From: Halothece sp. PCC 7418
GTDB lineage: Bacteria; Cyanobacteriota; Cyanobacteriia; Cyanobacteriales; Rubidibacteraceae
Reading direction: 5' to 3'
Assembly (NCBI RefSeq): GCF_000317635.1
Contig: NC_019779.1
Coordinates: 2,604,001-2,668,000 of the forward strand
Length of the DNA stretch: 64,000 bases
The notes beneath the pieces are model-generated. The model was not told the DNA's origin and did no database searches. It saw only the letters and a list, made by a program, of their open reading frames with translations. The position numbers and the translations under genes are program-made. Every line of letters starts with the position of its first letter. Positions within the stretch are counted from its first letter, which is position 1. Shown one piece after another: positions 1-64,000 of this stretch.

Positions 1-410
1 GTACCAGCATATTCTGAGACGACAATCGGATAACCTGTCCTGCGATATCCCACGATGAATTGCTGAATCAAATCAGTGGAAACAAAGGGTTGGTCACAGA
101 GGAGAACCATCATTGCATCAACTTGGGTTGTCATTTCCTCCATTGTTTTGAGTCCACACTGGAGAGAACTTGCCATTCCGGTTGACCATTGTTGATTAAA
201 AGCGATATGGATGTTGTATTGGCTTAGTTTTGGCGCAATTTGAGACCGATATGCCCCTAAAACCACCACAATGGGCTGACAATGAGAAGCAACAGCAACG
301 GTGGTGATCTGTTCAATGAGAGGTTTTCCTTGGTAAGGGAGGAGTTGTTTCGGTTGACCGAGGCGGGTGGATGCCCCGGCTGCTAAGATGACGATGCCGA
401 TTTGACCCAT
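1..410 (-). CDS. MobA/MocA-like molybdenum cofactor nucleotidyltransferase, C-terminus outside window
   Basis: The ATG is at 408-410 on the minus strand and about 136 codons are visible before the window edge. Residues 8-23 carry the nucleotide-binding signature of the MobA-like NTP transferase family (LAAGASTRLGQPKQLL), and LLCDQPF lies near residue 105, matching the metal-binding Asp region. Family members transfer CMP or GMP to molybdopterin; MocA makes the cytosine dinucleotide used by xanthine dehydrogenase-type enzymes. The first 28 bp overlap the 3' end of xdhC, so the two are probably co-translated. With the molybdoenzyme genes upstream, a MocA-type role (MCD cofactor) is the best guess, but MobA or another NTP transferase cannot be excluded. 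Confidence 0.85.
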   Translation of the reverse strand, partial: MGQIGIVILAAGASTRLGQPKQLLPYQGKPLIEQITTVAVASHCQPIVVVLGAYRSQIAPKLSQYNIHIAFNQQWSTGMASSLQCGLKTMEEMTTQVDAMMVLLCDQPFVSTDLIQQFIVGYRRTGYPIVVSEYAG

Positions 411-1552
411 GAGTTTTCTGTGGAATCGTGAATTGAGCCAGCGCGATCGCGCAACGATCCGCCATTGCGTCCACCCAGCACTGATTTGATTTCCGCGATC
501 AGAGAAAGGGCAATTTCTTCTGGGGTTTCGGCGGCAAGATCTAAGCCCACGGGATTATACACCCGTTGCTGTTGTTCCCAAGTAGGCGTTATGTTTTCCG
601 CTGCTAAATCTTCCCACAATTGCTTCATGCGGTGTTTGGGCCCTAAAACGCCCAGATAACGAACTGGAGAGGGGATCAGACGTTTCAGGAAAGCGCGATC
701 GCTGAGATAACGATGGGTCATGACAACAGCAACTGCTTCCGATGTCAGGAGATGCTGATAAGCGTCTGCTGGATCCGGTTTACACTCCAACAGTCGATCC
801 GCTTCGGGAAAGCGATCGCGCGTCAAATACTCTTCCCGATGATCAATAACGGTCACCTGCCAACCCAGTTGTTTCGCCAACTGCACCACAGGAATGGCAT
901 CATAGCCCGCCCCAAACACCAGTAATGGCACAGGGGGAGGAATGACTTCAAACAGGACACTGATTTCCCCTTGAGAAAGAGAATAAGACTGGATCTGAGT
1001 GCGTTGGTTAAAAAGTGTCTTTTCTGTTTCAGCTTTCAGCATTGGCGCAATCTCAGCATCTGCAATCTGATTAAGGGTCGTTCCATCTGCTCTCATCATC
1101 ACCCGTGTGCCAACAGCAAGGTTAGAGATTCCTTCTACTGCAAAAACCGTTGCCATCACCGCCACTTGTTGGGAGTTGAAGCACTCTTGGATAAAAGAGA
1201 ATTGTTCCCTTGCCGAGGTTTCGTTTAAGGGTTCAATGAGAACATCCACGATGCCATTACATCCCATCCCAAAGCCGAATAATAGATCCTCCTCATGATT
1301 CATCGTGTCATAGCGGACAACTAGAGGGGAATGGTCTTCTCTTAAAAGGGATTGCGCCCGTGCTAGCACATCCGCTTCCAAACAACCCCCACTAATCGCA
1401 CTAATCATCTCCCCTGCTTCAGTGAGTAGCATCCGCGCCCCTGGACGACGATACACTGAACCACTGGTTTGAACAACGGTGGCTAAAGCAGTCCGTTCTC
1501 CGTTTTGTTGACTTTGGGCAAACGCTTGTAGGATACGCTGTAACTCTTTCAT
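383..1552 (-). CDS. xdhC: XdhC family molybdenum cofactor insertion/chaperone protein
   Basis: The 389-residue protein has the two-domain XdhC layout. The N-terminal XdhC/CoxI domain includes GGCLEA at 55-60 and GCNG at 97-100. A C-terminal Rossmann domain starts at the nucleotide-binding turn FGAGYDA (213-219). XdhC proteins bind molybdopterin, promote exchange of the oxo ligand for sulfur, and hand the cofactor to xanthine dehydrogenase or aldehyde oxidase. The gene lies 170 bp downstream of the large molybdopterin subunit and overlaps the nucleotidyltransferase gene, matching known accessory clusters. The C-terminal tail after about residue 360 is Ser/Arg-rich and looks unstructured. Confidence 0.92.
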   Translation of the reverse strand: MKELQRILQAFAQSQQNGERTALATVVQTSGSVYRRPGARMLLTEAGEMISAISGGCLEADVLARAQSLLREDHSPLVVRYDTMNHEEDLLFGFGMGCNGIVDVLIEPLNETSAREQFSFIQECFNSQQVAVMATVFAVEGISNLAVGTRVMMRADGTTLNQIADAEIAPMLKAETEKTLFNQRTQIQSYSLSQGEISVLFEVIPPPVPLLVFGAGYDAIPVVQLAKQLGWQVTVIDHREEYLTRDRFPEADRLLECKPDPADAYQHLLTSEAVAVVMTHRYLSDRAFLKRLIPSPVRYLGVLGPKHRMKQLWEDLAAENITPTWEQQQRVYNPVGLDLAAETPEEIALSLIAEIKSVLGGRNGGSLRDRAGSIHDSTENSWVKSASSS

Positions 1553-1611
1553 GGGAAACTCTCTGATAGGGTTTCTGGGTCGGTTTAATTACAAAGTGAG
1601 TCGGTGGATGT

Positions 1612-1686
1612 TATTGGTTCCTTTCCCAAAGAACCAATATTAGCAATGACCGTGCTAGTAGGGTGGGCAATGCCCACCCTTTTTTG
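1612..1686. repeat. Two hairpins between the large subunit and xdhC, one a dispersed GTAGGGTGGGCA palindrome
   Basis: TATTGGTTC (1612-1620) pairs with GAACCAATA (1631-1639). A second palindrome, AGGGTGGGCA-a-TGCCCACCCT (1660-1680), is followed on the plus strand by six T. The second is one of three copies of this repeat in the window (others at 30462-30486 and 48955-48979), a type common between cyanobacterial genes. It could also act as a terminator, but its T run is on the strand opposite to these genes. The stretch ACAAAGTGAGTCGGTGGA near 1591-1608 is echoed near 10483-10500. Confidence 0.7.
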
Positions 1687-1722
1687 TATTTCATATTCTT
1701 TGTTGTCAATTTGGATATGGCA

Positions 1723-3858
1723 TCAAGCAAGCAACTGATCGGGAGTCAGAGGTAAACTGCGTAATCGTTTGCCTGTGGCATGATAAATCGCATTCGCCAC
1801 CGTCGGTGCAACCCCCGTAATGCCAATTTCGCCCACACCTCGCACCCCTAAGGAATTGAAGTTATAATCGGGTTCTCCTACAAACGTGACATCAATGCGG
1901 GGAATATCCGCGTGACTGGGATAGTGATAGGTTGCCAAATCATAAACCACTGGATAAGCCGTGTTAGGGTCAAAATGACAGGCTTCCATTAAGGCTTCTC
2001 CAATGCCCATAATCACCCCGCCTCGAATTTGACTCGCAGCAGCTTTCGCGTTCAGCACCTGTCCAATATTCATCACCGAAACCCAACGGGTAATTTGCAC
2101 TTGTCCGATTTCTTCATCGACCGTCACCTCGCAAAAATGAGCCCCCCAAGAATGAAACGCCCATTGTTGCCCTTCTTGACCCGGTGCAGTAGAAGCGGTG
2201 GCTTCAAAATGGCTTTCTCCCGACTGTTTTAGGGCGGTACAGGCTTCAGCAACGCTCTGACAGTTTGCCACTTGCAACACTGCTTGACTGGCTTTGAATA
2301 CGCTCGGGGCAAGGGAAGCCGTCATCATCGATCCCCCTGCCATTCCCCCATCTGGGAAGTTAGAATCCCCCAGTTCCACCGTGACTTGATCAACGGAAAC
2401 GCCTAAGGCTTCCGCAGCAGTCATGGCAACCATCGTATAAGCCCCAGTACCAATATCATTACCGGCGGTGAGAACATGAACTTTGCCATTTGGGAATAAT
2501 TGCACGGTGACTGAGGTTCCCATCCCTCTTAAAGCGGGGAAAGCAGCAGCAGCCATTCCCCAACCCACAAGTTTACCGTCACGGGTTTGACTACGAGGCT
2601 GGGGAGAACGCTGATTCCAGCCGAAACGGTCTGCGCCCACTTGCAGACAGTCGCGAAAGTGTTTTGCAGAGAAGGGTAAGCCAGTGCGCTGGTGGGTTGT
2701 GGTTTCATTTTGCAAGCGCAGTTCCACTGGGTCAATCTCTAAGGTAGAAGCCAGTTCATCCATCGCAGATTCTAGTCCCCACATTCCAGGGGCTTCTCCA
2801 GGGGCACGCATAAACGTGGGAACCCCGACGTTTAAAACCCCCACTTCCTGATTGAGTTGCAGATTGGGGGCAGCATACATCACAGGAGTGACACTGGTGC
2901 AAGGTTCAGGAAAGACTTCCACGGGAGAAGTGCACGATCGCGCATTCTGAGAAATCCCGAGGAGTTTACCCTCTTTCGTGGCTGCTAAGCGCAAGGTCTG
3001 TTCGGTTTCTGAGCGATGCCCTGTATTTGCCGTCATTTGCCGACGCGTCACCGCCAGTTTTAAAGGACGATCCAAGGCACGGGCTGCAGCAGCACAGAGA
3101 ATGCCATGAGACCAAGGAAATGCTTTCGAGCCAAATGCACCCCCAATGTAGGGTGTAACGATTCTGACGTTTTCTGAGGGGAGGTTAAACAGTTGCCCAT
3201 AAGTGCGTTGCGATCCCTTGACAAACTGAGAGGGTTCGTAAACGGTGAGGGAATCTGCATCTTGCCAATGGGCGATTATGGCATGGGGTTCCATGGGCGC
3301 ATGAAGTTCGGTAGAAGTCGTATAAGTTGCCTCAACATGGGTTGCAGCCTCAGCCGTTCCCGCTTCAAAATTCCCCGTGGCAAATTCTCCCTTAGTAAAG
3401 GTCATTGCTTCCCCAAACATGGACATGGCGGTTTCATAAGTGGTTTCTTGCCCATCAATGACAGGGGGTTCCACCTCATAATCCACTGTAATCAGTTGCA
3501 CTGCTTCTCGGGCTTGTTCAAAGGTCTCCGCAACCACTAAACCAATAATTTGTCCTGCATAGTGAATCTGGTTATCTGCGAGGGGAAGACGGCTTTCATA
3601 GATTTTGGAGTTGATAAAGTTATTATCAGGCGGATGAATTTCTGGGGCGTTTTCATGAGTAAAGACCGCAAGGACTCCCGGACTTTGTTCCGCCTTTGCT
3701 GTATTCATCCCTCGAATGTGACCTTTGGCAATGGTTGAGGTGACTAAATACCCGTGAACGATGCCCGAAATGGGATGTTCGGCACTGTAATGGGCAGTTC
3801 CCAGAACTTTTGCTAAACCGTCTTTGCGACTAACGGATGTTCCCACAACTTTATTCAT
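1723..3858 (-). CDS. Molybdopterin-binding subunit of a xanthine dehydrogenase/aldehyde oxidoreductase (YagR/PaoC-like)
   Basis: The 711-residue catalytic subunit belongs to the xanthine oxidase family and hydroxylates aldehydes or heterocycles with water as oxygen donor. Visible signatures are GGAFGSK (239-245), the MEPHA segment near 200, and GVGEIGITG (674-682), where Glu677 is the conserved catalytic glutamate. Its length matches the separate-subunit PaoC/YagR type rather than long single-chain XDH. The start codon overlaps the stop of the FAD subunit gene by 4 bp (ATGA), so the three subunit genes are translationally coupled. The substrate cannot be read from sequence: the whole operon resembles E. 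coli paoABC, an aldehyde oxidase, and purine oxidation is possible but less likely. Confidence 0.93.
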   Translation of the reverse strand: MNKVVGTSVSRKDGLAKVLGTAHYSAEHPISGIVHGYLVTSTIAKGHIRGMNTAKAEQSPGVLAVFTHENAPEIHPPDNNFINSKIYESRLPLADNQIHYAGQIIGLVVAETFEQAREAVQLITVDYEVEPPVIDGQETTYETAMSMFGEAMTFTKGEFATGNFEAGTAEAATHVEATYTTSTELHAPMEPHAIIAHWQDADSLTVYEPSQFVKGSQRTYGQLFNLPSENVRIVTPYIGGAFGSKAFPWSHGILCAAAARALDRPLKLAVTRRQMTANTGHRSETEQTLRLAATKEGKLLGISQNARSCTSPVEVFPEPCTSVTPVMYAAPNLQLNQEVGVLNVGVPTFMRAPGEAPGMWGLESAMDELASTLEIDPVELRLQNETTTHQRTGLPFSAKHFRDCLQVGADRFGWNQRSPQPRSQTRDGKLVGWGMAAAAFPALRGMGTSVTVQLFPNGKVHVLTAGNDIGTGAYTMVAMTAAEALGVSVDQVTVELGDSNFPDGGMAGGSMMTASLAPSVFKASQAVLQVANCQSVAEACTALKQSGESHFEATASTAPGQEGQQWAFHSWGAHFCEVTVDEEIGQVQITRWVSVMNIGQVLNAKAAASQIRGGVIMGIGEALMEACHFDPNTAYPVVYDLATYHYPSHADIPRIDVTFVGEPDYNFNSLGVRGVGEIGITGVAPTVANAIYHATGKRLRSLPLTPDQLLA

Positions 3859-4844
3859 GCAATGCCTCCTCCCTGTGCTGAAATGTTGAGTGCGCGTTTA
3901 ATGGCTCTTTTGCTCATTTTGACTTTAAACTGATTGTGCGTGAGAGGTTGAGCATCCTGTAAAGCCAGTTCCGCTGCCTCCTCAAATGTGGTTGCTGTGG
4001 CAGGTTTTCCCTGTAAAAAGGCTTCGGTTTCTAATAAGCGCCACGGTTTATGGGCAACCCCGCCTAGGGCAAGATGCGCCTGTTGAATAATTTCATTTTC
4101 GACTTTGACTATTGCTGCCACGGAAACTAAAGCAAAGGCATAAGACGCGCGATCGCGCAGTTTTAAGTAAACTCCTGTTTTCGCAGCCGGCTTTGAGGGT
4201 AACCTCACCGCAGTAATCAAATCGCCAGTTTCCAAGGTCGTATCTTGTTGGGGGGTATCCTCTGGTAAACGGTGAAAGTCAGCAAAGGGAATCTCTCGCT
4301 TGCCATTTGCGCCTTCTACTTCCACCACGGCATCCAAGGCTGAAAGGGCAACACACATATCAGAGGGATGAACCGCAACACAATGCTCACTTGCGCCAAA
4401 AATAGCGTGCATCCGATTAATCCCTTCCCTTGCCGAACAACCGCTTTCTGGCTGTCGTTTATTACAAGCAAAAGCCGTATCATAGTAATAGGGACAGCGG
4501 GTTCGTTGCAGTAAGTTACCGCCGACCGTTGCCATATTCCGAATTTGTTGGGAAGCACCGGCTAAAATGGCACGGGAAAGCAATGGATAATTCTCTCGAA
4601 TGTCAGGATGATTGGCAAGGTCAGTATTGGTCACCATCGCGCCGATTTTAACGCCCCCATCAGGTAAAATGTTAATCTCTTTGAGATTCAGGCGAGAGAT
4701 ATCAATCAGCGTCGCAGGATCATCCAGAAAGGCTTTCATTCGATCCACTAAGTTGGTTCCCCCTGCAATAAAACAGGTTTCTTGACTTGCCTGTTGCACT
4801 GCCTCTTCAGTGGAAGTTGCGCGGAGATAGGAAAAATTCTTCAT
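3855..4844 (-). CDS. FAD-binding subunit with extra 4Fe-4S cysteines (YagS/PaoB-like)
   Basis: The 329-residue subunit is of the CoxM/XdhB type. AGGTN (27-31) and TVGGN (106-110) are the FAD-contacting loops. An insert carries Cys117, Cys127, Cys136 and Cys155, matching the additional 4Fe-4S cluster known from E. coli PaoB and absent from most XDH medium subunits. This supports the PaoABC-like assignment. FAD would receive electrons from the 2Fe-2S subunit and pass them to an acceptor. The gene overlaps both neighbours by 4 bp. Confidence 0.92.
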   Translation of the reverse strand: MKNFSYLRATSTEEAVQQASQETCFIAGGTNLVDRMKAFLDDPATLIDISRLNLKEINILPDGGVKIGAMVTNTDLANHPDIRENYPLLSRAILAGASQQIRNMATVGGNLLQRTRCPYYYDTAFACNKRQPESGCSAREGINRMHAIFGASEHCVAVHPSDMCVALSALDAVVEVEGANGKREIPFADFHRLPEDTPQQDTTLETGDLITAVRLPSKPAAKTGVYLKLRDRASYAFALVSVAAIVKVENEIIQQAHLALGGVAHKPWRLLETEAFLQGKPATATTFEEAAELALQDAQPLTHNQFKVKMSKRAIKRALNISAQGGGIA

Positions 4845-5416
4845 TCGGATGCGTCCTCCACCAGAATCTCAGCAGCAGGAGAAGGAGGCGTTTGTCCTGC
4901 AGCTTGTTGTACCGCAGCGACAATGCCATTGTAAGCGCTACACCGACAAAGATTACCACTGAGTCGTTCTCTAATTTCGGCTTCCGAAATCGTTTCCAAT
5001 TGCGGGGGAGAATTTAAGTCAGGGGTAATTGCGCTCACACTGCCTTGTTGAATTTCGTCCAGCAAAGCGACTGAAGCACAGATTTGTCCAGGGGTACAGT
5101 AACCGCATTGAAAGCCATCATTTTCCACAAACGCGGTTTGCACCGGATGCAGTTGGTCTGGATTTCCTAACCCTTCAATGGTGGTAATGGTTTTGCCGTC
5201 CTGCATAATGGCTAAAGCAAGACAAGCGTAAATTCGTTCTCCATCAATGAGGACAGTGCAAGCTCCACACTGCCCATGGTCACACCCTTTTTTTGACCCC
5301 GTCCAGCCTAAGCGGTCTCGCAGCACGTCTAATAATGTCACTCGGGGTTCGAGGTTGACTGTATAAGAGGTGCTATTAATGGTGAGGGTTACGGGAATTT
5401 CAGGATTTTGATGCAA
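4841..5416 (-). CDS. 2Fe-2S subunit of the molybdoenzyme (YagT/PaoA-like)
   Basis: The 191-residue protein contains both clusters of the family. The plant-ferredoxin-like cluster uses Cys45, Cys50, Cys53 and Cys65 (CDHGQCGAC). The helical 2Fe-2S domain uses Cys104 and Cys107 (CGYC) plus Cys157 and Cys159 (CRC). The first codon is TTG at 5416, with AGGAG nine bases upstream; no in-frame ATG serves better. E. coli PaoA has a Tat leader, but none is present here, so the complex is probably cytoplasmic. This is the first gene of the coupled three-subunit operon. A TACAAT box lies about 25 bp upstream, next to the hairpin repeat at 5454-5509. Confidence 0.93.
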   Translation of the reverse strand: MHQNPEIPVTLTINSTSYTVNLEPRVTLLDVLRDRLGWTGSKKGCDHGQCGACTVLIDGERIYACLALAIMQDGKTITTIEGLGNPDQLHPVQTAFVENDGFQCGYCTPGQICASVALLDEIQQGSVSAITPDLNSPPQLETISEAEIRERLSGNLCRCSAYNGIVAAVQQAAGQTPPSPAAEILVEDASE

Positions 5417-5453
5417 TGGGGTTAACTCCTAGTAGGTAAATTATTGTACATTT

Positions 5454-5509
5454 TTTGACCAACGGTCACGCGCAGGCGCCTTCCGTTTTCCGAAGGCGTA
5501 ATCTTTGAC
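5454..5509. repeat. 50-bp hairpin element flanked by TTTGAC direct repeats
   Basis: TTTGAC at 5454-5459 recurs at 5504-5509. The body starts CAACGGTCA, continues with CGCAGG, then CGCCTTC (5477-5483), an 8-base loop and GAAGGCG (5492-5498). The copy at 35367-35414 has the same opening, the same CGCAGG and a different but equally paired stem, also with TGAC on both sides. This points to a small mobile or mobilised palindromic repeat. It sits just upstream of the 2Fe-2S subunit gene and might affect its promoter. Confidence 0.6.
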
Positions 5510-5519
5510 TTAGCTTTAC

Positions 5520-5800
5520 TTTTTAGTGGAAAGGGAAATGGGTCTTAGCCATTTCCCTTTCCTAAACGGCTTGCTTTCGCCAATCTGATTTCTCAGTAAA
5601 GGGGGCAACGACAAACTTCTAATCGCTTTTTACATCTGTAACACGACCTTATAAAGCATCGGTACTTAGTTGAATTACAGACCACAGTAGCTAACGGCTG
5701 GCGTTCACCGAAAGGTGTGATCACGAAAAGAAGGTAGGTAGCCTTGTGTTTTAGGACTTATACCTGAGTCTGCACGCTCGTACCTTTCTAGGTCAACAAA
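5520..5800. other. Gene-free stretch with several hairpins; possible structured RNA
   Basis: Nothing protein-like is visible between 5417 and 5991. The strongest structure is GGAAAGGGAAATGG (5528-5541) perfectly matched by CCATTTCCCTTTCC (5549-5562) with a 7-base loop. Further on, CACC-GAAA-GGTG (5706-5717) forms a stem with a GNRA tetraloop, and AGAAGGTA (5729-5736) pairs with TACCTTTCT (5781-5789). It does not match tmRNA, RNase P RNA, 6S RNA or the riboswitch cores I know. It could be a leader of the ABC transporter gene, an independent RNA, or decayed repeat DNA. Confidence 0.35.
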
Positions 5801-5991
5801 AATCGAACGATGTCAATTAATGTCTAGCTTTTAACGAGCGGTTTGCTGTCATTCTCCAGCGTAATCAATGAAGCAACTGAGAAATACTAGCCTTGAGTGT
5901 GAAGTTAGGCAAATGTTTTTAATTTCTGACCTCTTTAAGCAACTCCTAAAGGGAATCTCAGAGAATACAAAAATTTGTTAAATTGTATAAC

Positions 5992-7731
5992 ATGGCACAA
6001 TCACGTTTGCGAAACCTTATTTCCTATTTGCGCCCTCATCGGAAACAGATGCTGATGGGGATTGCTGCACTCTTGGCGGTGAATTTAGTTAGTGCTGCCA
6101 TTCCGCTATTGATTCGCGACAGTGTGGATCAAACCTTTGATAATAACCGCTTCTGGTACTACGTCGTTGGCATTATTCTCCTCGCTTCTGTGATGTGGGG
6201 GATTCGGATGATATCCCGCCTTTTAATTTTCGGCGTGGGACGTAAGGTGGAATATGATCTCAAACAAAGAATTTTTGAACACTTACTCTGTTTAGAACCG
6301 GGTTACTTTTCATTACATACTTCGGGCGATTTAATTAACCGCGCAACTAGCGATGTGGATAATGTGCGTCGGTTGGTAGGGTTTGCCGTATTGAGTGTGG
6401 TGAATACAGTCTTTGCTTACACGATTACGCTGCCCTTTATGTTGTCGATTGATGTCAATTTAACCCTCCTCGCGATCGCGCCGTATCCGTTTATTTTAAT
6501 TGCGGTGCAACTCTCCAGTCGGAATCTCAGTCGCCAACAGCAGGAAGTGCAAGAAAATCTTTCTGATCTCAGTCAGTTGATTCAGGAAGATGTCAGTGGG
6601 ATGTCTTTAATCAAGATTTATGCCCAAGAAGAGAATGAAAAACAAGCCTTTGCCCAGAAAAATGAAACGCTGCTGCGATCAAATCTGAAATTAGCCCGCA
6701 CCCGCAATATTTTATTCCCGATTATTGAAGCACTCGCTGCGGTTAGTTTACTCTTTTTACTAGGACTCGGTTCACGGGGATTGAGTAGTGGCACGATTAG
6801 CAATGGTGACTTTGTGGCGTTGATTATTTATGCCCAGCGTTTGGTCTTCCCGATTGCCTTACTTGGCTTTACCATTACGACTTATCAACGGGGTGCGGTG
6901 AGTGTCGATCGCGTGCAAGCGATTTTTGAAGCGGAACCGCAGATTCAAGATGATCCCGAGGCGATTGTCCTCCCCGTGGAAACGGTGAAAGGGCATCTGG
7001 AAGCAAAAGACTTAAGATATCGCTATCCAGGGTCACAAGCGTGGGCATTGCAAGGGGTTAACTTTACCATTCAACCTGGAGAAGTGGTAGCGGTTGTGGG
7101 GTCAATTGGTGCGGGAAAATCGACCCTAGCCAATGTCCTTCCCCGTTTATTAAAAATCGAAGCAGGACAGGTGTTTTTAGATGGCTATGATATTACCAAA
7201 ATTCGCTTAGCCGATTTACGTCGCGCGATCGCGTATGTTCCCCAAGATAGCTTTTTATTCAGCACCACGATTAGTAATAACATTGCTTATGGTGATCCCT
7301 ACGCTGATATGGATTGGGTGGAAACCTCTGCCAAAACTTCCCAAATTCACCCTGAAATCCTCAGTTTTCCCAAGCAATACGACACCATTGTCGGTGAACG
7401 GGGAATTACCCTTTCTGGTGGACAACGTCAGCGTGCCTCTCTAGCGAGGGCGTTATTAGTAGATGCGCCAGTTTTAATTTTAGATGATGCCCTCTCCAGT
7501 GTTGACAATCGAACAGCAACGGAAATCTTAAACAGTTTATCGGCAGGGGTAGAAGGAAAAACTGTGATTTTCATTACCCATCAACTTTCCGCAGCAGCAA
7601 AAGCGGATCGGTTACTGGTCATGGATCAAGGTCAGATTGTGCAAATGGGAACCCATGAGGAATTATTAGAAGTGGAAGGTTTATATCGGTCTCTTTGGCA
7701 GCAACATGAAATGGAAGAAGTGTTGCCATAA
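5992..7731 (+). CDS. ABC transporter, fused permease and ATP-binding protein (MsbA/lipid-exporter type)
   Basis: The half-transporter of 579 residues has six membrane segments in residues 1-300 and a C-terminal ATPase. The ATPase shows a Walker A motif with an unusual Ile (GSIGAGKS, near 369), the LSGGQRQR signature (near 473), Walker B LILDDA (near 493) and a switch His in FITHQ. Such proteins dimerise and export lipids, peptides or drugs; the substrate cannot be told. An in-frame TTG lies 9 bp upstream, but the ATG at 5992 is preferred; neither has a good Shine-Dalgarno. The gene stands alone. Confidence 0.9.
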   Translation: MAQSRLRNLISYLRPHRKQMLMGIAALLAVNLVSAAIPLLIRDSVDQTFDNNRFWYYVVGIILLASVMWGIRMISRLLIFGVGRKVEYDLKQRIFEHLLCLEPGYFSLHTSGDLINRATSDVDNVRRLVGFAVLSVVNTVFAYTITLPFMLSIDVNLTLLAIAPYPFILIAVQLSSRNLSRQQQEVQENLSDLSQLIQEDVSGMSLIKIYAQEENEKQAFAQKNETLLRSNLKLARTRNILFPIIEALAAVSLLFLLGLGSRGLSSGTISNGDFVALIIYAQRLVFPIALLGFTITTYQRGAVSVDRVQAIFEAEPQIQDDPEAIVLPVETVKGHLEAKDLRYRYPGSQAWALQGVNFTIQPGEVVAVVGSIGAGKSTLANVLPRLLKIEAGQVFLDGYDITKIRLADLRRAIAYVPQDSFLFSTTISNNIAYGDPYADMDWVETSAKTSQIHPEILSFPKQYDTIVGERGITLSGGQRQRASLARALLVDAPVLILDDALSSVDNRTATEILNSLSAGVEGKTVIFITHQLSAAAKADRLLVMDQGQIVQMGTHEELLEVEGLYRSLWQQHEMEEVLP

Positions 7732-7798
7732 TTTGGAAGAAGAATTATTAGGTCGTCACCCTCCTGACAAATCCTAATTGAAAGAATAACAAATAGTG

Positions 7799-7940
7799 CT
7801 GATTGACTGACAAAAGATTCAAAACGTAGGTTAAACCCTTGGTAACGAAACCCAACACCAGCAAGTTTTTTTAGGTTATACGATCGCGCTTCCCAACCTA
7901 CGATAGAATAGGGCTTTCAGAAGTTTTGTCAGTCAGCCAG
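7799..7940. mobile_element. 142-bp MITE with imperfect terminal inverted repeats and 9-bp target duplication
   Basis: The left end CTGATTGACTGACAAAA and the inverted right end CTGGCTGACTGACAAAA agree at 15 of 17 positions. The nonamer CAAATAGTG is directly repeated immediately outside both ends (7790-7798 and 7941-7949), as expected of a target-site duplication. The interior holds a palindromic ACGTAGGTT/AACCTACG pair and a segment related to 33166-33210. No transposase is encoded, so it depends on one elsewhere in the genome. It lies about 30 bp before the glycosyltransferase start. Confidence 0.8.
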
Positions 7941-7971
7941 CAAATAGTGTCAGAGTCAGGGAAGTTTTTAA

Positions 7972-8301
7972 GTGATGCGCCAACAAAAAGTCTTAAATTT
8001 TCATCAATATTTCTTCCCCTTTCTTCTCTTATTAATCTGGCTAGTTGGCGTTATTATTGATCGCCTTTGGTTTCAGTTAGATCAGGGGGTTCCAGCTTGG
8101 GATCAAGCGGATTATTTAAATGGGGCGATGAATTATTGGTACGCCTTACAAACCCCAGACTGGTTTAATCCTAATTGGTGGGAAGAGTTATGGCTTCTTT
8201 CTTCTAAAATTCCCCCTGGAACTTATATTTTAACTGCTCCTTTTCTGGAGATTTTTTGGCACAAATTCCGATGCAGCAACAGCAATTTTAATTTTATTTA
8301 G
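7972..8301 (+). CDS. Membrane glycosyltransferase (GT39/ArnT-like), N-terminal part before a frameshift
   Basis: This 109-residue piece starts at GTG 7972 (or ATG 7975) and holds one membrane segment followed by a loop with DQADY, typical of the catalytic acidic loop of GT39 enzymes. Reading is lost after the run of six T at 8252-8257. Removing one T gives a continuous protein that continues with GTNSDAATA into the next entry. The last 14 or so residues as written are therefore out-of-frame noise. Either a one-base insertion broke the gene, the base is a sequencing error, or slippage restores the frame. Confidence 0.75.
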   Translation: MMRQQKVLNFHQYFFPFLLLLIWLVGVIIDRLWFQLDQGVPAWDQADYLNGAMNYWYALQTPDWFNPNWWEELWLLSSKIPPGTYILTAPFLEIFWHKFRCSNSNFNFI

Positions 8302-8344
8302 TATTCTGTTATTATTTTCTGTTTATGGTTTAGGGAGACAATTA

Positions 8345-10444
8345 TTGAGTCCGCCCGTGGGCTTATTGGCTGCTGCACTTTGTCAGCTTTTACCAGGTTT
8401 ATATCGCTATCGCACAGAATTTGTTTTAGATTATCCTGTCACGGCAATTGTTACGTTTAGTTTTTTTAGTTTGACGTTGTGGAAACAATCTGCTTGTGAT
8501 GAAACAAAACCTGAGCGCTGGTTATGGGGGGTTTTAGTGGGTTTTGCAATTGGTCTGGGGTTGATGATTAAGCAAACGGTTGTCTTATTTCTTTTCTTCC
8601 CCATTTTATGGTTATTTTTGATAACAATTAGGAAGCGAAAGTGGGAAAATTTAATTCAGTTTTTGATTGGATTATTAACCGCTTTATTGATTGCTTTTCC
8701 ATGGTATAAAACCAATTGGTTACTCATTTTAACTTCTGGAAAAAGAGCAACTGTTGACTCCGCGATCGCGGAAGGTGATCCAGCATTAAATACCCTTGAT
8801 GCTTGGCTTTATTATGGCAAAGTTTTACCCTATTTATTGTCTTGGCATCTGCTACTGATTCCCTTCGTTTGCTTTTTAATTTATGGAACACAGTGGTTGA
8901 TTAAACACCAGCGTTTCGATGAAAAATCTATGCAAACAGTTCGTTGGTTAGGAATATTTCTAATTGGCGGTTATTTCCTCAGTTCTCTGAATTTAAATAA
9001 AGATGCTCGTTATATTTTACCCCTGTTACCTGTTTTATCTTTAATTATTGCCCAAGGCTTGTTCTTTGTTTCTAGAAAATGGCGTTTTCCCCTCATTGCT
9101 AGCACTTTGGGACTCGGCTTTGTTTTGATGATCTTAAATTTATTTCCTTTAAATGGAGACTGGATCACGGAAATTTTAAGTCCGAGAGTGCAACATTATC
9201 CCGTAATGGGAAAAGCGTATCCGCATCAAGATGTGGTTGCAGAAATGGTTGAAACATCCCCTTATTTAAGACATACTCTAGGCGTTTTACCGTCAACTCC
9301 AACGATTAATCAACATAACTTTTCTTTTTATGGCGCACAAGCTAATTTTCAAGTTTATGGTCGGCAAGTGGGCGTTGAAGAAAGTAATATTGAACAAGAT
9401 GCGCGATCGCTGCGATGGTTTATTACGAAAACAGGGGAACAAGGATCGATTCCGTCTGCACAAAAGTTAATCACGGAACGCATTGAAACGGGAAATGATT
9501 TTAGCTTAAGAAATACTTGGACGTTACCTGATCAAAGTTTGCTTAAACTTTATCAACAGAAGCAGCCAACCGTTACGGTTATTCCCATTGAAAATAGTCC
9601 TTCAACGGTTCACTTAACGAGGGTAGAAGTTCCAGAAAGAATCCCTAAAGGTGTCCCCATTCCTGTTGATTATACTTGGGAAGGAAACGGAGAAGCCTTA
9701 CAACAAGGAATTGTATTATTAACTTGGGAAGGAACAGAAACCGATCATTTCTGGTTACATGATCATGGGATTGCAATGGGAGGTTTAGTGAATCATTTAG
9801 AGAGTGGTTTAAAAGTAGAAGAAAACACCGCAATGTTGATTCCGCCAGACACCCCAAAGGGAAACTATACCCTCCGCGCCAGATATCTGAATCGAGAAAC
9901 TGGTGAAACCTATCCCCTAGAAACTCCTTCTCTTTCTGTTACCGTTGATACCAACGCAACTGCACCCCCTGCGCCAGAATTAGATTTAGTGACGCAACTG
10001 CGGACGGCTGCGGTAACCCTTCCTGAAGGAGAAAGTGCCCTAGAAGATATTTTTGCCCAAACGGGACGCATTAATCAATATGATCCGATTCAAGACTATT
10101 TGCAGCAGTCTGAAATCGCTTTGAAATACCGTTTACAGATGCAGGAAGAACGGTTAGACTGGCTTTACCCCTTAGCCCTCTCAGAGGTGTTACAACAAGA
10201 TGCAGACGGCGCGATCGCGCAGTTTAAAAAAATAACTGAACTTGACTCCGAAAACCCCTATGCTTACGCCTATCTCGCCTTTGTTCATTTATATCTTTGG
10301 CAACCCCACGCAGCAGAAACCGCATTGAATACTGCATTGCAACTGAATCCCAATTTAGATATTTTACACACCTTAGATGGCGTTGCTGCATTGATGCAAG
10401 GAAATCTGATCAAAGCCTATCAAAAGTTAACCAGTGACCAATGA
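8345..10444 (+). CDS. Membrane glycosyltransferase (GT39/ArnT-like), main part after the frameshift, with TPR tail
   Basis: The 699 codons begin at TTG 8345, but the true reading enters this frame near 8258 from the preceding entry. Residues 1-260 hold many hydrophobic helices of a GT-C fold transferase, which uses a polyprenyl-phosphate sugar donor. Residues 260-560 are soluble and contain a beta-rich part. The last 110 residues form TPR-like helices (DADGAIAQFKKI; ENPYAYAYLAFVHL). The substrate is unknown. Together with the upstream piece the protein would be about 820 residues. Confidence 0.75.
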   Translation: MSPPVGLLAAALCQLLPGLYRYRTEFVLDYPVTAIVTFSFFSLTLWKQSACDETKPERWLWGVLVGFAIGLGLMIKQTVVLFLFFPILWLFLITIRKRKWENLIQFLIGLLTALLIAFPWYKTNWLLILTSGKRATVDSAIAEGDPALNTLDAWLYYGKVLPYLLSWHLLLIPFVCFLIYGTQWLIKHQRFDEKSMQTVRWLGIFLIGGYFLSSLNLNKDARYILPLLPVLSLIIAQGLFFVSRKWRFPLIASTLGLGFVLMILNLFPLNGDWITEILSPRVQHYPVMGKAYPHQDVVAEMVETSPYLRHTLGVLPSTPTINQHNFSFYGAQANFQVYGRQVGVEESNIEQDARSLRWFITKTGEQGSIPSAQKLITERIETGNDFSLRNTWTLPDQSLLKLYQQKQPTVTVIPIENSPSTVHLTRVEVPERIPKGVPIPVDYTWEGNGEALQQGIVLLTWEGTETDHFWLHDHGIAMGGLVNHLESGLKVEENTAMLIPPDTPKGNYTLRARYLNRETGETYPLETPSLSVTVDTNATAPPAPELDLVTQLRTAAVTLPEGESALEDIFAQTGRINQYDPIQDYLQQSEIALKYRLQMQEERLDWLYPLALSEVLQQDADGAIAQFKKITELDSENPYAYAYLAFVHLYLWQPHAAETALNTALQLNPNLDILHTLDGVAALMQGNLIKAYQKLTSDQ

Positions 10445-10599
10445 CCAAATAACAAATATAGCGTTTCTTAGTCTGTTGAGGTACAAAGCAAGTCGGTGGA
10501 CGTTCATGGTTCATGGTTCATGGTTCATTGATTAACAACCAACAAAGAACGAAGAACGAAGAACAAAGAACGAAGAACAAATAACAAATAACAAAATCA
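10445..10599. repeat. Intergenic simple-repeat tract (GGTTCAT and AAGAACG units)
   Basis: Three copies of GTTCATG lie in tandem around 10506-10530, then runs of AAAGAACGAAGAAC and AAATAAC reach to the next start codon. The segment TACAAAGCAAGTCGGTGGA near 10482-10500 recalls 1590-1608. The same word family occurs at 21124-21270, 23604-23706, 30305-30340, 37035-37095 and 59680-59723. No coding sense. Confidence 0.7.
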
Positions 10600-11097
10600 A
10601 TGTCCGATCTATACATTTCTTGGTCAGAATATTATCAAACCATTGAACAACTCGCGATTCAAATTGATCAATCGGGTTGGGAGTTTAATCAAATTGTATG
10701 TATTGCGAAAGGAGGTTTGCGGGTTGGTGATATTTTTTCCCGACTCTTTGACCTTCCTTTAGCGATTATGTCTGCTGCATCTTATGGCGGTGAAAACAAT
10801 CAAACCCGAGGTAAAATTCAACTGTCTCAACATCTTGCAATGACAACCTCTCAATTAGGAAATCAAGTGTTGCTAGTGGATGATTTAGTGGATTCAGGAG
10901 TCAGTTTGCAAGTAACGATTGATTGGCTAAAACAACATTATCCAGAAATTACAGAACTACGCAGTGCAGTGTTATGGCGCAAAGATTGTTCTGTTATTAC
11001 CCCTGATTACTATGTTCATTATCTCAAAGATAACCCTTGGATTCATCAACCCTTTGAACATTATGAACAAATCACTGTTCAGGATTTAGATAAATGA
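10600..11097 (+). CDS. Phosphoribosyltransferase family protein (Gpt/xanthine-guanine type)
   Basis: The 165-residue type I phosphoribosyltransferase carries the PRPP-binding loop LLVDDLVDSG at about residues 90-100 and the early IVCIAKGGLRVGD segment that shapes the purine and pyrophosphate site. Family members salvage purine bases using PRPP in the cytoplasm. A hypoxanthine/guanine/xanthine role is likely, but the base is not certain. Its stop overlaps convergently by 19 bp with the end of the giant kinase gene. Confidence 0.85.
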   Translation: MSDLYISWSEYYQTIEQLAIQIDQSGWEFNQIVCIAKGGLRVGDIFSRLFDLPLAIMSAASYGGENNQTRGKIQLSQHLAMTTSQLGNQVLLVDDLVDSGVSLQVTIDWLKQHYPEITELRSAVLWRKDCSVITPDYYVHYLKDNPWIHQPFEHYEQITVQDLDK

Positions 11098-14000
11098 TGC
11101 GCGATCCAATCTTGATTAAAAATCCTCTGATAAATCTGATTTTTGACTTTCAGATTTCCCGCTTCTTTCTCGACTAACCCCGAGAGTAATAACACTTGTT
11201 CGGCGGGTGTTTCGGAACTAGAAACCTGACCTGATTCTAAAATCTGTTGATAAAGCGGTAGGGTTTCCTGTGCGGGAACAGAAGAGTAGAGAACGCGATC
11301 GCGCACGGTTCTTAAATGTTCGGGTTCATCTTGGCTTTCCCAATTATTAATAATCTTCGTTTGTACTAGATTTTCCACCCATTCTGCTTCCTCATTTGTC
11401 GGAATAGTCTCAGAGGTTTGACGAATTAAGCGACAGAGTTTTTGCGTCAGAAACGGTTGTCCATTCGTCCAAGATAAAATTTCTCGTAATAAGGTTTGGG
11501 GATTTTCCACTTTTTCCGTTAACCCCTGTAACAAGGGTTGGGCTTCATGTTGCTTAAATCCTTTTAAGGTAATTTCTTGACCAATATTAAAGGGCGTTCT
11601 CTGATAGTCGGTAATCAAATCAGAAGGCGTTGCAACTCCTAATAAAACAAACGTTAACCGTTGATATTCTGGTTTGAGACTACGTTGATTGTAACAGGAA
11701 CGAATCAGGGCAAAAAAGTCATTGACTGAGAAGTTTAAACCCAAAACACAATCAATTTCATCAATAAAAATCACAATCTTCTCTTGTTCTCCAACATAGG
11801 GAAGCAAGACTTCTTCAATAAAGTGACTCAATCGTTGAACGGGAGATAAATCCGTTTGTTCATTCCACCAGCTTTTGAAATTCACCACTCGTAATAATCC
11901 AAAATTCTTCCACAACTCCACCGCTAACCCTTTGTACCATTGACTGGGAGTGACTTCATCGCTTCCAATACGAGTTAAATCAACCGCAGCGCAAGCAAAT
12001 CCTTCTTTACGGAGATGCTGCATCATTTGAATCATTAAACTCGATTTTCCCATTTGTCGGGGATTGAGAATATAACAAAATTCTCCTTGTTTTAATGCTT
12101 TGTAGAGATAGCGATCCGCCGAACGCACCACATAAGTTGGCGCATCCATCGGTAAACTTCCCCCCACTTGATAATAATAAGCAGAAAAGTCTTCTTCACT
12201 TTTAAGGAGGCGGTTTTCAAACTTGAGTTCGGCTTGGGTTGCTTTCAATATTTCTAAAGTTTCGGAAAGGCTTTGGGTGCGTTGTTGTATTTTTTGTTCT
12301 AAGTTTTGATTGGATTCAGCTAAATAGGCTTTTGCGAGTTCTAAATCCATATTCAGTGCTTCCATATCTTGATAAAGCACCGCATTTTTAAGAGAAATTG
12401 CAGCCTGAGAAGAGAGAAGGTTAATTACTTCTAAACGGTCACTTGTAAAGGCTTCGGTCGTCAAGTTATTTTCCAGATAAATTAAACCGAGAAATTCCCC
12501 TTGATTTAAAATTGGCGTACATAACACGGATCGAGGTTGATTCTGAATAATGTAAGGATCTTGATGGAATAGTTCCTCTGTACTCGCTTCATCTAAAATT
12601 GTACTTTCTTTTGTCCTAGCAACATAATTAATAATCGAAAGTGGGATCTGGGTGCTACTGATGACTGGCGTTGAAAGCAGCAATTTTGTTTCTGTTTTTT
12701 GCGAATAAGCCTCAATGAATAATTGCTGCTCTTTTTCTAAAATTAAATATCCAATTTGTGCGCCAGCATTTTCAACAACTATTTCAATTAACTTCGCCAG
12801 CAAATTATCTAAGATGATTTCTGAAGAGAGGCTTTGATGAGCTTTAATAATTGTCATCAAGTCTAAGTTTCTCGGATCGCTATTTGTGCTTGAATCTAAT
12901 TCAGTTGAGGTTTTAATTTTCGGTAAAGGTATGGTTTCCGCTAGGCGAAATTGTGGATATCTTGTTTCTAAATCTTCCACTTTAGCAGTTGACCCCCATC
13001 GCCGATAAGCATAGTGTGCTTCTGCTAGATAGGTTTGGGCAATTTTCTGGCGACCTAAACCTAAATAAAATTCCCCAGCCAGTTCATTTCCTAAAGCAAC
13101 ATATTGAATGTATCTATTTTCTTTTGCGCCAATAATTGCGCGATCGTAAAGTTCCATTGCGGTCAAAGTTTCTCCTAAAACCTTTGCTTTTTCCGCTTCT
13201 ACCAGTTCATAGCGATATTTAAAATTCATTGGTGCATAATATGCCCAAGTTTTCATTAATTCTTGGTTTTCAATAACTTGTTGTACATCTTGATGATTTT
13301 TATTACTTTCTAATTCACTAGTACGGTACTGACCTAAAAGTGATAAAGAATAATATAAGTTATGTTCTGTAAAAATAAACTCAGCCTTAATAAATAGCGA
13401 GTAGTCTAAAGCAAGTTTACTATATTGAATTGCGTCTTGGTACTGTTTAGATAAATAAGAAAGTAAAACTTTGTAGAAATAGTATTGAAACAAAACAATT
13501 TGATTATTTACAGTTTTCAGATATTCAATATCTTCTACCTCTTGCAAGAACTCGCCTTGAAGATCATTATTGAGTTGATAATTAGTTATTAAATTAGTGA
13601 CAGCTTGAGCAGAAATATTAGTAAAAAATAGTTGATATTCTTTTTTATTTTGTCTGATAAAATCAAGATAATATTTTTGTTTTTTATGAACATCTTCTAG
13701 GTTTTCTCCGACAAAAAAAGAATGTTCACAGTAAAAATTGGCGCTATGACAGGCAAAGTCAAAATCACCATACTCAATTGCTTCTTGTATAGACTCAACT
13801 AAAAGGTGCATTACCTCTCTTAAATGTTTTTTCTTATATAGAATATTGATCGCACTTGGCATCTTAACTTGTGGCGATACAATTTGTGCATTTATTTGTT
13901 TGAGGAGAATTAAAGCTACTTCCGCTAATTGATAGCCTAAGTTGATATCATTTCTTAAACAAATTACTGTTGTTCCATAGTTAACATAACTATAAAGTAT

Positions 14001-16766
14001 AGAAATAGAGTTTCCATGTTTTTTCGCAAGAGTAAGATTGGTGTAAATAATAGGACGGGTAATAGGATGAAGACTAAATGCAGCAGGTGCTGTGATGAGG
14101 CTTAAAACTTTGTTCCCTAGTGCTATAAAAGGGTCAGAAATTTCTGGTAAATCCAGTAATTGAGAAGGATTAATTGTCGGTTCAGATTCCACGATTTCAA
14201 TTCCTAAAATGTCTAAGACTTTTAGACCATTTTCTACACTCAATAAGAGTTCTTGATTACTAATATTAATTTGAATTTCTATGAGCATGAATTTTGTTCG
14301 GTCTAAGTCATTATCTGACTGTTTTTGACCAATTTGACATAATCTAAGTGCTTCTTCTAAGTTTGCGTTTAAGTATTCTACTTCAGCAGACTCTAGATAG
14401 ATCTCAACAGTTTGTTGATAGTTATTTTGCCAGTTCTCATCATCTAAAATTTGACGACAAGTGTGGAAATGATTTGCAGCTAAGTCGTAAGCGGTTGATT
14501 GCTTGGCTTTTTTTCCTGCTTTCAAGTTAAGAACGACTAATTCTTGTCTTTCCTCTTCAGAAGTTAGTAAATCGAATCCTAAGTTCAGTTGATTAACAAG
14601 AACAAATAAAATCTCTTCTTGTTCTTTTTCGGTACTATTTTGAAGTAATAATTGACCAATCTTAAGATGGGTTGCTTTCTTTTCTGTGACTGGAATTAGA
14701 GAATAAGCAGCTTGTTGAATGCGATCATGTAAAAATCGGTATTCTATTTCCCCATGATTTAAGCTAGTTTTACTTCCTTTTGAATCAATTGTAATAAAGT
14801 TTTGTTGTAGTGCTGGCTCTAGATTATTTTTAGCAAAATCAGAAGAACATTGATGAATCTTTACTAAACTGGATAAACTAAATTGATAACCGATACAAGC
14901 TGCTGCTTTTAAAATCTCTTGTGTTGTTTGTGGTAGTTTCTGAAAATTTCGAGCTAAAAGCTCAACTAAATTCAGATCGGCTAAACCTACTCCTTGTATG
15001 ACGTTTAAGTCCCAAAGCCACTGATCGGCTTGATAATTGTAATTAATAATCTTTTCTTCATCGAGTGTCTTGAGAAATTGGTTAATAAAGAAGGGATTTC
15101 CTTGTGTTTTCTCAAAAACTAAATGACTCAATTGTTGGATTTTTTGCGGATCTGCTTTGGTTTCAAAAGTATCCGCCATGAACTCATGAACCTGATCAAT
15201 ATTAAGGGACTGAACCGTGATTTCAATAATTTTTGTGTTGTGTTCATTTTTAAGCTGATTTAGAATATGAAGCAGAGGATGAGTGAGCTTAACTTCATTA
15301 TCGCGATAGGCCCCAATGAGTAAGAAATATTTTGCATTGGGATTACTCACTAAATACTGAATGAGCTTTAAAGAAGCCGTGTCAGCCCATTGCAAATCGT
15401 CAAGAAAGAGAACGAGCGGATGTTTGGCTTGAGAAAAAACGTTTGTAAATTGTTGGAAAACTCGATGAAAACGATTTTGAATTGCTTGTCCTTCTAGGAT
15501 CGGAACATCAGGTTGCGGTCCAATTAGAATTTCTAGTTCTGGAATTAAATCAATAATAATTTTACCGTTATTCCCAAGAGCAGTTTGAATTTGTTTTTGC
15601 CAAACTGCAATTTCCTCAGCACTCGTCGTTAATAACTGTGAGATTAAGTTTTGAAAGGCTTCAATGATTGCAGAATAAGGTGTTTCTTGTTTATATTGAT
15701 CAAATTTACCACTGATAAAATATCCTCGCGCTTGCGATACGGGTGGGTAAATTTCGCGGACAATTGAAGTTTTTCCAATTCCAGCATAACCAGAAATGAC
15801 AGCAAAACTGCTGTTTCCTTGTTGGATCGTTGAGAAAGCGTTAAGGAGAACTTGGATTTCTTCTTCTCGTCCATAGAGCTTTTGGGGGAGAATTAAATAA
15901 GGAGCGCGATCGCGCTGTCCTAAAATAAAAGAATTAACGGTGCGATAGTTTTGATATTGCTGAACACAAGATTCTAAATCAAACTTTAATCCTTCTGCGG
16001 TTTGATATCTATCTTCTGCACTTTTGGCGAGGAGTTTCAAAACTACATGAGAAACCCCTAAAGGAATGTTCGCTGAGAGTTGATGCGGTGGAATCGGATC
16101 TTGGGCAAGATGGCTATGAATCAGTTCTAGTGGGTCAGTGCTAACATAAGGGAGTTGTCCTGTCAGCATTTCATAGAAGGTGACTCCCAGAGAATATAAG
16201 TCGCTACGATGGTCGAGATAGCGATTCATTCTCCCCGTTTGCTCAGGGGACATATAAGCAAACGTTCCCGCCATCAGGTTAGGATTTTGCAGAGTTGGGT
16301 ATTCAAATGGGGCGCGAATGGCAATATTAAAGTCAGTGAGTTTAACCTCTTGTGTGTTTGGGTTAATAATAATGTTGCTGGGTTTAATATCTTTGTGAAT
16401 AATGGGGATTTGATGGAGTTGATTTAAAGTTTCAGCCAAATGAATGCCAACGGTGAAAAATTCTTCTAGGGAAAGAGGATGAACCGAAAGATATTCCGCT
16501 AGGGATTGACCGCCGAAGTCTTCTAAAATCAGGGCATAGCTATTGCCATCAGCTTCGAGAGAATAGGCTTTGATAATCCGAGGACAATCAAGATTCCCAC
16601 TAATTTCATATTCATTTTGTAAGCTCTCAATCTCTTTTAATTCTGGTGTCTCTGACTTAAGGCGTTTAATAATCACCCTTTGACTGTCACTATTTCGGAT
16701 TCCGCGATAAATAATGGTTTTATTCCGTTGCGCGATCGTCTCTTGAATGGTGTATCCTGACAACAT
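11079..16766 (-). CDS. Giant Ser/Thr kinase - AAA ATPase - GAF - AAA-like domain signalling protein
   Basis: The 1895 residues read as: protein kinase domain (1-270), predicted ATPase with Walker A GYAGIGKTS near 327, a long helical TPR-like region (600-1250), a GAF domain (about 1320-1465), a coiled coil, and a C-terminal AAA-like domain with Walker A NPRQMGKSS near 1572. The kinase loop reads HKDIKPSN in place of HRD, and the DFG position is DFN, so activity may differ from classical kinases. Related cyanobacterial proteins often end in a histidine kinase; here the end is an AAA-like ATPase similar to the one in the next gene upstream. It probably integrates a small-molecule or light signal through GAF, with an unknown output. 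Confidence 0.88.
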   Translation of the reverse strand: MLSGYTIQETIAQRNKTIIYRGIRNSDSQRVIIKRLKSETPELKEIESLQNEYEISGNLDCPRIIKAYSLEADGNSYALILEDFGGQSLAEYLSVHPLSLEEFFTVGIHLAETLNQLHQIPIIHKDIKPSNIIINPNTQEVKLTDFNIAIRAPFEYPTLQNPNLMAGTFAYMSPEQTGRMNRYLDHRSDLYSLGVTFYEMLTGQLPYVSTDPLELIHSHLAQDPIPPHQLSANIPLGVSHVVLKLLAKSAEDRYQTAEGLKFDLESCVQQYQNYRTVNSFILGQRDRAPYLILPQKLYGREEEIQVLLNAFSTIQQGNSSFAVISGYAGIGKTSIVREIYPPVSQARGYFISGKFDQYKQETPYSAIIEAFQNLISQLLTTSAEEIAVWQKQIQTALGNNGKIIIDLIPELEILIGPQPDVPILEGQAIQNRFHRVFQQFTNVFSQAKHPLVLFLDDLQWADTASLKLIQYLVSNPNAKYFLLIGAYRDNEVKLTHPLLHILNQLKNEHNTKIIEITVQSLNIDQVHEFMADTFETKADPQKIQQLSHLVFEKTQGNPFFINQFLKTLDEEKIINYNYQADQWLWDLNVIQGVGLADLNLVELLARNFQKLPQTTQEILKAAACIGYQFSLSSLVKIHQCSSDFAKNNLEPALQQNFITIDSKGSKTSLNHGEIEYRFLHDRIQQAAYSLIPVTEKKATHLKIGQLLLQNSTEKEQEEILFVLVNQLNLGFDLLTSEEERQELVVLNLKAGKKAKQSTAYDLAANHFHTCRQILDDENWQNNYQQTVEIYLESAEVEYLNANLEEALRLCQIGQKQSDNDLDRTKFMLIEIQINISNQELLLSVENGLKVLDILGIEIVESEPTINPSQLLDLPEISDPFIALGNKVLSLITAPAAFSLHPITRPIIYTNLTLAKKHGNSISILYSYVNYGTTVICLRNDINLGYQLAEVALILLKQINAQIVSPQVKMPSAINILYKKKHLREVMHLLVESIQEAIEYGDFDFACHSANFYCEHSFFVGENLEDVHKKQKYYLDFIRQNKKEYQLFFTNISAQAVTNLITNYQLNNDLQGEFLQEVEDIEYLKTVNNQIVLFQYYFYKVLLSYLSKQYQDAIQYSKLALDYSLFIKAEFIFTEHNLYYSLSLLGQYRTSELESNKNHQDVQQVIENQELMKTWAYYAPMNFKYRYELVEAEKAKVLGETLTAMELYDRAIIGAKENRYIQYVALGNELAGEFYLGLGRQKIAQTYLAEAHYAYRRWGSTAKVEDLETRYPQFRLAETIPLPKIKTSTELDSSTNSDPRNLDLMTIIKAHQSLSSEIILDNLLAKLIEIVVENAGAQIGYLILEKEQQLFIEAYSQKTETKLLLSTPVISSTQIPLSIINYVARTKESTILDEASTEELFHQDPYIIQNQPRSVLCTPILNQGEFLGLIYLENNLTTEAFTSDRLEVINLLSSQAAISLKNAVLYQDMEALNMDLELAKAYLAESNQNLEQKIQQRTQSLSETLEILKATQAELKFENRLLKSEEDFSAYYYQVGGSLPMDAPTYVVRSADRYLYKALKQGEFCYILNPRQMGKSSLMIQMMQHLRKEGFACAAVDLTRIGSDEVTPSQWYKGLAVELWKNFGLLRVVNFKSWWNEQTDLSPVQRLSHFIEEVLLPYVGEQEKIVIFIDEIDCVLGLNFSVNDFFALIRSCYNQRSLKPEYQRLTFVLLGVATPSDLITDYQRTPFNIGQEITLKGFKQHEAQPLLQGLTEKVENPQTLLREILSWTNGQPFLTQKLCRLIRQTSETIPTNEEAEWVENLVQTKIINNWESQDEPEHLRTVRDRVLYSSVPAQETLPLYQQILESGQVSSSETPAEQVLLLSGLVEKEAGNLKVKNQIYQRIFNQDWIAHHLSKS

Positions 16767-16830
16767 AAGCGAATCTGGGGGTCTGGTTACGAAACATTAA
16801 AGGTTTGGAAAATGAGGGAAAACCTCTTTT

Positions 16831-16944
16831 TCAAAATCTAGTCGATTGATCGCGAGGAGTAGTCCAATCACTCAGTTCACAGCGACTTGCGGTGAGGACA
16901 GAATTGGGAATCTGAACCGTATCATCGGAGTGGATTGCATTCAT
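16831..16944 (-). CDS. Possible 37-residue protein coupled to the AAA-like ATPase gene
   Basis: An ATG at 16942-16944 overlaps the TGA of the upstream ATPase gene (ATGA), the same coupling used by real operon partners in this window. The frame runs 37 codons to TGA at 16831, reading MNAIHSDDTVQIPNSVL and ending STRF. A stem AGGTTT/AAACCT follows within 30 bases and could end transcription. I do not recognise the peptide. Evidence is only the overlap and position; it could be chance. Confidence 0.35.
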   Translation of the reverse strand: MNAIHSDDTVQIPNSVLTASRCELSDWTTPRDQSTRF

Positions 16945-18296
16945 GTTTCTTTTGAGTAATACTGTTTTAAGGTTTGTTGAAAATACTGTTGATAGAGGGG
17001 AACTCTCGGAAACGCGCGATCGCCGTTAAAGTCAATTAACCCCATACTGTAGAGCTTATAGGCTGAGGTCGCATCAACTGTAATCGGTTCTGGTGCACTC
17101 ATAATCGCAAAACAAGCCTGAGCTAATTCGGGTTGTTCTTGTAATTTGGCTTGGTGACGACGGAGATGAGGGGCATAAATCCCACTTAAAGTCGCAGCAT
17201 CCACCAGAAGTTCCTCTAGTGTCACCTCTCCTTGATTAAGATGATAGAGGGTAAGGTGAACGAGAGCAGGATGTCCATTAATCACTGACATTAATTGATT
17301 GACTTCCTCTTCTCTCCAAGACAGTCCGTAGCGTTGCGCTAATTCTTGGACTTCCTCAGCACTAAAATTTGGGAGTTCTAGCGGTAATCCGACATTACTA
17401 AATGGAGACTGGTTTAACTGTAATGGAACATAAACTTCTGTGGAGTGAATAACCACCAGACGGAGATTGCGCCAAATTGAAACATTTTTGGTTTCTTCAT
17501 ACCAAGATCGCAGCAGGGGTAAAAAACTTTTGGCAATTTTGGGATACTCAAAAATTTGATTCACTTCGTCAAAAGCGAGAATGAAGGGTGTATCCAGTTG
17601 TTCTAAAATATAGTGGAGGTAAAGGGTACAACTGACACCACTACCAATATCTTCCTGCCAATAGTCATCGAGTTTGGCTTCTATATTCAATTGATAAGTA
17701 ATATTGGCACAAACCCAACGTAAAAAGCGATTCACGTTGCTTAATATCTCCTGATCCGCTTGCTGGAGATCAAGGTTCACTGTGGCATACCCGAGACGAT
17801 TTCCATACTCGAAAAGTCTAATCAGGAGAGACGTTTTCCCCATTTCTTGCGGGGCTTTAATCCGTAATAATGCCCCTGCTTGTTGAATCCCTCGATAAGT
17901 TTCTTCTTCAATCGATTGCCGTTGAATATAAACTTTAGAACCCAGAGGGATTGCCCCACTGGGATAAGGGAAAGACTTGGAAGAAGATGTGACAACTCTT
18001 GATGAAGCGGTGGATTTATTCAAATAGGATTCTAGAATAATACGACTGTTTTTTTTTGTCACCCGTTTCCCGATGAGGGTGCTCAAACGTTGCCATAACC
18101 GAGGCGCAACGACATTACTAAAATACCCTACACTGTACCCAGATTGTTTCGCAATTGCACTATAGGTCTGATCCTGCCAAATTCCTTGTAATACTAAAAT
18201 TTCTGTTGAATTTAAACAAGACTGTTCATTTTCTACAAGATCATGGTTTAGTTTTTCGATGAGAAGATGAAAGGTTTGAGAATTAGGAAGAGACAT
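16941..18296 (-). CDS. AAA-like domain ATPase with N-terminal helix-turn-helix region
   Basis: This 451-residue protein has about 100 N-terminal residues with the pattern YSAIAKQSGYSVGYFSN, a helix-turn-helix of the kind found at the start of vWA-MoxR-associated (VMAP) and NTPase conflict-system proteins. The AAA-like domain (AAA_35 type) follows: Walker A EMGKTSLL near 153 and Walker B FILAFDEVN near 240, then a winged-helix-like end. The C-terminal domain of the giant kinase encoded just downstream is of the same family, so the two may work in one switch. The cellular role is unknown. Confidence 0.8.
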   Translation of the reverse strand: MSLPNSQTFHLLIEKLNHDLVENEQSCLNSTEILVLQGIWQDQTYSAIAKQSGYSVGYFSNVVAPRLWQRLSTLIGKRVTKKNSRIILESYLNKSTASSRVVTSSSKSFPYPSGAIPLGSKVYIQRQSIEEETYRGIQQAGALLRIKAPQEMGKTSLLIRLFEYGNRLGYATVNLDLQQADQEILSNVNRFLRWVCANITYQLNIEAKLDDYWQEDIGSGVSCTLYLHYILEQLDTPFILAFDEVNQIFEYPKIAKSFLPLLRSWYEETKNVSIWRNLRLVVIHSTEVYVPLQLNQSPFSNVGLPLELPNFSAEEVQELAQRYGLSWREEEVNQLMSVINGHPALVHLTLYHLNQGEVTLEELLVDAATLSGIYAPHLRRHQAKLQEQPELAQACFAIMSAPEPITVDATSAYKLYSMGLIDFNGDRAFPRVPLYQQYFQQTLKQYYSKET

Positions 18297-18577
18297 TATT
18301 TACACGAATCGTTTCAGCGTTTTTTGATCCCTAGAAAGACAGAATTTTTAACAAGCATTTATGCAAAATAAGATTGCAATTGCAATATTTATTAAAATCA
18401 CAAAATTGCTTAAACTGCGATCAAATTCAGCATCAGTTAAGAGAAATTACGCAGGATCATGGGGTAAACTGAGCTCCTAATCATAAAGGGGAAAACACTG
18501 ATATGAGTGCGTAGTGACGAGAAACAATAAGGACAGTAATAAAATTCAAATCATTTCTACTATATTATCACTTATTT

Positions 18578-19546
18578 TCAACGAATTCCAGTTAAAAATG
18601 TCTCCACTTCTTCGGCAGTTGGTTGGGCTGCGATCGCGCCTGGCTTTGTTGTCGTCAAACCGCCAACGGCACAAGCATAAGTGATTATTTCTTTGACTGT
18701 TGTCGGATTATTCAGATGATTTAAACCTTTTTCACACAACTGATGCACTAACCCGGCAACGAAGCTATCCCCAGCCCCTGTGGTATCTTGAACAGACATC
18801 TGAAATGCTGGAACTTTCCCTTCTAAATCATTCAAATGATAGCTAATCGTTCCCTCCCCATCGGTGACAAATACCCCTTCCACAGAAGACAGTTGATGCG
18901 CGATCGCGCCTGATTCTGCGGTATTAAATAACCATTGTGCTTCTTCTTTCGATAACTTGACAAAATCCACCGTATGCCATAGCCGATCAATCAGAGGAAC
19001 TGCTGCTTCTGGATCGGACCAAAACATCGGTCGCCAGTTCACATCCACCAGCACTTTGATATTGTAAGTATTAGCCAGATCAAGGGCGCGAAAGACTGCT
19101 TTGCGAGTTTTAGGATAGGCTAGTTCTAATGTCCCAATGACAAGAAACTGTGCTTGTTCAAATAAAGGAATCGGTAGCTGATCCGCATCGAGAAAGGCAT
19201 CTGCAAACTGATCCGTGGGTAAGTCGCCAAAACCAGCAAACGCGCGATCGCCCTCTAAAGAACGAGTGACATAAACGGAGCGCGTGGGGGCAGTGGGATG
19301 CTCTTGCATTCCTTGACAATTTACACCAATTTGTGCTAATAATTTTTTCAGTGCTTGACCCGCTTCGTCTTGTCCAATGCAACCGATAAACCCTGCGGAT
19401 GTTCCCAATTTCACTAAAGCGGTGGCGACATTGGCGGGCGCACCTCCAGGATATGCAATCCAGTTATTGACTTTTTCTAAGGGTTTTCCCGCTTCTTGCG
19501 CTAAATAGTCGTATAAAATTTCACCCAAGCAAAGCACTTGTGTCAT
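18578..19546 (-). CDS. Fructokinase-like PfkB family carbohydrate kinase
   Basis: With the ATG at 19546, preceded by GAAGGAAACGG, the protein is 322 residues, the normal fructokinase size. A longer frame would add about 33 basic residues without family support. GGAPANVATAL near residue 35 and DTTGAGDSFVAGL near 255 are the two PfkB signatures; Asp of GAGD is the catalytic base. Fructokinases phosphorylate fructose with ATP in the cytoplasm. Specificity for fructose is inferred from overall likeness. It lies 79 bp after the helicase gene. Confidence 0.9.
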   Translation of the reverse strand: MTQVLCLGEILYDYLAQEAGKPLEKVNNWIAYPGGAPANVATALVKLGTSAGFIGCIGQDEAGQALKKLLAQIGVNCQGMQEHPTAPTRSVYVTRSLEGDRAFAGFGDLPTDQFADAFLDADQLPIPLFEQAQFLVIGTLELAYPKTRKAVFRALDLANTYNIKVLVDVNWRPMFWSDPEAAVPLIDRLWHTVDFVKLSKEEAQWLFNTAESGAIAHQLSSVEGVFVTDGEGTISYHLNDLEGKVPAFQMSVQDTTGAGDSFVAGLVHQLCEKGLNHLNNPTTVKEIITYACAVGGLTTTKPGAIAAQPTAEEVETFLTGIR

Positions 19547-19625
19547 AGCACCGTTTCCTTCACGCTTTTCCCATATTTTAAATCTTAGGGCTCTTTTTGC
19601 TGTAGCGGTTGCCATCTTGCGTTCA

Positions 19626-21092
19626 TTAATCCGTTTTATACTCACCGCCCTCTTCCGCTGCTTTCGGCTGAGAATAAGAATCTTTCTTTTGGGTGGGAAA
19701 TACTTCTAGTTGACCTTGTTGGGTTTGACCTCGACGACGTTCAGAAGTTCTTTCTTCGCTGGTTTCTTCGGCAATGACTTCGTATAAAATCGCTTGTTTG
19801 TCTTTGGTTTTTCCTTTTCTTAAAACGCGACCTAATCTTTGAATATATTCCCGTGCAGAACTGGTTCCAGATAAAATGATGGCAATTCTCGCATCAGGAA
19901 CATCTACGCCTTCATTGAGAACATGAGAAGCAACCAGGGTTTTATAGATGCCTGCTTTGAATTGTTGGAGAATAAAATGGCGTTCTTTAACGGGGGTTTG
20001 GTGAGTAATGGCGGGGATTAAAAAGTCTTGAGAAATGCGATAAACGGTGGCGTTATCGTTAGTAAAAATTAAAATGGCTTCGGGAGAATGTTTCGTAATT
20101 AATTCTGTTAAAACTCGCAGTTTACTATCCGTTCCTAAAGCAATTTCTTTGGCTTGACGATGGGCAAGCATGGCGCGTCTGCCTTCTTGCGATCGCGCAC
20201 TTTCTTTAACAAATAATTGCCAGCCTTTGAGGTTACTCAGAGAGATCCGTTTTTGTTTGAGAAATTGATTCCGTTGCGCGATCGCGCGTTGATAAGTTTC
20301 TTTTTCTTTCGGAGATAATTTAACTTTAATTTCAACAGTTTTATAATTGGCTAGGGCTTCCCCCGATAATTCTTTTGCAGTTTTTCGATAGACAACTGAA
20401 CCAATGAGGGCTTCTAAATCTCGTTCATTCCCATCGGAACGTTCTGGGGTTGCCGTGAGTCCTAAACGGTAAGGCGCGATCGCGTATTCGGCTATGACGC
20501 GAAAAAAATCGGTGGGCAGATGATGACATTCATCAAAAATTAACAACGCATAACGATTGCCAATGGCTTCGGCGTGAATAGCAGCACTGTTGTAAGTTGC
20601 CACTAAAATCTCCGCGCGATCGCGCGATCCGCCCCCTAATAACCCCAAATCCACATCCGGAAAAGCAGCCTCCAGTTGAGCGTACCATTGGTGCATTAAA
20701 TCCAACGTCGGAACCACAATCAATGCTGTGCGTGGTGTCGCTTCCATCGCTAGCTGGGCTAAATAAGTTTTCCCTGCTGCGGTAGGTAACACCACAATCC
20801 CTTGTCTCCCTGCTGCTTTCCATCCTGCTAAGGCTTCCGCCTGGTGAGAGTAGGGAGTCATTTCAAAGCGGGAGTTTAAAGTTAACGACTGAAACGCTTT
20901 TGCCTCATCAAGGAAATCAATCTCTTCGTGTTGTAGCGTTTCCACCAAAGGGCGATAATAAATGGCTGGAATGCGAAACTTTTCCACGCGATCGTCCCAA
21001 GTGGCGAAATCAATCCAACTTTTCCCTCGCGGTGGTGGATGCAGGAGGAGTGTTCCTTGGTTATACCATAGCTTGGGAATCCGTCTCGACAT
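19626..21092 (-). CDS. XPB/SSL2-like DEAD/DEAH-box helicase
   Basis: The superfamily 2 helicase has about 488 residues from the ATG at 21092; a TTG ten codons earlier is less likely. Motif I PTAAGKT is near residue 102, motif II DECH near 184, motif III TATPERSD soon after, and the C-terminal motif VI reads QRLGRVLRKG. The order and the short N-terminal damage-recognition-like region resemble bacterial XPB proteins, which unwind DNA in an ATP-dependent manner. The C-terminal tail is charged. A repair or recombination role is inferred only. Confidence 0.88.
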   Translation of the reverse strand: MSRRIPKLWYNQGTLLLHPPPRGKSWIDFATWDDRVEKFRIPAIYYRPLVETLQHEEIDFLDEAKAFQSLTLNSRFEMTPYSHQAEALAGWKAAGRQGIVVLPTAAGKTYLAQLAMEATPRTALIVVPTLDLMHQWYAQLEAAFPDVDLGLLGGGSRDRAEILVATYNSAAIHAEAIGNRYALLIFDECHHLPTDFFRVIAEYAIAPYRLGLTATPERSDGNERDLEALIGSVVYRKTAKELSGEALANYKTVEIKVKLSPKEKETYQRAIAQRNQFLKQKRISLSNLKGWQLFVKESARSQEGRRAMLAHRQAKEIALGTDSKLRVLTELITKHSPEAILIFTNDNATVYRISQDFLIPAITHQTPVKERHFILQQFKAGIYKTLVASHVLNEGVDVPDARIAIILSGTSSAREYIQRLGRVLRKGKTKDKQAILYEVIAEETSEERTSERRRGQTQQGQLEVFPTQKKDSYSQPKAAEEGGEYKTD

Positions 21093-21123
21093 TAGGTGAG
21101 TTGACTGTGTGGACAAGTGCAAT

Positions 21124-21270
21124 GATATCAGTGACCAGTGACCAGTTATCAGTTATCAGTTACCAGTGACCAGTGACCAGTTATCAGTTATCAGTGACCA
21201 AATAACAAAGAACAAATAACTAAAGAACGAAGAACAAATAACTAAAGAACAAAGAACGAAGAACAAATAA
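21124..21270. repeat. Array of CCAGTGA/TTATCAG and AACAAAGAACGAAG units
   Basis: The gap between the PspA-associated gene and the helicase is filled by repeated GTGACCAGT and TTATCAGTTATCAGT words, followed by AAATAACTAAAGAACGAAG words up to the stop of the next gene. The tract is simple-sequence DNA with no coding signal, and of the same family as several other gaps in the window. Confidence 0.75.
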
Positions 21271-21678
21271 CTAATGACTCGCTAATTCTTGCAATTTTTC
21301 CGTCCAACGGGCTGCGAGGGAGATATCAGTAAAAGGAATTTCTACATTTTCTGAATTAGGAAACGCAAACTGAATCGCAGGCTTTCCTTTCCGAGGAGGG
21401 TTGTCTAAAACAACAGGCGTTTCGTCAACCAGTAATTTGATTTCTGCGACATCATGGAGGGAAAAGGTTTGTAAGGCTTCTGGTATTCCCCGTGTCGGTT
21501 TTCCCCAAGTAATTTTATCGTCTTTTTGCCCTAACACAGCATAGATATCATATTTGGCGCGATCAAACTGTTCTGCCCAGTTGCGATAGGCTTCTACCTT
21601 TTGATATTCATTCCACCCCGCCCACGCTAAACCAATGAATAACGCGAGGAGGGGAAGCCAGATTAATCCTCTTTCCAT
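21271..21678 (-). CDS. Single-pass membrane protein of unknown function next to PspA
   Basis: The 135-residue protein has one N-terminal membrane helix (residues 5-21, WLPLLALFIGLAWAGW), then a soluble domain of about 110 residues rich in short beta strands. It is 3 bp downstream of the PspA/IM30 gene on the same strand, so the two are probably co-transcribed. I do not recognise the family. Position suggests a role at the membrane in the same stress response, but that is guesswork. Confidence 0.7.
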   Translation of the reverse strand: MERGLIWLPLLALFIGLAWAGWNEYQKVEAYRNWAEQFDRAKYDIYAVLGQKDDKITWGKPTRGIPEALQTFSLHDVAEIKLLVDETPVVLDNPPRKGKPAIQFAFPNSENVEIPFTDISLAARWTEKLQELASH

Positions 21679-21681
21679 ATT

Positions 21682-22404
21682 TTATTGCTTTAATTCAGAG
21701 CGCAGTTGTTCCAGTTCTTGATCCACAGCAGCTTGTTGACCCTCGGGAAGTTCTTTCCGTTGTTTCATCTGACTCAATTCTGCATCGACGTTGCTTCCTT
21801 GTTCAAGGGCTGCAAATTGCTTTTCAATATCATCTCCCCCCATTTCTTGGGCTGCTTCGGCGGAGGCTTCCATTTCTGTCACGCGCTCTTCCATTTGTTC
21901 AAACGCACTGAGAGAACTCCCTGTATTCACCCCTTGCATAAACTCATTGACCCGTTGCGTGGCTTCAGCAGAACGTGCTCTTGCAATATACATATCTTTT
22001 TTATTTTTCGCCTCGGAAATTTTACTTTCTAACTTCCGCATATCGCTTTTGAGTTTATCAATGACCTGATTTTGCTGTGTCAGTTGTTCATTGAGGCTGT
22101 CTGCGGTTTGTTGATAGTTTTGACGGCGAGTGAGGGCTTCTCGGGCTAAATCTTCATTTCCTTTTTCTAAAGCCAGTTGAGCGCGTTTTTTCCACTCATC
22201 CGCAGTGCTTTTAGCTTGGTTGGCTTGACGTTCGGTGCGCTTTTGTGAGGCGATAGCTTGCGCGACCGCTTGTCGGAGTTTCACCAAGTCTTCCTGCATA
22301 TCCGAAACGGCTTGCTCTAGAATTTTTTCGGGGTCTTCGGTTTTCTTGAGTAAGCTATTGATATTGGCTTTGATGATGCGCCAGAGACGTTGTAAAAAAC
22401 CCAT
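21682..22404 (-). CDS. pspA: PspA/IM30 family membrane-stress protein
   Basis: The 240-residue, almost wholly coiled-coil protein starts with the amphipathic helix MGFLQRLWRIIKANINSL and the family hallmark EDPEKILEQAVSDMQEDL. PspA and Vipp1 are ESCRT-III-like proteins that polymerise on membranes to protect or remodel them. The sequence lacks a clear Vipp1 C-terminal extension after a linker, so PspA is the more cautious name, though cyanobacterial Vipp1 cannot be excluded. It is followed 3 bp later by a membrane protein gene. Confidence 0.92.
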   Translation of the reverse strand: MGFLQRLWRIIKANINSLLKKTEDPEKILEQAVSDMQEDLVKLRQAVAQAIASQKRTERQANQAKSTADEWKKRAQLALEKGNEDLAREALTRRQNYQQTADSLNEQLTQQNQVIDKLKSDMRKLESKISEAKNKKDMYIARARSAEATQRVNEFMQGVNTGSSLSAFEQMEERVTEMEASAEAAQEMGGDDIEKQFAALEQGSNVDAELSQMKQRKELPEGQQAAVDQELEQLRSELKQ

Positions 22405-22462
22405 AGTTAGTTGACTGATAGATAGTTTCTTCTAAACCTGATAATAGCCTAAGATAGCAAAA

Positions 22463-22492
22463 CTCCCCTTGGCGTAACTCATCGCAGGGGAG
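22463..22492 (-). terminator. Likely terminator of the 66-residue protein gene
   Basis: On the minus strand CTCCCCT pairs with AGGGGAG (22463-22469 and 22486-22492), followed by TTTT. It sits 27 bp after the stop at 22519 and before the PspA gene. The T run is short. Confidence 0.5.
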
Positions 22493-22518
22493 GAATTTTC
22501 TGAGGTTGAGATTTAGTT

Positions 22519-22719
22519 TTAGTAAGCAAGGGTTTCTAAGGTTTCTCGGAGATAATTACGCACCTGCTCGTCTAGGTTATCTTGGGATTCAGTGTCTTGA
22601 ACTCCGTTTTCAATTTGCCAACTGGTGAAACCAGAACTTTGCGCGATCGCGCTGCGTAAGTTTTCCCAGATTGCTTGGTCTTCAGAAAATTGTTGTTGTT
22701 CGATCGTTGTGCTTGCCAT
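22519..22719 (-). CDS. Small acidic cyanobacterial protein of unknown function
   Basis: The 66 residues are acidic and helical: WENLRSAIAQSSGFTSWQ, then DNLDEQVRNYLRETLETLAY. Neither signal peptide nor membrane helix is visible. The reading frame is supported by a following terminator-like hairpin and the acidic amphipathic pattern, but I do not recognise a named family. No strong Shine-Dalgarno precedes the ATG. The 293 bp upstream (22720-23012) show nothing that I can support. Confidence 0.65.
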   Translation of the reverse strand: MASTTIEQQQFSEDQAIWENLRSAIAQSSGFTSWQIENGVQDTESQDNLDEQVRNYLRETLETLAY

Positions 22720-23012
22720 ACTGCTGCCAATAATGTTGATTGATCTGCCTTTTTCTCTACCTTAGCTCAAAGTTGCAGGCAGTTTCTGCTAATGGGGATA
22801 CAAAATACCTAAGAAGCAAGGTATAGGTGAGTTTCAACATTTAAGCTATTTACTAGACTTTCTTTGACATTAGACCAGAAAACCATTATAGGTCGCGGAG
22901 TATCAAAAGCCTCGGCTAAGATCCACTTAAATCCGCTTGGTTTTACGGCGACTTCTATCAACTGATTTAATCACAATCATTTAGGATCTCAATCTTTCGA
23001 GCACCAAACCGA

Positions 23013-23603
23013 TTACTGATCGCTAATTGCAGGTAATATTTTCTTAACCCGAAACCCTGGGACAAAATAATTGCTGGTGATTTGTTCGGGGGGTTCGGCG
23101 GTTAACTCAGCCAGTTGACTGTTGCGGGTGAGGAAAACGGCGATGACGCTGAGGGGAACTTGCAGAAAGAGATTACTGGCAAAAAACGCGATCGCTGCAA
23201 CGCTTAATCCTAGCCAGTGGTTAGAAATGGGGGTAACAGGGGCGACTAAAGGCGTATAACGAGCAATGAACCATAAACCCACTAGAAGCGCGATCGCGCC
23301 CAATCCTGTTAAAATCCGATGTTTGGCTGTCTTAAAGACTTTCAAGATTTGTCGTTGCGGTTCACTCAACTGATCGGGCTGTACCGCAAGCACTAAAATA
23401 CTAAAAATATCAAAGGGTCGCACCCACTGCATCAGCGTAATCGGGAGTGTTCCCACCACAGCCACTAAAATCAGTTCGACGATCACTGGGAAAATCGGTT
23501 TCCCCGCAGCCAACCCTAACCACACTAACTCTAACCATAAGGGAAGAATGGCTAATCCTGCTAAATGAATCCACAAATAAGGCTCTTTTTTATACATAGT
23601 CAT
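23013..23603 (-). CDS. Low-complexity tail membrane protein
   Basis: The 196-residue protein has five or so hydrophobic segments (12-30, 36-58, 92-112, 128-155) and a polar tail without helices. This arrangement and the position directly after infB match the cyanobacterial family called low-complexity tail membrane protein. Its function is not established. It is separated from infB by a repeat tract of about 140 bp, so co-transcription is possible. Confidence 0.75.
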   Translation of the reverse strand: MTMYKKEPYLWIHLAGLAILPLWLELVWLGLAAGKPIFPVIVELILVAVVGTLPITLMQWVRPFDIFSILVLAVQPDQLSEPQRQILKVFKTAKHRILTGLGAIALLVGLWFIARYTPLVAPVTPISNHWLGLSVAAIAFFASNLFLQVPLSVIAVFLTRNSQLAELTAEPPEQITSNYFVPGFRVKKILPAISDQ

Positions 23604-23706
23604 TAGTCATTGGTCATTGGTCATTGGTTATTTGTTCGTTGTTCGTTGTTCTTTGTTCTTCGTTCACTGGTCACTGGTCACTGGTCACTGATCACTGGTC
23701 ACTGAT
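23604..23706. repeat. Array of GTCATTG, GTTCTTCG and CACTGGT units
   Basis: Between infB and the membrane protein gene the DNA is tandem simple sequence: GTCATTGGTCATTGGT, then TTCGTTGTTCTTTGTTC, then CACTGGTCACTGGTCAC. These are the reverse complements of the words seen at 21124-21270, so the same repeat family lies in the opposite orientation. Confidence 0.75.
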
Positions 23707-23744
23707 CCCCCTCCCCAAAAAAGCAGAGAGAGGGAAAGCAGCAG

Positions 23745-26700
23745 TTACTTCTTGGGATTTAAGGTGCGTCGTTTCATGACCATTTCGTAGGCTTCAATGA
23801 TATCGCCTTCTTTCCAGTTGTTGAACTTATTAGAACCGATACCACATTCAAAGCCAGATTGGACTTCTTTCGCATCTTCTTTCACCCGTTTCAGGGAGTC
23901 AATATTGCCTTGATAGACCACTTCGCCATCGCGACGAACTCGCATTTGACGATTACGCACAATGCGTCCTGATTGGACATAACAACCAGCGACAGAACCG
24001 CGTCCCACAGGGAAGACGGCTCGCACTTCGGCAGTGCCTAAAGGTGATTCTACCTCTTCGGGATCAAGAAGTCCTTCCATAGCCCCTTGGATCTCATCGA
24101 GGAGTTTGTAGATAATGTCATACTCCCGAATATCCACCCCTTCTTTATCGGCTGCTGCTTTCGTGTTAGAAGCGAGAGTGGTATTAAAACCAATAATCAC
24201 CGCACCACTGGCTGCTGCGAGATCGACATCGGTTTCAGTTACTTCCCCTGGTGCAGCATATAAGACTCGGATTTGGACTTCGTTTTGCGGGAGTTGCGCT
24301 AAGGAACTTTGAATCGCTTCCACTGACCCTTGAACGTCGGCTTTGATGATCAGATTCAGTTCTTTCAGTTCGCCCTCTTGGGCTTGTTCAGAGACATTGC
24401 TGAGGGTGACACGGCGAGAACTTGCAGCCCGTTGTAAGCGAGAACTCCGCATTTCAGCCGTCCGTTGTTCTGCGATCGCGCGGGCTTCTTTTTCATCCTT
24501 ATAAACAGCAAACTCATCTCCCGCAGAAGGCACTTCACTCAAGCCGAGGATTTCCACAGCAAAGGAGGGGCTAGCCACTTCGACTCGTTCTCCGCGATCG
24601 TCAATCATGGCGCGGATTTTACCAAAACAGGGCCCTGCGACAATGACATCACCAATGCGGAGCGTTCCATTTTGCACCAGCAAAGTGGCAACGGGGCCCC
24701 GAGCGCGGTCTAAGTTCGCTTCAATGACGGTTCCTTTGGCGAGACGATCTGGGTTGGCGGAGAGTTCTTCTAGTTCTGCTACAAGAATAATCATCTCTAG
24801 CAGTTCATCGAGGTTATCCCCTGTAATCGCGCTAACGCCAACCATCGGCGTATTACCGCCCCATTCTTCGGGGACTAACTCATGTTCAGTTAACTCTTGT
24901 TTCACGCGATCGGGTTGCGCCCCTTCTTTATCCATTTTGTTAATCGCAACAACAATCGGCACCCCTGCTGCTTTGGCGTGACTGATCGCTTCTTGGGTTT
25001 GCGGTTGTACCCCATCATCCGCAGCAACCACTAACACAGCAATATCAGTGACTTTTGCCCCTCGCGCCCGCATGGCGGTAAAGGCTTCGTGACCTGGAGT
25101 ATCGAGGAAGACCACTTGTTTGGTTTCCCCTTCATGATCCACATCCACATGATACGCGCCTGTGTGTTGGGTAATCCCTCCTGCTTCTCCTTCCGCCACT
25201 TTGGTTTTGCGAATGGAGTCGAGGAGACTGGTTTTCCCGTGGTCAACGTGACCCATAATCGTAATCACGGGCGGACGAGACTGGAGGTTTTCCAGGTCTT
25301 CCGTATCCAGCATTTCGGTTTTCGTGGCTGCGGATTTTTCTTCTGGGATTTCTACGTTTACCCCTAAATCTTCCGCGACCATGCGGGCGGTTTCGATTTC
25401 CAAGGTTTGGGTAATGTTCACCTGAATCCCTTTGAAGAAGAGATTTTTGATGATTTCCGTCTCAGAAACCGCCAATAGTTCTGCTAAAGCAGGAACGGCT
25501 AACTCTTGAGTCAAAGTAATCGTTTCTGGACGCTCTTTGCTCTGTTCTTTTTCTTGACGTTGAGTGCGTTGTGTGCTCGGTTGGCTTCCCCCTCTATTTT
25601 TCTTCGGTTTACTGGGGGCTGCTTTTGGTTGGGGAGTCGTTGCTTTTTTCTGGAGAGCTTCTGGTTTAGGCGGACGTTCCAGCGATCGCAGCGCGATCGA
25701 ATCCTGTTCGGGTTGATCCAGTTCGTTTTCTAACGCCAACTCTTCGTCGTCATCATCTTCAATAATCGGCTTCGGACGGCGTTTTTTCGGCTGCGCTTTA
25801 GCTTCGACTTTTTCGGTATCCTCCTCTTCTTCTTCCCAGCCTTTTTTCTTACCGGTGCGAGTCGGTGCTTCTACCCGTTTAGGACGAGGACGTTTGGGTT
25901 GTTCTAACAGTAACTCATTGTCATCACTGGTTTCTTCTTCTGATGTTTCCTCCTCTTTCGCCGTTTTTCCTAATTGATCTTCATCTTTCGGCGGAGCTTG
26001 TTGATCTGCAGCCCGCTTCGGTTTAGCCAGCATTTTCGGTTTTGCTGGTTTTTTCGGAGCGGGTTTTTCTTCTGTTTTTGCTTCTGGTGCTGGTTCTGCT
26101 TTTTCGGGTGCTGGTTCTGGTTTCGGTTTCGGTGACTTCAGGGTTGGTTTTTCGGGTTTTTTCGGTTTTTCGACTTTTTTCCCTTCTTTTTTCGGGGGTT
26201 TAGGCTTACTCGGTGGCCCGATCAACTCTTTGCTTTCTGAAGATGCGCTGGATTCCAAGTTAGCCTCGGTTGGCGCTGGGGCTTCTGACTTAACGGATGG
26301 GGAGGGTTTGGCTTCAGGGGCTTTCGGTTTTTCCGCCTGTTTTTGCACAGAGCCCTCTGATCCTGCAACTGGTTTCTGCAGGTTTTCTGTCGTCTCTGAA
26401 GTGTCTGGGGAAACTGATGATGGGGTTTCCTGAGCCGTTTTTTTCATCTTAGGTTTGGGTCTGATGTCTTGATCAACATCCGATTTAGCTGTAGGACGAC
26501 GAGGAGGTGCTTTCAGTTGCGGGCCATCACCACTTTCATCCCCATTTTTCCCGTGTGGATCTTTACCCTCCTCACGTTTGTTATGTCGAACTTCTAAGAT
26601 TTTTTGTTGATGTTTTTTCGAGGGCTTACCATTTCTGGGGTTAGCTTTTCCATTTCCATTGTCATAATTTTTGCTAACACCACCTTTCTGCACATCAGCT

Positions 26701-26840
26701 CGAATGCGCTCTGCGTCTTCCTCTGGGATACTACTGCTATGAGTTTTTGCAGTAATGTTCAGTTTATTGCAAATATCCAATACTTGTTTATTTTCTAAAT
26801 CTAATTCTCGTGACAAATCGTATATTCTGACCTTAGTCAT
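23745..26840 (-). CDS. infB: Translation initiation factor IF-2
   Basis: The 1031 residues begin with an IF2_N domain (1-50), followed by about 380 residues of Pro/Lys/Glu-rich linker, a second IF2_N-like domain (440-495), and the GTPase domain. Motifs are GHVDHGKTS near 530, DTPGHEAF near 580 and NKMD near 635. The C-terminal domains bind fMet-tRNA. IF-2 positions the initiator tRNA on the 30S subunit and promotes subunit joining. Cyanobacterial IF-2 proteins have similarly long linkers. ylxR lies upstream in the same direction with a 227-bp gap; nusA is not here. Confidence 0.97.
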
Positions 26841-27067
26841 CCACTATCCCCCGTATGTTTGAGTTTTCTGTTTTCTTTAGAGCATAAGTTGGGGCCCTTA
26901 ATCACAGTAGTTGTTAGCAATTTTTCACCGAATTTGATGTTCGGTGAGATATAGTTTCGTTTATGATGTATATTTAAGCGAAGATTGGTTCTCCTACAAT
27001 TTAACCCTGAGTCTCTCATTGTACCAATAATTTAATTTTTTCTAGAGTTTGTCTTCACTAACTCAAA
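26841..27067 (-). other. infB leader region with a short hairpin
   Basis: No gene is supported between ylxR and infB; a 60-codon frame here looks random. CACCGAA (26926-26932) pairs with TTCGGTG (26940-26946) around a 7-base loop in the transcribed leader. Any role in regulation is unknown. Confidence 0.35.
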
Positions 27068-27322
27068 TTAAGAGACGTTCTTAACGCGCTCCCACAGTTG
27101 GTCGTAGATGTCATCAGGGATTTTCACTTTTAGGGCTCGCCCGAGGCGATTTTTGTGCTGGGCTGTTTTGAGACAACTTGCACAAGGACAAACATAAGCT
27201 GAACGTCCCATGCCCTGATCCAATTGTATCGTTTTGGAAGGATGGACTCGAATAATCCGTAGAAATTCGCTTTTGGGGGCAATGCGACGACAACTTAAAC
27301 AGCGTCGATAGTTGGTTTTCAT
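27068..27322 (-). CDS. ylxR: YlxR family RNA-binding protein
   Basis: Starting at the ATG of MKTNYRRCLSCRR (27322), the protein is 84 residues, the normal size. A longer frame adds 21 residues not typical of the family. The RRCLSCRR motif with its cysteine pair and the GRSAYVCPCASCL segment define YlxR (DUF448). It is usually the third gene of rimP-nusA-ylxR-infB and is described in bacteria as an RNA-binding modulator of RNase P. Here nusA does not lie directly upstream. Confidence 0.9.
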   Translation of the reverse strand: MKTNYRRCLSCRRIAPKSEFLRIIRVHPSKTIQLDQGMGRSAYVCPCASCLKTAQHKNRLGRALKVKIPDDIYDQLWERVKNVS

Positions 27323-27522
27323 GATATCTAGGTGATCTATAGCATTTTCACTCGTGAGCCAATACTTGTCGTTTAAGGGTGACACTCCCAGCGTGTCAAT
27401 TGGGAAAAGGGTCAGGGGGAAAGGTTAAAGGGAATCAGTAAGAATCGGAAAAAGGAGAATTTTTCCAAAAAATGTCATAAGTTTTCACGACTCCATCAGA
27501 TTTCCTGGCATCGATCGCTTCT

Positions 27523-27588
27523 GTGGAGACGTTCTAGGGAACGTCCTTACTGGGTTCTTCGACAAGTGAAACACTGAGGCTGTCGAAG
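27523..27588. repeat. 28-bp GTGGAGACGTTCT palindrome and CTTCGACA hairpin
   Basis: The 28-bp imperfect palindrome at 27523-27550 (GTGGAGACGTT...AACGTCCTTAC) is a relative of the copy at 28066-28093; both flank the nitrate reductase-associated gene. CTTCGACA (27557-27564) pairs with TGTCGAAG (27581-27588) just after that gene's stop on the minus strand and might serve as its terminator, although no T run follows. Confidence 0.65.
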
Positions 27589-27591
27589 TGC

Positions 27592-28044
27592 TTAGGGCTC
27601 AATGATTCCAAATTCCTTTAAAGCTGGATAAAAATTTTTATTTTCATGGCTAGGACGAGATAATTTAATTAGTGCAAACCGTTGTAAGGGGCTTAATTGT
27701 TGCCATTGCTCTAGAGTGATTGTAACTTTAAAGTCACTGGCTTTTTCTTCTAACTGTTGAGGGACTACTTCAGGATTTAACCAAGGGGGATGGGGATCAA
27801 GTTCTAATTCTTTGGCGGGTTCATCGGTGTGTTGAAGAACTAAGTTTTGTAGATTCTGTTTATAGATTTGAATTTGGTCTGGGGTTTCACAAGGCTGATT
27901 CACTAATTCTTCTCTTTCGGCTTGGCTAAATTGATGCCAATGATGCAATTTCAGTTTAACGCCACAAGTATCTAATTTATAGCGTACTTGCATCGGAATA
28001 CAGCGTAGATTATTCACAAAATCAGCTTCAAATTGAAAAAACAT
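27592..28044 (-). CDS. Nitrate reductase-associated protein
   Basis: From the ATG of MFFQFEADFVNNLRCIPM at 28044 the protein is 150 residues. A longer frame reaching 28095 would include repeat-derived residues. The FFQFEADF start, the CIPMQVRYKLD segment and WQQLSPLQRFALIKLSRP further on match a cyanobacterial family (TIGR02664) found next to narB. Its biochemical role is unknown; an assembly or regulatory function for nitrate reductase is only suggested by position. It is the last gene of the nitrate cluster. Confidence 0.85.
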   Translation of the reverse strand: MFFQFEADFVNNLRCIPMQVRYKLDTCGVKLKLHHWHQFSQAEREELVNQPCETPDQIQIYKQNLQNLVLQHTDEPAKELELDPHPPWLNPEVVPQQLEEKASDFKVTITLEQWQQLSPLQRFALIKLSRPSHENKNFYPALKEFGIIEP

Positions 28045-28065
28045 AAGTTTGTCATTCGTCATTAG

Positions 28066-28093
28066 GTAGAGACGTTCCAGGGAAGGTCTGTAC
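28066..28093. repeat. 28-bp GTAGAGACGTTCC palindromic repeat
   Basis: The second copy of the palindrome at 27523-27550, here between narB and the nitrate reductase-associated gene. Its sequence would be translated if that gene were started at 28095, which is why the shorter start is preferred. Confidence 0.7.
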
Positions 28094-28108
28094 ATTAGGG
28101 GTTGGTGA

Positions 28109-30304
28109 TCAGTGGGGTTTCAGGGCTGCTTGGAATTGGAGTTCTTCTGTGTTCTCGATCTCTTCGGTCATCGGAATTAATTGTACGGCGCAGGCTTTGA
28201 GTTCGGGTTGTTTAGAAAAGGGACAAGATTCGGGATGGGTGAGGGCGTTGGCTTCGGCGTTGTCCGCCCATAACGCGCCCCAGTGCATGGGAATAAAGAC
28301 GGTTCCGGGGGCAATGGCTTTCGTAATTTTAACCCGAAATTGGGCTTTTCCTCGGCGCGATCGCGCTTCGACCCAACTTTCTTCTTCCACTAACCCAATT
28401 TTTTTCGCATCTCGGGGATGAATTTCTAATTCGGGATAGGGGTGCATTTTCTTAATTTTCGGAATGTGTCCGGTGCGGGTTTGCGTGTGCCAATGCCCAT
28501 ATAAGCGTCCTGTTGTCAAGATGTAAGGATAATTTTTATCTTCAGGTTCAGCAAGTCCGTTAGAATGAAATGCCCCAAAGTTGGCGCGTCCATCTGCGGT
28601 GGGAAACTGAAAGTTGGTATAGAGACGTTTCCCCGATGCAATCGTTTCGGTTTCCGTATCAGGACAGGGCCATTGGATGGGGCCTTCTTTTTGTAGGCGT
28701 TGGTGAGAGAGTCCCGTTAGATCACAAACGCGATCGCGCGTTAATTGAGTAAACTCTTCATAGACCTCGGCGGAACTGGCAAAGGCAAATTGTTCTGTAA
28801 ACCCTAAGCGGTGTCCAACTTCTGCGAAAATTTCCCAGTCGGCTTTCGCTTCTCCCACCGGGTCTTGAAACGCAGGACAGAGAGTAACCACCCGTTCCGA
28901 ATTCGTCATCACCCCAGTTTTTTCTCCCCATTGTGCTGCGGGTAAAACTAAATGGGCATAAGCTGCGGTTTCCGTGGGGTAATAGGCATCTTGATAAACC
29001 GTAAACCGTGATTTTAATAAAGCCTTTTTCGTCCGTTCAATATCGGGCATACTCACCGCTGGATTGGTTGCAGCCACCCAAAATAAACCCACATCTCCCC
29101 TTTCTAACCCCCGAATCATCTCCCAGGCATCCCGTCCGGGAGTAGGGTTAATGCTTCCTTCTGGGAGTTGCCACATCTTCTCGACAGCAGCACGATGATC
29201 GGGATTTTGGACGACTCTATAACCAGGAAGGATATGGGCGAGTCCCCCCGCTTCTCGTCCCCCCATGGCATTCGGTTGTCCGGTGAGAGAAAATGGTCCC
29301 GCGCCCGGTTTGCCAATATTAGCCGTCATTAAGTGTAAATTAATCAAGGTGCGGACTTTGGCGGTTCCTTCTGAAGATTGATTCATCCCCATTGACCACA
29401 GGGATAACACTCGTTGACAGTCTCCCCAATAACGGGCTGCTTGTTCTAATTCCGCAATGGTAATACCACATTTTTCCGCCACCACTTCCGGCGGATAATG
29501 ACCAATCACCTCCGTATAATCGGGAAACCCTTTCGTACATTCATCAATGAAAATGGTTTCAATTTTTTCCCATTTCATCAATAAATAAGCAATCCCATTG
29601 AGGAGATCAATATCGGTTCCCGGTTTAATCGCCAAATGGAGATCCGCAGCCTCGGCGGTTTTTGTCTGACGAGGGTCAACCACAATCATTTTTACATTGC
29701 GGTTCCGCTTATGGTATTTCCGCAAACGATTAAAAACAATTGGGTGACAGTCGGCGGTATTGGTTCCAATGAGAAACGCGCAATCGGTTTGTTCCAAGTC
29801 ATCGTAACAACAGGGGGGACCATCCGATCCAAAACTCTGCATATAACCCGCCACTGCAGACGACATACAGAGGCGAGAGTTGGCATCAAAATTATTGGTT
29901 CCCAGACACCCTTTTAGCAGTTTTTGGGCGATATAGTAGTCCTCCGTTTGCAGTTGTCCTGATCCATACATACAGATGCCATCATTGCCGTGAGTGACCT
30001 GTACCGTTTTAATTTCTCGGACAATGCGATTCAATGCTTCTTCCCAACTGACACGACGGAAAGGTTCATCTAAAGAGTCTCGCAGCAAGGGATATTTGAG
30101 GCGATTTTTTGCCGTGGCTTCGGTAATGGTTGCGCCTTTCACACAGACCATGCCTTTACTGGAAGGATGGGCGCGATCGCCGCGCACTTGCCAGATGGGA
30201 TTTCCTTCACTATCACGGTTAACCGCTTTTCCGGGTTGCGCTGGGGGTAAGACTTCTAAACCACAGCCAACACCGCAGTAGGGACAAAGGGTTTTTTGTG
30301 TCAT
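28109..30304 (-). CDS. narB: Ferredoxin-nitrate reductase
   Basis: The 731-residue molybdoenzyme is of the bis-MGD (NapA/NarB/Fdh) type. Cys7, Cys10 and Cys14 in LCPYCGVGC, with a fourth in GMVCVKG near 56, hold the 4Fe-4S cluster. CMSSAVAGY contains the cysteine expected to bind molybdenum. It lacks a Tat leader, as expected of cytoplasmic cyanobacterial NarB, which reduces nitrate to nitrite with electrons from ferredoxin. The start ATG at 30304 is chosen because the 18 upstream codons derive from an AAC-rich repeat. It lies between nrtP and the associated-protein gene. Confidence 0.96.
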
Positions 30305-30525
30305 TTGTTCTTTATTCTTTGTTCTTTGTTGGTTGTTATTTGTTGGTTGGAAAATCAACAGAAAACCAATGATAAAAACGCTATAGCAGTTCTAATTCAT
30401 TCGTAAAAACTTGATTAATCGATCTTCCCTTGTTTCCCCTCTTTCTGAAGTGGTCGTAGTCGTAGGGTGGGCATTGCCCACCCTACAATAAGCCAGCGCG
30501 GAGTGTCAAAAGATAGTTCTAATGA
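30305..30525. repeat. narB-nrtP spacer with GTAGGGTGGGCA palindrome
   Basis: A TTTGTTCTTTGTTGG simple-sequence tract lies next to narB. A near-perfect palindrome GTAGGGTGGGCA-t-TGCCCACCCTAC occupies 30462-30486. The segment CTATAGCAGTTCTAATTCA at 30381-30399 resembles the end of the MITE at 33027. No gene is seen. Confidence 0.65.
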
Positions 30526-32028
30526 CTAATTCTTAATAACAGGTTCTGGAGTAGGTTCTAACTCTTCTTCTTCTCCTTCATGGAACTCGGCAAATGATCC
30601 TTTCGGTTCTTTTAAGAAAAATGCACAGAGAAACGCCACAATTAATCCTGCAATTCCTAACACTTGGAAGAACGTCCGATCCGCAGCAGCGCCTGCTGGG
30701 AGTAAACTATAAAGTGTTAAGTAACAAACTGCGCCCACGTTGCCATACGCCCCAACATTTCCCGCAATTTGTCCCGTAACACGACGTTTAATCAGAGGAA
30801 CAATGGCATAAGTTGAACCTTCTGCTGCTTGGACAAAGAAAGAACAAGCCATCGTTAAAACAATCGCTAAGGGAAGAAACCAGCTATTGTTAACGGTTCC
30901 CATCATTAAATAACCAATTCCCATTCCTCCTAATAAAATTGCCATTGTCCATTTCCGCGATCCCATTTTGTCAGAAATTAAACCGCCACTCGGACGAGAC
31001 ATGAGGTTCATAAAGGCATAACTTGACGCAATCATTCCCGCTTGTGCTGGGTTCAAATTAAAAGTCAATTCAAAGAAAGCGGGTAACATAGAAACGACAG
31101 CTAATTCTGACCCGAAATTGGTAACATAAGTGAGTTCTAAAATCGCAACTTGACTAAAGTTATACCGATCTTCAGCAGGGTAACGCTTTTTCCCAGTCAT
31201 GAGACTTTTGTTCGCCTGCCATGCGTTGTAGGCTTGGAATAGGTAGAGTCCCAGTAAGACTAACCAAACTAATAATAATTGTCCTTGGTTGAGAAAACCA
31301 ACCCCTTTTAACCGCCAAGCAAGTAAGGCTAAAACCCCTAAAATTGGAAGATTCATTAATAGTAAAAACCAAAAATCTCGCTTGCTGGTGACTTCCATTC
31401 CGCCATGACGTTCGGGACGTTGATAAACTTTTCCAGGGGGAGTATCTTCAACACTGAAAAAATAAATCACTCCATAAACTGCAGCAGCAATTCCTGTTAA
31501 TGCAATGGCTAATCGCCAGTTAGAACTTCCTCCAGAAATAAAGGATAAGGCTAATGCAATAGAAGGAAGAGTAAACGCCGAAGCAGCAGAACCAAAGTTC
31601 CCCCAACCGCCATAAATCCCTTCCGCAACCCCAATTTCTTTCGGGGGAAACCATTCGGAAACCATGCGGATGCCAATCACAAATCCTGCACCGACAATTC
31701 CTAATAGTAATCGACTGATTACTAACATATTAAAATCATTCGCTGAAGCAAACAAAAGGCAGGGAATAGCAGAATAAATTAATAAGGTAGAAAAAGTTAT
31801 GCGCGGTCCGAAGCGATCGAGCAACATTCCAATAATGACACGGGCGGGAACGGTCAGGGCTACATTACAAATCGCAATGGTTTTGATCTGGTCAACGGTT
31901 AGCCCTAAATCATCTTTAATTGTTGTTGCTAAAGGAGCAAAATTAAACCAGACAACAAAAGTTAGAAAGAAGGCGAACCAAGTCAAATGAAGGATTCGGT
32001 TTCGACCTTGAAAGGAGAGAATATTCAT
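30526..32028 (-). CDS. nrtP: Nitrate/nitrite transporter, MFS type
   Basis: The 500-residue protein has about 12 membrane segments and the nitrate/nitrite porter signatures: FNFAPLATTIKDDL near the first helix, GIVGAGFVIGIRM and GNFGSAASAF. It brings nitrate and nitrite into the cell. NrtP-type permeases replace the ABC transporter NrtABCD in many marine or halotolerant cyanobacteria. The ATG at 32028 has GGTGAT shortly upstream. The gene lies about 96 nt downstream of an NtcA-type promoter and leads the narB cluster. Confidence 0.93.
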   Translation of the reverse strand: MNILSFQGRNRILHLTWFAFFLTFVVWFNFAPLATTIKDDLGLTVDQIKTIAICNVALTVPARVIIGMLLDRFGPRITFSTLLIYSAIPCLLFASANDFNMLVISRLLLGIVGAGFVIGIRMVSEWFPPKEIGVAEGIYGGWGNFGSAASAFTLPSIALALSFISGGSSNWRLAIALTGIAAAVYGVIYFFSVEDTPPGKVYQRPERHGGMEVTSKRDFWFLLLMNLPILGVLALLAWRLKGVGFLNQGQLLLVWLVLLGLYLFQAYNAWQANKSLMTGKKRYPAEDRYNFSQVAILELTYVTNFGSELAVVSMLPAFFELTFNLNPAQAGMIASSYAFMNLMSRPSGGLISDKMGSRKWTMAILLGGMGIGYLMMGTVNNSWFLPLAIVLTMACSFFVQAAEGSTYAIVPLIKRRVTGQIAGNVGAYGNVGAVCYLTLYSLLPAGAAADRTFFQVLGIAGLIVAFLCAFFLKEPKGSFAEFHEGEEEELEPTPEPVIKN

Positions 32029-32123
32029 TATTTTATCACCCGTTTTTGACAACTAATCAACTCTAAAAATCACAGCTTTTTTTAGCTGGATTAAATTCAA
32101 AATGTAACGATTTCGTTGCTTCT

Positions 32124-32165
32124 ACTGTAGTGATGAAGAAATATTAAATTCGTATCGCTTGCTAC
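32124..32165 (-). promoter_or_regulatory. NtcA-activated promoter of nrtP-narB
   Basis: The palindromic NtcA box GTAGCAAGCGATAC (minus strand, 32165 to 32152) fits GTA-N8-TAC exactly. Precisely 22 bases separate it from TACAGT (32129-32124), a -10 element of the TAnnnT type. This is the classical layout of NtcA-activated promoters, responding to nitrogen limitation. The leader to the nrtP start is close to 95 nt. Confidence 0.85.
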
Positions 32166-32341
32166 AAAATTTTATGAGTTATGTATTTATCGCATAACTT
32201 CTCTTTTTATATTGCATCATGCAATTTACATGAAAAAATATGCTATAGCAATCCCGCGAGTTCGGGGGGAACGGTTAATCAAAAAGCGTGAAAACTGCTA
32301 TAATCTATGGTCAGCCTGGCTTCACTAACGGAGGTTTTGGC

Positions 32342-32818
32342 ATGAAATGGGAAGACGTTTGCGCCAATCAGCAACTGCAAAATTTACCCTTCAAAATTGA
32401 GCTTAATCAATGGGGTCAAATTGTAATGAGTCCTGTTAAAATCAAACATTCTTTTTATCAAGGGCGATTGCAACGGTTATTAGAATCTTTCTTGAAAACT
32501 GGGGAAGTGATGCCCGAATGTGCGATTAATACAGCAGATGGGGTGAAAGTGGCTGATGTGGTTTGGTGTTCCGATGAACGGTTTCAACAAATTGAAGATG
32601 AGGTTTCTGCTTCAATTGCACCCGAAATTTGTATTGAAGTGAAGTCTGATGGGAACACAAGTGCGGAAATTGATGTGAAGAAAGAACTCTATTTTCAGGT
32701 AGGCGCGATGGAAGTTTGGCTGTGTAATCAAGAGGGAAAAATAACGTTTTATCATCCAGAAGGGGAATTAAAACAGTCTTTGCTTGTGCCGAATTTTCCC
32801 GATGAAATTAAACGATGA
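32342..32818 (+). CDS. Uma2 family putative endonuclease
   Basis: The 158-residue protein starts at ATG 32342, with GGAGG at 32330-32334. A longer GTG frame would run over the likely promoter (CTATAATC at 32308-32315). Uma2 (DUF820) proteins have a PD-(D/E)XK nuclease-like fold; here the Asp of VKVADVVW and the Glu-X-Lys of CIEVKS form the expected active-site set. They are highly multiplied in cyanobacteria and their role is unclear; no partner gene is evident. Confidence 0.85.
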   Translation: MKWEDVCANQQLQNLPFKIELNQWGQIVMSPVKIKHSFYQGRLQRLLESFLKTGEVMPECAINTADGVKVADVVWCSDERFQQIEDEVSASIAPEICIEVKSDGNTSAEIDVKKELYFQVGAMEVWLCNQEGKITFYHPEGELKQSLLVPNFPDEIKR

Positions 32819-32874
32819 CTGAAGCACTGGAAATGGGACACAATCGCGCTAATCCTGTCCCATCAAATTACGTT

Positions 32875-32970
32875 TTAGGCAAATTCTGCCAGTTGACTGT
32901 CGCCATCGCCTCCAAATGCGCGATCGCGCCGTCCAGCCAAGATTTAATCACTGCCATTGCCACCATACAC
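32875..32970 (-). pseudogene. Possible relic of an RTX-type calcium-binding repeat gene
   Basis: Read on the minus strand, this stretch gives YGGNGSD, a stop, ILAG, then FGGDGDSQLAEFA and a stop. GGxGxD units are the hallmark of RTX nonapeptides. The frame is short and broken, so it would be a decayed fragment; its length leaves room for coincidence. Confidence 0.3.
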
Positions 32971-32987
32971 TCGGTTACGAGTCACAA

Positions 32988-33165
32988 ATGAAACGATGAT
33001 CAGTTCAACAAGCAAGAGAGCAACTATAGCAATCCTAAATCAGTTGTAAATTTTTAGTTGGAATCCCCCCTTTAATTCCCCGCTTAGTAAGGGGGGTGGG
33101 GGGATCGTAATGTTGAGCTAGTTTTTACAAATGAGATCATATTGCTATATATGAGTTAATCAAAG
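32988..33165 (+). pseudogene. Relic of a Phd-like antitoxin gene, interrupted by a MITE
   Basis: The DNA from 32989 to 33024 (AAATGAAACGATGATCAGTT...GAGAGCAAC) is nearly the same as the antitoxin start at 34526-34565. The match resumes after the MITE with TATGAGTTAATCAA at 33150-33163, then stops in another repeat. The relic thus encoded the MKxxSVQQAREQLYELI start of a Phd/YefM-type antitoxin. Confidence 0.7.
33027..33147. mobile_element. 121-bp MITE ending TAGCAAT with TA duplication
   Basis: Both ends read TAGCAAT inwards, followed by partly matching TTGTAAA blocks. A long internal hairpin is formed by CCCCCC-rich and GGGGGG-rich arms around 33066-33105. TA lies on both outer sides (33025-33026 and 33148-33149), the target of IS630/Tc1-type transposases. 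The element splits the antitoxin relic, whose reading resumes beyond it. Confidence 0.7.
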
Positions 33166-33210
33166 ATTTAAAACGTAGGTTGGGTTGAGTTACGAAACCC
33201 AACAAATGAG
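33166..33210. repeat. AAACGTAGGTTGGGTT...AACCCAAC palindromic repeat
   Basis: ACGTAGGTTGGGTT is followed by ACGAAACCCAAC, giving a GTTGGGTTT/AAACCCAAC-type stem. A diverged relative lies inside the MITE at 7821-7857. This repeat type is common between cyanobacterial genes. Confidence 0.6.
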
Positions 33211-33281
33211 ACACTTCTGGTGAAACTTAAAGATTACTCATAAGATGAGTAAAGGTGGACTGAAAATGATATTGCGAAACG

Positions 33282-34280
33282 ATGCAAGCAAAAGAGACAA
33301 AAATACAAGTCAATAAAAAACTATCTTTACCCGTGATGGGTTGTGGGACTTGGGCGTGGGGAAATAAGCTGTTGTGGGAGTACGATGAGAGTCAAGACCA
33401 ACAGCTACAGCAAGTTTTTACTTATTGTGTGGATCAGGGAGTAACATTATTTGATACAGGGGACTCCTACGGGACGGGAAAATTAAAAGGACGCAGTGAA
33501 CAACTCTTAGGACAGTTTACCCGAGAGTATGAGGGAAGCGAGAAAGAAAATATTTGTATTGCAACGAAACTGGCTGCATATCCTTGGCGTTTAACTCGTC
33601 AGTCCATGATTGAGGCGGGTCGCGCTTCCGCGAAACGGTTAGGAAAAAATGTTGATTTAGTGCAAATGCACTGGCCCACTGCAAATTATTTTCCTTGGCA
33701 AGAAAATGCCCTGTTAGAGGGACTGGCGGATCTCTATGAAAAGGGAGAAGTGAAAGGAGTCGGTTTATCGAATTATGGTCCGAAGCGTCTCAGGGAAGTG
33801 CATCAAAAATTTGCGGAACGGGGTGTTCCCATTGTGACCTTACAGGTACAATATTCTCTGCTTTCTACTTATCCTGTCAAAGAGTTAGACTTAAAAGCAG
33901 TGTGTGATGAATTAGGGATTCAATTAATTGCTTATAGCCCACTTACGCTGGGTTTATTAACAGGGAAATATGGAAATGGCGTGTTTCCGAAAGGAGTGAG
34001 AGGATTATTATTTCGCTATTTATTACCAGGCATTAAACCTGTTCTCAATACGTTAGAAGAAATTGCTAAAATTCGGGAAAAAACAATGTCACAAATTGCT
34101 TTAAATTGGTGTATTTGTAAAGGAACAATTCCGATTCCAGGGGCAAAGAATTTACAGCAAGCGGAAATGAATTTGGGGGCGTTGGGTTGGCGACTGAGTG
34201 AAGCGGAAGTGACTGAACTGGATCAAGCAGTCAATCAAAATACTCGTCAGATGGTGCAAAATATCTTTCAAACGCGATGA
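33282..34280 (+). CDS. Aldo/keto reductase
   Basis: The 332-residue TIM-barrel oxidoreductase has the family's catalytic set: Asp and Tyr in LFDTGDSYGTG (near 57-66), Lys in IATKLA (near 105) and His in LVQMHWP. It reduces aldehydes or ketones with NADPH; the C-terminal IPIPGAKNLQQAE segment is a typical cofactor site. Its physiological substrate is unknown. No operon partner is seen, and both flanks are relic-rich. Confidence 0.92.
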   Translation: MQAKETKIQVNKKLSLPVMGCGTWAWGNKLLWEYDESQDQQLQQVFTYCVDQGVTLFDTGDSYGTGKLKGRSEQLLGQFTREYEGSEKENICIATKLAAYPWRLTRQSMIEAGRASAKRLGKNVDLVQMHWPTANYFPWQENALLEGLADLYEKGEVKGVGLSNYGPKRLREVHQKFAERGVPIVTLQVQYSLLSTYPVKELDLKAVCDELGIQLIAYSPLTLGLLTGKYGNGVFPKGVRGLLFRYLLPGIKPVLNTLEEIAKIREKTMSQIALNWCICKGTIPIPGAKNLQQAEMNLGALGWRLSEAEVTELDQAVNQNTRQMVQNIFQTR

Positions 34281-34424
34281 GATATACCGGTTTTCACTCT
34301 CATAAGATACATCTAAATTTTTGTTCTTGGTTCTTGGTTCACTCTCTCCTTATCCCTTTCCCTAGCGCGTAGGGCTATACCAGTAAATTTAGTGACTTTA
34401 AAAAATGTCGGAATTTTCTCCAAT

Positions 34425-34516
34425 CACTGATCATTGTTAAAATGAGGCAGTGAGTCCTGAAGAGAAACTGAGACCCGAGTTTTCTGCGATTAGCGATCAA
34501 TCCCTCCCCCCAAATA
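34425..34516 (+). repeat. Diverged duplicate of the dnaB upstream region and first codons
   Basis: About 92 bp here match 35582-35673 with scattered changes: TAAAATGAGGCAGTGA, then codons for PEEKL and FSAISDQSLPP. The copy at 35582 leads into dnaB; this one leads into an antitoxin fragment. The reading frame is kept in both copies. Confidence 0.8.
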
Positions 34517-35538
34517 TAATTGAGAAAATGAAACAATTATCAGTTCAACAAGCAAGAGAGCAACTCTATGAGTTAATCAATGAAGTAACCCAACAGAATC
34601 AACTGATTTATATTTCTAGTGATGATAATAAGGTTGCTATTTCTCGAAAGAGAGATAGACACCTTTTAGACCATGCTGAAATCAAGTCTCCTGCTTTAAT
34701 TGTTAATGAGAAAGGATGCAAGCTCAGTGTTCCCTTTAACATTAATCCTCCGAACAAAGAAGGAAACTGTGTCTGTGCTGTAGATGTAGGGATTAATACT
34801 CTAGCTACAGTCAGTATCGTTTATCCTGACGGCACTGTAACCGCAAGGAAGTTCATTCATCCCTCGGTTGACATAGACCGTCGTGATAAGCGTTTATGTC
34901 GAATTAGAAAGAAGGCTCGTTTAACCAAAAACCTAAGTAAAGGTTTCTGTTCCACGTCGTATCGAAAAGCTCGCCAGTACAACCGAAATATCGCTCAACA
35001 GTCTTCTAAACAAATTGTGGACTTCGCCACCGAACACGGGGCTTCAGTCATTGTGTTCGAGCAACTGAAAGGATGGCGACCTAAAGGAGGGCGTAAAGGT
35101 TCGACCTTAAAACAAAGATTTCATGGCTGGTTACATCGAGCTTTGGTTAATCTGACCCAAGAAAAGTTTGCTGAAGCAGGAGGAAAGACAGAGTTTGTTT
35201 ATCCTCGTGGAACTTCTAGCTTTGCTTTTGATGGCAGTGGAAAAGTTAAACGAAGCAATAAGAATTATTCCCTAGCTACTTTTTCTAGTGCTAAACAATA
35301 TAACTGTGACCTATCAGCTAGTTATAACATTGGTGCTAGATACTGGGCTAAAGAACTTAAACTGACCAACGGTCATCCGCAGGCTCCCGAATTCAGTTCG
35401 GGAGTACGGATGACTCGCAGAAATGACGGTCAGTTGGATGGTGGCAAAAGTTCCCCATCCAAACGGAGAACTCCCGTTACCTTATCTGTCCTTTGGAAGG
35501 ATAAGGAAGCTCCGACTACAGCGACGCAAGGAGCTTAG
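34450..35538 (+). pseudogene. Chimeric frame: dnaB start + Phd-like antitoxin + 5'-truncated tnpB
   Basis: The 362-codon frame joins three unrelated pieces. Codons 1-22 copy the DnaB start. Codons 27-61 (MKQLSVQQAREQLYELI to SSDDNK) are a Phd/YefM-like antitoxin start with its own ATG at 34528. From 34633 the sequence follows the TnpB at 40720-42105, beginning exactly at VAISRKRD, so about 164 N-terminal TnpB residues are missing. The RuvC residues remain (AVDVGIN, VFEQLKG, CDLSASYN). A 16-codon insertion (TNGHPQAP...) caused by the hairpin element at 35367-35414 stays in frame. No tnpA is present. The whole is best seen as an IS200/IS605 remnant. Confidence 0.8.
35363..35414. repeat. 48-bp hairpin element with TGAC duplication inside tnpB
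   Basis: TGAC occurs at 35363-35366 and 35411-35414. Between them the DNA forms nested stems: GTCATCCG with CGGATGAC, and CTCCCGAA with TTCGGGAG around TTCAG. The related tnpB at 40720-42105 lacks exactly these 48 bp, which proves an insertion or loss. Opening and CGCAGG agree with the element at 5454-5509. Confidence 0.75.
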
Positions 35539-35606
35539 TCGAGGGTGAGTTCACAATGTGGTCTCATTATGATTAGTTGAACGCTGGTGATTGCTAAAAT
35601 GAGGCA

Positions 35607-36971
35607 GTGAACCCTGATGAGAAACTGATGTCTGAATTTTCTGCGATTAGCGATCAATCCCTTCCTCCCCAAAATGTGGAAGCGGAGGAATCAATTTTAG
35701 GCGGGATTTTACTCGATCCAGAGGCGATCGCGCGAGTTGCGGAAATTCTCACGGCGGAGGCGTTTTATCTGCAAGCGCATCAAACCATTTATCAGGGCGC
35801 GATCGCGCTACATACGCAGGGGAAACCCACAGACTTAATGAATCTCAGCACTTGGTTAGCCGACCAAGAATTATTAGACAAAGTGGGCGGAAAAGCCAAA
35901 CTCGCCCAACTCGCAGACCGTACTGTTTCCGCAGTCAACATTGACGGTTACGCGCAACTGGTTTTAGATAAATATCTGCGACGACAACTGATTAATTCGG
36001 GACATAAAATTGTTCAACTGGGATTTGATACCACTGAAGCGTTAAACACAGTTCTCGATCGCGCAGAACAAAGTATTTTCGCCATTACCCAAGAACGTCC
36101 CCAATCAGGATTAGTTCCTCTCAGTGAAACCCTAATTGAAACTTACGATCAAATCGAAGGGTTATATTATCAAGACCAACTCCCCGGACTCAAAAGCAGC
36201 TTTTATGATTTAGACAGCATGACCAGTGGCTTACAGCCGTCTGATTTAATTATTTTGGCGGGAAGACCTTCAATGGGGAAAACTGCCTTTGGTTTAAACA
36301 TGGCGCGGAATATTGCGGGACAATATAAACTTCCTGTGGCGTTGTTTAGTTTAGAAATGTCTAAAGAACAACTGAGTCAACGCTTACTCGCTAGTGAAGC
36401 CAAAATTGAAAGTAATCGCTTGCGGTCGGGACGCTTAAGCCAACAGGATTATCAAAAACTCAGTAGCGCGATCGGAACCCTCTCCGATGTTCCCATTTTC
36501 ATTGATGATACCGCAACCATGACCGTCATGGAAATGCGATCGCAGGCGCGACGGTTACAAGCCGAACACGGACAACTGGGCTTAGTATTACTGGACTACT
36601 TACAGTTAATGGAAGGGGGAGGAGATAACCGTGTCCAAGAATTATCTCGCATTACCCGCAGTCTCAAAACCCTCGCCAGGGAATTAAAAGCCCCCGTAAT
36701 TGCACTGTCTCAGCTAAGTCGAGGCGTAGAACAGCGAACCAATAAACGTCCTATGCTGTCTGATTTGCGCGAAAGCGGAAGTATCGAACAAGACGCGGAT
36801 CTAGTGCTGATGCTGTATCGAGATGCGTATTACAACCCTGATACCCCTGATCGCGATCTTGCTGAATTAATTATTACTAAGCACCGCAATGGGCCCACAG
36901 GAACGGTTAAACTGATTTTTAATGCGGAACTGACAGAGTTTCGTAATATGGCGCGATCTGACCATGATTAG
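35607..36971 (+). CDS. dnaB: Replicative DNA helicase DnaB
   Basis: The 454-residue hexameric helicase unwinds DNA ahead of the replication fork. The N-terminal primase-interacting domain (LPPQNVEAEESILGG onward) is followed by the RecA-like domain with Walker A GRPSMGKTAFG near 220, Walker B LVLLDYLQLM near 330 and the arginine-finger region. No intein interrupts the P-loop, unlike some cyanobacterial DnaB genes. The start may be GTG 35607 (GAGG directly upstream) or ATG 35628; the upstream copy keeps the GTG but not the ATG. Confidence 0.95.
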   Translation: MNPDEKLMSEFSAISDQSLPPQNVEAEESILGGILLDPEAIARVAEILTAEAFYLQAHQTIYQGAIALHTQGKPTDLMNLSTWLADQELLDKVGGKAKLAQLADRTVSAVNIDGYAQLVLDKYLRRQLINSGHKIVQLGFDTTEALNTVLDRAEQSIFAITQERPQSGLVPLSETLIETYDQIEGLYYQDQLPGLKSSFYDLDSMTSGLQPSDLIILAGRPSMGKTAFGLNMARNIAGQYKLPVALFSLEMSKEQLSQRLLASEAKIESNRLRSGRLSQQDYQKLSSAIGTLSDVPIFIDDTATMTVMEMRSQARRLQAEHGQLGLVLLDYLQLMEGGGDNRVQELSRITRSLKTLARELKAPVIALSQLSRGVEQRTNKRPMLSDLRESGSIEQDADLVLMLYRDAYYNPDTPDRDLAELIITKHRNGPTGTVKLIFNAELTEFRNMARSDHD

Positions 36972-37142
36972 AAGCGATCTACAGCAGTGACCAGTTGTTA
37001 TAGTGCTACGGGCTGGGGAAAGGGACAAGGAGAGAGGAAGTTGGGGGTGAACCAAGAACGAATAATAAAGAACCCAGAACCAAGAACCCAAATTGAGATA
37101 CTAACCAGTTATGATCGATGTCAGTTTTTATGAATCTTATTT
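36972..37142. repeat. dnaB downstream gap with GAACCAAGAAC tract
   Basis: The DNA contains GAACCAAGAACGAATAATAA and GAACCCAGAACCAAGAAC words from about 37048 to 37090, part of the simple-repeat family. Nothing else can be supported here. Confidence 0.55.
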
Positions 37143-40061
37143 ATGTCATCCCAAGGAAAAACCGATCTCCAGAATACAAAAAACCCTAATAATACCTTTC
37201 CCATTGTTGCCATTGGTGCATCGGCTGGGGGATTAGAAGCCCTAGAAAATTTCTTTTCTCAGGTGACAACCGATAGTGAGATGGCTTATTTGGTGCTGGT
37301 TCACTCTTCGTTAGAACATCCCCATTTTCTCCCAGAGATTCTACAACGCACCACCTCGGTTCCCATTTCAATTGCTGAAAACGGTAATCAAATTTTTCCT
37401 AATCATATCTACATGATTCCCTCGCAAATGAGGGTTCGAGTAGAACAAGATTGCATCTATCTCTCGTCTGTTGAAAGACGAGAACTTCTCTTAACGATTG
37501 ATATGTTCTTCATTGCACTGGCGGAAAATGAACCTCAGCGAACAGTTGGAGTAATTTTATCAGGAATGGGTAGTGATGGGACACTGGGAGTAAAAGCACT
37601 CAAAGCTCAAGAAGCCTTAATCTTGGTACAATCGCCAGAAACCTCAGCTTATACAGAAATGCCCGATAGTGCAATTTCGACGGGGGTAGTGGATGGAATT
37701 TTACCGCCAGCAGAAATGCCCAGACTGATTGAGCAGTATTTTCAGCAGCAAGGGATTACGGAAGAAGAAATAACCGCTCAGGAATGGTTGAGTGAAATTT
37801 TTAGCCTCATTCGCGCTCAAATTGGGCATGATTTTTCTTCTTATAAGCAAAATACACTTCTTCGTCGCATTAAGCGCCGAATGACTCTCCATCAAATAGA
37901 AACTTATGCTGAATATTTTAATTTTTTACAGGATCATCCCAAAGAAGTTAATAATTTATTTCGTGAATTTTTAATTGGTGTGACCAGTTTTTTTCGAGAA
38001 GAAAGTGCATTTGAATTTTTACAACAAGAAGTCCTCCCGCCTATTTTGCAGTCTATCCCCGATGGTGGAACGTTTCGGGCGTGGGTTTCTGGTTGTTCCA
38101 GTGGTGAGGAGGTGTATTCCTTAGCGATGATTCTGCGGGAACTGATTGATGAGATGCCAAAACAGATTAATTTACAGTTGTTTGGCACAGATATTGATCA
38201 ACTGGCGATTGATCGCGCCAGAGAAGGGCTTTTTCCAGCGAGTATTGCCACGGATGTTAGTCAGCAACGGTTACGACGGTTTTTTCGACGGGAAGGTCAG
38301 TTTTATCGTGTGAGTCGAGACATTCGCTATTCCGTGGTATTTTCGCTGCAAGATGTCCTCAAAGATCCCCCTTTTTCTCGTTTGAACTTGCTTAGTTGTC
38401 GCAATCTCTTAATTTATCTGAATGAAGAAGCACAACGCCGACTGCTGCCTTTGTTTCACTATACGTTACAACCTTCAGGAATTTTGATGTTGGGGGGTTC
38501 GGAAAGTATTGGCAGTTTCCAAAATTTATTTCATACCTTAGATCTGAAACATAAGATTTTTCAACGGCGAGAAGTTGCGCGATCGCTGCGTCAATCTGTC
38601 CATTTTCCCACTGGAGCATTTCTTAACTTAGCTCGGCCCCGTCGCTCGGGGATGACCTCTCGCCAAAATGAAGACCAGAATTTTGAGCGACTCATTCAAA
38701 ATATTTTACTGGAAGAATATTCTCCCACCGCAGTTCTCATTGAAAGTAATGGACAGATTCTTCATGTGCAAGGACGTACAGGGAAGTTTTTAGAAACGGT
38801 CAGTGGTCCCCCCACCAATAATATTTTTGATATGGCGCGAGAAGGCTTAAGAGTGGAACTTGCCTCAGCGATTCGATCTGCTATTTCTTCTGGTGAGATG
38901 ATCACTCGGCAACAGATTCCTGTTCGCAGCAATGGACAACGGGAACTGGTGAAGTTTTCTGTCAAACCTCTCACCATGCCAGAAGGATTAGCGGGTCGCC
39001 TCCTTGTTTTATTGGAAGTGCTTGACACTGCTCTAACAGACGAAAATGAAGATAACACTGCTCAAAGTCTCTCTATGCAACAACGAGATGGGCGTATTGC
39101 TGAACTAGAAAGAGAGTTACAAAACACCCGCGAAAGCCATCAAACCACCATTGAAGAATTAGAATCGTCGAATGAGGAACTGCAAGCGACTAACGAAGAG
39201 TTAGAATCGTCGAATGAGGAACTGCAAGCGACTAACGAAGAGTTAGAATCCTCAAAGGAAGAGTTGCAATCGTTGAATGAGGAACTACAAACTCTCAACG
39301 AAGAACTACAAACCAAAGTGGAAGAATTATCCGCAGCCGAAGACGATATGCGGAATTTGCTCAATAGCACGAGTATCGCGACGATTTTTGTGGATCAGCA
39401 ACTGCAAGTCAAACGCTTTACACCGCAAGCCCGAGAAATTGTCAATTTAATTCAAAACGATGTCGGTCGCCCCCTAGAAGATATTGCCACGAATTTACAA
39501 GAGGTGGAACTCGGTGCGGAGTTGCAAGAGGTTTTAGACACACTTCACTCAAAAGTTGAAGCAGTACAAAACCATGATGGCACTTGGTATCAAATGCGGA
39601 TTATGCCCTATCAAACCACAGATAACCGCATAGAAGGGGCAATTCTGACCTTTACGAATATTGACGATTTGAAACAAATAGAGGCAGAAATCGCAAGTAT
39701 TAATGTTGAATTAGAACAAATAAAAATTGTGATTCTTGATATTTTAGAGGCGAATACAAGCCCGTTAATTTTAATTGACCCAGACCAGAAGATTGTGAGA
39801 GCAAACCAAGCCTTTCATGAATTCATGAATCTGAGACTCGGGACAAACTTGCAATCCTTAGAACAGGCTTTATCGCAGCAAATTGGCGACTTTTTACAAG
39901 GCAATGAGGATTTTTCTGATGTTCCTTTTCTCTATACTGCCTCGGAACAAAATGAATGTTATTATAGGGTCGATGGGAAAGTAATCGGGGACGTTTTCAA
40001 TGGAAACTATTATTTTTTATTAGCTTTTTACGAGGGAGACAATAATAATCTTGACAACTAG
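37143..40061 (+). CDS. CheB-CheR hybrid with coiled coil and PAS domains
   Basis: The 972-residue chemoreceptor-modification hybrid begins with a CheB methylesterase (20-200) that has Ser27 in GASAGG, His54 and Asp near 145 (GMGSDGTLG). The CheR methyltransferase (215-480) has GCSSGEEVYS near 316 for S-adenosylmethionine. A coiled coil of repeated 14-residue units (ESSNEELQATNEEL) spans about 670-725, followed by one or two PAS domains. No receiver domain precedes CheB. Such hybrids often act with histidine kinases or GGDEF proteins; two PAS proteins follow downstream. Confidence 0.9.
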   Translation: MSSQGKTDLQNTKNPNNTFPIVAIGASAGGLEALENFFSQVTTDSEMAYLVLVHSSLEHPHFLPEILQRTTSVPISIAENGNQIFPNHIYMIPSQMRVRVEQDCIYLSSVERRELLLTIDMFFIALAENEPQRTVGVILSGMGSDGTLGVKALKAQEALILVQSPETSAYTEMPDSAISTGVVDGILPPAEMPRLIEQYFQQQGITEEEITAQEWLSEIFSLIRAQIGHDFSSYKQNTLLRRIKRRMTLHQIETYAEYFNFLQDHPKEVNNLFREFLIGVTSFFREESAFEFLQQEVLPPILQSIPDGGTFRAWVSGCSSGEEVYSLAMILRELIDEMPKQINLQLFGTDIDQLAIDRAREGLFPASIATDVSQQRLRRFFRREGQFYRVSRDIRYSVVFSLQDVLKDPPFSRLNLLSCRNLLIYLNEEAQRRLLPLFHYTLQPSGILMLGGSESIGSFQNLFHTLDLKHKIFQRREVARSLRQSVHFPTGAFLNLARPRRSGMTSRQNEDQNFERLIQNILLEEYSPTAVLIESNGQILHVQGRTGKFLETVSGPPTNNIFDMAREGLRVELASAIRSAISSGEMITRQQIPVRSNGQRELVKFSVKPLTMPEGLAGRLLVLLEVLDTALTDENEDNTAQSLSMQQRDGRIAELERELQNTRESHQTTIEELESSNEELQATNEELESSNEELQATNEELESSKEELQSLNEELQTLNEELQTKVEELSAAEDDMRNLLNSTSIATIFVDQQLQVKRFTPQAREIVNLIQNDVGRPLEDIATNLQEVELGAELQEVLDTLHSKVEAVQNHDGTWYQMRIMPYQTTDNRIEGAILTFTNIDDLKQIEAEIASINVELEQIKIVILDILEANTSPLILIDPDQKIVRANQAFHEFMNLRLGTNLQSLEQALSQQIGDFLQGNEDFSDVPFLYTASEQNECYYRVDGKVIGDVFNGNYYFLLAFYEGDNNNLDN
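39150..39330 (+). repeat. 42-bp tandem repeats coding for a coiled coil
   Basis: GAATTAGAATCGTCGAATGA-type units of 42 bp (14 codons) recur two to three times, with a decaying fourth, inside the CheB/CheR gene. The first two copies are nearly identical in DNA, so copy number could change by slippage and alter coiled-coil length. Confidence 0.75.
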
Positions 40062-40193
40062 CACTTTTGATGATGTATCGTTAATTCTTGAGCAATTGGT
40101 TGCTCTCATTAAGCATCAAATACACCACACATTAAGTCTTACTAAAAAGAAAACCTTTATATGATTCAAGTCACTCGTCGGGGGGGGGAGATC

Positions 40194-40703
40194 ATGGAAA
40201 AGAATATTTCTAATCAACTGCAAGAACTACGTCAACAAGCCCAAGCGCGTTTAAATAACCGCGTCTCACAAGCCCAAGAAGATCTAGAACTCTATCAAAC
40301 TGAACTCACAATTCAACACGAGGAACTACGCCGATCTCATAACGAACTGAACAATCTTTACGAAGAATATTGGTATCTTTACCACTTTGCCCCTTGCGGG
40401 TATATCACTCTCAATCACAACGGTATCATTACCAAATTTAACCAGAAAGCCTTGGAAATGCTCGGTTCTAAAAATGCTCCCTTGAATTATTTAGGCTTTT
40501 CCCGTTTTATTGTCAAAGAATATCAAAACTCCTTTTTCGAGACCCTCCAAACTGCCGAAAAGAGTCTAGAAACTCAACATTTGGATTTAAGACTCATCTC
40601 AAGCAATGATGAATCGGTTTGGGTTCGCCTTGATATTCGACCTCACTTCACTCAAGGGGGTCAGGTCAGCCAGTGGCACATTACCCTGATCGAGTTAGAC
40701 TAA
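40194..40703 (+). CDS. Stand-alone PAS domain protein with N-terminal coiled coil
   Basis: Starting at ATG 40194 behind GGGGGGGAG, the protein has 169 residues. An upstream ATG at 40161 is less likely because the paralogous protein at 42885 begins in the same way (QxLRQQAQARL). A coiled coil (1-60) leads to one PAS domain (FAPCGYITLN to WHITLIEL). The sequence matches the first 180 residues of the 42885 protein. It lacks any output domain and may act by dimerising with the neighbours. An IS200/IS605 element lies directly downstream. Confidence 0.75.
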   Translation: MEKNISNQLQELRQQAQARLNNRVSQAQEDLELYQTELTIQHEELRRSHNELNNLYEEYWYLYHFAPCGYITLNHNGIITKFNQKALEMLGSKNAPLNYLGFSRFIVKEYQNSFFETLQTAEKSLETQHLDLRLISSNDESVWVRLDIRPHFTQGGQVSQWHITLIELD

Positions 40704-40719
40704 CGTGAACCCTCCCCAA

Positions 40720-42105
40720 CTAAGCTGACGCTGTAGTTGGACGGGGCGTATAAACATCTGAGGAAACCTCAGATGACAGCCCCTCGGCTTCCTTATCCTT
40801 CCAAAGGACAGATAAGGTAACGGGAGTTCTCCGTTTGAATGAGGAACTTTTGCCATCATCCAACTGACCATCATTTCTGCGAGTCAGTTTTAATTTCTTA
40901 GCCCAGTATCTAGCACCTATGTTGTAACTAGCTGATAGGTCACAGTTATATTGTTTACCACTAGAAAACGTAGCTAGGGAATAATTCTTCTTGCTTCGTT
41001 TAACCTTTCCACTGCCATCAAAAGCAAAGCTAGAAGTCCCGCGAGGATAGACAAACTCGGTCTTACCGCCACCTTCAGCGAATTTCTCTTGGGTCAGATT
41101 AACCAACGCACGATGTAACCAACCATGAAAACGCTGTTTTAAGGTCGAGCCTTTACGTCCTCCTTTTGGTCTCCATCCTTTTAGTTGCTCGAAAACAATA
41201 ACTGATGCTCCGTGTTCTGTGGCGAAGTCAACAATTTGCTTAGAAGAGTGTTGAGCTATATTTCGATTATACTGACGCGCTTTTCGATACCAAGTGGAAC
41301 AGAAACCTTTGTGGAGATTTTTGGTAAGCCTCGCTTTCTTTCTAATTCGAGCTAAACGTTTATCACGACGGTCTATGTCAGCCGAGGGGTGAATGAACTT
41401 CCTTGCGGTTACAGTGCCGTTAGGATAAACGATACTGACTGTAGCTAAAGTATTAATTCCAATATCTACAGCACAAACACAGCTTCCTTCTTTTTTGGCG
41501 GGATTAATCTTAAAAGGAACACTGAGTTGGCATCCTTTTTTATTAACGATTAAAGCAGGAGATTTGATTTCAGCATGATTCAGCAGATGTCTATCTCTCT
41601 TTCGAGAAATAGCAACCTTAGTCCATATCCAATCACTCCCATTCCACACTTTAATTTCAGTGACAGTCAAACATTCAGAGAACTTAATGCACTGTCCTTT
41701 ATAAAGAGAAGGATAACAACCCGTGTTTCCATTTAATTTTGGGGGTTTAGCATCTTTTCTACTCCTAATCCCAGACTGCCATCTTTGATATCGGGTGAAA
41801 AAAGAAGATACTTGTCCAATTGCAAACTCGATGGCGGAACGTCTTAAATAAGAAGGAAATTTATAAAACCTTTTTCCAAAATACTGATATTTAGGATTCG
41901 GATTTTTACTGGTCTGATGAATCAGTCTTTCTACTTCCGAACACCGACTTTTAGCATTAGCAATCGTTGTCCAGTGAGCATTAACAACTCCTACTAAAGC
42001 ATGACAAAATGCTCTGTACTCCTGAACCGTCAGCCTTAGATATTGCTGTTGTTCAGGAGTAGGAGATAAATGCCAAGTATCGGTACGGATGATAGAATGA
42101 TTCAT
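40720..42105 (-). CDS. tnpB: TnpB-type RNA-guided nuclease/transposase accessory protein, no zinc ribbon
   Basis: The 461-residue protein has an HTH-rich N-terminal part and a RuvC fold with Asp in AVDIGINTLA, Glu in IVFEQLKGW and Asp in CDLSASYN. TnpB proteins cut DNA guided by an RNA from the element end. The usual CxxC...CxxC ribbon between the last two RuvC motifs is not visible; FAFDGSGKVKRSKKNYSLA stands there instead. The truncated copy at 34633-35538 is nearly the same, so the missing ribbon belongs to this subfamily. The last 60 codons overlap the end hairpins. Confidence 0.88.
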   Translation of the reverse strand: MNHSIIRTDTWHLSPTPEQQQYLRLTVQEYRAFCHALVGVVNAHWTTIANAKSRCSEVERLIHQTSKNPNPKYQYFGKRFYKFPSYLRRSAIEFAIGQVSSFFTRYQRWQSGIRSRKDAKPPKLNGNTGCYPSLYKGQCIKFSECLTVTEIKVWNGSDWIWTKVAISRKRDRHLLNHAEIKSPALIVNKKGCQLSVPFKINPAKKEGSCVCAVDIGINTLATVSIVYPNGTVTARKFIHPSADIDRRDKRLARIRKKARLTKNLHKGFCSTWYRKARQYNRNIAQHSSKQIVDFATEHGASVIVFEQLKGWRPKGGRKGSTLKQRFHGWLHRALVNLTQEKFAEGGGKTEFVYPRGTSSFAFDGSGKVKRSKKNYSLATFSSGKQYNCDLSASYNIGARYWAKKLKLTRRNDGQLDDGKSSSFKRRTPVTLSVLWKDKEAEGLSSEVSSDVYTPRPTTASA

Positions 42106-42128
42106 AATAATTAAATTTTAGCTTAGTT

Positions 42129-42548
42129 ATGGAAAAGTCGTCAAGCCTTAAAACAAGCAGTCATAGTACGTATAGACTTCAGTATCATATTATCTTTACA
42201 GTTAAGTACAGGAAACAGATCCTTACCAAAGCTATGCTACAAAGACTAGAAGAGATTTTCTCTGATGTCTCTGGGAAGTGGCGATGTCGGTTAGTAGAGT
42301 TTGGTGGTGAAGCAGACCATGTTCATTTACTGGTAGATGCTCATCCTGCTATGGATTTATCCCGTTTTGTCGGGAACTTAAAAACTGTATCTTCTAGACG
42401 AATGAGAAAGGAAAACCAAGAATACTTAGAGCGGTTCTTTTGGAAGCCCTATTTTTGGAATAAGGCTTATGGCATTATCAGTATTGGTGGGAGAGCGAAT
42501 TTAGAAACGTTGCTTAGTTATATTCACCGGACAAGATGCCCCGACTAA
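42129..42548 (+). CDS. tnpA: IS200-type transposase TnpA with altered C-terminus
   Basis: The 139-residue HUH single-strand transposase carries ADHVHLLVD and the C-terminal Tyr131 in LLSYIH. The protein ends YIHRTRCPD. Dropping one C at 42527-42528 would give YIHGQDAP, the normal Tyr-x3-Gln helix. In the IS608 enzyme the Gln of this helix is a metal ligand. The extra base therefore replaces the ending and probably inactivates the enzyme. Confidence 0.85.
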   Translation: MEKSSSLKTSSHSTYRLQYHIIFTVKYRKQILTKAMLQRLEEIFSDVSGKWRCRLVEFGGEADHVHLLVDAHPAMDLSRFVGNLKTVSSRRMRKENQEYLERFFWKPYFWNKAYGIISIGGRANLETLLSYIHRTRCPD

Positions 42549-42884
42549 CTAGCGACTAAGCCTTCGGCTGTAGTCGTAGGATGCGTCGGGGCGTTTGCTC
42601 AAGACACTATTTTTTTGGTCAATTTAAGTTATGATTATTCCTAGATCAATTAAATCGTTTAACTCAGTCACTGACTAGAGTTAACGACTGCGCGATCGCT
42701 GCTTGCGATTGTTTGAAAATTCAGGCATTAGCAAGGAGACTGGTAAAGAAATTTTACGGCACTTGCTATGCTTCCTAATTCTGCTTCCTTAAAAAGGGGG
42801 ACAGGGTTAAGCAATTAATTCCTAATCTTATGATAAATTCTGTGACCTGAAAATGATATAGCACACAGTTGAAGGTGATATGAA
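42549..42884. other. IS end hairpins and gene-free spacer before the GGDEF gene
   Basis: The first 50 bases hold the tnpA-side hairpins of the IS. The rest shows no coding pattern. A Shine-Dalgarno AAGGTG at 42872-42877 precedes the ATG at 42885. The spacer probably includes the old upstream region of the GGDEF gene. Confidence 0.5.
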
Positions 42885-44879
42885 ATGGACAAATATCTAG
42901 CTCGTCGCACACAAGACCTACGTCAGCAAGCCCAAGCTCGCTTGGAACAGAGAGAAAGAGAAACCGATCTCAACGAGATGACTCCTGCTGAGTTAGCCCA
43001 CGAACTAGAGATTCATCAAACGGAATTAGAAATTCAATACGAAGAACTCCAGCGAGCTTATGATGAATTGAGAAGCCTCCATGAAGAATTTTGGTCACTG
43101 TATGAATTTGCTCCTTGCGGGTATGTTACCTTAAATCCTCAAGGAATTATCACTCGGATCAATCGTCGAGGGACTGAAATCTTAGGAACATCCCAAGCTC
43201 CCCTCACTAATTTAGGATTTTCTCGTTTTATCGCTCCAGAGTACCAAATGTTGTTTTTTACTGCTTTTCGGGAAGCCAAACGCACGGGAGAAAGGCAAAG
43301 TTTAGAATTCCAACTGCTACCTCGTGATCAACCTCGGCTTTGGGTTCATTTAGATCTGCAAATGAGGGTGGATGAAAACGGAGATCTACGACAATGGCAA
43401 CTTACACTAACAGATATTAGTGCTGAAAAAGAAGGGGAAAAGGCGCGAGAAAAGGCTGCAAGACTGCAATTAATCAATGATTCAATCCAAGGGGGAATTG
43501 CTTATGTTGATCGCGCACAATGTTTTCAGTTTGTGAATAAAACCTATCAAACATGGTTAGAACGAGATGAAAGCGAAATTATTGGGAAAACCATAGAAGA
43601 GATTATTGGGTCTGAGACTTACAGCAAGATTCGTCACCACATCGAAACGGCTTTTCAAGGACAAACCGTTACTTATGAATGCCAGATTGTGAGTCAAGAA
43701 TTAGCCCAACGAGACGTTTTAGTAACTCTAGTTCCCGACTGCAATGAGCAAAGAGAGTTTGAGGGCTTTTATGCCTTAATTACCGATATTACAGAGCGCA
43801 AGCAATTAGAATTTGCCTTGCGGGAACAGGCGGAACGGGAACAACTACTGAACTCGATTACACAGAGCATTCGCCAAAGTTTAAATTTACAAGAAATTGC
43901 CACCCATACCCTCAAGAAGATTGTACAACTTTTTGCTGTGAACCGTGCTCTATTGGCGGTTGCTAATCCCCGTCAACAAGAGTTTGAATTAGTTCGTCTG
44001 ATCTCCAGCGACGGAGAAGAAGGAGTGAGTGATTCTGCAATTACAACTTGTGACTATGCTTTGGCTCAAACCTTATTTCAGGATTATGATTGCTTAGTTG
44101 TTTCGGATGTCAATAATGAAAACGTTTGTGCTGAAGTCCGAGAAGTTGTAGAAAAATGGGAAGCGCGATCGCTGCTGGCGATGCCGATTTGGTACAATAA
44201 CGAATTACAAGGGGTACTTTGCTTGCAAATGTGCGATCAAGTGCATTACTGGAGCAACCGTGATCTAGATTTAATCCAAGAAATTACAGACCAACTCGCG
44301 ATCGCGCTGCGTCAATCGCAACTGTACGAACAATTGCAACAGAAATTCAAAGAGCATAAAAAGCTCCAAGATCAACTGCGCTATGAGGCAATCCATGACC
44401 AACTGACGGGTTTACCGAATCGTGCTGTTTTAATTGACCGTTTAGAAGAACTGTTAAAATCCACCCCTTATGCTCGTTTTGCAGTGTTATTTCTCGATTT
44501 AGATGGTTTTAAGTCGGTTAATGATACGCTCGGACATACGATTGGTGATCAACTGCTGATTATTGTCGGGGAACGATTAGCGAATTGTTTGCGAGAGGAT
44601 GATCTGTTGGTGCGCTTTGGGGGGGATGAATTTGTGATTGTTTTAGATGATGTTACAGAGGAAAACAGCGCGATCGAAGTTGCGAATCGGATTCACCAAA
44701 TTTTAACCCGACCTGTGATGTTGAATGGAGTTGAGGTCACGATTGGAACTAGTATTGGCATTGTTTTCGATAACCCCAACTATACCGATGCCATGCCCAT
44801 TTTACGGGATGCGGATATTGCTATGTACGACGCGAAAAATAGGGGTGCATCTTATGTGATCTTTAATTCTGACCGATAA
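42885..44879 (+). CDS. PAS-PAS-GAF-GGDEF protein, putative diguanylate cyclase
   Basis: The 664 residues comprise an N-terminal coiled coil and PAS (1-180, like the 40194 protein), a second PAS (190-310), GAF (320-475) and GGDEF (490-660). RFGGDEF (near 578) is intact, and REDD just before it fits the RxxD inhibitory site. The protein should make c-di-GMP from two GTP under control of PAS/GAF signals. No EAL domain is present. The gene was probably in line with the CheB/CheR and PAS genes before IS insertion. Confidence 0.9.
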   Translation: MDKYLARRTQDLRQQAQARLEQRERETDLNEMTPAELAHELEIHQTELEIQYEELQRAYDELRSLHEEFWSLYEFAPCGYVTLNPQGIITRINRRGTEILGTSQAPLTNLGFSRFIAPEYQMLFFTAFREAKRTGERQSLEFQLLPRDQPRLWVHLDLQMRVDENGDLRQWQLTLTDISAEKEGEKAREKAARLQLINDSIQGGIAYVDRAQCFQFVNKTYQTWLERDESEIIGKTIEEIIGSETYSKIRHHIETAFQGQTVTYECQIVSQELAQRDVLVTLVPDCNEQREFEGFYALITDITERKQLEFALREQAEREQLLNSITQSIRQSLNLQEIATHTLKKIVQLFAVNRALLAVANPRQQEFELVRLISSDGEEGVSDSAITTCDYALAQTLFQDYDCLVVSDVNNENVCAEVREVVEKWEARSLLAMPIWYNNELQGVLCLQMCDQVHYWSNRDLDLIQEITDQLAIALRQSQLYEQLQQKFKEHKKLQDQLRYEAIHDQLTGLPNRAVLIDRLEELLKSTPYARFAVLFLDLDGFKSVNDTLGHTIGDQLLIIVGERLANCLREDDLLVRFGGDEFVIVLDDVTEENSAIEVANRIHQILTRPVMLNGVEVTIGTSIGIVFDNPNYTDAMPILRDADIAMYDAKNRGASYVIFNSDR

Positions 44880-44939
44880 GAAGATCATTTTGGAAAAGTC
44901 AAGTCAAGATACCTTTTCAGGAAGCCTTACCTATTTCTT

Positions 44940-45761
44940 ATGAAAACGCGCTTAACTCAAATCCAATCATCTCCCGCACCGATTCGGATTATTCTATTTT
45001 TGAGTTTATTGCTTTTTTTCTGGATTCCCGTTGCGATTCCCGTGCAACTTTATTTTAATGAAAATCCCAATCTTGTTAGTATTTTAGTAATGGGATGGTT
45101 GTTTATTCTATTTTTTATCCTCATTAAGGTAATCGGTCAGATAATTTACCAACAAAGTCATCCTTATCAAAATCTGGGCTTGGTGAGAAGTTCTCGTAAT
45201 GGGAAAGAACTTTTACGGGGCTTAAGTTTAGGGTTAGTTTTAACGTTTAGTTTATTTATCTTACAGGGCGCGATCGGATGGTTGAATTGGCAAGATAATA
45301 CGCTTCCTTTGTGGCGTTTAATATTAGAAGGAGCATTAACGGGAATTGGCGTTGCGTTTGCTGAAGAATCTGTTTTTCGCGGTTGGTTATTAAACGAATT
45401 AGAGCAAGATTATTCTTTAAGAATTGCCTTGTGGGCGAGTGGCATTATTTTTGCTGTTTCTCATTTTTTAAAACCACTGCCAGTGATGTTAGAAACCTTA
45501 CCTGCATTTCCTGGATTACTGTTGTTAGGATTGGTTTTAGTCTGGGCAAGACGGAGAAATCAAGGGCGATTAGGACTCGCGATCGGCTTACATGGGGGCT
45601 TGGTTTGGGGGTATTATATTGTTGATGTCGGGCAACTCATTACTTATACAGAAACGGTTTCTCCTGCAATAACAGGGATTTATGGTAACCCGATTGCAGG
45701 AGTGATGGGCTGGCTATTTTTACTAGGATTAGCTGTTGGGTTACAGCCCAAGAAAAATTAA
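44940..45761 (+). CDS. CPBP family intramembrane metalloprotease
   Basis: The 273-residue membrane protein has about eight hydrophobic segments. Conserved motifs are EESVFRGW (EExxxR, near 142), the His of VSHFL near 178 and the later His of GLHGG near 220. CPBP (Abi/CAAX) proteases cleave or modify membrane-linked substrates and can confer bacteriocin immunity; the substrate here is unknown. The last 21 bp overlap convergently with the DUF4079 gene. Confidence 0.88.
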   Translation: MKTRLTQIQSSPAPIRIILFLSLLLFFWIPVAIPVQLYFNENPNLVSILVMGWLFILFFILIKVIGQIIYQQSHPYQNLGLVRSSRNGKELLRGLSLGLVLTFSLFILQGAIGWLNWQDNTLPLWRLILEGALTGIGVAFAEESVFRGWLLNELEQDYSLRIALWASGIIFAVSHFLKPLPVMLETLPAFPGLLLLGLVLVWARRRNQGRLGLAIGLHGGLVWGYYIVDVGQLITYTETVSPAITGIYGNPIAGVMGWLFLLGLAVGLQPKKN

Positions 45762-46427
45762 GCCTGGGGGGGGTGTGTATAAGCCAATTTCAAAAATATC
45801 TCGCGTCCCCGTGATGCCTTGACCTATAAATAATAACAGCGCGATCGAATTTAAGACAATATGAACTCTGCGCCAAAATAAGGATTTATCTTTGTAGATT
45901 TCATCAATAATGGCTAAAGAAAAAATCATCAGTAAAGCAGCAATCATTCCATAATAATAGTGGGAAATATACCACTCTGCACTACGCCTAAATACCCCGT
46001 CTTGGCTTCCTAATACCACTAATCCCATCCCCGTTAAGGTGGCAAAAATTGCCCGCCACTGTTTCGCTCTCGCTTGATATAAAAATACTAAAGAAGCAAT
46101 GGTCAAAGCAAACATTAAAACGATAAAAATCGCTTGGGGAGGGTTTTCAGTAAAGAGTTGATTTTTAATAATATTCTTAGACAAAATCGCATGGGCAAAG
46201 GCAACTAAAATAATCCCCACGACAGATGCGGATAACCATTTTCCCAGTTGAACATGATCGCGCCCGACCACAGGAGGAATTTTACTTTTTTTATTCCCAG
46301 CTTTGATTTGTAATCGTCGTTGGCGAGTCGCCCAAGCAAAGTTAACAACGATACCAATCAGGGGAAAAACAACAATAACAGCCAGTGCGGGATGAAGTAA
46401 AGTTAACCAGTTGTCTAGTGTCATCAT
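45741..46427 (-). CDS. DUF4079 membrane protein
   Basis: The 228-residue protein has six or so membrane helices: LLHPALAVIVVFPLIGIVV at the start, WLSASVVGIILVAFAHAIL, AIFIVLMFALTIASLVFLY and others. The LHPALA start and a basic loop RQRRLQIKAG match the cyanobacterial DUF4079 family, whose role is unknown. It stands alone, ending convergently in the protease gene. Confidence 0.75.
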   Translation of the reverse strand: MMTLDNWLTLLHPALAVIVVFPLIGIVVNFAWATRQRRLQIKAGNKKSKIPPVVGRDHVQLGKWLSASVVGIILVAFAHAILSKNIIKNQLFTENPPQAIFIVLMFALTIASLVFLYQARAKQWRAIFATLTGMGLVVLGSQDGVFRRSAEWYISHYYYGMIAALLMIFSLAIIDEIYKDKSLFWRRVHIVLNSIALLLFIGQGITGTRDIFEIGLYTPPPGLIFLGL

Positions 46428-46673
46428 TGACCTCAGAACAGAAGATTTCAGGGAAGATAAAAGCCAGATCAGCTTAAAAATTAGGCTTTGATCAACCCTT
46501 TTTAAAATAACTGATGATTGGCGACAGCAGATTATATTTTGCTGAGGATTTCCTTAAAAATTTATTGATTTCTAATCATCCTGTTTTTGGGAAGTTTTCA
46601 GGTGATGAAATTAAATTATGTTCAGTAGAATTAAACTGGACTCAAGACCAAGAAACAAGTTAAGTTAATCCTG

Positions 46674-48917
46674 ATGACAATTTCTGAATTTAATTCACAA
46701 CGCCTTTCTCGTCGGTTTCGCTGGCGGGTGTCACGTTTACGGCTGACAACATTCGTTTTATTGACTGTTATTCTGATTGCTGCTGGTATCGCGATCGCGT
46801 GGTTTGCTGGAGAAGGTACAATTACTCAGTTATTTGACCAACTCTATCAACTGCAACAGAATCCCCCGCAACTGTTAGAAGCCCCGATGAATGCTTCAAG
46901 AAGACAGTTATTGCTACCCGCTTTAATTTTATTAGGCTTGGTCTTTATTATTACAAAAACTGTTCCCACTCCCAGAGGGTGGGCAAGATTTGTGATTGTT
47001 GTAATTTTATTAGCTTTAACAGGACGTTATCTTGTGTGGCGATCAATGACCACATTAAATCTGAGTGACCCGTTAAACGGAACCATTAGTTTAACCTTAT
47101 TTGCCCTCGAAATGCTGATTTTAGTGAGTAGTGGCATTCAGCTATTTTTAATGTTAAATGTTAAAAATCGTTCACCACAAGCGGATCAACTGGAACCCGA
47201 TGTTAAATCTGGAAAATTTCGCCCCACCGTTGATATTTTAATTCCCAGTTATGATGAACCCGAATTTATTTTAAGACGCACCATTATCGGTTGTCAGGCG
47301 ATTAATTATGAACCGAAACGAGTTTATTTATTAGATGATACGCGCCGACCTCATATTAAAGCCCTCACTGAAGAATTAGGGTGTGACTATATCACACGCC
47401 CGACCAATGAACACGCGAAAGCGGGCAACTTAAATAACGCTTTACCGAAAACAGATGGGGAATTAATTGTTGTTTTTGATGCCGATTTTGTCCCCACTAA
47501 GAACTTTTTACAGCGCACGGTGGGATTTTTCCAAGATGAAAATATGGCGTTAGTGCAGACCCCACAAAGTTTTTATAATGCTGATCCGATCGCGCATAAT
47601 TTAGGCTTAGAAGATATTTTAACCCCAGAAGAAGAAGTCTTTTATCGACAAATTCAACCGATTAAAGATGGCGCAGGAAGTGTGGTTTGTTCGGGAACTG
47701 CCTTTATTGTTAGGCGATCCGCTTTAGAAGCAGCAGGAGGCTTTGTCACCGAATCTTTAAGTGAAGATTACTTTACTGGAATTCGCATTTCCGCACAAGG
47801 CTATCATCTTGCTTATTTAGATGAAAAATTAAGTGCAGGGTTAGCAGCCGAGAATATTGGCGCTCATATTACCCAAAGAATTCGGTGGGCGCGAGGAACA
47901 TTACAAGCCTTTTTTATTCAAGCCAACCCATTAACAATTTCTGGTTTAAGTTGGAAACAACGTCTTGCCCATTTAGAAGGTTTATTGCATTGGTTTACCA
48001 GTTTCTCTCGAATCTTTTTCTTATTGATGCCCTTGGCTTACTCATTTTTAAGAGTGCTTCCATTACGCACCACAGTTGAAGATGTCATTTATTTCTTTTT
48101 ACCCTTCTATATTGTTCAATTAACTGTATTTTCTTGGCTCAATTGTCGGAGTCGATCCAGTTTACTCTCTGATATTTACTCACTGGTTTCTGCGTTTCCC
48201 TTGGCTGTAACTGCAATTCAAGTCCTGATTAATCCCTTTTCTTCTGGGTTTAAAGTCACCCCGAAAGGCGTTAAAGGAGAGAACAAAATTCGTTTTAACT
48301 GGACATTAGCAATGCCCTTACTGATTCTCTTTATCTTAACCGCAATTAGTTTGTGGCGTTGCTTAGGAATGACAATTATGGGAAGTGGTCATGACTGGCG
48401 TTTAGGCTGGGTTTGGAGTGCCTATAATTTATTTATGTTAGGAACAGCCCTCCTGATTTTATTAGATATTCCCGCCCAAGATGTGTATCAATGGTTTAAT
48501 TTACGGCGAGTTGTTGCTGTAAAATTTGGCAATGAAACGATTTGGGGAGTCACCACAAAACTGTCAGAAGTGGGATTAGAAATGGCACTCACTCATTCAG
48601 TTGAACTCCCACCTCATTTAGAATCTTATGCCGTGAAGTTAGAATTAGTTGAAGAAAAAATTACATTACAAGGGGTGATTACTGCTTTAGATGGAAATGG
48701 AGAGTTTCCGCGACTAAAAATTCAGTTTGAAAACTTAACCACGGAACAAAATCGAGATTTAGTGGAACTCTTATTCTGTCGCCCTGGACAATGGTTAAGT
48801 AAGTCTTCTCCAGGAGAAATTCAGTCTTTATGGATTTTATTACGAATTGTTTTAAGACCTAATTTCTTATTCCGAAATCGCCAAGAAATTAAAGGAGTCC
48901 AAGTCGCGCAGATTTAA
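46674..48917 (+). CDS. Cellulose synthase-like family 2 glycosyltransferase with PilZ-like tail
   Basis: The 747-residue membrane processive glycosyltransferase resembles BcsA. The GT-A domain lies between membrane segments (27-50, 75-150, then 420-580). DDTRRP (near 222) and FDADF (near 268) bind UDP-sugar and metal; SEDYFTG (near 364) stands for the usual TED; QRIRW (near 400) holds the growing chain. The last 150 residues look like a PilZ domain but show LRRVVAVKF and KLSEVG in place of clear RxxxR and DxSxxG, so c-di-GMP binding is doubtful. It probably makes cellulose or another beta-glycan; no bcsB neighbour is present. Confidence 0.85.
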   Translation: MTISEFNSQRLSRRFRWRVSRLRLTTFVLLTVILIAAGIAIAWFAGEGTITQLFDQLYQLQQNPPQLLEAPMNASRRQLLLPALILLGLVFIITKTVPTPRGWARFVIVVILLALTGRYLVWRSMTTLNLSDPLNGTISLTLFALEMLILVSSGIQLFLMLNVKNRSPQADQLEPDVKSGKFRPTVDILIPSYDEPEFILRRTIIGCQAINYEPKRVYLLDDTRRPHIKALTEELGCDYITRPTNEHAKAGNLNNALPKTDGELIVVFDADFVPTKNFLQRTVGFFQDENMALVQTPQSFYNADPIAHNLGLEDILTPEEEVFYRQIQPIKDGAGSVVCSGTAFIVRRSALEAAGGFVTESLSEDYFTGIRISAQGYHLAYLDEKLSAGLAAENIGAHITQRIRWARGTLQAFFIQANPLTISGLSWKQRLAHLEGLLHWFTSFSRIFFLLMPLAYSFLRVLPLRTTVEDVIYFFLPFYIVQLTVFSWLNCRSRSSLLSDIYSLVSAFPLAVTAIQVLINPFSSGFKVTPKGVKGENKIRFNWTLAMPLLILFILTAISLWRCLGMTIMGSGHDWRLGWVWSAYNLFMLGTALLILLDIPAQDVYQWFNLRRVVAVKFGNETIWGVTTKLSEVGLEMALTHSVELPPHLESYAVKLELVEEKITLQGVITALDGNGEFPRLKIQFENLTTEQNRDLVELLFCRPGQWLSKSSPGEIQSLWILLRIVLRPNFLFRNRQEIKGVQVAQI

Positions 48918-48954
48918 TTAATAAGAGAAAAGCCATAATCAACTCTCACTAATG

Positions 48955-48979
48955 GTAGGGTGGGCAAGGCAAACCCTAC
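48955..48979. repeat. Diverged GTAGGGTGGGCA palindrome
   Basis: GTAGGGTGGGCA is followed by an altered right arm AACCCTAC. It is the third and weakest copy of the repeat in the window, just after the glycosyltransferase stop. Confidence 0.6.
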
Positions 48980-49096
48980 AGGAAAACAGTCATTCATCCA
49001 TCCGTTTTGAACGGATGGACGGGGCTTTCAAGGTGCGGAGGAAACCTCCGCACACAGCCCCTCATGAATGACGACTAAGGACTTTAGTCCTTTGTG

Positions 49097-49459
49097 TCAT
49101 TTTCCTCTTTGATTCTCAATATACTTCTTAATTGTTTCTGAACTGACATTTCCTGCTGTACTTACAAAATAACTGGGAGTCCATAAAGTGGGAAGTTTTT
49201 TCAATTCGGGAAATTCCTTCCTCAAATGATGAGAAGCCCGTCCTTTAATTTTTTTAACCACCACACTTGGGGCATAAGTAGGATCGGTATTCAAAAAAAG
49301 ATGAACATGGTCTGGCAGAATTTCGCAAGCAATCAGCCTCCAATTATTCTCTTTACAAAGTCCAAATATAATTTCTTGGAGACGGTGTTCAATTTCTCCA
49401 ACTAAAACCTTTTTTCTTCTTTTTGGACAGAAAACAAAGTGGTAGTTAAGGAGAGTCAC
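49097..49459 (-). CDS. tnpA: IS200-type transposase TnpA
   Basis: The HUH transposase of about 120 residues carries PDHVHLFL, with the two metal-binding His, and the catalytic Tyr in IKKYIENQ followed by Gln four residues on. Compared with the tnpA at 42129, this ending is intact. The annotated start is GTG 49459; the upstream sequence reads DEYRRNPHS in frame, as in many relatives, so an earlier non-ATG start is possible. Confidence 0.88.
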   Translation of the reverse strand: MTLLNYHFVFCPKRRKKVLVGEIEHRLQEIIFGLCKENNWRLIACEILPDHVHLFLNTDPTYAPSVVVKKIKGRASHHLRKEFPELKKLPTLWTPSYFVSTAGNVSSETIKKYIENQRGK

Positions 49460-49554
49460 TGAATGTGGATTTCTTCTGTATTCGTCAGGCTGATTTTTCC
49501 TTGACTGTATGTTGATAATACAAGTACAATATACTTAATGTAACAACTAATCCC

Positions 49555-50940
49555 ATGTCATATCAAACGACTAAGTTGAACATCACAAAAAATATCAGTG
49601 ACCAAACTAGAGATGTTTTGGTATTTCTGTGCCACGAAGCAAATAATCTTTGGAATACAGCGGTCTATCAAATTAGGCAAAACCACTTTGCTACTTGTGG
49701 AGTCCGAGAATTTTTTGATAAAAATGACTGCTTTCGTCGTCAATTCAGGGACAAAAAAGTAAAAGTTAGTTATCCTCAACTTGGTAAAGACTTTAAGGAA
49801 AACCAGCATTATCAATGGCTAGGCGCACAGCAAGGTCAACAAGTCTTAAAATCAGTCGAGGAGGCGTTTAAGTCTTATAACGAACTGTTGGAAATGTGGT
49901 TCAACGGAGAAATTGACCAGAAACCAAAACTCCCAAATTATAGAACAAAGGGAGGGTTATGTGATTTTACTTTTCCACGCCAATCTCTTCGTTTTAATCA
50001 CGAAAATGGTTCTTGGTTTTTGCCAATGAGTAAAATGATTAAAGAACATTGGGTAAAAGAAAAAGAGGAGTTTTCAATTCCCTCAGTCAATTATATTGGC
50101 GATACCAATGTCGCAGAAATCAGAATCCTTCCTCAGCATGGAAAACTTTGGGCGGAACTTGTTTACAAGGTGGAAGAAAAAGTGGCGACCGATTTAGATT
50201 ATTCTCAGGCTTTGGGATGTGATCCAGGAGTAAATAATCTGCTAACTTGTGTCTCCACTCTCGGAAAAAGTTTCATTGTTGACGGACATAAAATTAAGGG
50301 TGTAAATGCTAAATACAACAAAACAGTTGCTAAATACAAACAAGGGAAGTCGGATTTTTATTGTGATGAATACTTGGGTGAGTTAACCCATAAACGATCA
50401 TGTTTTATGCGTGATGCTGTGAATAAGACAGCACGGTTTATCATTAATTATTGTCTTAATCATCGTATCGGTAACATTGTTTTCGGTTGGGGACAAGGAG
50501 TGAAAACAAATTGCAATCTGGGTTCAAAAAATAACCAAAACTTCGTACAGATACCCACAGCTAGGCTCAAGAATCAAATTAAAGAGTTGGCAGAATTAGT
50601 GGGAATTAAGTTTACTGAAACCGAGGAAAGTTACACCTCTTGTAGCTCATTTTTAGATAATGATTACTTGCCAGTGTTCGGCGGCGAGAAACCTGCCAAC
50701 TGGAAAGAATCAGGAAAAAGAGTTAAAAGAGGGCTATATCAAACTCGTAAGGGTAAGTTAATTAATGCTGATTGTAACGGTGCAGCTAATATCCTAAGAA
50801 AGGTAAGTACACAGTTAGGCTTAGGTCTAACCGAGGTATGTCGGGCAGTCTTGAGTCTGCCCAAGCGGTATGATGTTTTCAGTTTGCTGAAGAAATCATA
50901 CCGTAAACGCGGAGAAGTGAGATTTAATCTCGCTTCGTAG
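49555..50940 (+). CDS. tnpB: TnpB family RNA-guided nuclease, EESYTS subtype
   Basis: The 461-residue RuvC-type protein has Asp in LGCDPGVNNL and Asp in NADCNGAANI. Instead of a zinc ribbon it has the ETEESYTSCSSFLDND segment typical of one large TnpB branch; IVFGWGQGVK replaces the IVxEDL strand seen elsewhere, so the middle acidic residue may come from EES. The ATG is at 49555. Final codons lie within the CGGTATGAT/ATCATACCG hairpin that could serve as guide-RNA scaffold. Confidence 0.87.
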   Translation: MSYQTTKLNITKNISDQTRDVLVFLCHEANNLWNTAVYQIRQNHFATCGVREFFDKNDCFRRQFRDKKVKVSYPQLGKDFKENQHYQWLGAQQGQQVLKSVEEAFKSYNELLEMWFNGEIDQKPKLPNYRTKGGLCDFTFPRQSLRFNHENGSWFLPMSKMIKEHWVKEKEEFSIPSVNYIGDTNVAEIRILPQHGKLWAELVYKVEEKVATDLDYSQALGCDPGVNNLLTCVSTLGKSFIVDGHKIKGVNAKYNKTVAKYKQGKSDFYCDEYLGELTHKRSCFMRDAVNKTARFIINYCLNHRIGNIVFGWGQGVKTNCNLGSKNNQNFVQIPTARLKNQIKELAELVGIKFTETEESYTSCSSFLDNDYLPVFGGEKPANWKESGKRVKRGLYQTRKGKLINADCNGAANILRKVSTQLGLGLTEVCRAVLSLPKRYDVFSLLKKSYRKRGEVRFNLAS

Positions 50941-51002
50941 CAACGTTTGGAATCTATGTTTTTCAAAACATGGAGAACTCAATCATACAGTATCAAACAA
51001 AG

Positions 51003-52124
51003 ATGATTCCAATTTATACTCAAATTCAGCAAGGTAATCGTTGGCTCAATCAATATCGCGGAAAACGTCCTGCCTTAGCTTGTGTGTTAGGCTTTACGGA
51101 AACGGGTTTATTGCCTGAAATCTCTGCAGCAGGAGCAACGCCTGATGATCGTCGTTATACCGCGATCGCGGATGGAGAATGTTTAGTCAATGGCATCCAA
51201 CCGCACCCGAAACATCCCTTACCTCCCCTCACTGTCGGTGCATCGCCAACCTTGATTTCCCGTGCTTTTGTAGAAGCCTTAGACTTACCCGTTTATCTCT
51301 TTAATGCGGGTTTACCAAAACCGCCAGCCGTCCCTCATATTGATTTAGGGGGAATCCCCGCGCAATGCGTTTCTACAGGTCAGGCGTTACCGCGATCAAA
51401 AGTGGAGGCGTTATTTGCCCAAGGATGGCAATGGGGAGAAGTCCTTGCCAAGACCGTCAAAGACAGTTATTTAATCATTGGGGAATGCGTGGTCGGTGGC
51501 ACAACAACGGCCCTGGGATTACTCACGGGACTGAGAATTGCTGCTGCCAACAAGGTCAACAGTAGTCACCCACATTGTAATCATCGCCAAAAATGGGAAA
51601 TTGTGCAAGCGGGGTTAGGGCGAACCGATTGGTATTTTCAGCAAACGCCAGTTGATCCCTTTGGTGTCGTTGCTGCCGTCGGTGATCCGATGCAAGCAGT
51701 GGTTGCGGGAATGGCTCTTTCAGCGAGTCGGGAAGTGGGGGTGTTACTGGCTGGGGGAACGCAAATGCTGGCGATTTATGCGCTGATGCAACGTTTGCTG
51801 CGTGAAGGCAGTCGCGGTAAGTTAGAACAGGTGGCGGTGGGAACAACCCGTTGGGTGACAGAAGATTTAACTGGCGATACGGTGGGCTTAGCTAATACCT
51901 TAGAGGATGTTCCTTTATTGGCGACTGGTTTAAGTTTTGCCGAATCTCGTTATCCGCAGTTGAATGCCTATGAAGACGGTTATGTGAAAGAAGGGGTGGC
52001 TGCAGGAGGCTGCGCGATCGCGGCTCATTTATATTTAGGATGGAATCAAGCTCAGTTACTCCATACCATTGAGTCTCTAGTTGAACAATATGCAGAAATC
52101 GGCTCAAACGCTGATCACTTCTAA
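51003..52124 (+). CDS. CobT-like nicotinate-nucleotide phosphoribosyltransferase family protein (TIGR00303)
   Basis: From the ATG of MIPIYTQIQQG (51003) the protein has 373 residues; 11 codons upstream derive from the IS border. CVLGFTETGLLPEISAAGAT, AIADGECLVNG and LIIGECVVGGTTTALGLLTGL match the cyanobacterial/archaeal family related to CobT, which joins dimethylbenzimidazole or another base with ribose phosphate in cobamide synthesis. Whether it uses adenine (pseudocobalamin) is unknown. The last 21 bp overlap the decarboxylase gene convergently. Confidence 0.85.
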   Translation: MIPIYTQIQQGNRWLNQYRGKRPALACVLGFTETGLLPEISAAGATPDDRRYTAIADGECLVNGIQPHPKHPLPPLTVGASPTLISRAFVEALDLPVYLFNAGLPKPPAVPHIDLGGIPAQCVSTGQALPRSKVEALFAQGWQWGEVLAKTVKDSYLIIGECVVGGTTTALGLLTGLRIAAANKVNSSHPHCNHRQKWEIVQAGLGRTDWYFQQTPVDPFGVVAAVGDPMQAVVAGMALSASREVGVLLAGGTQMLAIYALMQRLLREGSRGKLEQVAVGTTRWVTEDLTGDTVGLANTLEDVPLLATGLSFAESRYPQLNAYEDGYVKEGVAAGGCAIAAHLYLGWNQAQLLHTIESLVEQYAEIGSNADHF

Positions 52125-53576
52125 GGTCTCCAAACTAGAATCACGACATCCCGTAAGACTGACGTTGCTACCCAACGCCAGCACCTGTTGTAAGTAAGTG
52201 AGGGCTTCTGCTGTAATCGTTTCTCCAGGCATTAAAACGGGGATTCCTGGAGGATAAGGACAAACGAATTCTGCACTGATTTGACCAATAGTAGATGATA
52301 CAGGTAGGGTCTTCTTTTCGCTAAAGAAGGCTTGACGAGGAGAAATACAAGGCGCAAGGGGGGGCAAAGCAGAGAGTTTCATCTTGCTGATTTCTTCTGC
52401 TGTTTTCTTCTCTTTTAATGCCCTCAACCCCTTGACGAGAGCTTCTATGTCAGCTTCAGTATTGCCAAAAGTAACCACAAAGGTCAAGGTTTTTGCGGTG
52501 GGTAACTCTGCGGTGACAGCGAATTGTTCATGTAAGATTTCGTCTGCTGCAAAGCCAGTCAACCCCAAAGCAGAGACATCGACACTCAGGCGGGTGGGGT
52601 CGATTGCTTGACAGCCCAGTTGGGGGGTAGCAGGAGAAAAAACAGTGATTTCAGGAATAGTTTTGATTTTCTCAGTGGCTTGTTGGGCTAAGGCTAAAGC
52701 CTGTCCTAATAATTTTTCCCCTGCGGTGGCGACTTGTTGACGCGCTGCATCGAGGGAGGCTAACAGTAAATGACTAGGACTACTAGATTGTAAACACTGT
52801 AATGCAGAGGTGAGAGCAGTTGCACTAACTCGTTGTCCTTTCTGATGGAGGAGAGAAGCCTGAGTGAGTGCGCCTAAGGTTTTGTGTAGTGACTGGATCA
52901 CCACATCTGCACCCAGAGTGAGAGGAGATTTCGGAAACTGGGGATGAAACCCAAAATGCGCCCCGTGTGCAGCATCCACAAGGAGAGGAATCTGATGCGA
53001 ATGAGCAATTTGAGCTATGGTTTCAATGTCGGCGCAAACCCCTTGATAGGTGGGAGAAGTGATGAGGATAGCTTTGCTGTCAGGATGTTGCGCGATCGCG
53101 CTGTGGAAAGCGGTTGGTGTGAGGTTGTAGGGTAAATCGAAGCTGGAATCATACACGGGATTGATAAAAATCGGAATTGCTCCTGATAAAATTAGTCCCG
53201 CGATCGCGCTTTGATGAACCGTGCGAGGCAAAATAATTTTCTCACCCTCGCCACAAGTCGCTAAAATTGCAGCCATCACCCCAGAAGTGGAACCATTGGC
53301 TAAAAACCAAGTTTGATCCGCTCCAAAGGCCTCAGCAGCTAACCCTTGCGCTTGTTTCATTACGCCTTCTGGCGGAAACAGGTTTCCAAACTCAGGCAAT
53401 TCTGGTAAATCGTAACGAAAGACATCCTCTCCAAATAAGGCTAATAATCGAGACGAGATCCCTTTTCCTCGTTTATGTCCAGGGACATAAAATGGCGCAT
53501 GAGGGCGGTTGCTACTTCCCCTCAGTGCATCTAACAAGGGGGTATTTATTTGTGATCTGTATTCAAAATCATTCAT
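52104..53576 (-). CDS. Orn/Lys/Arg decarboxylase family PLP enzyme
   Basis: The 490-residue fold type I PLP enzyme has its cofactor lysine in SLHKTLGALTQ (near 230) and the preceding DAAHGAHFGF. FYVPGHKRGKG at the start and the C-terminal CPYPPGIPVLMPGE are both hallmarks of the short group of basic amino acid decarboxylases. The substrate, arginine or lysine, cannot be fixed. It would feed polyamine synthesis. The gene faces the CobT-like gene. Confidence 0.9.
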   Translation of the reverse strand: MNDFEYRSQINTPLLDALRGSSNRPHAPFYVPGHKRGKGISSRLLALFGEDVFRYDLPELPEFGNLFPPEGVMKQAQGLAAEAFGADQTWFLANGSTSGVMAAILATCGEGEKIILPRTVHQSAIAGLILSGAIPIFINPVYDSSFDLPYNLTPTAFHSAIAQHPDSKAILITSPTYQGVCADIETIAQIAHSHQIPLLVDAAHGAHFGFHPQFPKSPLTLGADVVIQSLHKTLGALTQASLLHQKGQRVSATALTSALQCLQSSSPSHLLLASLDAARQQVATAGEKLLGQALALAQQATEKIKTIPEITVFSPATPQLGCQAIDPTRLSVDVSALGLTGFAADEILHEQFAVTAELPTAKTLTFVVTFGNTEADIEALVKGLRALKEKKTAEEISKMKLSALPPLAPCISPRQAFFSEKKTLPVSSTIGQISAEFVCPYPPGIPVLMPGETITAEALTYLQQVLALGSNVSLTGCRDSSLETLEVISV

Positions 53577-53793
53577 TCACTTAAACTGACTGCAACTGCT
53601 ACCCTACTGAGAATTACTATAATCTTTTTTTAAGATTTGATCTAAAATGAGAAATACCTTGTTATTTAAATTTTTTATAACAATTGATTGATCATACAAG
53701 TTTTATATGTTCTCCGTAAACATATCAGCAGTTAAGAGGCTTGTTGGCACAATTCTAGTTTGATGAGACTTCTAAGCAGCCAAGGGCGCAGTT

Positions 53794-56700
53794 ATGACAC
53801 AAATTTCCGATTCTGAGAGCCAATTGTTAAGATTTGCTGATTTGCAGGTGTTTGAGCATTTAAGCTCACCAATCTGGATTTATGACGTGCAGCAAAATCA
53901 AATCCTCTGGGCAAATTCAGCAGCACGCGAGAGTTGGGAAGTTTCGTCTGTAAAAGCGATTAATGAAGGGAATGGCGACTCTGTGCAAATTGAAGCTACT
54001 AACCTGATCGCCAATCAAAGACAATTACTGAGTGAAGCAAGAAATAGGGTCACTTGGACAATGACTCACTCTGAGAAGCGATTAAGGTTTGACAGTCTTT
54101 GTTCCAGAATCTACTTAGAGGGATATGATTTTACGGTTTTAGTTGAAGCAACGCCCTTGTTGAATGAAGCCAGCAATGATTGTGATGCCGTTGCAGGAGT
54201 AGGAAATATCAGCGATCGCGCCTGGAATCAACGACAACTGAAAGAACAGACAGGGATTCTCGAAGCGATTGCCACGCATCAGCCCCTTTCCCAGATTTTA
54301 AGGCAACTCATTCGCACCCTAGAAACCCTGATTCCCAACCGCATTGGCTCATTTTTACTCTACGATCCCAAACGCCATTGTTTAGGGTCAGGGGAAGCGA
54401 TTAATCTTCCTGTGGAATATCTCCAAGCCTTAGAAGGCTTACCTATAGGCCCAAAAGTAGGTTGTTGTGGGACAGCAGCTTATCTCAGAAAACCCGTGAT
54501 TGTCAGTAATATCGCCACCGATCCCCTCTGGGAAGAGTTTCGAGATTTAGCACTGAGGTTTCACTTAAAAGCAGCATGGTCTTATCCGATTTTCGGGGAA
54601 AATAGGGCGTTACTGGGAACATTTTGCTGTTACTCTCAAAAGATCGAAAAACCAACCCCCCACGATTTAGATGTAACACAAATGATCACTCACTTAGCTG
54701 GGTTAGCCATTACTCAAGATCAAGTGACGAAGGAAAGGGATCAAAAACTGGCATTAGTGGAAGCTGCGGTAGATGGGATTGGAATAGTGGAAAATGATTG
54801 TTTTTGCTATCTCAATCAAGCTCATGCGGAGATATTTGGCTATGATTCCCCTGATGAGTTAGTGGGGTGCAGTTGGCGAATTCTTTATTCCCCCGAAGAA
54901 GCAGCCCGTCTGGAACAAGTGATGATGCCAATGTTACAACAACAGGGGTATTGGCGAGGAAGCGCGATCGGGCAACGAAAAGATGGGACAATGTTTCCTC
55001 AAGAAATCTCCCTCACTCTGGTTGATGAAGATAAAATCATTTGTGTCGGTCGGGATATCAGCGATCGCGCTGCTGTAGAACAGGCTTGGCGAGAAAGTGA
55101 AAAGAAATATCGCAGCATCTTTGAAAATATCACCCAAGGCATTTTTCAAGTCACCCTTGAGGGTCAATATCTCAATGTAAATCCTTTTTTAGCCCAGCTT
55201 TACGGTTATGACTCACCAGAAGATCTCATCAAAAACATTACCAACTTAGCAGAGGAACTCTATGTTGATCCGCAACGTTGTCATAAATTATCTCAAATCA
55301 CCTTAAAATATTGCACAGTCAAAAACTTTGAATCGCAAGTTTACCGTAAAGACGGAACAAAAATCTGGATTTCTGTAACCCAACACGCGGTCTATGACAA
55401 AGCAGGTCATTTTCTTTTCTTTGAAGGGGTAATCGAAGATATTACCGCCCGTAAGGAAGCAGAAGATCAACTCTACTACCAAGCCTTTCATGATGGGCTA
55501 ACCCAACTCTCGAACCGTACTTGGTTTGTGCAACGGTTAGAAGGGGCAATCTATGCTTACGAAAAAGGCTTCACCGAAAGTTGTTATGCTGTCTTTTTCA
55601 TTGACTTAGATCGCTTCAAAATCATTAATGATAGCCTCGGACATATTACAGGAGATGAACTCCTCAAACAAGTCGCTGATCGTTTCAAGAGTGCCGTTAG
55701 CGATCATTATCTCATTGCTCGTTTTGGTGGAGATGAGTTTGCTCTTCTCGCCACTAATATTAATTGCCAAGAAGATTGTAGCGACATTGCACAAAAATTA
55801 ATTGATACCTGCCAAGACCCTTTTCTCTTAAAAGGAAATCGCTATTTTATTGGGGTCAGTATTGGGATTGCTGTTGGTGATTTATATTATCAAACGCCAG
55901 AAGAAGTGTTACGAGATGCTGATGCAGCAATGTATGAAGCAAAAGCTAAGGGCAGAGGATATGTTTTCTTCCAACCTGAAATCAGAGAACGAGTTTTATC
56001 TTGTTTATTACTAGAAAATGATTTAGAGGGAGCAATTGAACGCGAAGAATTTCAACTCCGCTATCAACACTTAGTGTATCTAGAAACCAACCAACTTTAT
56101 GGCTTTGAAGTGCTTTTGCGATGGATTCATCCCCAACGAGGAGCAATTTCACCCGCCGATTTTATTCCCATTGCAGAACAAACAGGGGTGATTAAAGAAC
56201 TCGATGCTTGGGTTTTAAAACAAAGTTGTCGTCAGCTTCGTCAATGGCAAAATCAATTTTCTACTGCAAAAGATTTAGTAATTAGCGTAAATTTATCCCC
56301 TGTGGAATTACTGCAACCCAACTTAGTGGAACAAATTGCAGACACCTTAAAGGAAGAAGGCATTGCTCCCCATTGTATTCGCTTAGAACTCACAGAAACC
56401 GCCTTTCTCGATAACACTCGCCTCGACATCTTCCAGCAATTACAAGCCCTAGGAATACAAATTAGCATTGATGATTTTGGGACAGGAGAATCCTCTTTAA
56501 GTCGTTTACATCAATTGCCTTTAAGTACGATTAAAGTTGATCGGGTATTTGTCCAACAATTAGATCAAGGTCATTCTGGAAAAGCACTGGTTCAAACCAT
56601 TCTCAACTTAGCCCATAGTTTAGGAGTAAACACTCTTTCCGAAGGAATTGAAACCCAACAGCAACGAGATACGTTATTGAACTTAGGATGTCTTTTAGGA

Positions 56701-56796
56701 CAGGGCTATTTTTATTCCCCTCCCGTTACCGCCCACGCTGCAACTCAGATGTTAGATCAACATGATCGCGCTACAAGCGTAATCCGTGACCAGTGA
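53794..56796 (+). CDS. PAS-GAF-PAS-PAS-GGDEF-EAL protein, putative c-di-GMP enzyme
   Basis: The 1000 residues show an N-terminal PAS-like part (1-110), GAF (150-310), two PAS domains (315-430 and 435-560), GGDEF (565-730) and EAL (735-985). RFGGDEF (near 643) is intact but has no RxxD site before it. The EAL motif reads EVL; NLSP, ELTET, DDFGTG, KVDR and EGIET are all present, so phosphodiesterase activity is likely. The net effect on c-di-GMP is uncertain. The stop lies in CCAGTGA repeat DNA. Confidence 0.92.
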   Translation: MTQISDSESQLLRFADLQVFEHLSSPIWIYDVQQNQILWANSAARESWEVSSVKAINEGNGDSVQIEATNLIANQRQLLSEARNRVTWTMTHSEKRLRFDSLCSRIYLEGYDFTVLVEATPLLNEASNDCDAVAGVGNISDRAWNQRQLKEQTGILEAIATHQPLSQILRQLIRTLETLIPNRIGSFLLYDPKRHCLGSGEAINLPVEYLQALEGLPIGPKVGCCGTAAYLRKPVIVSNIATDPLWEEFRDLALRFHLKAAWSYPIFGENRALLGTFCCYSQKIEKPTPHDLDVTQMITHLAGLAITQDQVTKERDQKLALVEAAVDGIGIVENDCFCYLNQAHAEIFGYDSPDELVGCSWRILYSPEEAARLEQVMMPMLQQQGYWRGSAIGQRKDGTMFPQEISLTLVDEDKIICVGRDISDRAAVEQAWRESEKKYRSIFENITQGIFQVTLEGQYLNVNPFLAQLYGYDSPEDLIKNITNLAEELYVDPQRCHKLSQITLKYCTVKNFESQVYRKDGTKIWISVTQHAVYDKAGHFLFFEGVIEDITARKEAEDQLYYQAFHDGLTQLSNRTWFVQRLEGAIYAYEKGFTESCYAVFFIDLDRFKIINDSLGHITGDELLKQVADRFKSAVSDHYLIARFGGDEFALLATNINCQEDCSDIAQKLIDTCQDPFLLKGNRYFIGVSIGIAVGDLYYQTPEEVLRDADAAMYEAKAKGRGYVFFQPEIRERVLSCLLLENDLEGAIEREEFQLRYQHLVYLETNQLYGFEVLLRWIHPQRGAISPADFIPIAEQTGVIKELDAWVLKQSCRQLRQWQNQFSTAKDLVISVNLSPVELLQPNLVEQIADTLKEEGIAPHCIRLELTETAFLDNTRLDIFQQLQALGIQISIDDFGTGESSLSRLHQLPLSTIKVDRVFVQQLDQGHSGKALVQTILNLAHSLGVNTLSEGIETQQQRDTLLNLGCLLGQGYFYSPPVTAHAATQMLDQHDRATSVIRDQ

Positions 56797-56807
56797 CCAG
56801 TGACCAG

Positions 56808-56843
56808 ATAAAAAAGTAGCCCTCCAACAACAAAGTGGAGGGT
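56808..56843 (-). terminator. Terminator of the initiator tRNA gene
   Basis: On the minus strand CCCTCCA (56842-56836) and TGGAGGG (56826-56820) form a 7-bp stem with a 9-base loop, followed after CTAC by six T. It is 15 bp after the 3' end of the tRNA. Confidence 0.8.
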
Positions 56844-56857
56844 CAGCAATTGATTGA

Positions 56858-56931
<74 letters not shown>

Positions 56932-56979
56932 TCGCAATTTCTTATTATAAACATAAGATTCAAAAAGTGACAACCCCAT

Positions 56980-58137
56980 CTAAAAATTTTTGTCCAGATA
57001 CGCTGCTAAATGGCTTTGAGTGCGCTCATTTTCTGAAGGAGTCCCAATACTAATGCGGATTCCATTGGCGGTATGACGCACTAATGTTCCTTGCTGGTGT
57101 AAGGTTTTGACCAGTTGTTGCTGTTGCTGATGTTGTTCCTCTCGCGAAGCAAGATTGAGACGCAAATAAATAAAGTTCGCATCACTTTCCCACACTTGAA
57201 GACGGGAATCGGCGGAGAGAAAGTGATAGAGTTTGTCTCGTTCTTGTTGGGTTTCCGCGAGGGTTGACAGTAACTGTTCTCGGTTTTGGAGGGCGACTAA
57301 AGCTGCTGCTTGGGAAAAACTGGGTAGATTATAGGGGAGACGAATTTTTTCTAGGGCTTGGGTGAGTTGGGGATGGGCGATACAGTAACCAACCCGATGG
57401 GCTGCTAGGCGAAAGGCTTTGGAGAAGGTGCGGAGAATCGCCCAATTGGGATGTTCGGGAAGCTCGGAAACTAAGGTCTGAGCGCTAAATTCAAAGTAGG
57501 CTTCGTCAATAACAACTAAGATGTCTTCTGGGAGGCTTTTGAGCCATTCAATTTCCGCAGCACTGAGTAAGTTTCCCGTGGGGGAGTTGGGATGGACGAC
57601 AAAAATCACTTTAACACCTTGTCCAATTGCACCTGCTTGCGCGATCGCGTGATCGGCTTGTCCTCGTTTGATGGTAAAGTGGGTTTCTTCTCTAGGAATA
57701 GAAATGGCGGTGATCCCTAGGGTTTGCGCCAGAATTTTATACATGGAGAAGGTGGGTTCAGAAACCAGAATTGAGGCGTTGGTTCCGACACAGGTGGCGA
57801 TCAGAAGCGAACGAATCAACTCATCTGATCCGTTCCCCACAGAAATATAACTAGGATCGAATGGAAACGAGCTATTTTCATTGACATACTGCGCGATCGC
57901 GCTTTTTAATTCCTCATGACTGCCATCGGGGTAACGATTACTCTCAATAATGGTTTGATATTGTCGCGCTAACTGCTCTTTTTCGGCTTCAGGAAGATCA
58001 TAAGGACTCTCATTTGTATCTAGTTTATCCACCTCGGAGGGCATTGTCACATCTTCTCCATGAGAAGAGTAAGCAAGCAATTCTGCAAGATCAGGACGAA
58101 TGAATTTAAAGGCAGTCTTTGTCGAATGATTGAGCAT
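56980..58137 (-). CDS. hisC: Histidinol-phosphate aminotransferase
   Basis: The 385-residue fold type I aminotransferase has PLP lysine in TFSKAFRLAAHRVGY (near 238), LDTNESPYDLP at the start (substrate loop), and VIDEAYFEF near 212. HisC converts imidazole acetol phosphate to histidinol phosphate using glutamate. Paralogues with aromatic substrates exist, so the name is likely rather than certain. It is transcribed away from trpB. Confidence 0.9.
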   Translation of the reverse strand: MLNHSTKTAFKFIRPDLAELLAYSSHGEDVTMPSEVDKLDTNESPYDLPEAEKEQLARQYQTIIESNRYPDGSHEELKSAIAQYVNENSSFPFDPSYISVGNGSDELIRSLLIATCVGTNASILVSEPTFSMYKILAQTLGITAISIPREETHFTIKRGQADHAIAQAGAIGQGVKVIFVVHPNSPTGNLLSAAEIEWLKSLPEDILVVIDEAYFEFSAQTLVSELPEHPNWAILRTFSKAFRLAAHRVGYCIAHPQLTQALEKIRLPYNLPSFSQAAALVALQNREQLLSTLAETQQERDKLYHFLSADSRLQVWESDANFIYLRLNLASREEQHQQQQQLVKTLHQQGTLVRHTANGIRISIGTPSENERTQSHLAAYLDKNF

Positions 58138-58432
58138 GATGAAATGAGAGTTCGTTTCTGAATGAAAGTTTAGAGGAGGAGGAGATCGATCAACCGATTT
58201 TTATTTTATAGTTTCTTTATCTTTGCTGCTAGGTCTAGGGATGATTCCCATGATTAATCCCCCGATTCAGCACACTATTTTTCAAACTCTATCTTAGAAT
58301 AAGATTTGATCCGTGAACCAACGAAGTCGGCTTGCGCATAGTTGTACATTAGAAACCTCGCAGTTTGTTGATCGCGAAAGGCTTCATATTAAAATAGAGA
58401 CTGTTTGCCGTTTTGTACATAAAGAAAGCCAA

Positions 58433-59677
58433 GTGACAGTATCATCGGTTTCTCCATCGTCTCCATCCCAATATCCTGATGCGAAAGGGCGTTTTGGTCA
58501 GTTTGGCGGGAAATATGTTCCCGAAACCCTCATTTGGGCCCTCAGTGAACTGGAAACAGCCTATCATCAAATTTGTCGCGATCCAGATTTTAATCAGCAA
58601 TTAACCCAATTGTTGCAAGATTATGTGGGACGACCTAGCCCCCTCTATTTTGCCGAACGTCTCAGTGAATACTACGCTCAACCTCATGGTGTAACGCCAC
58701 AAATCTATCTGAAGCGAGAAGATTTAAACCATACAGGAGCGCACAAAATTAACAACGCGATCGCGCAAGTGCTTTTAGCTCGAAAAATGGGCAAACAGCG
58801 CATCATTGCTGAAACTGGAGCGGGTCAACATGGCGTTGCCACAGCAACCGTTTGCGCTCGTTTTGGCTTAGATTGTGTGATTTATATGGGGGTTCAAGAT
58901 ATGGAACGTCAAGCCCTCAATGTCTTTCGGATGCGCTTAATGGGAGCAAAAGTCGAACCAGTCGCAGCAGGGAATGGAACGCTGAAAGATGCGACATCAC
59001 AAGCCATCCGCGATTGGGTAACCAACGTAGAAAATACCCACTACATCCTCGGTTCGGTCGCTGGCCCCCATCCCTACCCGATGATCGTCCGTGACTTTCA
59101 CGCCATCATTGGAGAAGAAACTCGTCGTCAATGTCAGGAAAAATGGGGCGGACTCCCAGATATTCTCTTAGCCTGTATTGGTGGCGGATCGAATGCCATG
59201 GGACTCTTCTCCGATTTTGTTTCTGAGTCTTCAGTGCGTCTGATTGGTGTGGAAGCAGGGGGAGAAGGAATCAACTCGGCTCATCATGCAGCAACCCTCA
59301 CCCGTGGACAACCAGGAGTCCTTCATGGGGCGATGAGTTATCTTCTACAAGATGAAGAGGGACAAGTGACAGAAGCTCATTCCATTAGTGCAGGCTTAGA
59401 CTATCCAGGAGTTGGACCCGAACATAGTTATCTCAAAGATAGCGGTCGCGCTGAATATTACAGTGTCACTGATGCAGAAGCAGTAGAAGCCTTTCAACGG
59501 ATGTCTCGTTTAGAAGGCATTATTCCCGCTTTAGAAACGGCTCACGCCTTTGCCTACTTAGAAACCTTATGTCCCCAACTTTCTGGATCGCCTAAGATTG
59601 TGATTAACTGCTCAGGACGCGGTGATAAAGATGTGCAAACCGTCGCCAAGTATTTAGAAGAACACAGTGAATCGTGA
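58433..59677 (+). CDS. trpB: Tryptophan synthase beta chain
   Basis: TrpB joins indole and serine with [18 protein letters not shown] and [10 protein letters not shown] (PLP lysine near 107) are diagnostic, as is GGGSNA near 265. The GTG at 58433 gives 414 residues, the usual length; a longer frame from GTG 58313 adds 40 unusual residues. trpA is not adjacent. The last codons and the following gap include CAGTTACCAGTGATCAG repeat DNA. Confidence 0.95.
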
Positions 59678-59723
59678 GCAGTTACCAGTGATCAGTGATC
59701 AAAGAATCAATAACAAAGAACGA

Positions 59724-60353
59724 ATGAACTTATCAAAATTTCAAGTTTGTGATCAGGACTTGTCCCCTGAATTATTACAACAGTATTTATCAACGCCAGC
59801 AGTGGGAGTGGATACCGAAACCATGGGTTTAAACCCGATGCGCGATCGGCTTTGTCTGGTTCAACTGTGTGATGCCGAAGATAATGTTACAATGATTCGC
59901 ATCGGAAAAGGACAACGACAAGCTGAAAATCTCTCACAATTGATGGTTGCTCCCAATGTGCAGAAAGTCTTTCACTTTGCTCGCTTTGACGTTGCTCAGA
60001 TTTACCATACTTTTGGAGTGATGACTGCTCCGATTTTTTGTACGAAAATCGCCAGTAAAATGGCGCGAACTTATACATCTAGTCATGGCTTAAAAAGTTT
60101 AGTGCAGGAACTAGAGCAAGTAGAACTTGATAAACGCTCTCAAAGCTCAGATTGGGGCAATGTTGGGAACTTATCTCCTGAACAGTTGAGTTATGCAGCC
60201 AATGATGTGCGTTATTTGATTAGCATGAAACAGAAGTTGCAGACGATGCTGGAACGAGAAGAACGATGGGAGTTAACTCAAGAGTGTTTTCAGTGTCTTC
60301 CGACTTTTGTACAGTTAGATCTCCAGCAGTTTGAAAACATCTTTGAACATTAG
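59724..60353 (+). CDS. RNase D-like 3'-5' exonuclease
   Basis: The 209-residue DEDDy exonuclease starts at ATG 59724; an earlier frame start lies in repeat DNA. GVDTETMG (near 29) gives Asp-Glu, FHFARFDVAQI gives the second Asp, and YAANDVRYL the final Tyr-x3-Asp. There is no HRDC domain, so it is the short RNase D type. It likely trims RNA 3' ends. The gene lies just after trpB but with its own gap. Confidence 0.88.
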   Translation: MNLSKFQVCDQDLSPELLQQYLSTPAVGVDTETMGLNPMRDRLCLVQLCDAEDNVTMIRIGKGQRQAENLSQLMVAPNVQKVFHFARFDVAQIYHTFGVMTAPIFCTKIASKMARTYTSSHGLKSLVQELEQVELDKRSQSSDWGNVGNLSPEQLSYAANDVRYLISMKQKLQTMLEREERWELTQECFQCLPTFVQLDLQQFENIFEH

Positions 60354-60449
60354 TCAACGACCTTGATCTCGGGGAGTGCAAACAGTTAATGACTGATTTC
60401 ATTAATCGCGCTCCCGAACTGTGGTCTGAAGACCTGAACCGCTCTCCGA

Positions 60450-62282
60450 TCAGAAAGAATAGTACCCTCGTGGAGTAATCATCCAACCTTGATAGTTTCG
60501 GGTGGTGCGATTGCCGATAATAACCACAGTTAGCATATCAATGGGATGGTTGAGCATTTCTTGTAAGGTGGTTAGGGTGACCTGTTCATCGGATCGAGAA
60601 ACGGAACGGACTAAGGCGACTGGGGTTTCAGGGGGACGAGATTGACTGAAGATGCTTTGCGCCACTTTAATATGTTCGGTACGAGTGCGCGATCGCGGAT
60701 TATATAAAGCAGTGATAAAGTCTCCTTGGGCAGCTGCGGTTAATCGTTTCTCAATCATTTCCCAAGGTGTCAACAAATCACTAAGGCTAATCGCACAAAA
60801 ATCGTGCATCAGGGGTGCGCCAACCCTTGCAGCAGCAGCTTGCATGGCGGTAATGCCAGGACAAACGGCAACTTGAGGCTGTTTCCCATCCCAGCCTTGA
60901 TTTGCCAGTTCTTCAAAAACTAATCCCCCCATGGCATAAATCCCAATATCCCCTGAGGAGACCACAGCAACTTTCAATCCCCAGTTGGCAAGGTCGATTG
61001 CTCTTTCTGCGCGTTTTTTCTCTTCAGTAATGGCATAGTTTTCAACGATTTGCCCAGGGCGTAATAAGGGTTGAATCAAATCTAAATAGAGGGAGTAACC
61101 AATGACCACATCCGCTTTTGTAATCGCTGTGCGGGCAAATGGGGTAATTTGATTTAAATCGCCAGGACCTGTGCCAATGAGATCGAGTTGTCCACTGTTA
61201 CCAATATATTCTCTTGGCGATCGCGCGATCGCGATGGTAACCGCCCCTTGTTCCGATTTCCAGATTTGTTTGGAGACTAAAAGGTCACTGCTCTTTGCTG
61301 CTTTCAATGCTGAGGCTTCGGCAACACTAGCAGTTCCCACTTCTTTTGCCACCACCGAGGAGGGATTGGGAACACTCACCTGATTTAATGTTTCTGCGGT
61401 ATAAATCTGGAGAGGATAGTTGTGGGCTGTCGCTAAGTCTAAAATCCCTGTTTCGTCTGCTTTTAAGTCGATGGTTGCTAACCCCGCGATCGCGCTGGCA
61501 GCTAAATTTTCTTTTTCTAACCCTGCTTGTAAGGCTTGTTCAATCACTGTCTGTGGCGTGCCTCGTTCGCACCCGATCCCCACCCACAAAACTCGCGGAT
61601 GCCAGACCACTTGCGGAATTTCTGGGTCTGAGGCAACATTTTGATCGCTAATCACCACTTTGGCTGGAGGATTACTCACTTCTTCCCGAAACTGAAAGGT
61701 ATGATTAGCAGGAAGATGAGTTTGCCAGAGGGGAGAACCGACGCTTTGCAGGACTTGTACAGGTTTTTGATGCGCGATCGCGCGACTGACTGCTGTCCAA
61801 TCGCCCTTTCCTCTACGCCAACCAAACGGCTGACCTAAAACATCAATTCCAGGCAATCCCAGACTGGCGGAAGCCCCCGTTAAAACTGCGTTTCCCCCTA
61901 ACTGTTGCGCCACCAAACGAGTTAAGGATTCACCACCTCCTTGATGACCCCCACAGAGACTAATTATATTCTCTCCTGCTTCATCCATGACCAAAATTGC
62001 GGGATCACTGGCTTTATCACTTAACAAGGGTGAAAGCAAGCGGACAACCGCTCCTGTTGCCATCACAAAAATGATTCCTCGATACTGTGACCAAATCTTA
62101 GCTAGATGAACACTAAGTTGATCACTATATGAAACAGCCTCCGAAGCATCTGTGTCTAAATCACTGGGCACAAATAAAGTGATTCCCTGTTGCTGACACA
62201 ACGGTTGTAAGGTTCGGACAGCGTTGGGCGTAGGCGCGATCGCGCACAGTGGAGAAAACGACTCTAACAATAATTCACTCAT
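60450..62282 (-). CDS. cobJ: CbiG-CobJ fusion: cobalt-precorrin hydrolase and C17-methyltransferase
   Basis: The 610 residues join CbiG (1-310, VMATGAVVRLLSPLLSDK and GGHQGGGESL) with the CobJ/CbiH methyltransferase (from LDLIGTGPGDLNQIT near 370, then SSGDIGIYAMGG). CbiG opens the delta-lactone and CobJ contracts the corrin ring using S-adenosylmethionine. The fused form is usual in cyanobacteria. A CobT-like gene lies 9 kb away, so both stages of cobamide synthesis are represented. Confidence 0.93.
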   Translation of the reverse strand: MSELLLESFSPLCAIAPTPNAVRTLQPLCQQQGITLFVPSDLDTDASEAVSYSDQLSVHLAKIWSQYRGIIFVMATGAVVRLLSPLLSDKASDPAILVMDEAGENIISLCGGHQGGGESLTRLVAQQLGGNAVLTGASASLGLPGIDVLGQPFGWRRGKGDWTAVSRAIAHQKPVQVLQSVGSPLWQTHLPANHTFQFREEVSNPPAKVVISDQNVASDPEIPQVVWHPRVLWVGIGCERGTPQTVIEQALQAGLEKENLAASAIAGLATIDLKADETGILDLATAHNYPLQIYTAETLNQVSVPNPSSVVAKEVGTASVAEASALKAAKSSDLLVSKQIWKSEQGAVTIAIARSPREYIGNSGQLDLIGTGPGDLNQITPFARTAITKADVVIGYSLYLDLIQPLLRPGQIVENYAITEEKKRAERAIDLANWGLKVAVVSSGDIGIYAMGGLVFEELANQGWDGKQPQVAVCPGITAMQAAAARVGAPLMHDFCAISLSDLLTPWEMIEKRLTAAAQGDFITALYNPRSRTRTEHIKVAQSIFSQSRPPETPVALVRSVSRSDEQVTLTTLQEMLNHPIDMLTVVIIGNRTTRNYQGWMITPRGYYSF

Positions 62283-62301
62283 CCCTTAAACCAATAAATA
62301 T

Positions 62302-62319
62302 CCCCGCCACCAAGCGGGG
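62302..62319 (-). terminator. Weak hairpin after rpsU
   Basis: CCCCGC pairs with GCGGGG around CACCAA between the rpsU stop and the CbiG-CobJ start; the following bases are AT-rich but no long T run is seen. Confidence 0.4.
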
Positions 62320-62344
62320 GAAATCATCATGACGACTCGCCAAG

Positions 62345-62524
62345 TTAAGCGCGAAAACGTTTTTTCCGTCGCGCTACTTCTTTCCGTTTCTTTTTCTCAA
62401 TGGGGGTTTCGTGGAAGCGAGTGCGTTTAATATCGGCAAAAATCCCTGCTTTCGAGACTTGACGCTTAAAACGACGTAATGCCGATTCTATATTTTCATT
62501 TTGACCAACGGTCACTTGGGTCAT
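62345..62524 (-). CDS. rpsU: 30S ribosomal protein S21
   Basis: The 59-residue basic protein begins [18 protein letters not shown] and ends [29 protein letters not shown] is the conserved core. A strong AAGGAGG precedes the ATG at 62522-62524. S21 helps mRNA binding to the small subunit. In cyanobacteria rpsU often follows an RRM-type RNA-binding protein gene, as it does here. Confidence 0.95.
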
Positions 62525-62573
62525 AGATGCTATCCTCCTTTATATTAAACAGTCTGATCCATATAAAATTCTC

Positions 62574-62624
62574 CATCAACTTCAAGCACAAACGATTCGG
62601 TTGTGCTTATAGAATTTGTCGATG
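62574..62624 (-). promoter_or_regulatory. Stem-loop in the rbp-rpsU spacer
   Basis: AAGCACAA (62584-62591) pairs with TTGTGCTT (62601-62608), extended by weaker outer pairing of CATCAACTTC with GAATTTGTCGATG. It could be an attenuator, an RNase site or a leader of rpsU. Confidence 0.5.
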
Positions 62625-62747
62625 AAGACACTTGAATATTCTACAAAATCCCACGCTGATATCTAAGCAATACTTCAGCTTTCGTTCCGATCCTAGCATA
62701 GAACTTGTATGCAGGAGATTCTGGGCTTTGAAAATTCCTCCCGAGGT

Positions 62748-63020
62748 TTAAAATCGGTTTTCTCGACTTCTTCCCCCTCGATTGCGATTATTATTTTCTT
62801 GGCGTGGGCGAGCCTTATTCACTCGCAACTGGCGACCCATCCATTCTGCACCATCGAGGGCTTCAATCGCTGGGGCTTCATCAGATTCAGTTTCCATTTC
62901 TACGAAACCAAAACCGCGAACTTTTCCAGTTTCCCGATCCACTGGGATGGTCACACGCTTAACTGTACCGTATTCGGAAAAGACTTCATTAACTTCTTGC
63001 TCTGTCACTTCGTAAGGCAA
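62748..63020 (-). pseudogene. RRM RNA-binding protein gene with 5' end removed by an IS
   Basis: The remaining frame reads VGNLPYEVTEQ...RGFGFVEM (RNP1) and ends with a Gly/Arg/Asn-rich tail, as in cyanobacterial Rbp proteins. Normal Rbp proteins start with MSIYVGNL. Here the codons before VGNL are absent and the IS right end (AGTGTCAA) joins directly at 63029/63030. The only in-frame start left is TTG at 63020, after the RNP2 strand. A product without beta strand 1 would hardly fold normally, so the gene is probably inactivated. Confidence 0.75.
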
Positions 63021-63029
63021 GTTACCAAC

Positions 63030-64000
63030 TTGACACTCTCCCGCTAAACCCTTCGGGCTATAACGGGAGATTCTTTCTTCTACGATTCGACTTGCTTTGA
63101 CTGAATTGCTTCAACCAAAGTAGCGGTCAAATCTCCGAAAGCGTTTTCGCGCCTCAAGGTTAGCCGTTTCCCTCTGCCCGAAGGTACGGAGTCCGTCATT
63201 CAAAATATTGATGGCTGCGTTTTCGTCTCTGTCTAAACAACTTCCGCATTTACATTTGTGGGTTCTTGTCGATAGAGACTTTTTAACAATTGAGCCACAA
63301 TTAGAACATTTTTGACTGGTATATTTAGGATTCACAGGAATTGTTATTTTCCCAAACTTTTGTGCAAAATATTCTAACCAAACTCTAAATTGATACCAAG
63401 CAACATCATTGATTGATTTAGCTAAATTATGATTTTTGACTAAATTTTGAATTTGAAGATTCTCGTAGGCAATCAAATCGTTAGATTGACAGACGCAACG
63501 CGCAATTCTCAATGCGTGTTCTTTACGTTGCCTACTTATTTTCAAATGATGTTTAGCCAATTTTTGTCTAGCTTTTTTTCGATTATTAGAGCCTTTCTGT
63601 TTTTTAGAAAGAGAACGTTGTAACTTTTTGAGTTTTTCTTCTCCCTTTCTAAGAAAATTCAAATTAGGTTCTTTATATCCATTGCTGTCGGTATAGAAAC
63701 TTTCAATCCCAACGTCTAACCCAATTGTGTTACCCGATGGAGTAATGTTTTCTTTGACATCAATATTAATTAAAAATTGAACGTAGTACCCATCAGTACG
63801 TTTGACAATCCTAACTCTTTGAATCTCGTCAGGAGAATAGAAATGTAAATCTCTAGTTCCAATTAGTTTAATTCTACCAATCTTATTTTTATCAGTGAAT
63901 GTAATATGCTTTCTAGTATTACAATCAAGTTTCCACCCAGATTTTTTATATTCAACAGAACGATTATTCTTTTGATATTGAGGATATCCTTTTTTACCAG
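63030..64000 (-). mobile_element. IS200/IS605 family tnpB element inserted in the rbp gene, continuing beyond the window
   Basis: The right end ends with AGTGTCAA behind the hairpin CTCCCG/CGGGAG (63038-63069). tnpB follows on the minus strand. The left end is outside the window. No target duplication is expected for this family. Confidence 0.8.
63111..64000 (-). CDS. tnpB: TnpB family RNA-guided nuclease with intact zinc ribbon, 5' end outside window
   Basis: About 295 C-terminal codons are visible from the window edge. IGLDVGIESF gives the first RuvC Asp, IAYENLQI the Glu and LDRDENAAIN the last Asp. The zinc ribbon SQKCSNCG...CKCGSC lies between the last two, so this is a canonical TnpB, unlike the other copies in the window. 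The stop at 63111 is about 80 bp from the element end. Confidence 0.9.
   Translation of the reverse strand, partial: GKKGYPQYQKNNRSVEYKKSGWKLDCNTRKHITFTDKNKIGRIKLIGTRDLHFYSPDEIQRVRIVKRTDGYYVQFLINIDVKENITPSGNTIGLDVGIESFYTDSNGYKEPNLNFLRKGEEKLKKLQRSLSKKQKGSNNRKKARQKLAKHHLKISRQRKEHALRIARCVCQSNDLIAYENLQIQNLVKNHNLAKSINDVAWYQFRVWLEYFAQKFGKITIPVNPKYTSQKCSNCGSIVKKSLSTRTHKCKCGSCLDRDENAAINILNDGLRTFGQRETANLEARKRFRRFDRYFG

Follow-up and report, generated by a model that had tools for sequence, protein, structure and literature searches.

A 64-kb stretch of DNA from Halothece sp. PCC 7418 (the window) holds two adjacent genes on the (-) strand that both encode AAA-like ATPases, one of them as the tail of an 1895-residue kinase, which raises the question of whether the genes form a functional pair and, if so, of what kind. 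An initial annotation of this DNA suggested a small signalling or defence module. Here, we describe the domain architecture, relatives and gene neighbourhoods of the two proteins, and argue that the genes are probably, if by no means certainly, the remainder of a three-gene cyanobacterial signalling cassette, with an HstK-like giant carrying an AAA_35 output domain of one subtype (B) and its neighbour P0001 as partner.

Methods

The search for giants ending in a B domain (B-tail giants) found 49, of which one duplicate was collapsed and five with no detected kinase domain or with fewer than 1800 aa (L109, L122, L124, L135 and L203) were removed, leaving 43; loci L076 (giant in pieces, contig end) and L208 (giant in two frames) stand outside this set. 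At least 20 rows from 17 of 388 genomes (hand count) have an open frame of at least 1800 aa with a B match, and genome G247 has one more, partial. Controls were 21 giants with a histidine-kinase (HK) tail from 20 regions (L201 holds two), taken from the best-scoring rows rather than at random, with the HK called by seed in 19 and by Pfam in the other two. Enzyme seeds were chosen from B-tail loci among L063-L081, so a separate count was made over 27 loci outside that choice, omitting L123 (duplicate of L066). Positional counts used ORFs of at least 80 aa or with a seed match, relatives are not independent in the counts, and from the scan of genome contigs, with its at least 566 matches, the best 80 were retained.

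Results

The giant, P0002 (11079..16766, - strand), lies directly downstream of P0001 on the same strand, and its frame is intact over 1895 codons with the catalytic motifs retained. It consists of a Ser/Thr kinase domain (STK; aa 15-258, 15993..16724), an AAA_16 ATPase domain (aa 296-484, 15315..15881), a helical region, a GAF domain (aa 1319-1459, 12390..12812), a helical/coiled linker that may act as a signalling helix (aa 1466-1533, 12168..12371), and, immediately after it, an AAA_35 domain of subtype B (aa 1536-1884, 11115..12161) with Walker A RQMGKSSL and Walker B IDEID, all on the (-) strand. The AAA-like tail with an NPRQMGKSS motif reported in the initial annotation was confirmed by the ORF list, by the motif itself and by Pfam (PF14516, 122.8 bits against a cut-off of 27 bits), and the HK-tail giants bear out its remark that relatives often have a histidine kinase in this place, where Pfam found no HisKA/HATPase in P0002. 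The annotated HKD and DFN are both present in the kinase loop, as are all of the catalytic residues (K34, E52, D126, N131 and D145). HKD is a trait of the family (41/43 B-tail giants and 25/28 giants without a B tail), which rules it out as a degenerate loop; DFN is rare, occurring in three of the 43 (the window, G294 and G150), with DFG in 35. Compared with the giant of G294, the B domain is the best conserved part (83% identity), with the kinase at 76% and the middle region at 50%.

P0001 (16941..18296, - strand) has an intact frame of 451 codons and is indeed another AAA-like ATPase, with an AAA_35 domain of subtype A (aa 111-441, 16974..17966) that is 77% identical to its G294 counterpart; the protein scores 455.9 bits against PF14516, with the same cut-off. 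The HTH start ascribed to it is in part borne out: predicted helices in aa 1-98 (6-24, 30-40, 45-52, 56-75 and 84-98; 18003..18296) fit, and a profile search weakly matches chains of response regulators and sigma factors, but a lysozyme chain outscores these and no HTH Pfam family matches P0001, which we call HTH-like. We found no support for the further description of this start as typical of NTP-dependent conflict proteins: a term search of Kaur et al. 2020 (PMC7159879) gave 0 occurrences of AAA_35 in the main text. Parts of a VMAP ternary conflict system (MoxR ATPase, vWA, VMAP) had no Pfam match in the eight ORFs scanned of the nine of at least 120 aa in 5983-22404 (21271-21678 left out).

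An alignment of the two AAA_35 domains spans 252 columns with 23% identity (E=5e-12), so that the claim of a shared family stands, with the qualification that they are distinct subtypes. By predicted models, A (with the HTH-like domain) and B (the tail) share one STAND-like fold, of which they are separate subtypes: A matches 2qen (Z 21.6), the NLR RPP1 (Z 18.9) and CED-4 (Z 17.9), B matches 2qen (Z 19.9), and both models have the nucleotide-binding, helical and winged-helix domains of STAND NTPases. Walker A, Walker B and GxP motifs are present, the Walker B acid pair being looser in A (D in 46/52, E or D in 47/52). Pfam found no sensor repeats C-terminal to the switch domain in P0001 or P0002; the sensor parts of P0002 precede its B domain, and WD40 arrays occur in four of nine B proteins scanned elsewhere. 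A and B are also joined in four B-A fusion proteins (L065_3, L066_10, L081_3 and L118_10), and their genes are often neighbours: of 34 N-terminal-B genes (duplicates kept), 17 are immediately preceded by an A gene on their own strand and 11 more have one within four genes. Alignment A4, considered for judging an interface in a folded B-A fusion, was set aside because its B-only rows seem to fall on the A half.

A 37-codon frame (16831..16944, - strand) lies between the two genes and shares an ATGA with the stop codon of the 451-aa gene. This overlap, already noted, is real, but the frame does not link the genes: the sequence matches are best explained if it is what a deleted carotenoid-oxygenase gene has left of its 5' end. 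Its residues at 16861-16932 match the N-terminus of RPE65-type carotenoid oxygenases (E=0.003 against the 64-kb window), which rules out a gene or coupling peptide, and a C-terminal piece in a different frame (FEKEVFPHFP, 16806..16835, - strand) has seven or eight of nine residues alike in three relatives. The pieces are colinear, and 174 bases remain of ~2.09 kb (~1.9 kb gone). Two genomes of the same genus have an RPE65-type gene between A and the giant, intact in one of them. G294 (L075) has A, a 690-aa RPE65 gene and the giant, in synteny with the window (five flanking genes pair); in G291 (L076) the three genes come in the same order, the oxygenase split in two ORFs and the giant in pieces in different frames, followed by the contig end. 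Because both genes are interrupted in G291, the locus may be decaying in the genus. In G150, of the same genus, the giant and an A orthologue are ~650 kb apart, with no oxygenase near the giant. An oxygenase adjoins six of the eight giants in the window's clade (quick tree). Across cassettes, PF03055 matched all three oxygenase genes scanned, and four His columns, which we take to be the iron-binding set of RPE65-type genes, are retained in 10/10 aligned copies; among the 10 linked oxygenases, that of L074 is no more than a 62-aa fragment. The window's genome appears to have lost the gene that these relatives keep. A promoter and terminator scan at the locus gave a result equal to shuffles.

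An A-type gene lies within five genes of 25/43 B-tail giants vs 0/21 of the non-random HK-tail controls (Fisher 1.6e-6, relatedness ignored), and within six genes of 27/43 (hand count). Since A is so often within five genes of a B-tail giant, the possibility that homologues are never adjacent elsewhere can be dropped, and the pairing proposed for this locus recurs, but not as a fixed pair: the arrangement of the window, with A the next gene upstream on the giant's strand, is seen in only two of the 43 (the window and L112). No A gene lies within five genes of 18/43 (some contigs end nearby), nor in the 2.9-3.3 kb in view upstream of seven giants described below as split systems (0/7), which leaves room for A being optional or acting in trans. 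On a tree of A proteins the giant-linked ones cluster: one clade of 24 rows has 17 of them (0/500 shuffles as low).

Oxygenase, lipoxygenase or peptide-modification-type genes lie within five genes of 33/43 B-tail vs 0/21 HK-tail giants, the control again not being random, and at 19/27 loci outside the seed choice; all seven enzyme families are absent at that distance from 10/43, and YcaO genes adjoin seven of the 43. One ligand cannot serve all giants, because the neighbouring families differ so much. Seven further HK-tail giants (split systems) lie beside the same enzyme families (7/7), all with HisKA/HATPase tails, and the genes after the giant encode a receiver and a receiver-PAS-AAA_35 (B) protein in all three scanned of the seven. 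The B tail may stand in for a phosphorelay, and on the quick tree giants switch between the B-tail and split-type labels at least five times (HK-only rows uncounted).

Discussion

The cbSTKIII proteins combine STK, GAF and HisKA, by the description in PMC2176072, a paper with no instance of the term 'AAA' in its main text. P0002 resembles this HstK-type class, as so described, in its N-terminal STK with catalytic residues and a GAF upstream of the output, shares STK, AAA_16 region and GAF with the HK-tail giants, and differs in having AAA_35 B instead of the histidine kinase. A and B resemble STAND ATPases (archaeal SSO1545/PABY2304, NLRs, CED-4) in predicted fold, from nucleotide-binding to winged-helix domain, and in Walker A/B and GxP, but here there are two subtypes, fused or with genes close together, A having an HTH-like domain without repeats and B being the C-terminal output of a kinase. 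The AAA_16 region of P0002 matches the TOMM system kinase/cyclase fusion family (TIGR03903; 130.4 bits, with the cut-off far above at 705.75), to which the YcaO neighbours are a further likeness, although P0002 has no cyclase family among its Pfam matches. Among the literature matches listed, there was no functional paper on AAA_35 and none on AAA_35 pairs or these enzyme cassettes.

Domain architecture, scar, recurrence, linkage, fusions and predicted fold, all drawn from sequence, lead us to see in the two genes a signalling switch, a sensor kinase/ATPase with an HTH-bearing partner. The histidine-kinase output of an HstK-like STK-AAA_16-GAF giant would have been swapped, past the helical linker, for subtype B, and P0001 would be the separately encoded partner, subtype A with its HTH-like N-terminus. 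The GAF/AAA_16/kinase part would read a ligand or phosphorylation state and pass the signal via the linker to B, which would change nucleotide state and engage A through the ATPase domains of both, with output by the HTH of A, probably by DNA binding; we infer the A-B contact, the DNA binding, the ligand and the direction of signalling. Relatives usually have beside the giant a gene or gene set that makes a product, be it a carotenoid oxygenase, a lipoxygenase or YcaO/radical-SAM/amidohydrolase proteins, and this product plausibly serves as the signal or is the output under control; deletion of the oxygenase gene in this genome would have left the 37-codon scar.

Chance proximity of an ordinary HstK-like kinase and an unrelated AAA_35 neighbour would fit the rarity of the directly upstream arrangement and the many AAA_35 genes of some genomes (among the matches listed), but is made very unlikely by the linkage contrast with the controls, the B-A fusions, the clustering on the A tree, and a PF14516 search of this genome that has just two matches at E<=0.001, P0001 and the adjacent giant tail. 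We also consider it unlikely that the locus is a remnant in decay, its two genes having little or no function here once the oxygenase was lost: the deletion, the broken G291 genes, the absence of the oxygenase beside the G150 giant and the fast divergence of the giant's middle point that way, against which both frames are intact, motifs are kept, and B, kinase and A are well conserved relative to G294.

An anti-phage or abortive-infection module, in which a STAND-like pair detects infection and responds by killing or arresting the cell, would explain why A and B fold like NLRs, CED-4 and Avs3, why B also folds like Avs5, and why B is elsewhere fused to WD40 arrays. Nothing specific speaks for the suggested defence role, however, and we judge it quite unlikely: Pfam has no toxin or nuclease domain in P0001 or P0002, PADLOC has no family for P0001, and the giant's matches there, among the best 25 of 33 from a library without cut-off that includes the PD-T4-6 kinase, are confined to the kinase region. 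The linkage to metabolic and peptide-modification-type enzymes and the HTH-like domain on P0001 also argue against defence.

Our preferred reading, a signalling cassette reduced here to two genes, may have a wider counterpart. In plants, sensor/helper paired NLRs are linked genes that combine a variable sensor with a constant partner; by analogy only, B would belong to the variable sensor chain (kinase-GAF, WD40, CHASE2, dCache-HK) and A would be the constant partner; the likeness does not extend to homologous accessory domains or to immunity. It is possible, although we hold this only tentatively, that cyanobacteria have a paired-STAND system in which variable B sensors act on a constant HTH-bearing A, in the kinase branch the product of the giant's own neighbouring gene set is read or controlled, and the B tail is interchangeable with an HK-receiver-receiver phosphorelay. 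The B-bearing chains meant are kinase-GAF giants, receiver-PAS, dCache-HK, CHASE2 and WD40 proteins, and the products an apocarotenoid, oxylipin or modified peptide.

A signalling giant in this family changes its output domain at one joint, between a histidine kinase and a STAND-like ATPase, and the phosphorelay and fused versions both occur beside the same enzymes. For AAA_35 the finding suggests a role that can be tested, that of a switch with two subunits, and it points to uncharacterised product-making genes beside AAA_35.

Description

Both genes of the initial annotation are present as described on the minus strand of the genome, a single contig of 4,179,170 bases. The giant P0002 (11079-16766, 1895 aa) contains kinase (residues 15-258), AAA_16 (296-484), GAF (1319-1459) and AAA_35 (1536-1884) domains, and its neighbour P0001 (16941-18296, 451 aa) contains an AAA_35 domain (111-441) preceded by a helical N-terminus. 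These two domains, 23% identical to each other, are the only PF14516 matches in the whole genome; we call the giant's tail subtype B and the P0001 type subtype A. The tail matched at least 566 loci, the best 80 of which carry cyanobacterial titles. The giant's kinase residues are complete and the annotated HKD/DFN loop is present, with HKD common among giants and not peculiar to the window, and DFN found, among those examined, only in three giants, all of this genus. A phosphoribosyltransferase gene (10600-11097, plus strand) runs convergently into the giant's 3' end, with an overlap of 19 bases. In the parts of the literature covered, cbSTKIII kinases are listed with GAF and HisKA (PMC2176072), NTP-dependent conflict systems are described (PMC7159879, whose main text does not contain the term AAA_35, and PMC10907252), and an AAA-like gene is merely listed, with a one-base insertion (PMC9679502).

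Gene order was compared across 40 regions. In the congeneric genome G294, five genes flanking the locus have counterparts around it in the window, and an A gene (77% identical to P0001), a 690-aa RPE65-type oxygenase gene (PF03055, 125 bits) and the giant are consecutive. Congeneric G291 has the same order, but its RPE65-type gene is split over two ORFs and its giant starts as two pieces in different frames before the contig ends (L076 13964-18887), reflecting locus decay or assembly errors; G051 shows a B-A fusion, an RPE65 gene of 722 aa and a giant. The 174 bases separating A and giant in the window, versus ~2.09 kb in G294, retain the start of the oxygenase gene (HSDDTVQIPNSVLTASRCELSD; E=0.003, 64-kb search) and its end (FEKEVFPHF, agreeing with the C-termini of three relatives at 7 or 8 of 9 residues) as colinear remnants in different frames, and ~1.9 kb has therefore been lost. 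Because the oxygenase start is retained, the ATGA overlap is inherited from it, and the proposed 37-codon frame linking the genes is a leftover of the deletion. Elsewhere the genome keeps three further RPE65 genes, with frames of 478-505 aa.

Seven gene families were counted within five genes of 43 distinct intact B-tail giants. At least one occurs near 33 of these: amidohydrolase (19), RPE65 oxygenase (10), X355 (9), YcaO (7), radical SAM/SPASM (5), X397 (4) and lipoxygenase (2). None occurs near 21 giants with a histidine kinase tail, which were taken from the best-scoring rows and not at random. Leaving out loci used for choosing seeds, the count is 19/27. All 10 oxygenase genes are directly upstream of the giant on the same strand, with gaps of -4 to 231 bases; that of L074 is a 62-aa fragment. 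Ten giants have none of the families (L063, L103, L112, L127, L129, L138, L144, L145, L167 and the window's), some of them near contig ends, and other enzymes or modification-type genes are near L063 (judged by eye), L103, L127, L144 and L145. In a tree built from the part of the giants that precedes GAF (quick method, SH-aLRT only), the window's giant falls in an eight-row clade (support 99) with the oxygenase in six, none in L063 and the scar in the window.

Lipoxygenase genes are directly upstream of B-tail giants at L071 2863-6639 and L073 12763-14526. At L063 (3989-5530), an FAD-type oxidoreductase frame, lycopene-cyclase-like by eye and without Pfam match, overlaps the start of the longest ORF of the G150 giant. 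X355/X397 genes lie upstream of giants at L064 (12171-14706), L108, L111, L116, L121, L123 and L204; the two proteins scanned have no Pfam match. Fourteen of 15 such proteins inspected are 326-416 aa, carry a PPYPYIPLS-like C-terminal motif with Cys/Ser/Thr after it, and are encoded beside YcaO and amidohydrolase genes; proteins of 100-240 aa beside radical SAM end in NPYIPTTC(S/T). These proteins resemble modified-peptide precursors whose leaders are very long. Upstream of giants at L103 (2767-4998), L144 and L145 are a TPR protein and an 81-97 aa Asp/Pro-rich protein, with TP_methylase in L103, a set reminiscent of borosin-type peptide methylation.

B-like domains (70 rows: the window's and 69 of 75 representatives) all have GK, Walker B E and GxP; 52 A-like rows have GK (52), Walker B D (46) and GxP (52). 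Predicted models (pLDDT 91.1 for A, 94.8 for B) best match archaeal STAND ATPases, then NLR, CED-4 and ORC chains. The A N-terminus is HTH-like: a profile of 34 members weakly matches response regulators and sigma factors, although it scores a lysozyme chain (5i8l), taken for chance, above these proteins. Of the 34, four match HTH_26 (Cro/C1 type) and three GerE, which suggests that the domain has been exchanged for other HTH types among them. B-A fusions occur in four proteins. Among 34 N-terminal-B genes in named loci, A is the next gene upstream in the same orientation for 17, lies within four genes of 11 and is absent near 6. Nine B proteins scanned elsewhere include WD40 arrays (4), CHASE2 (1) and dCache-HAMP-HK-receiver-PAS ahead of B (1). 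Large B proteins of 1327-1426 aa are encoded at L082 (10576-14856; dCache-HAMP-HK-receiver-PAS-B), L212 and L216-L219, and A adjoins all except L219, a 4.3-kb contig. In seven split systems, each with one of the seven families nearby, the giant has a HisKA/HATPase tail (7/7). Two genes follow it, encoding a protein of 122-124 aa and one of 726-739 aa that contains B; in the three systems scanned these are receiver and receiver-PAS-AAA_35. The simplest reading of these architectures is that the B tail would replace a phosphorelay that ended in B.

Several counts weigh against a fixed pair: A is absent within five genes of 18/43 B-tail giants and near all seven split systems, where little upstream sequence is in view; in only 2/43 is it the next gene upstream in the same orientation, as in the window; and in G150 the giant and A gene are far apart. 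Alternatively, the two genes may have been left with little or no function by the oxygenase loss, as the G291 locus looks decayed, a less likely reading that gains slightly in weight, at a slight cost to the preferred one, because the giant there is interrupted too. The suggestion of a small signalling or defence module holds in part, signalling being preferred: giant and P0001 are best read as a putative signalling switch, reduced through loss of its enzyme gene. The idea of a STAND pair is open to test, and would be new if true.
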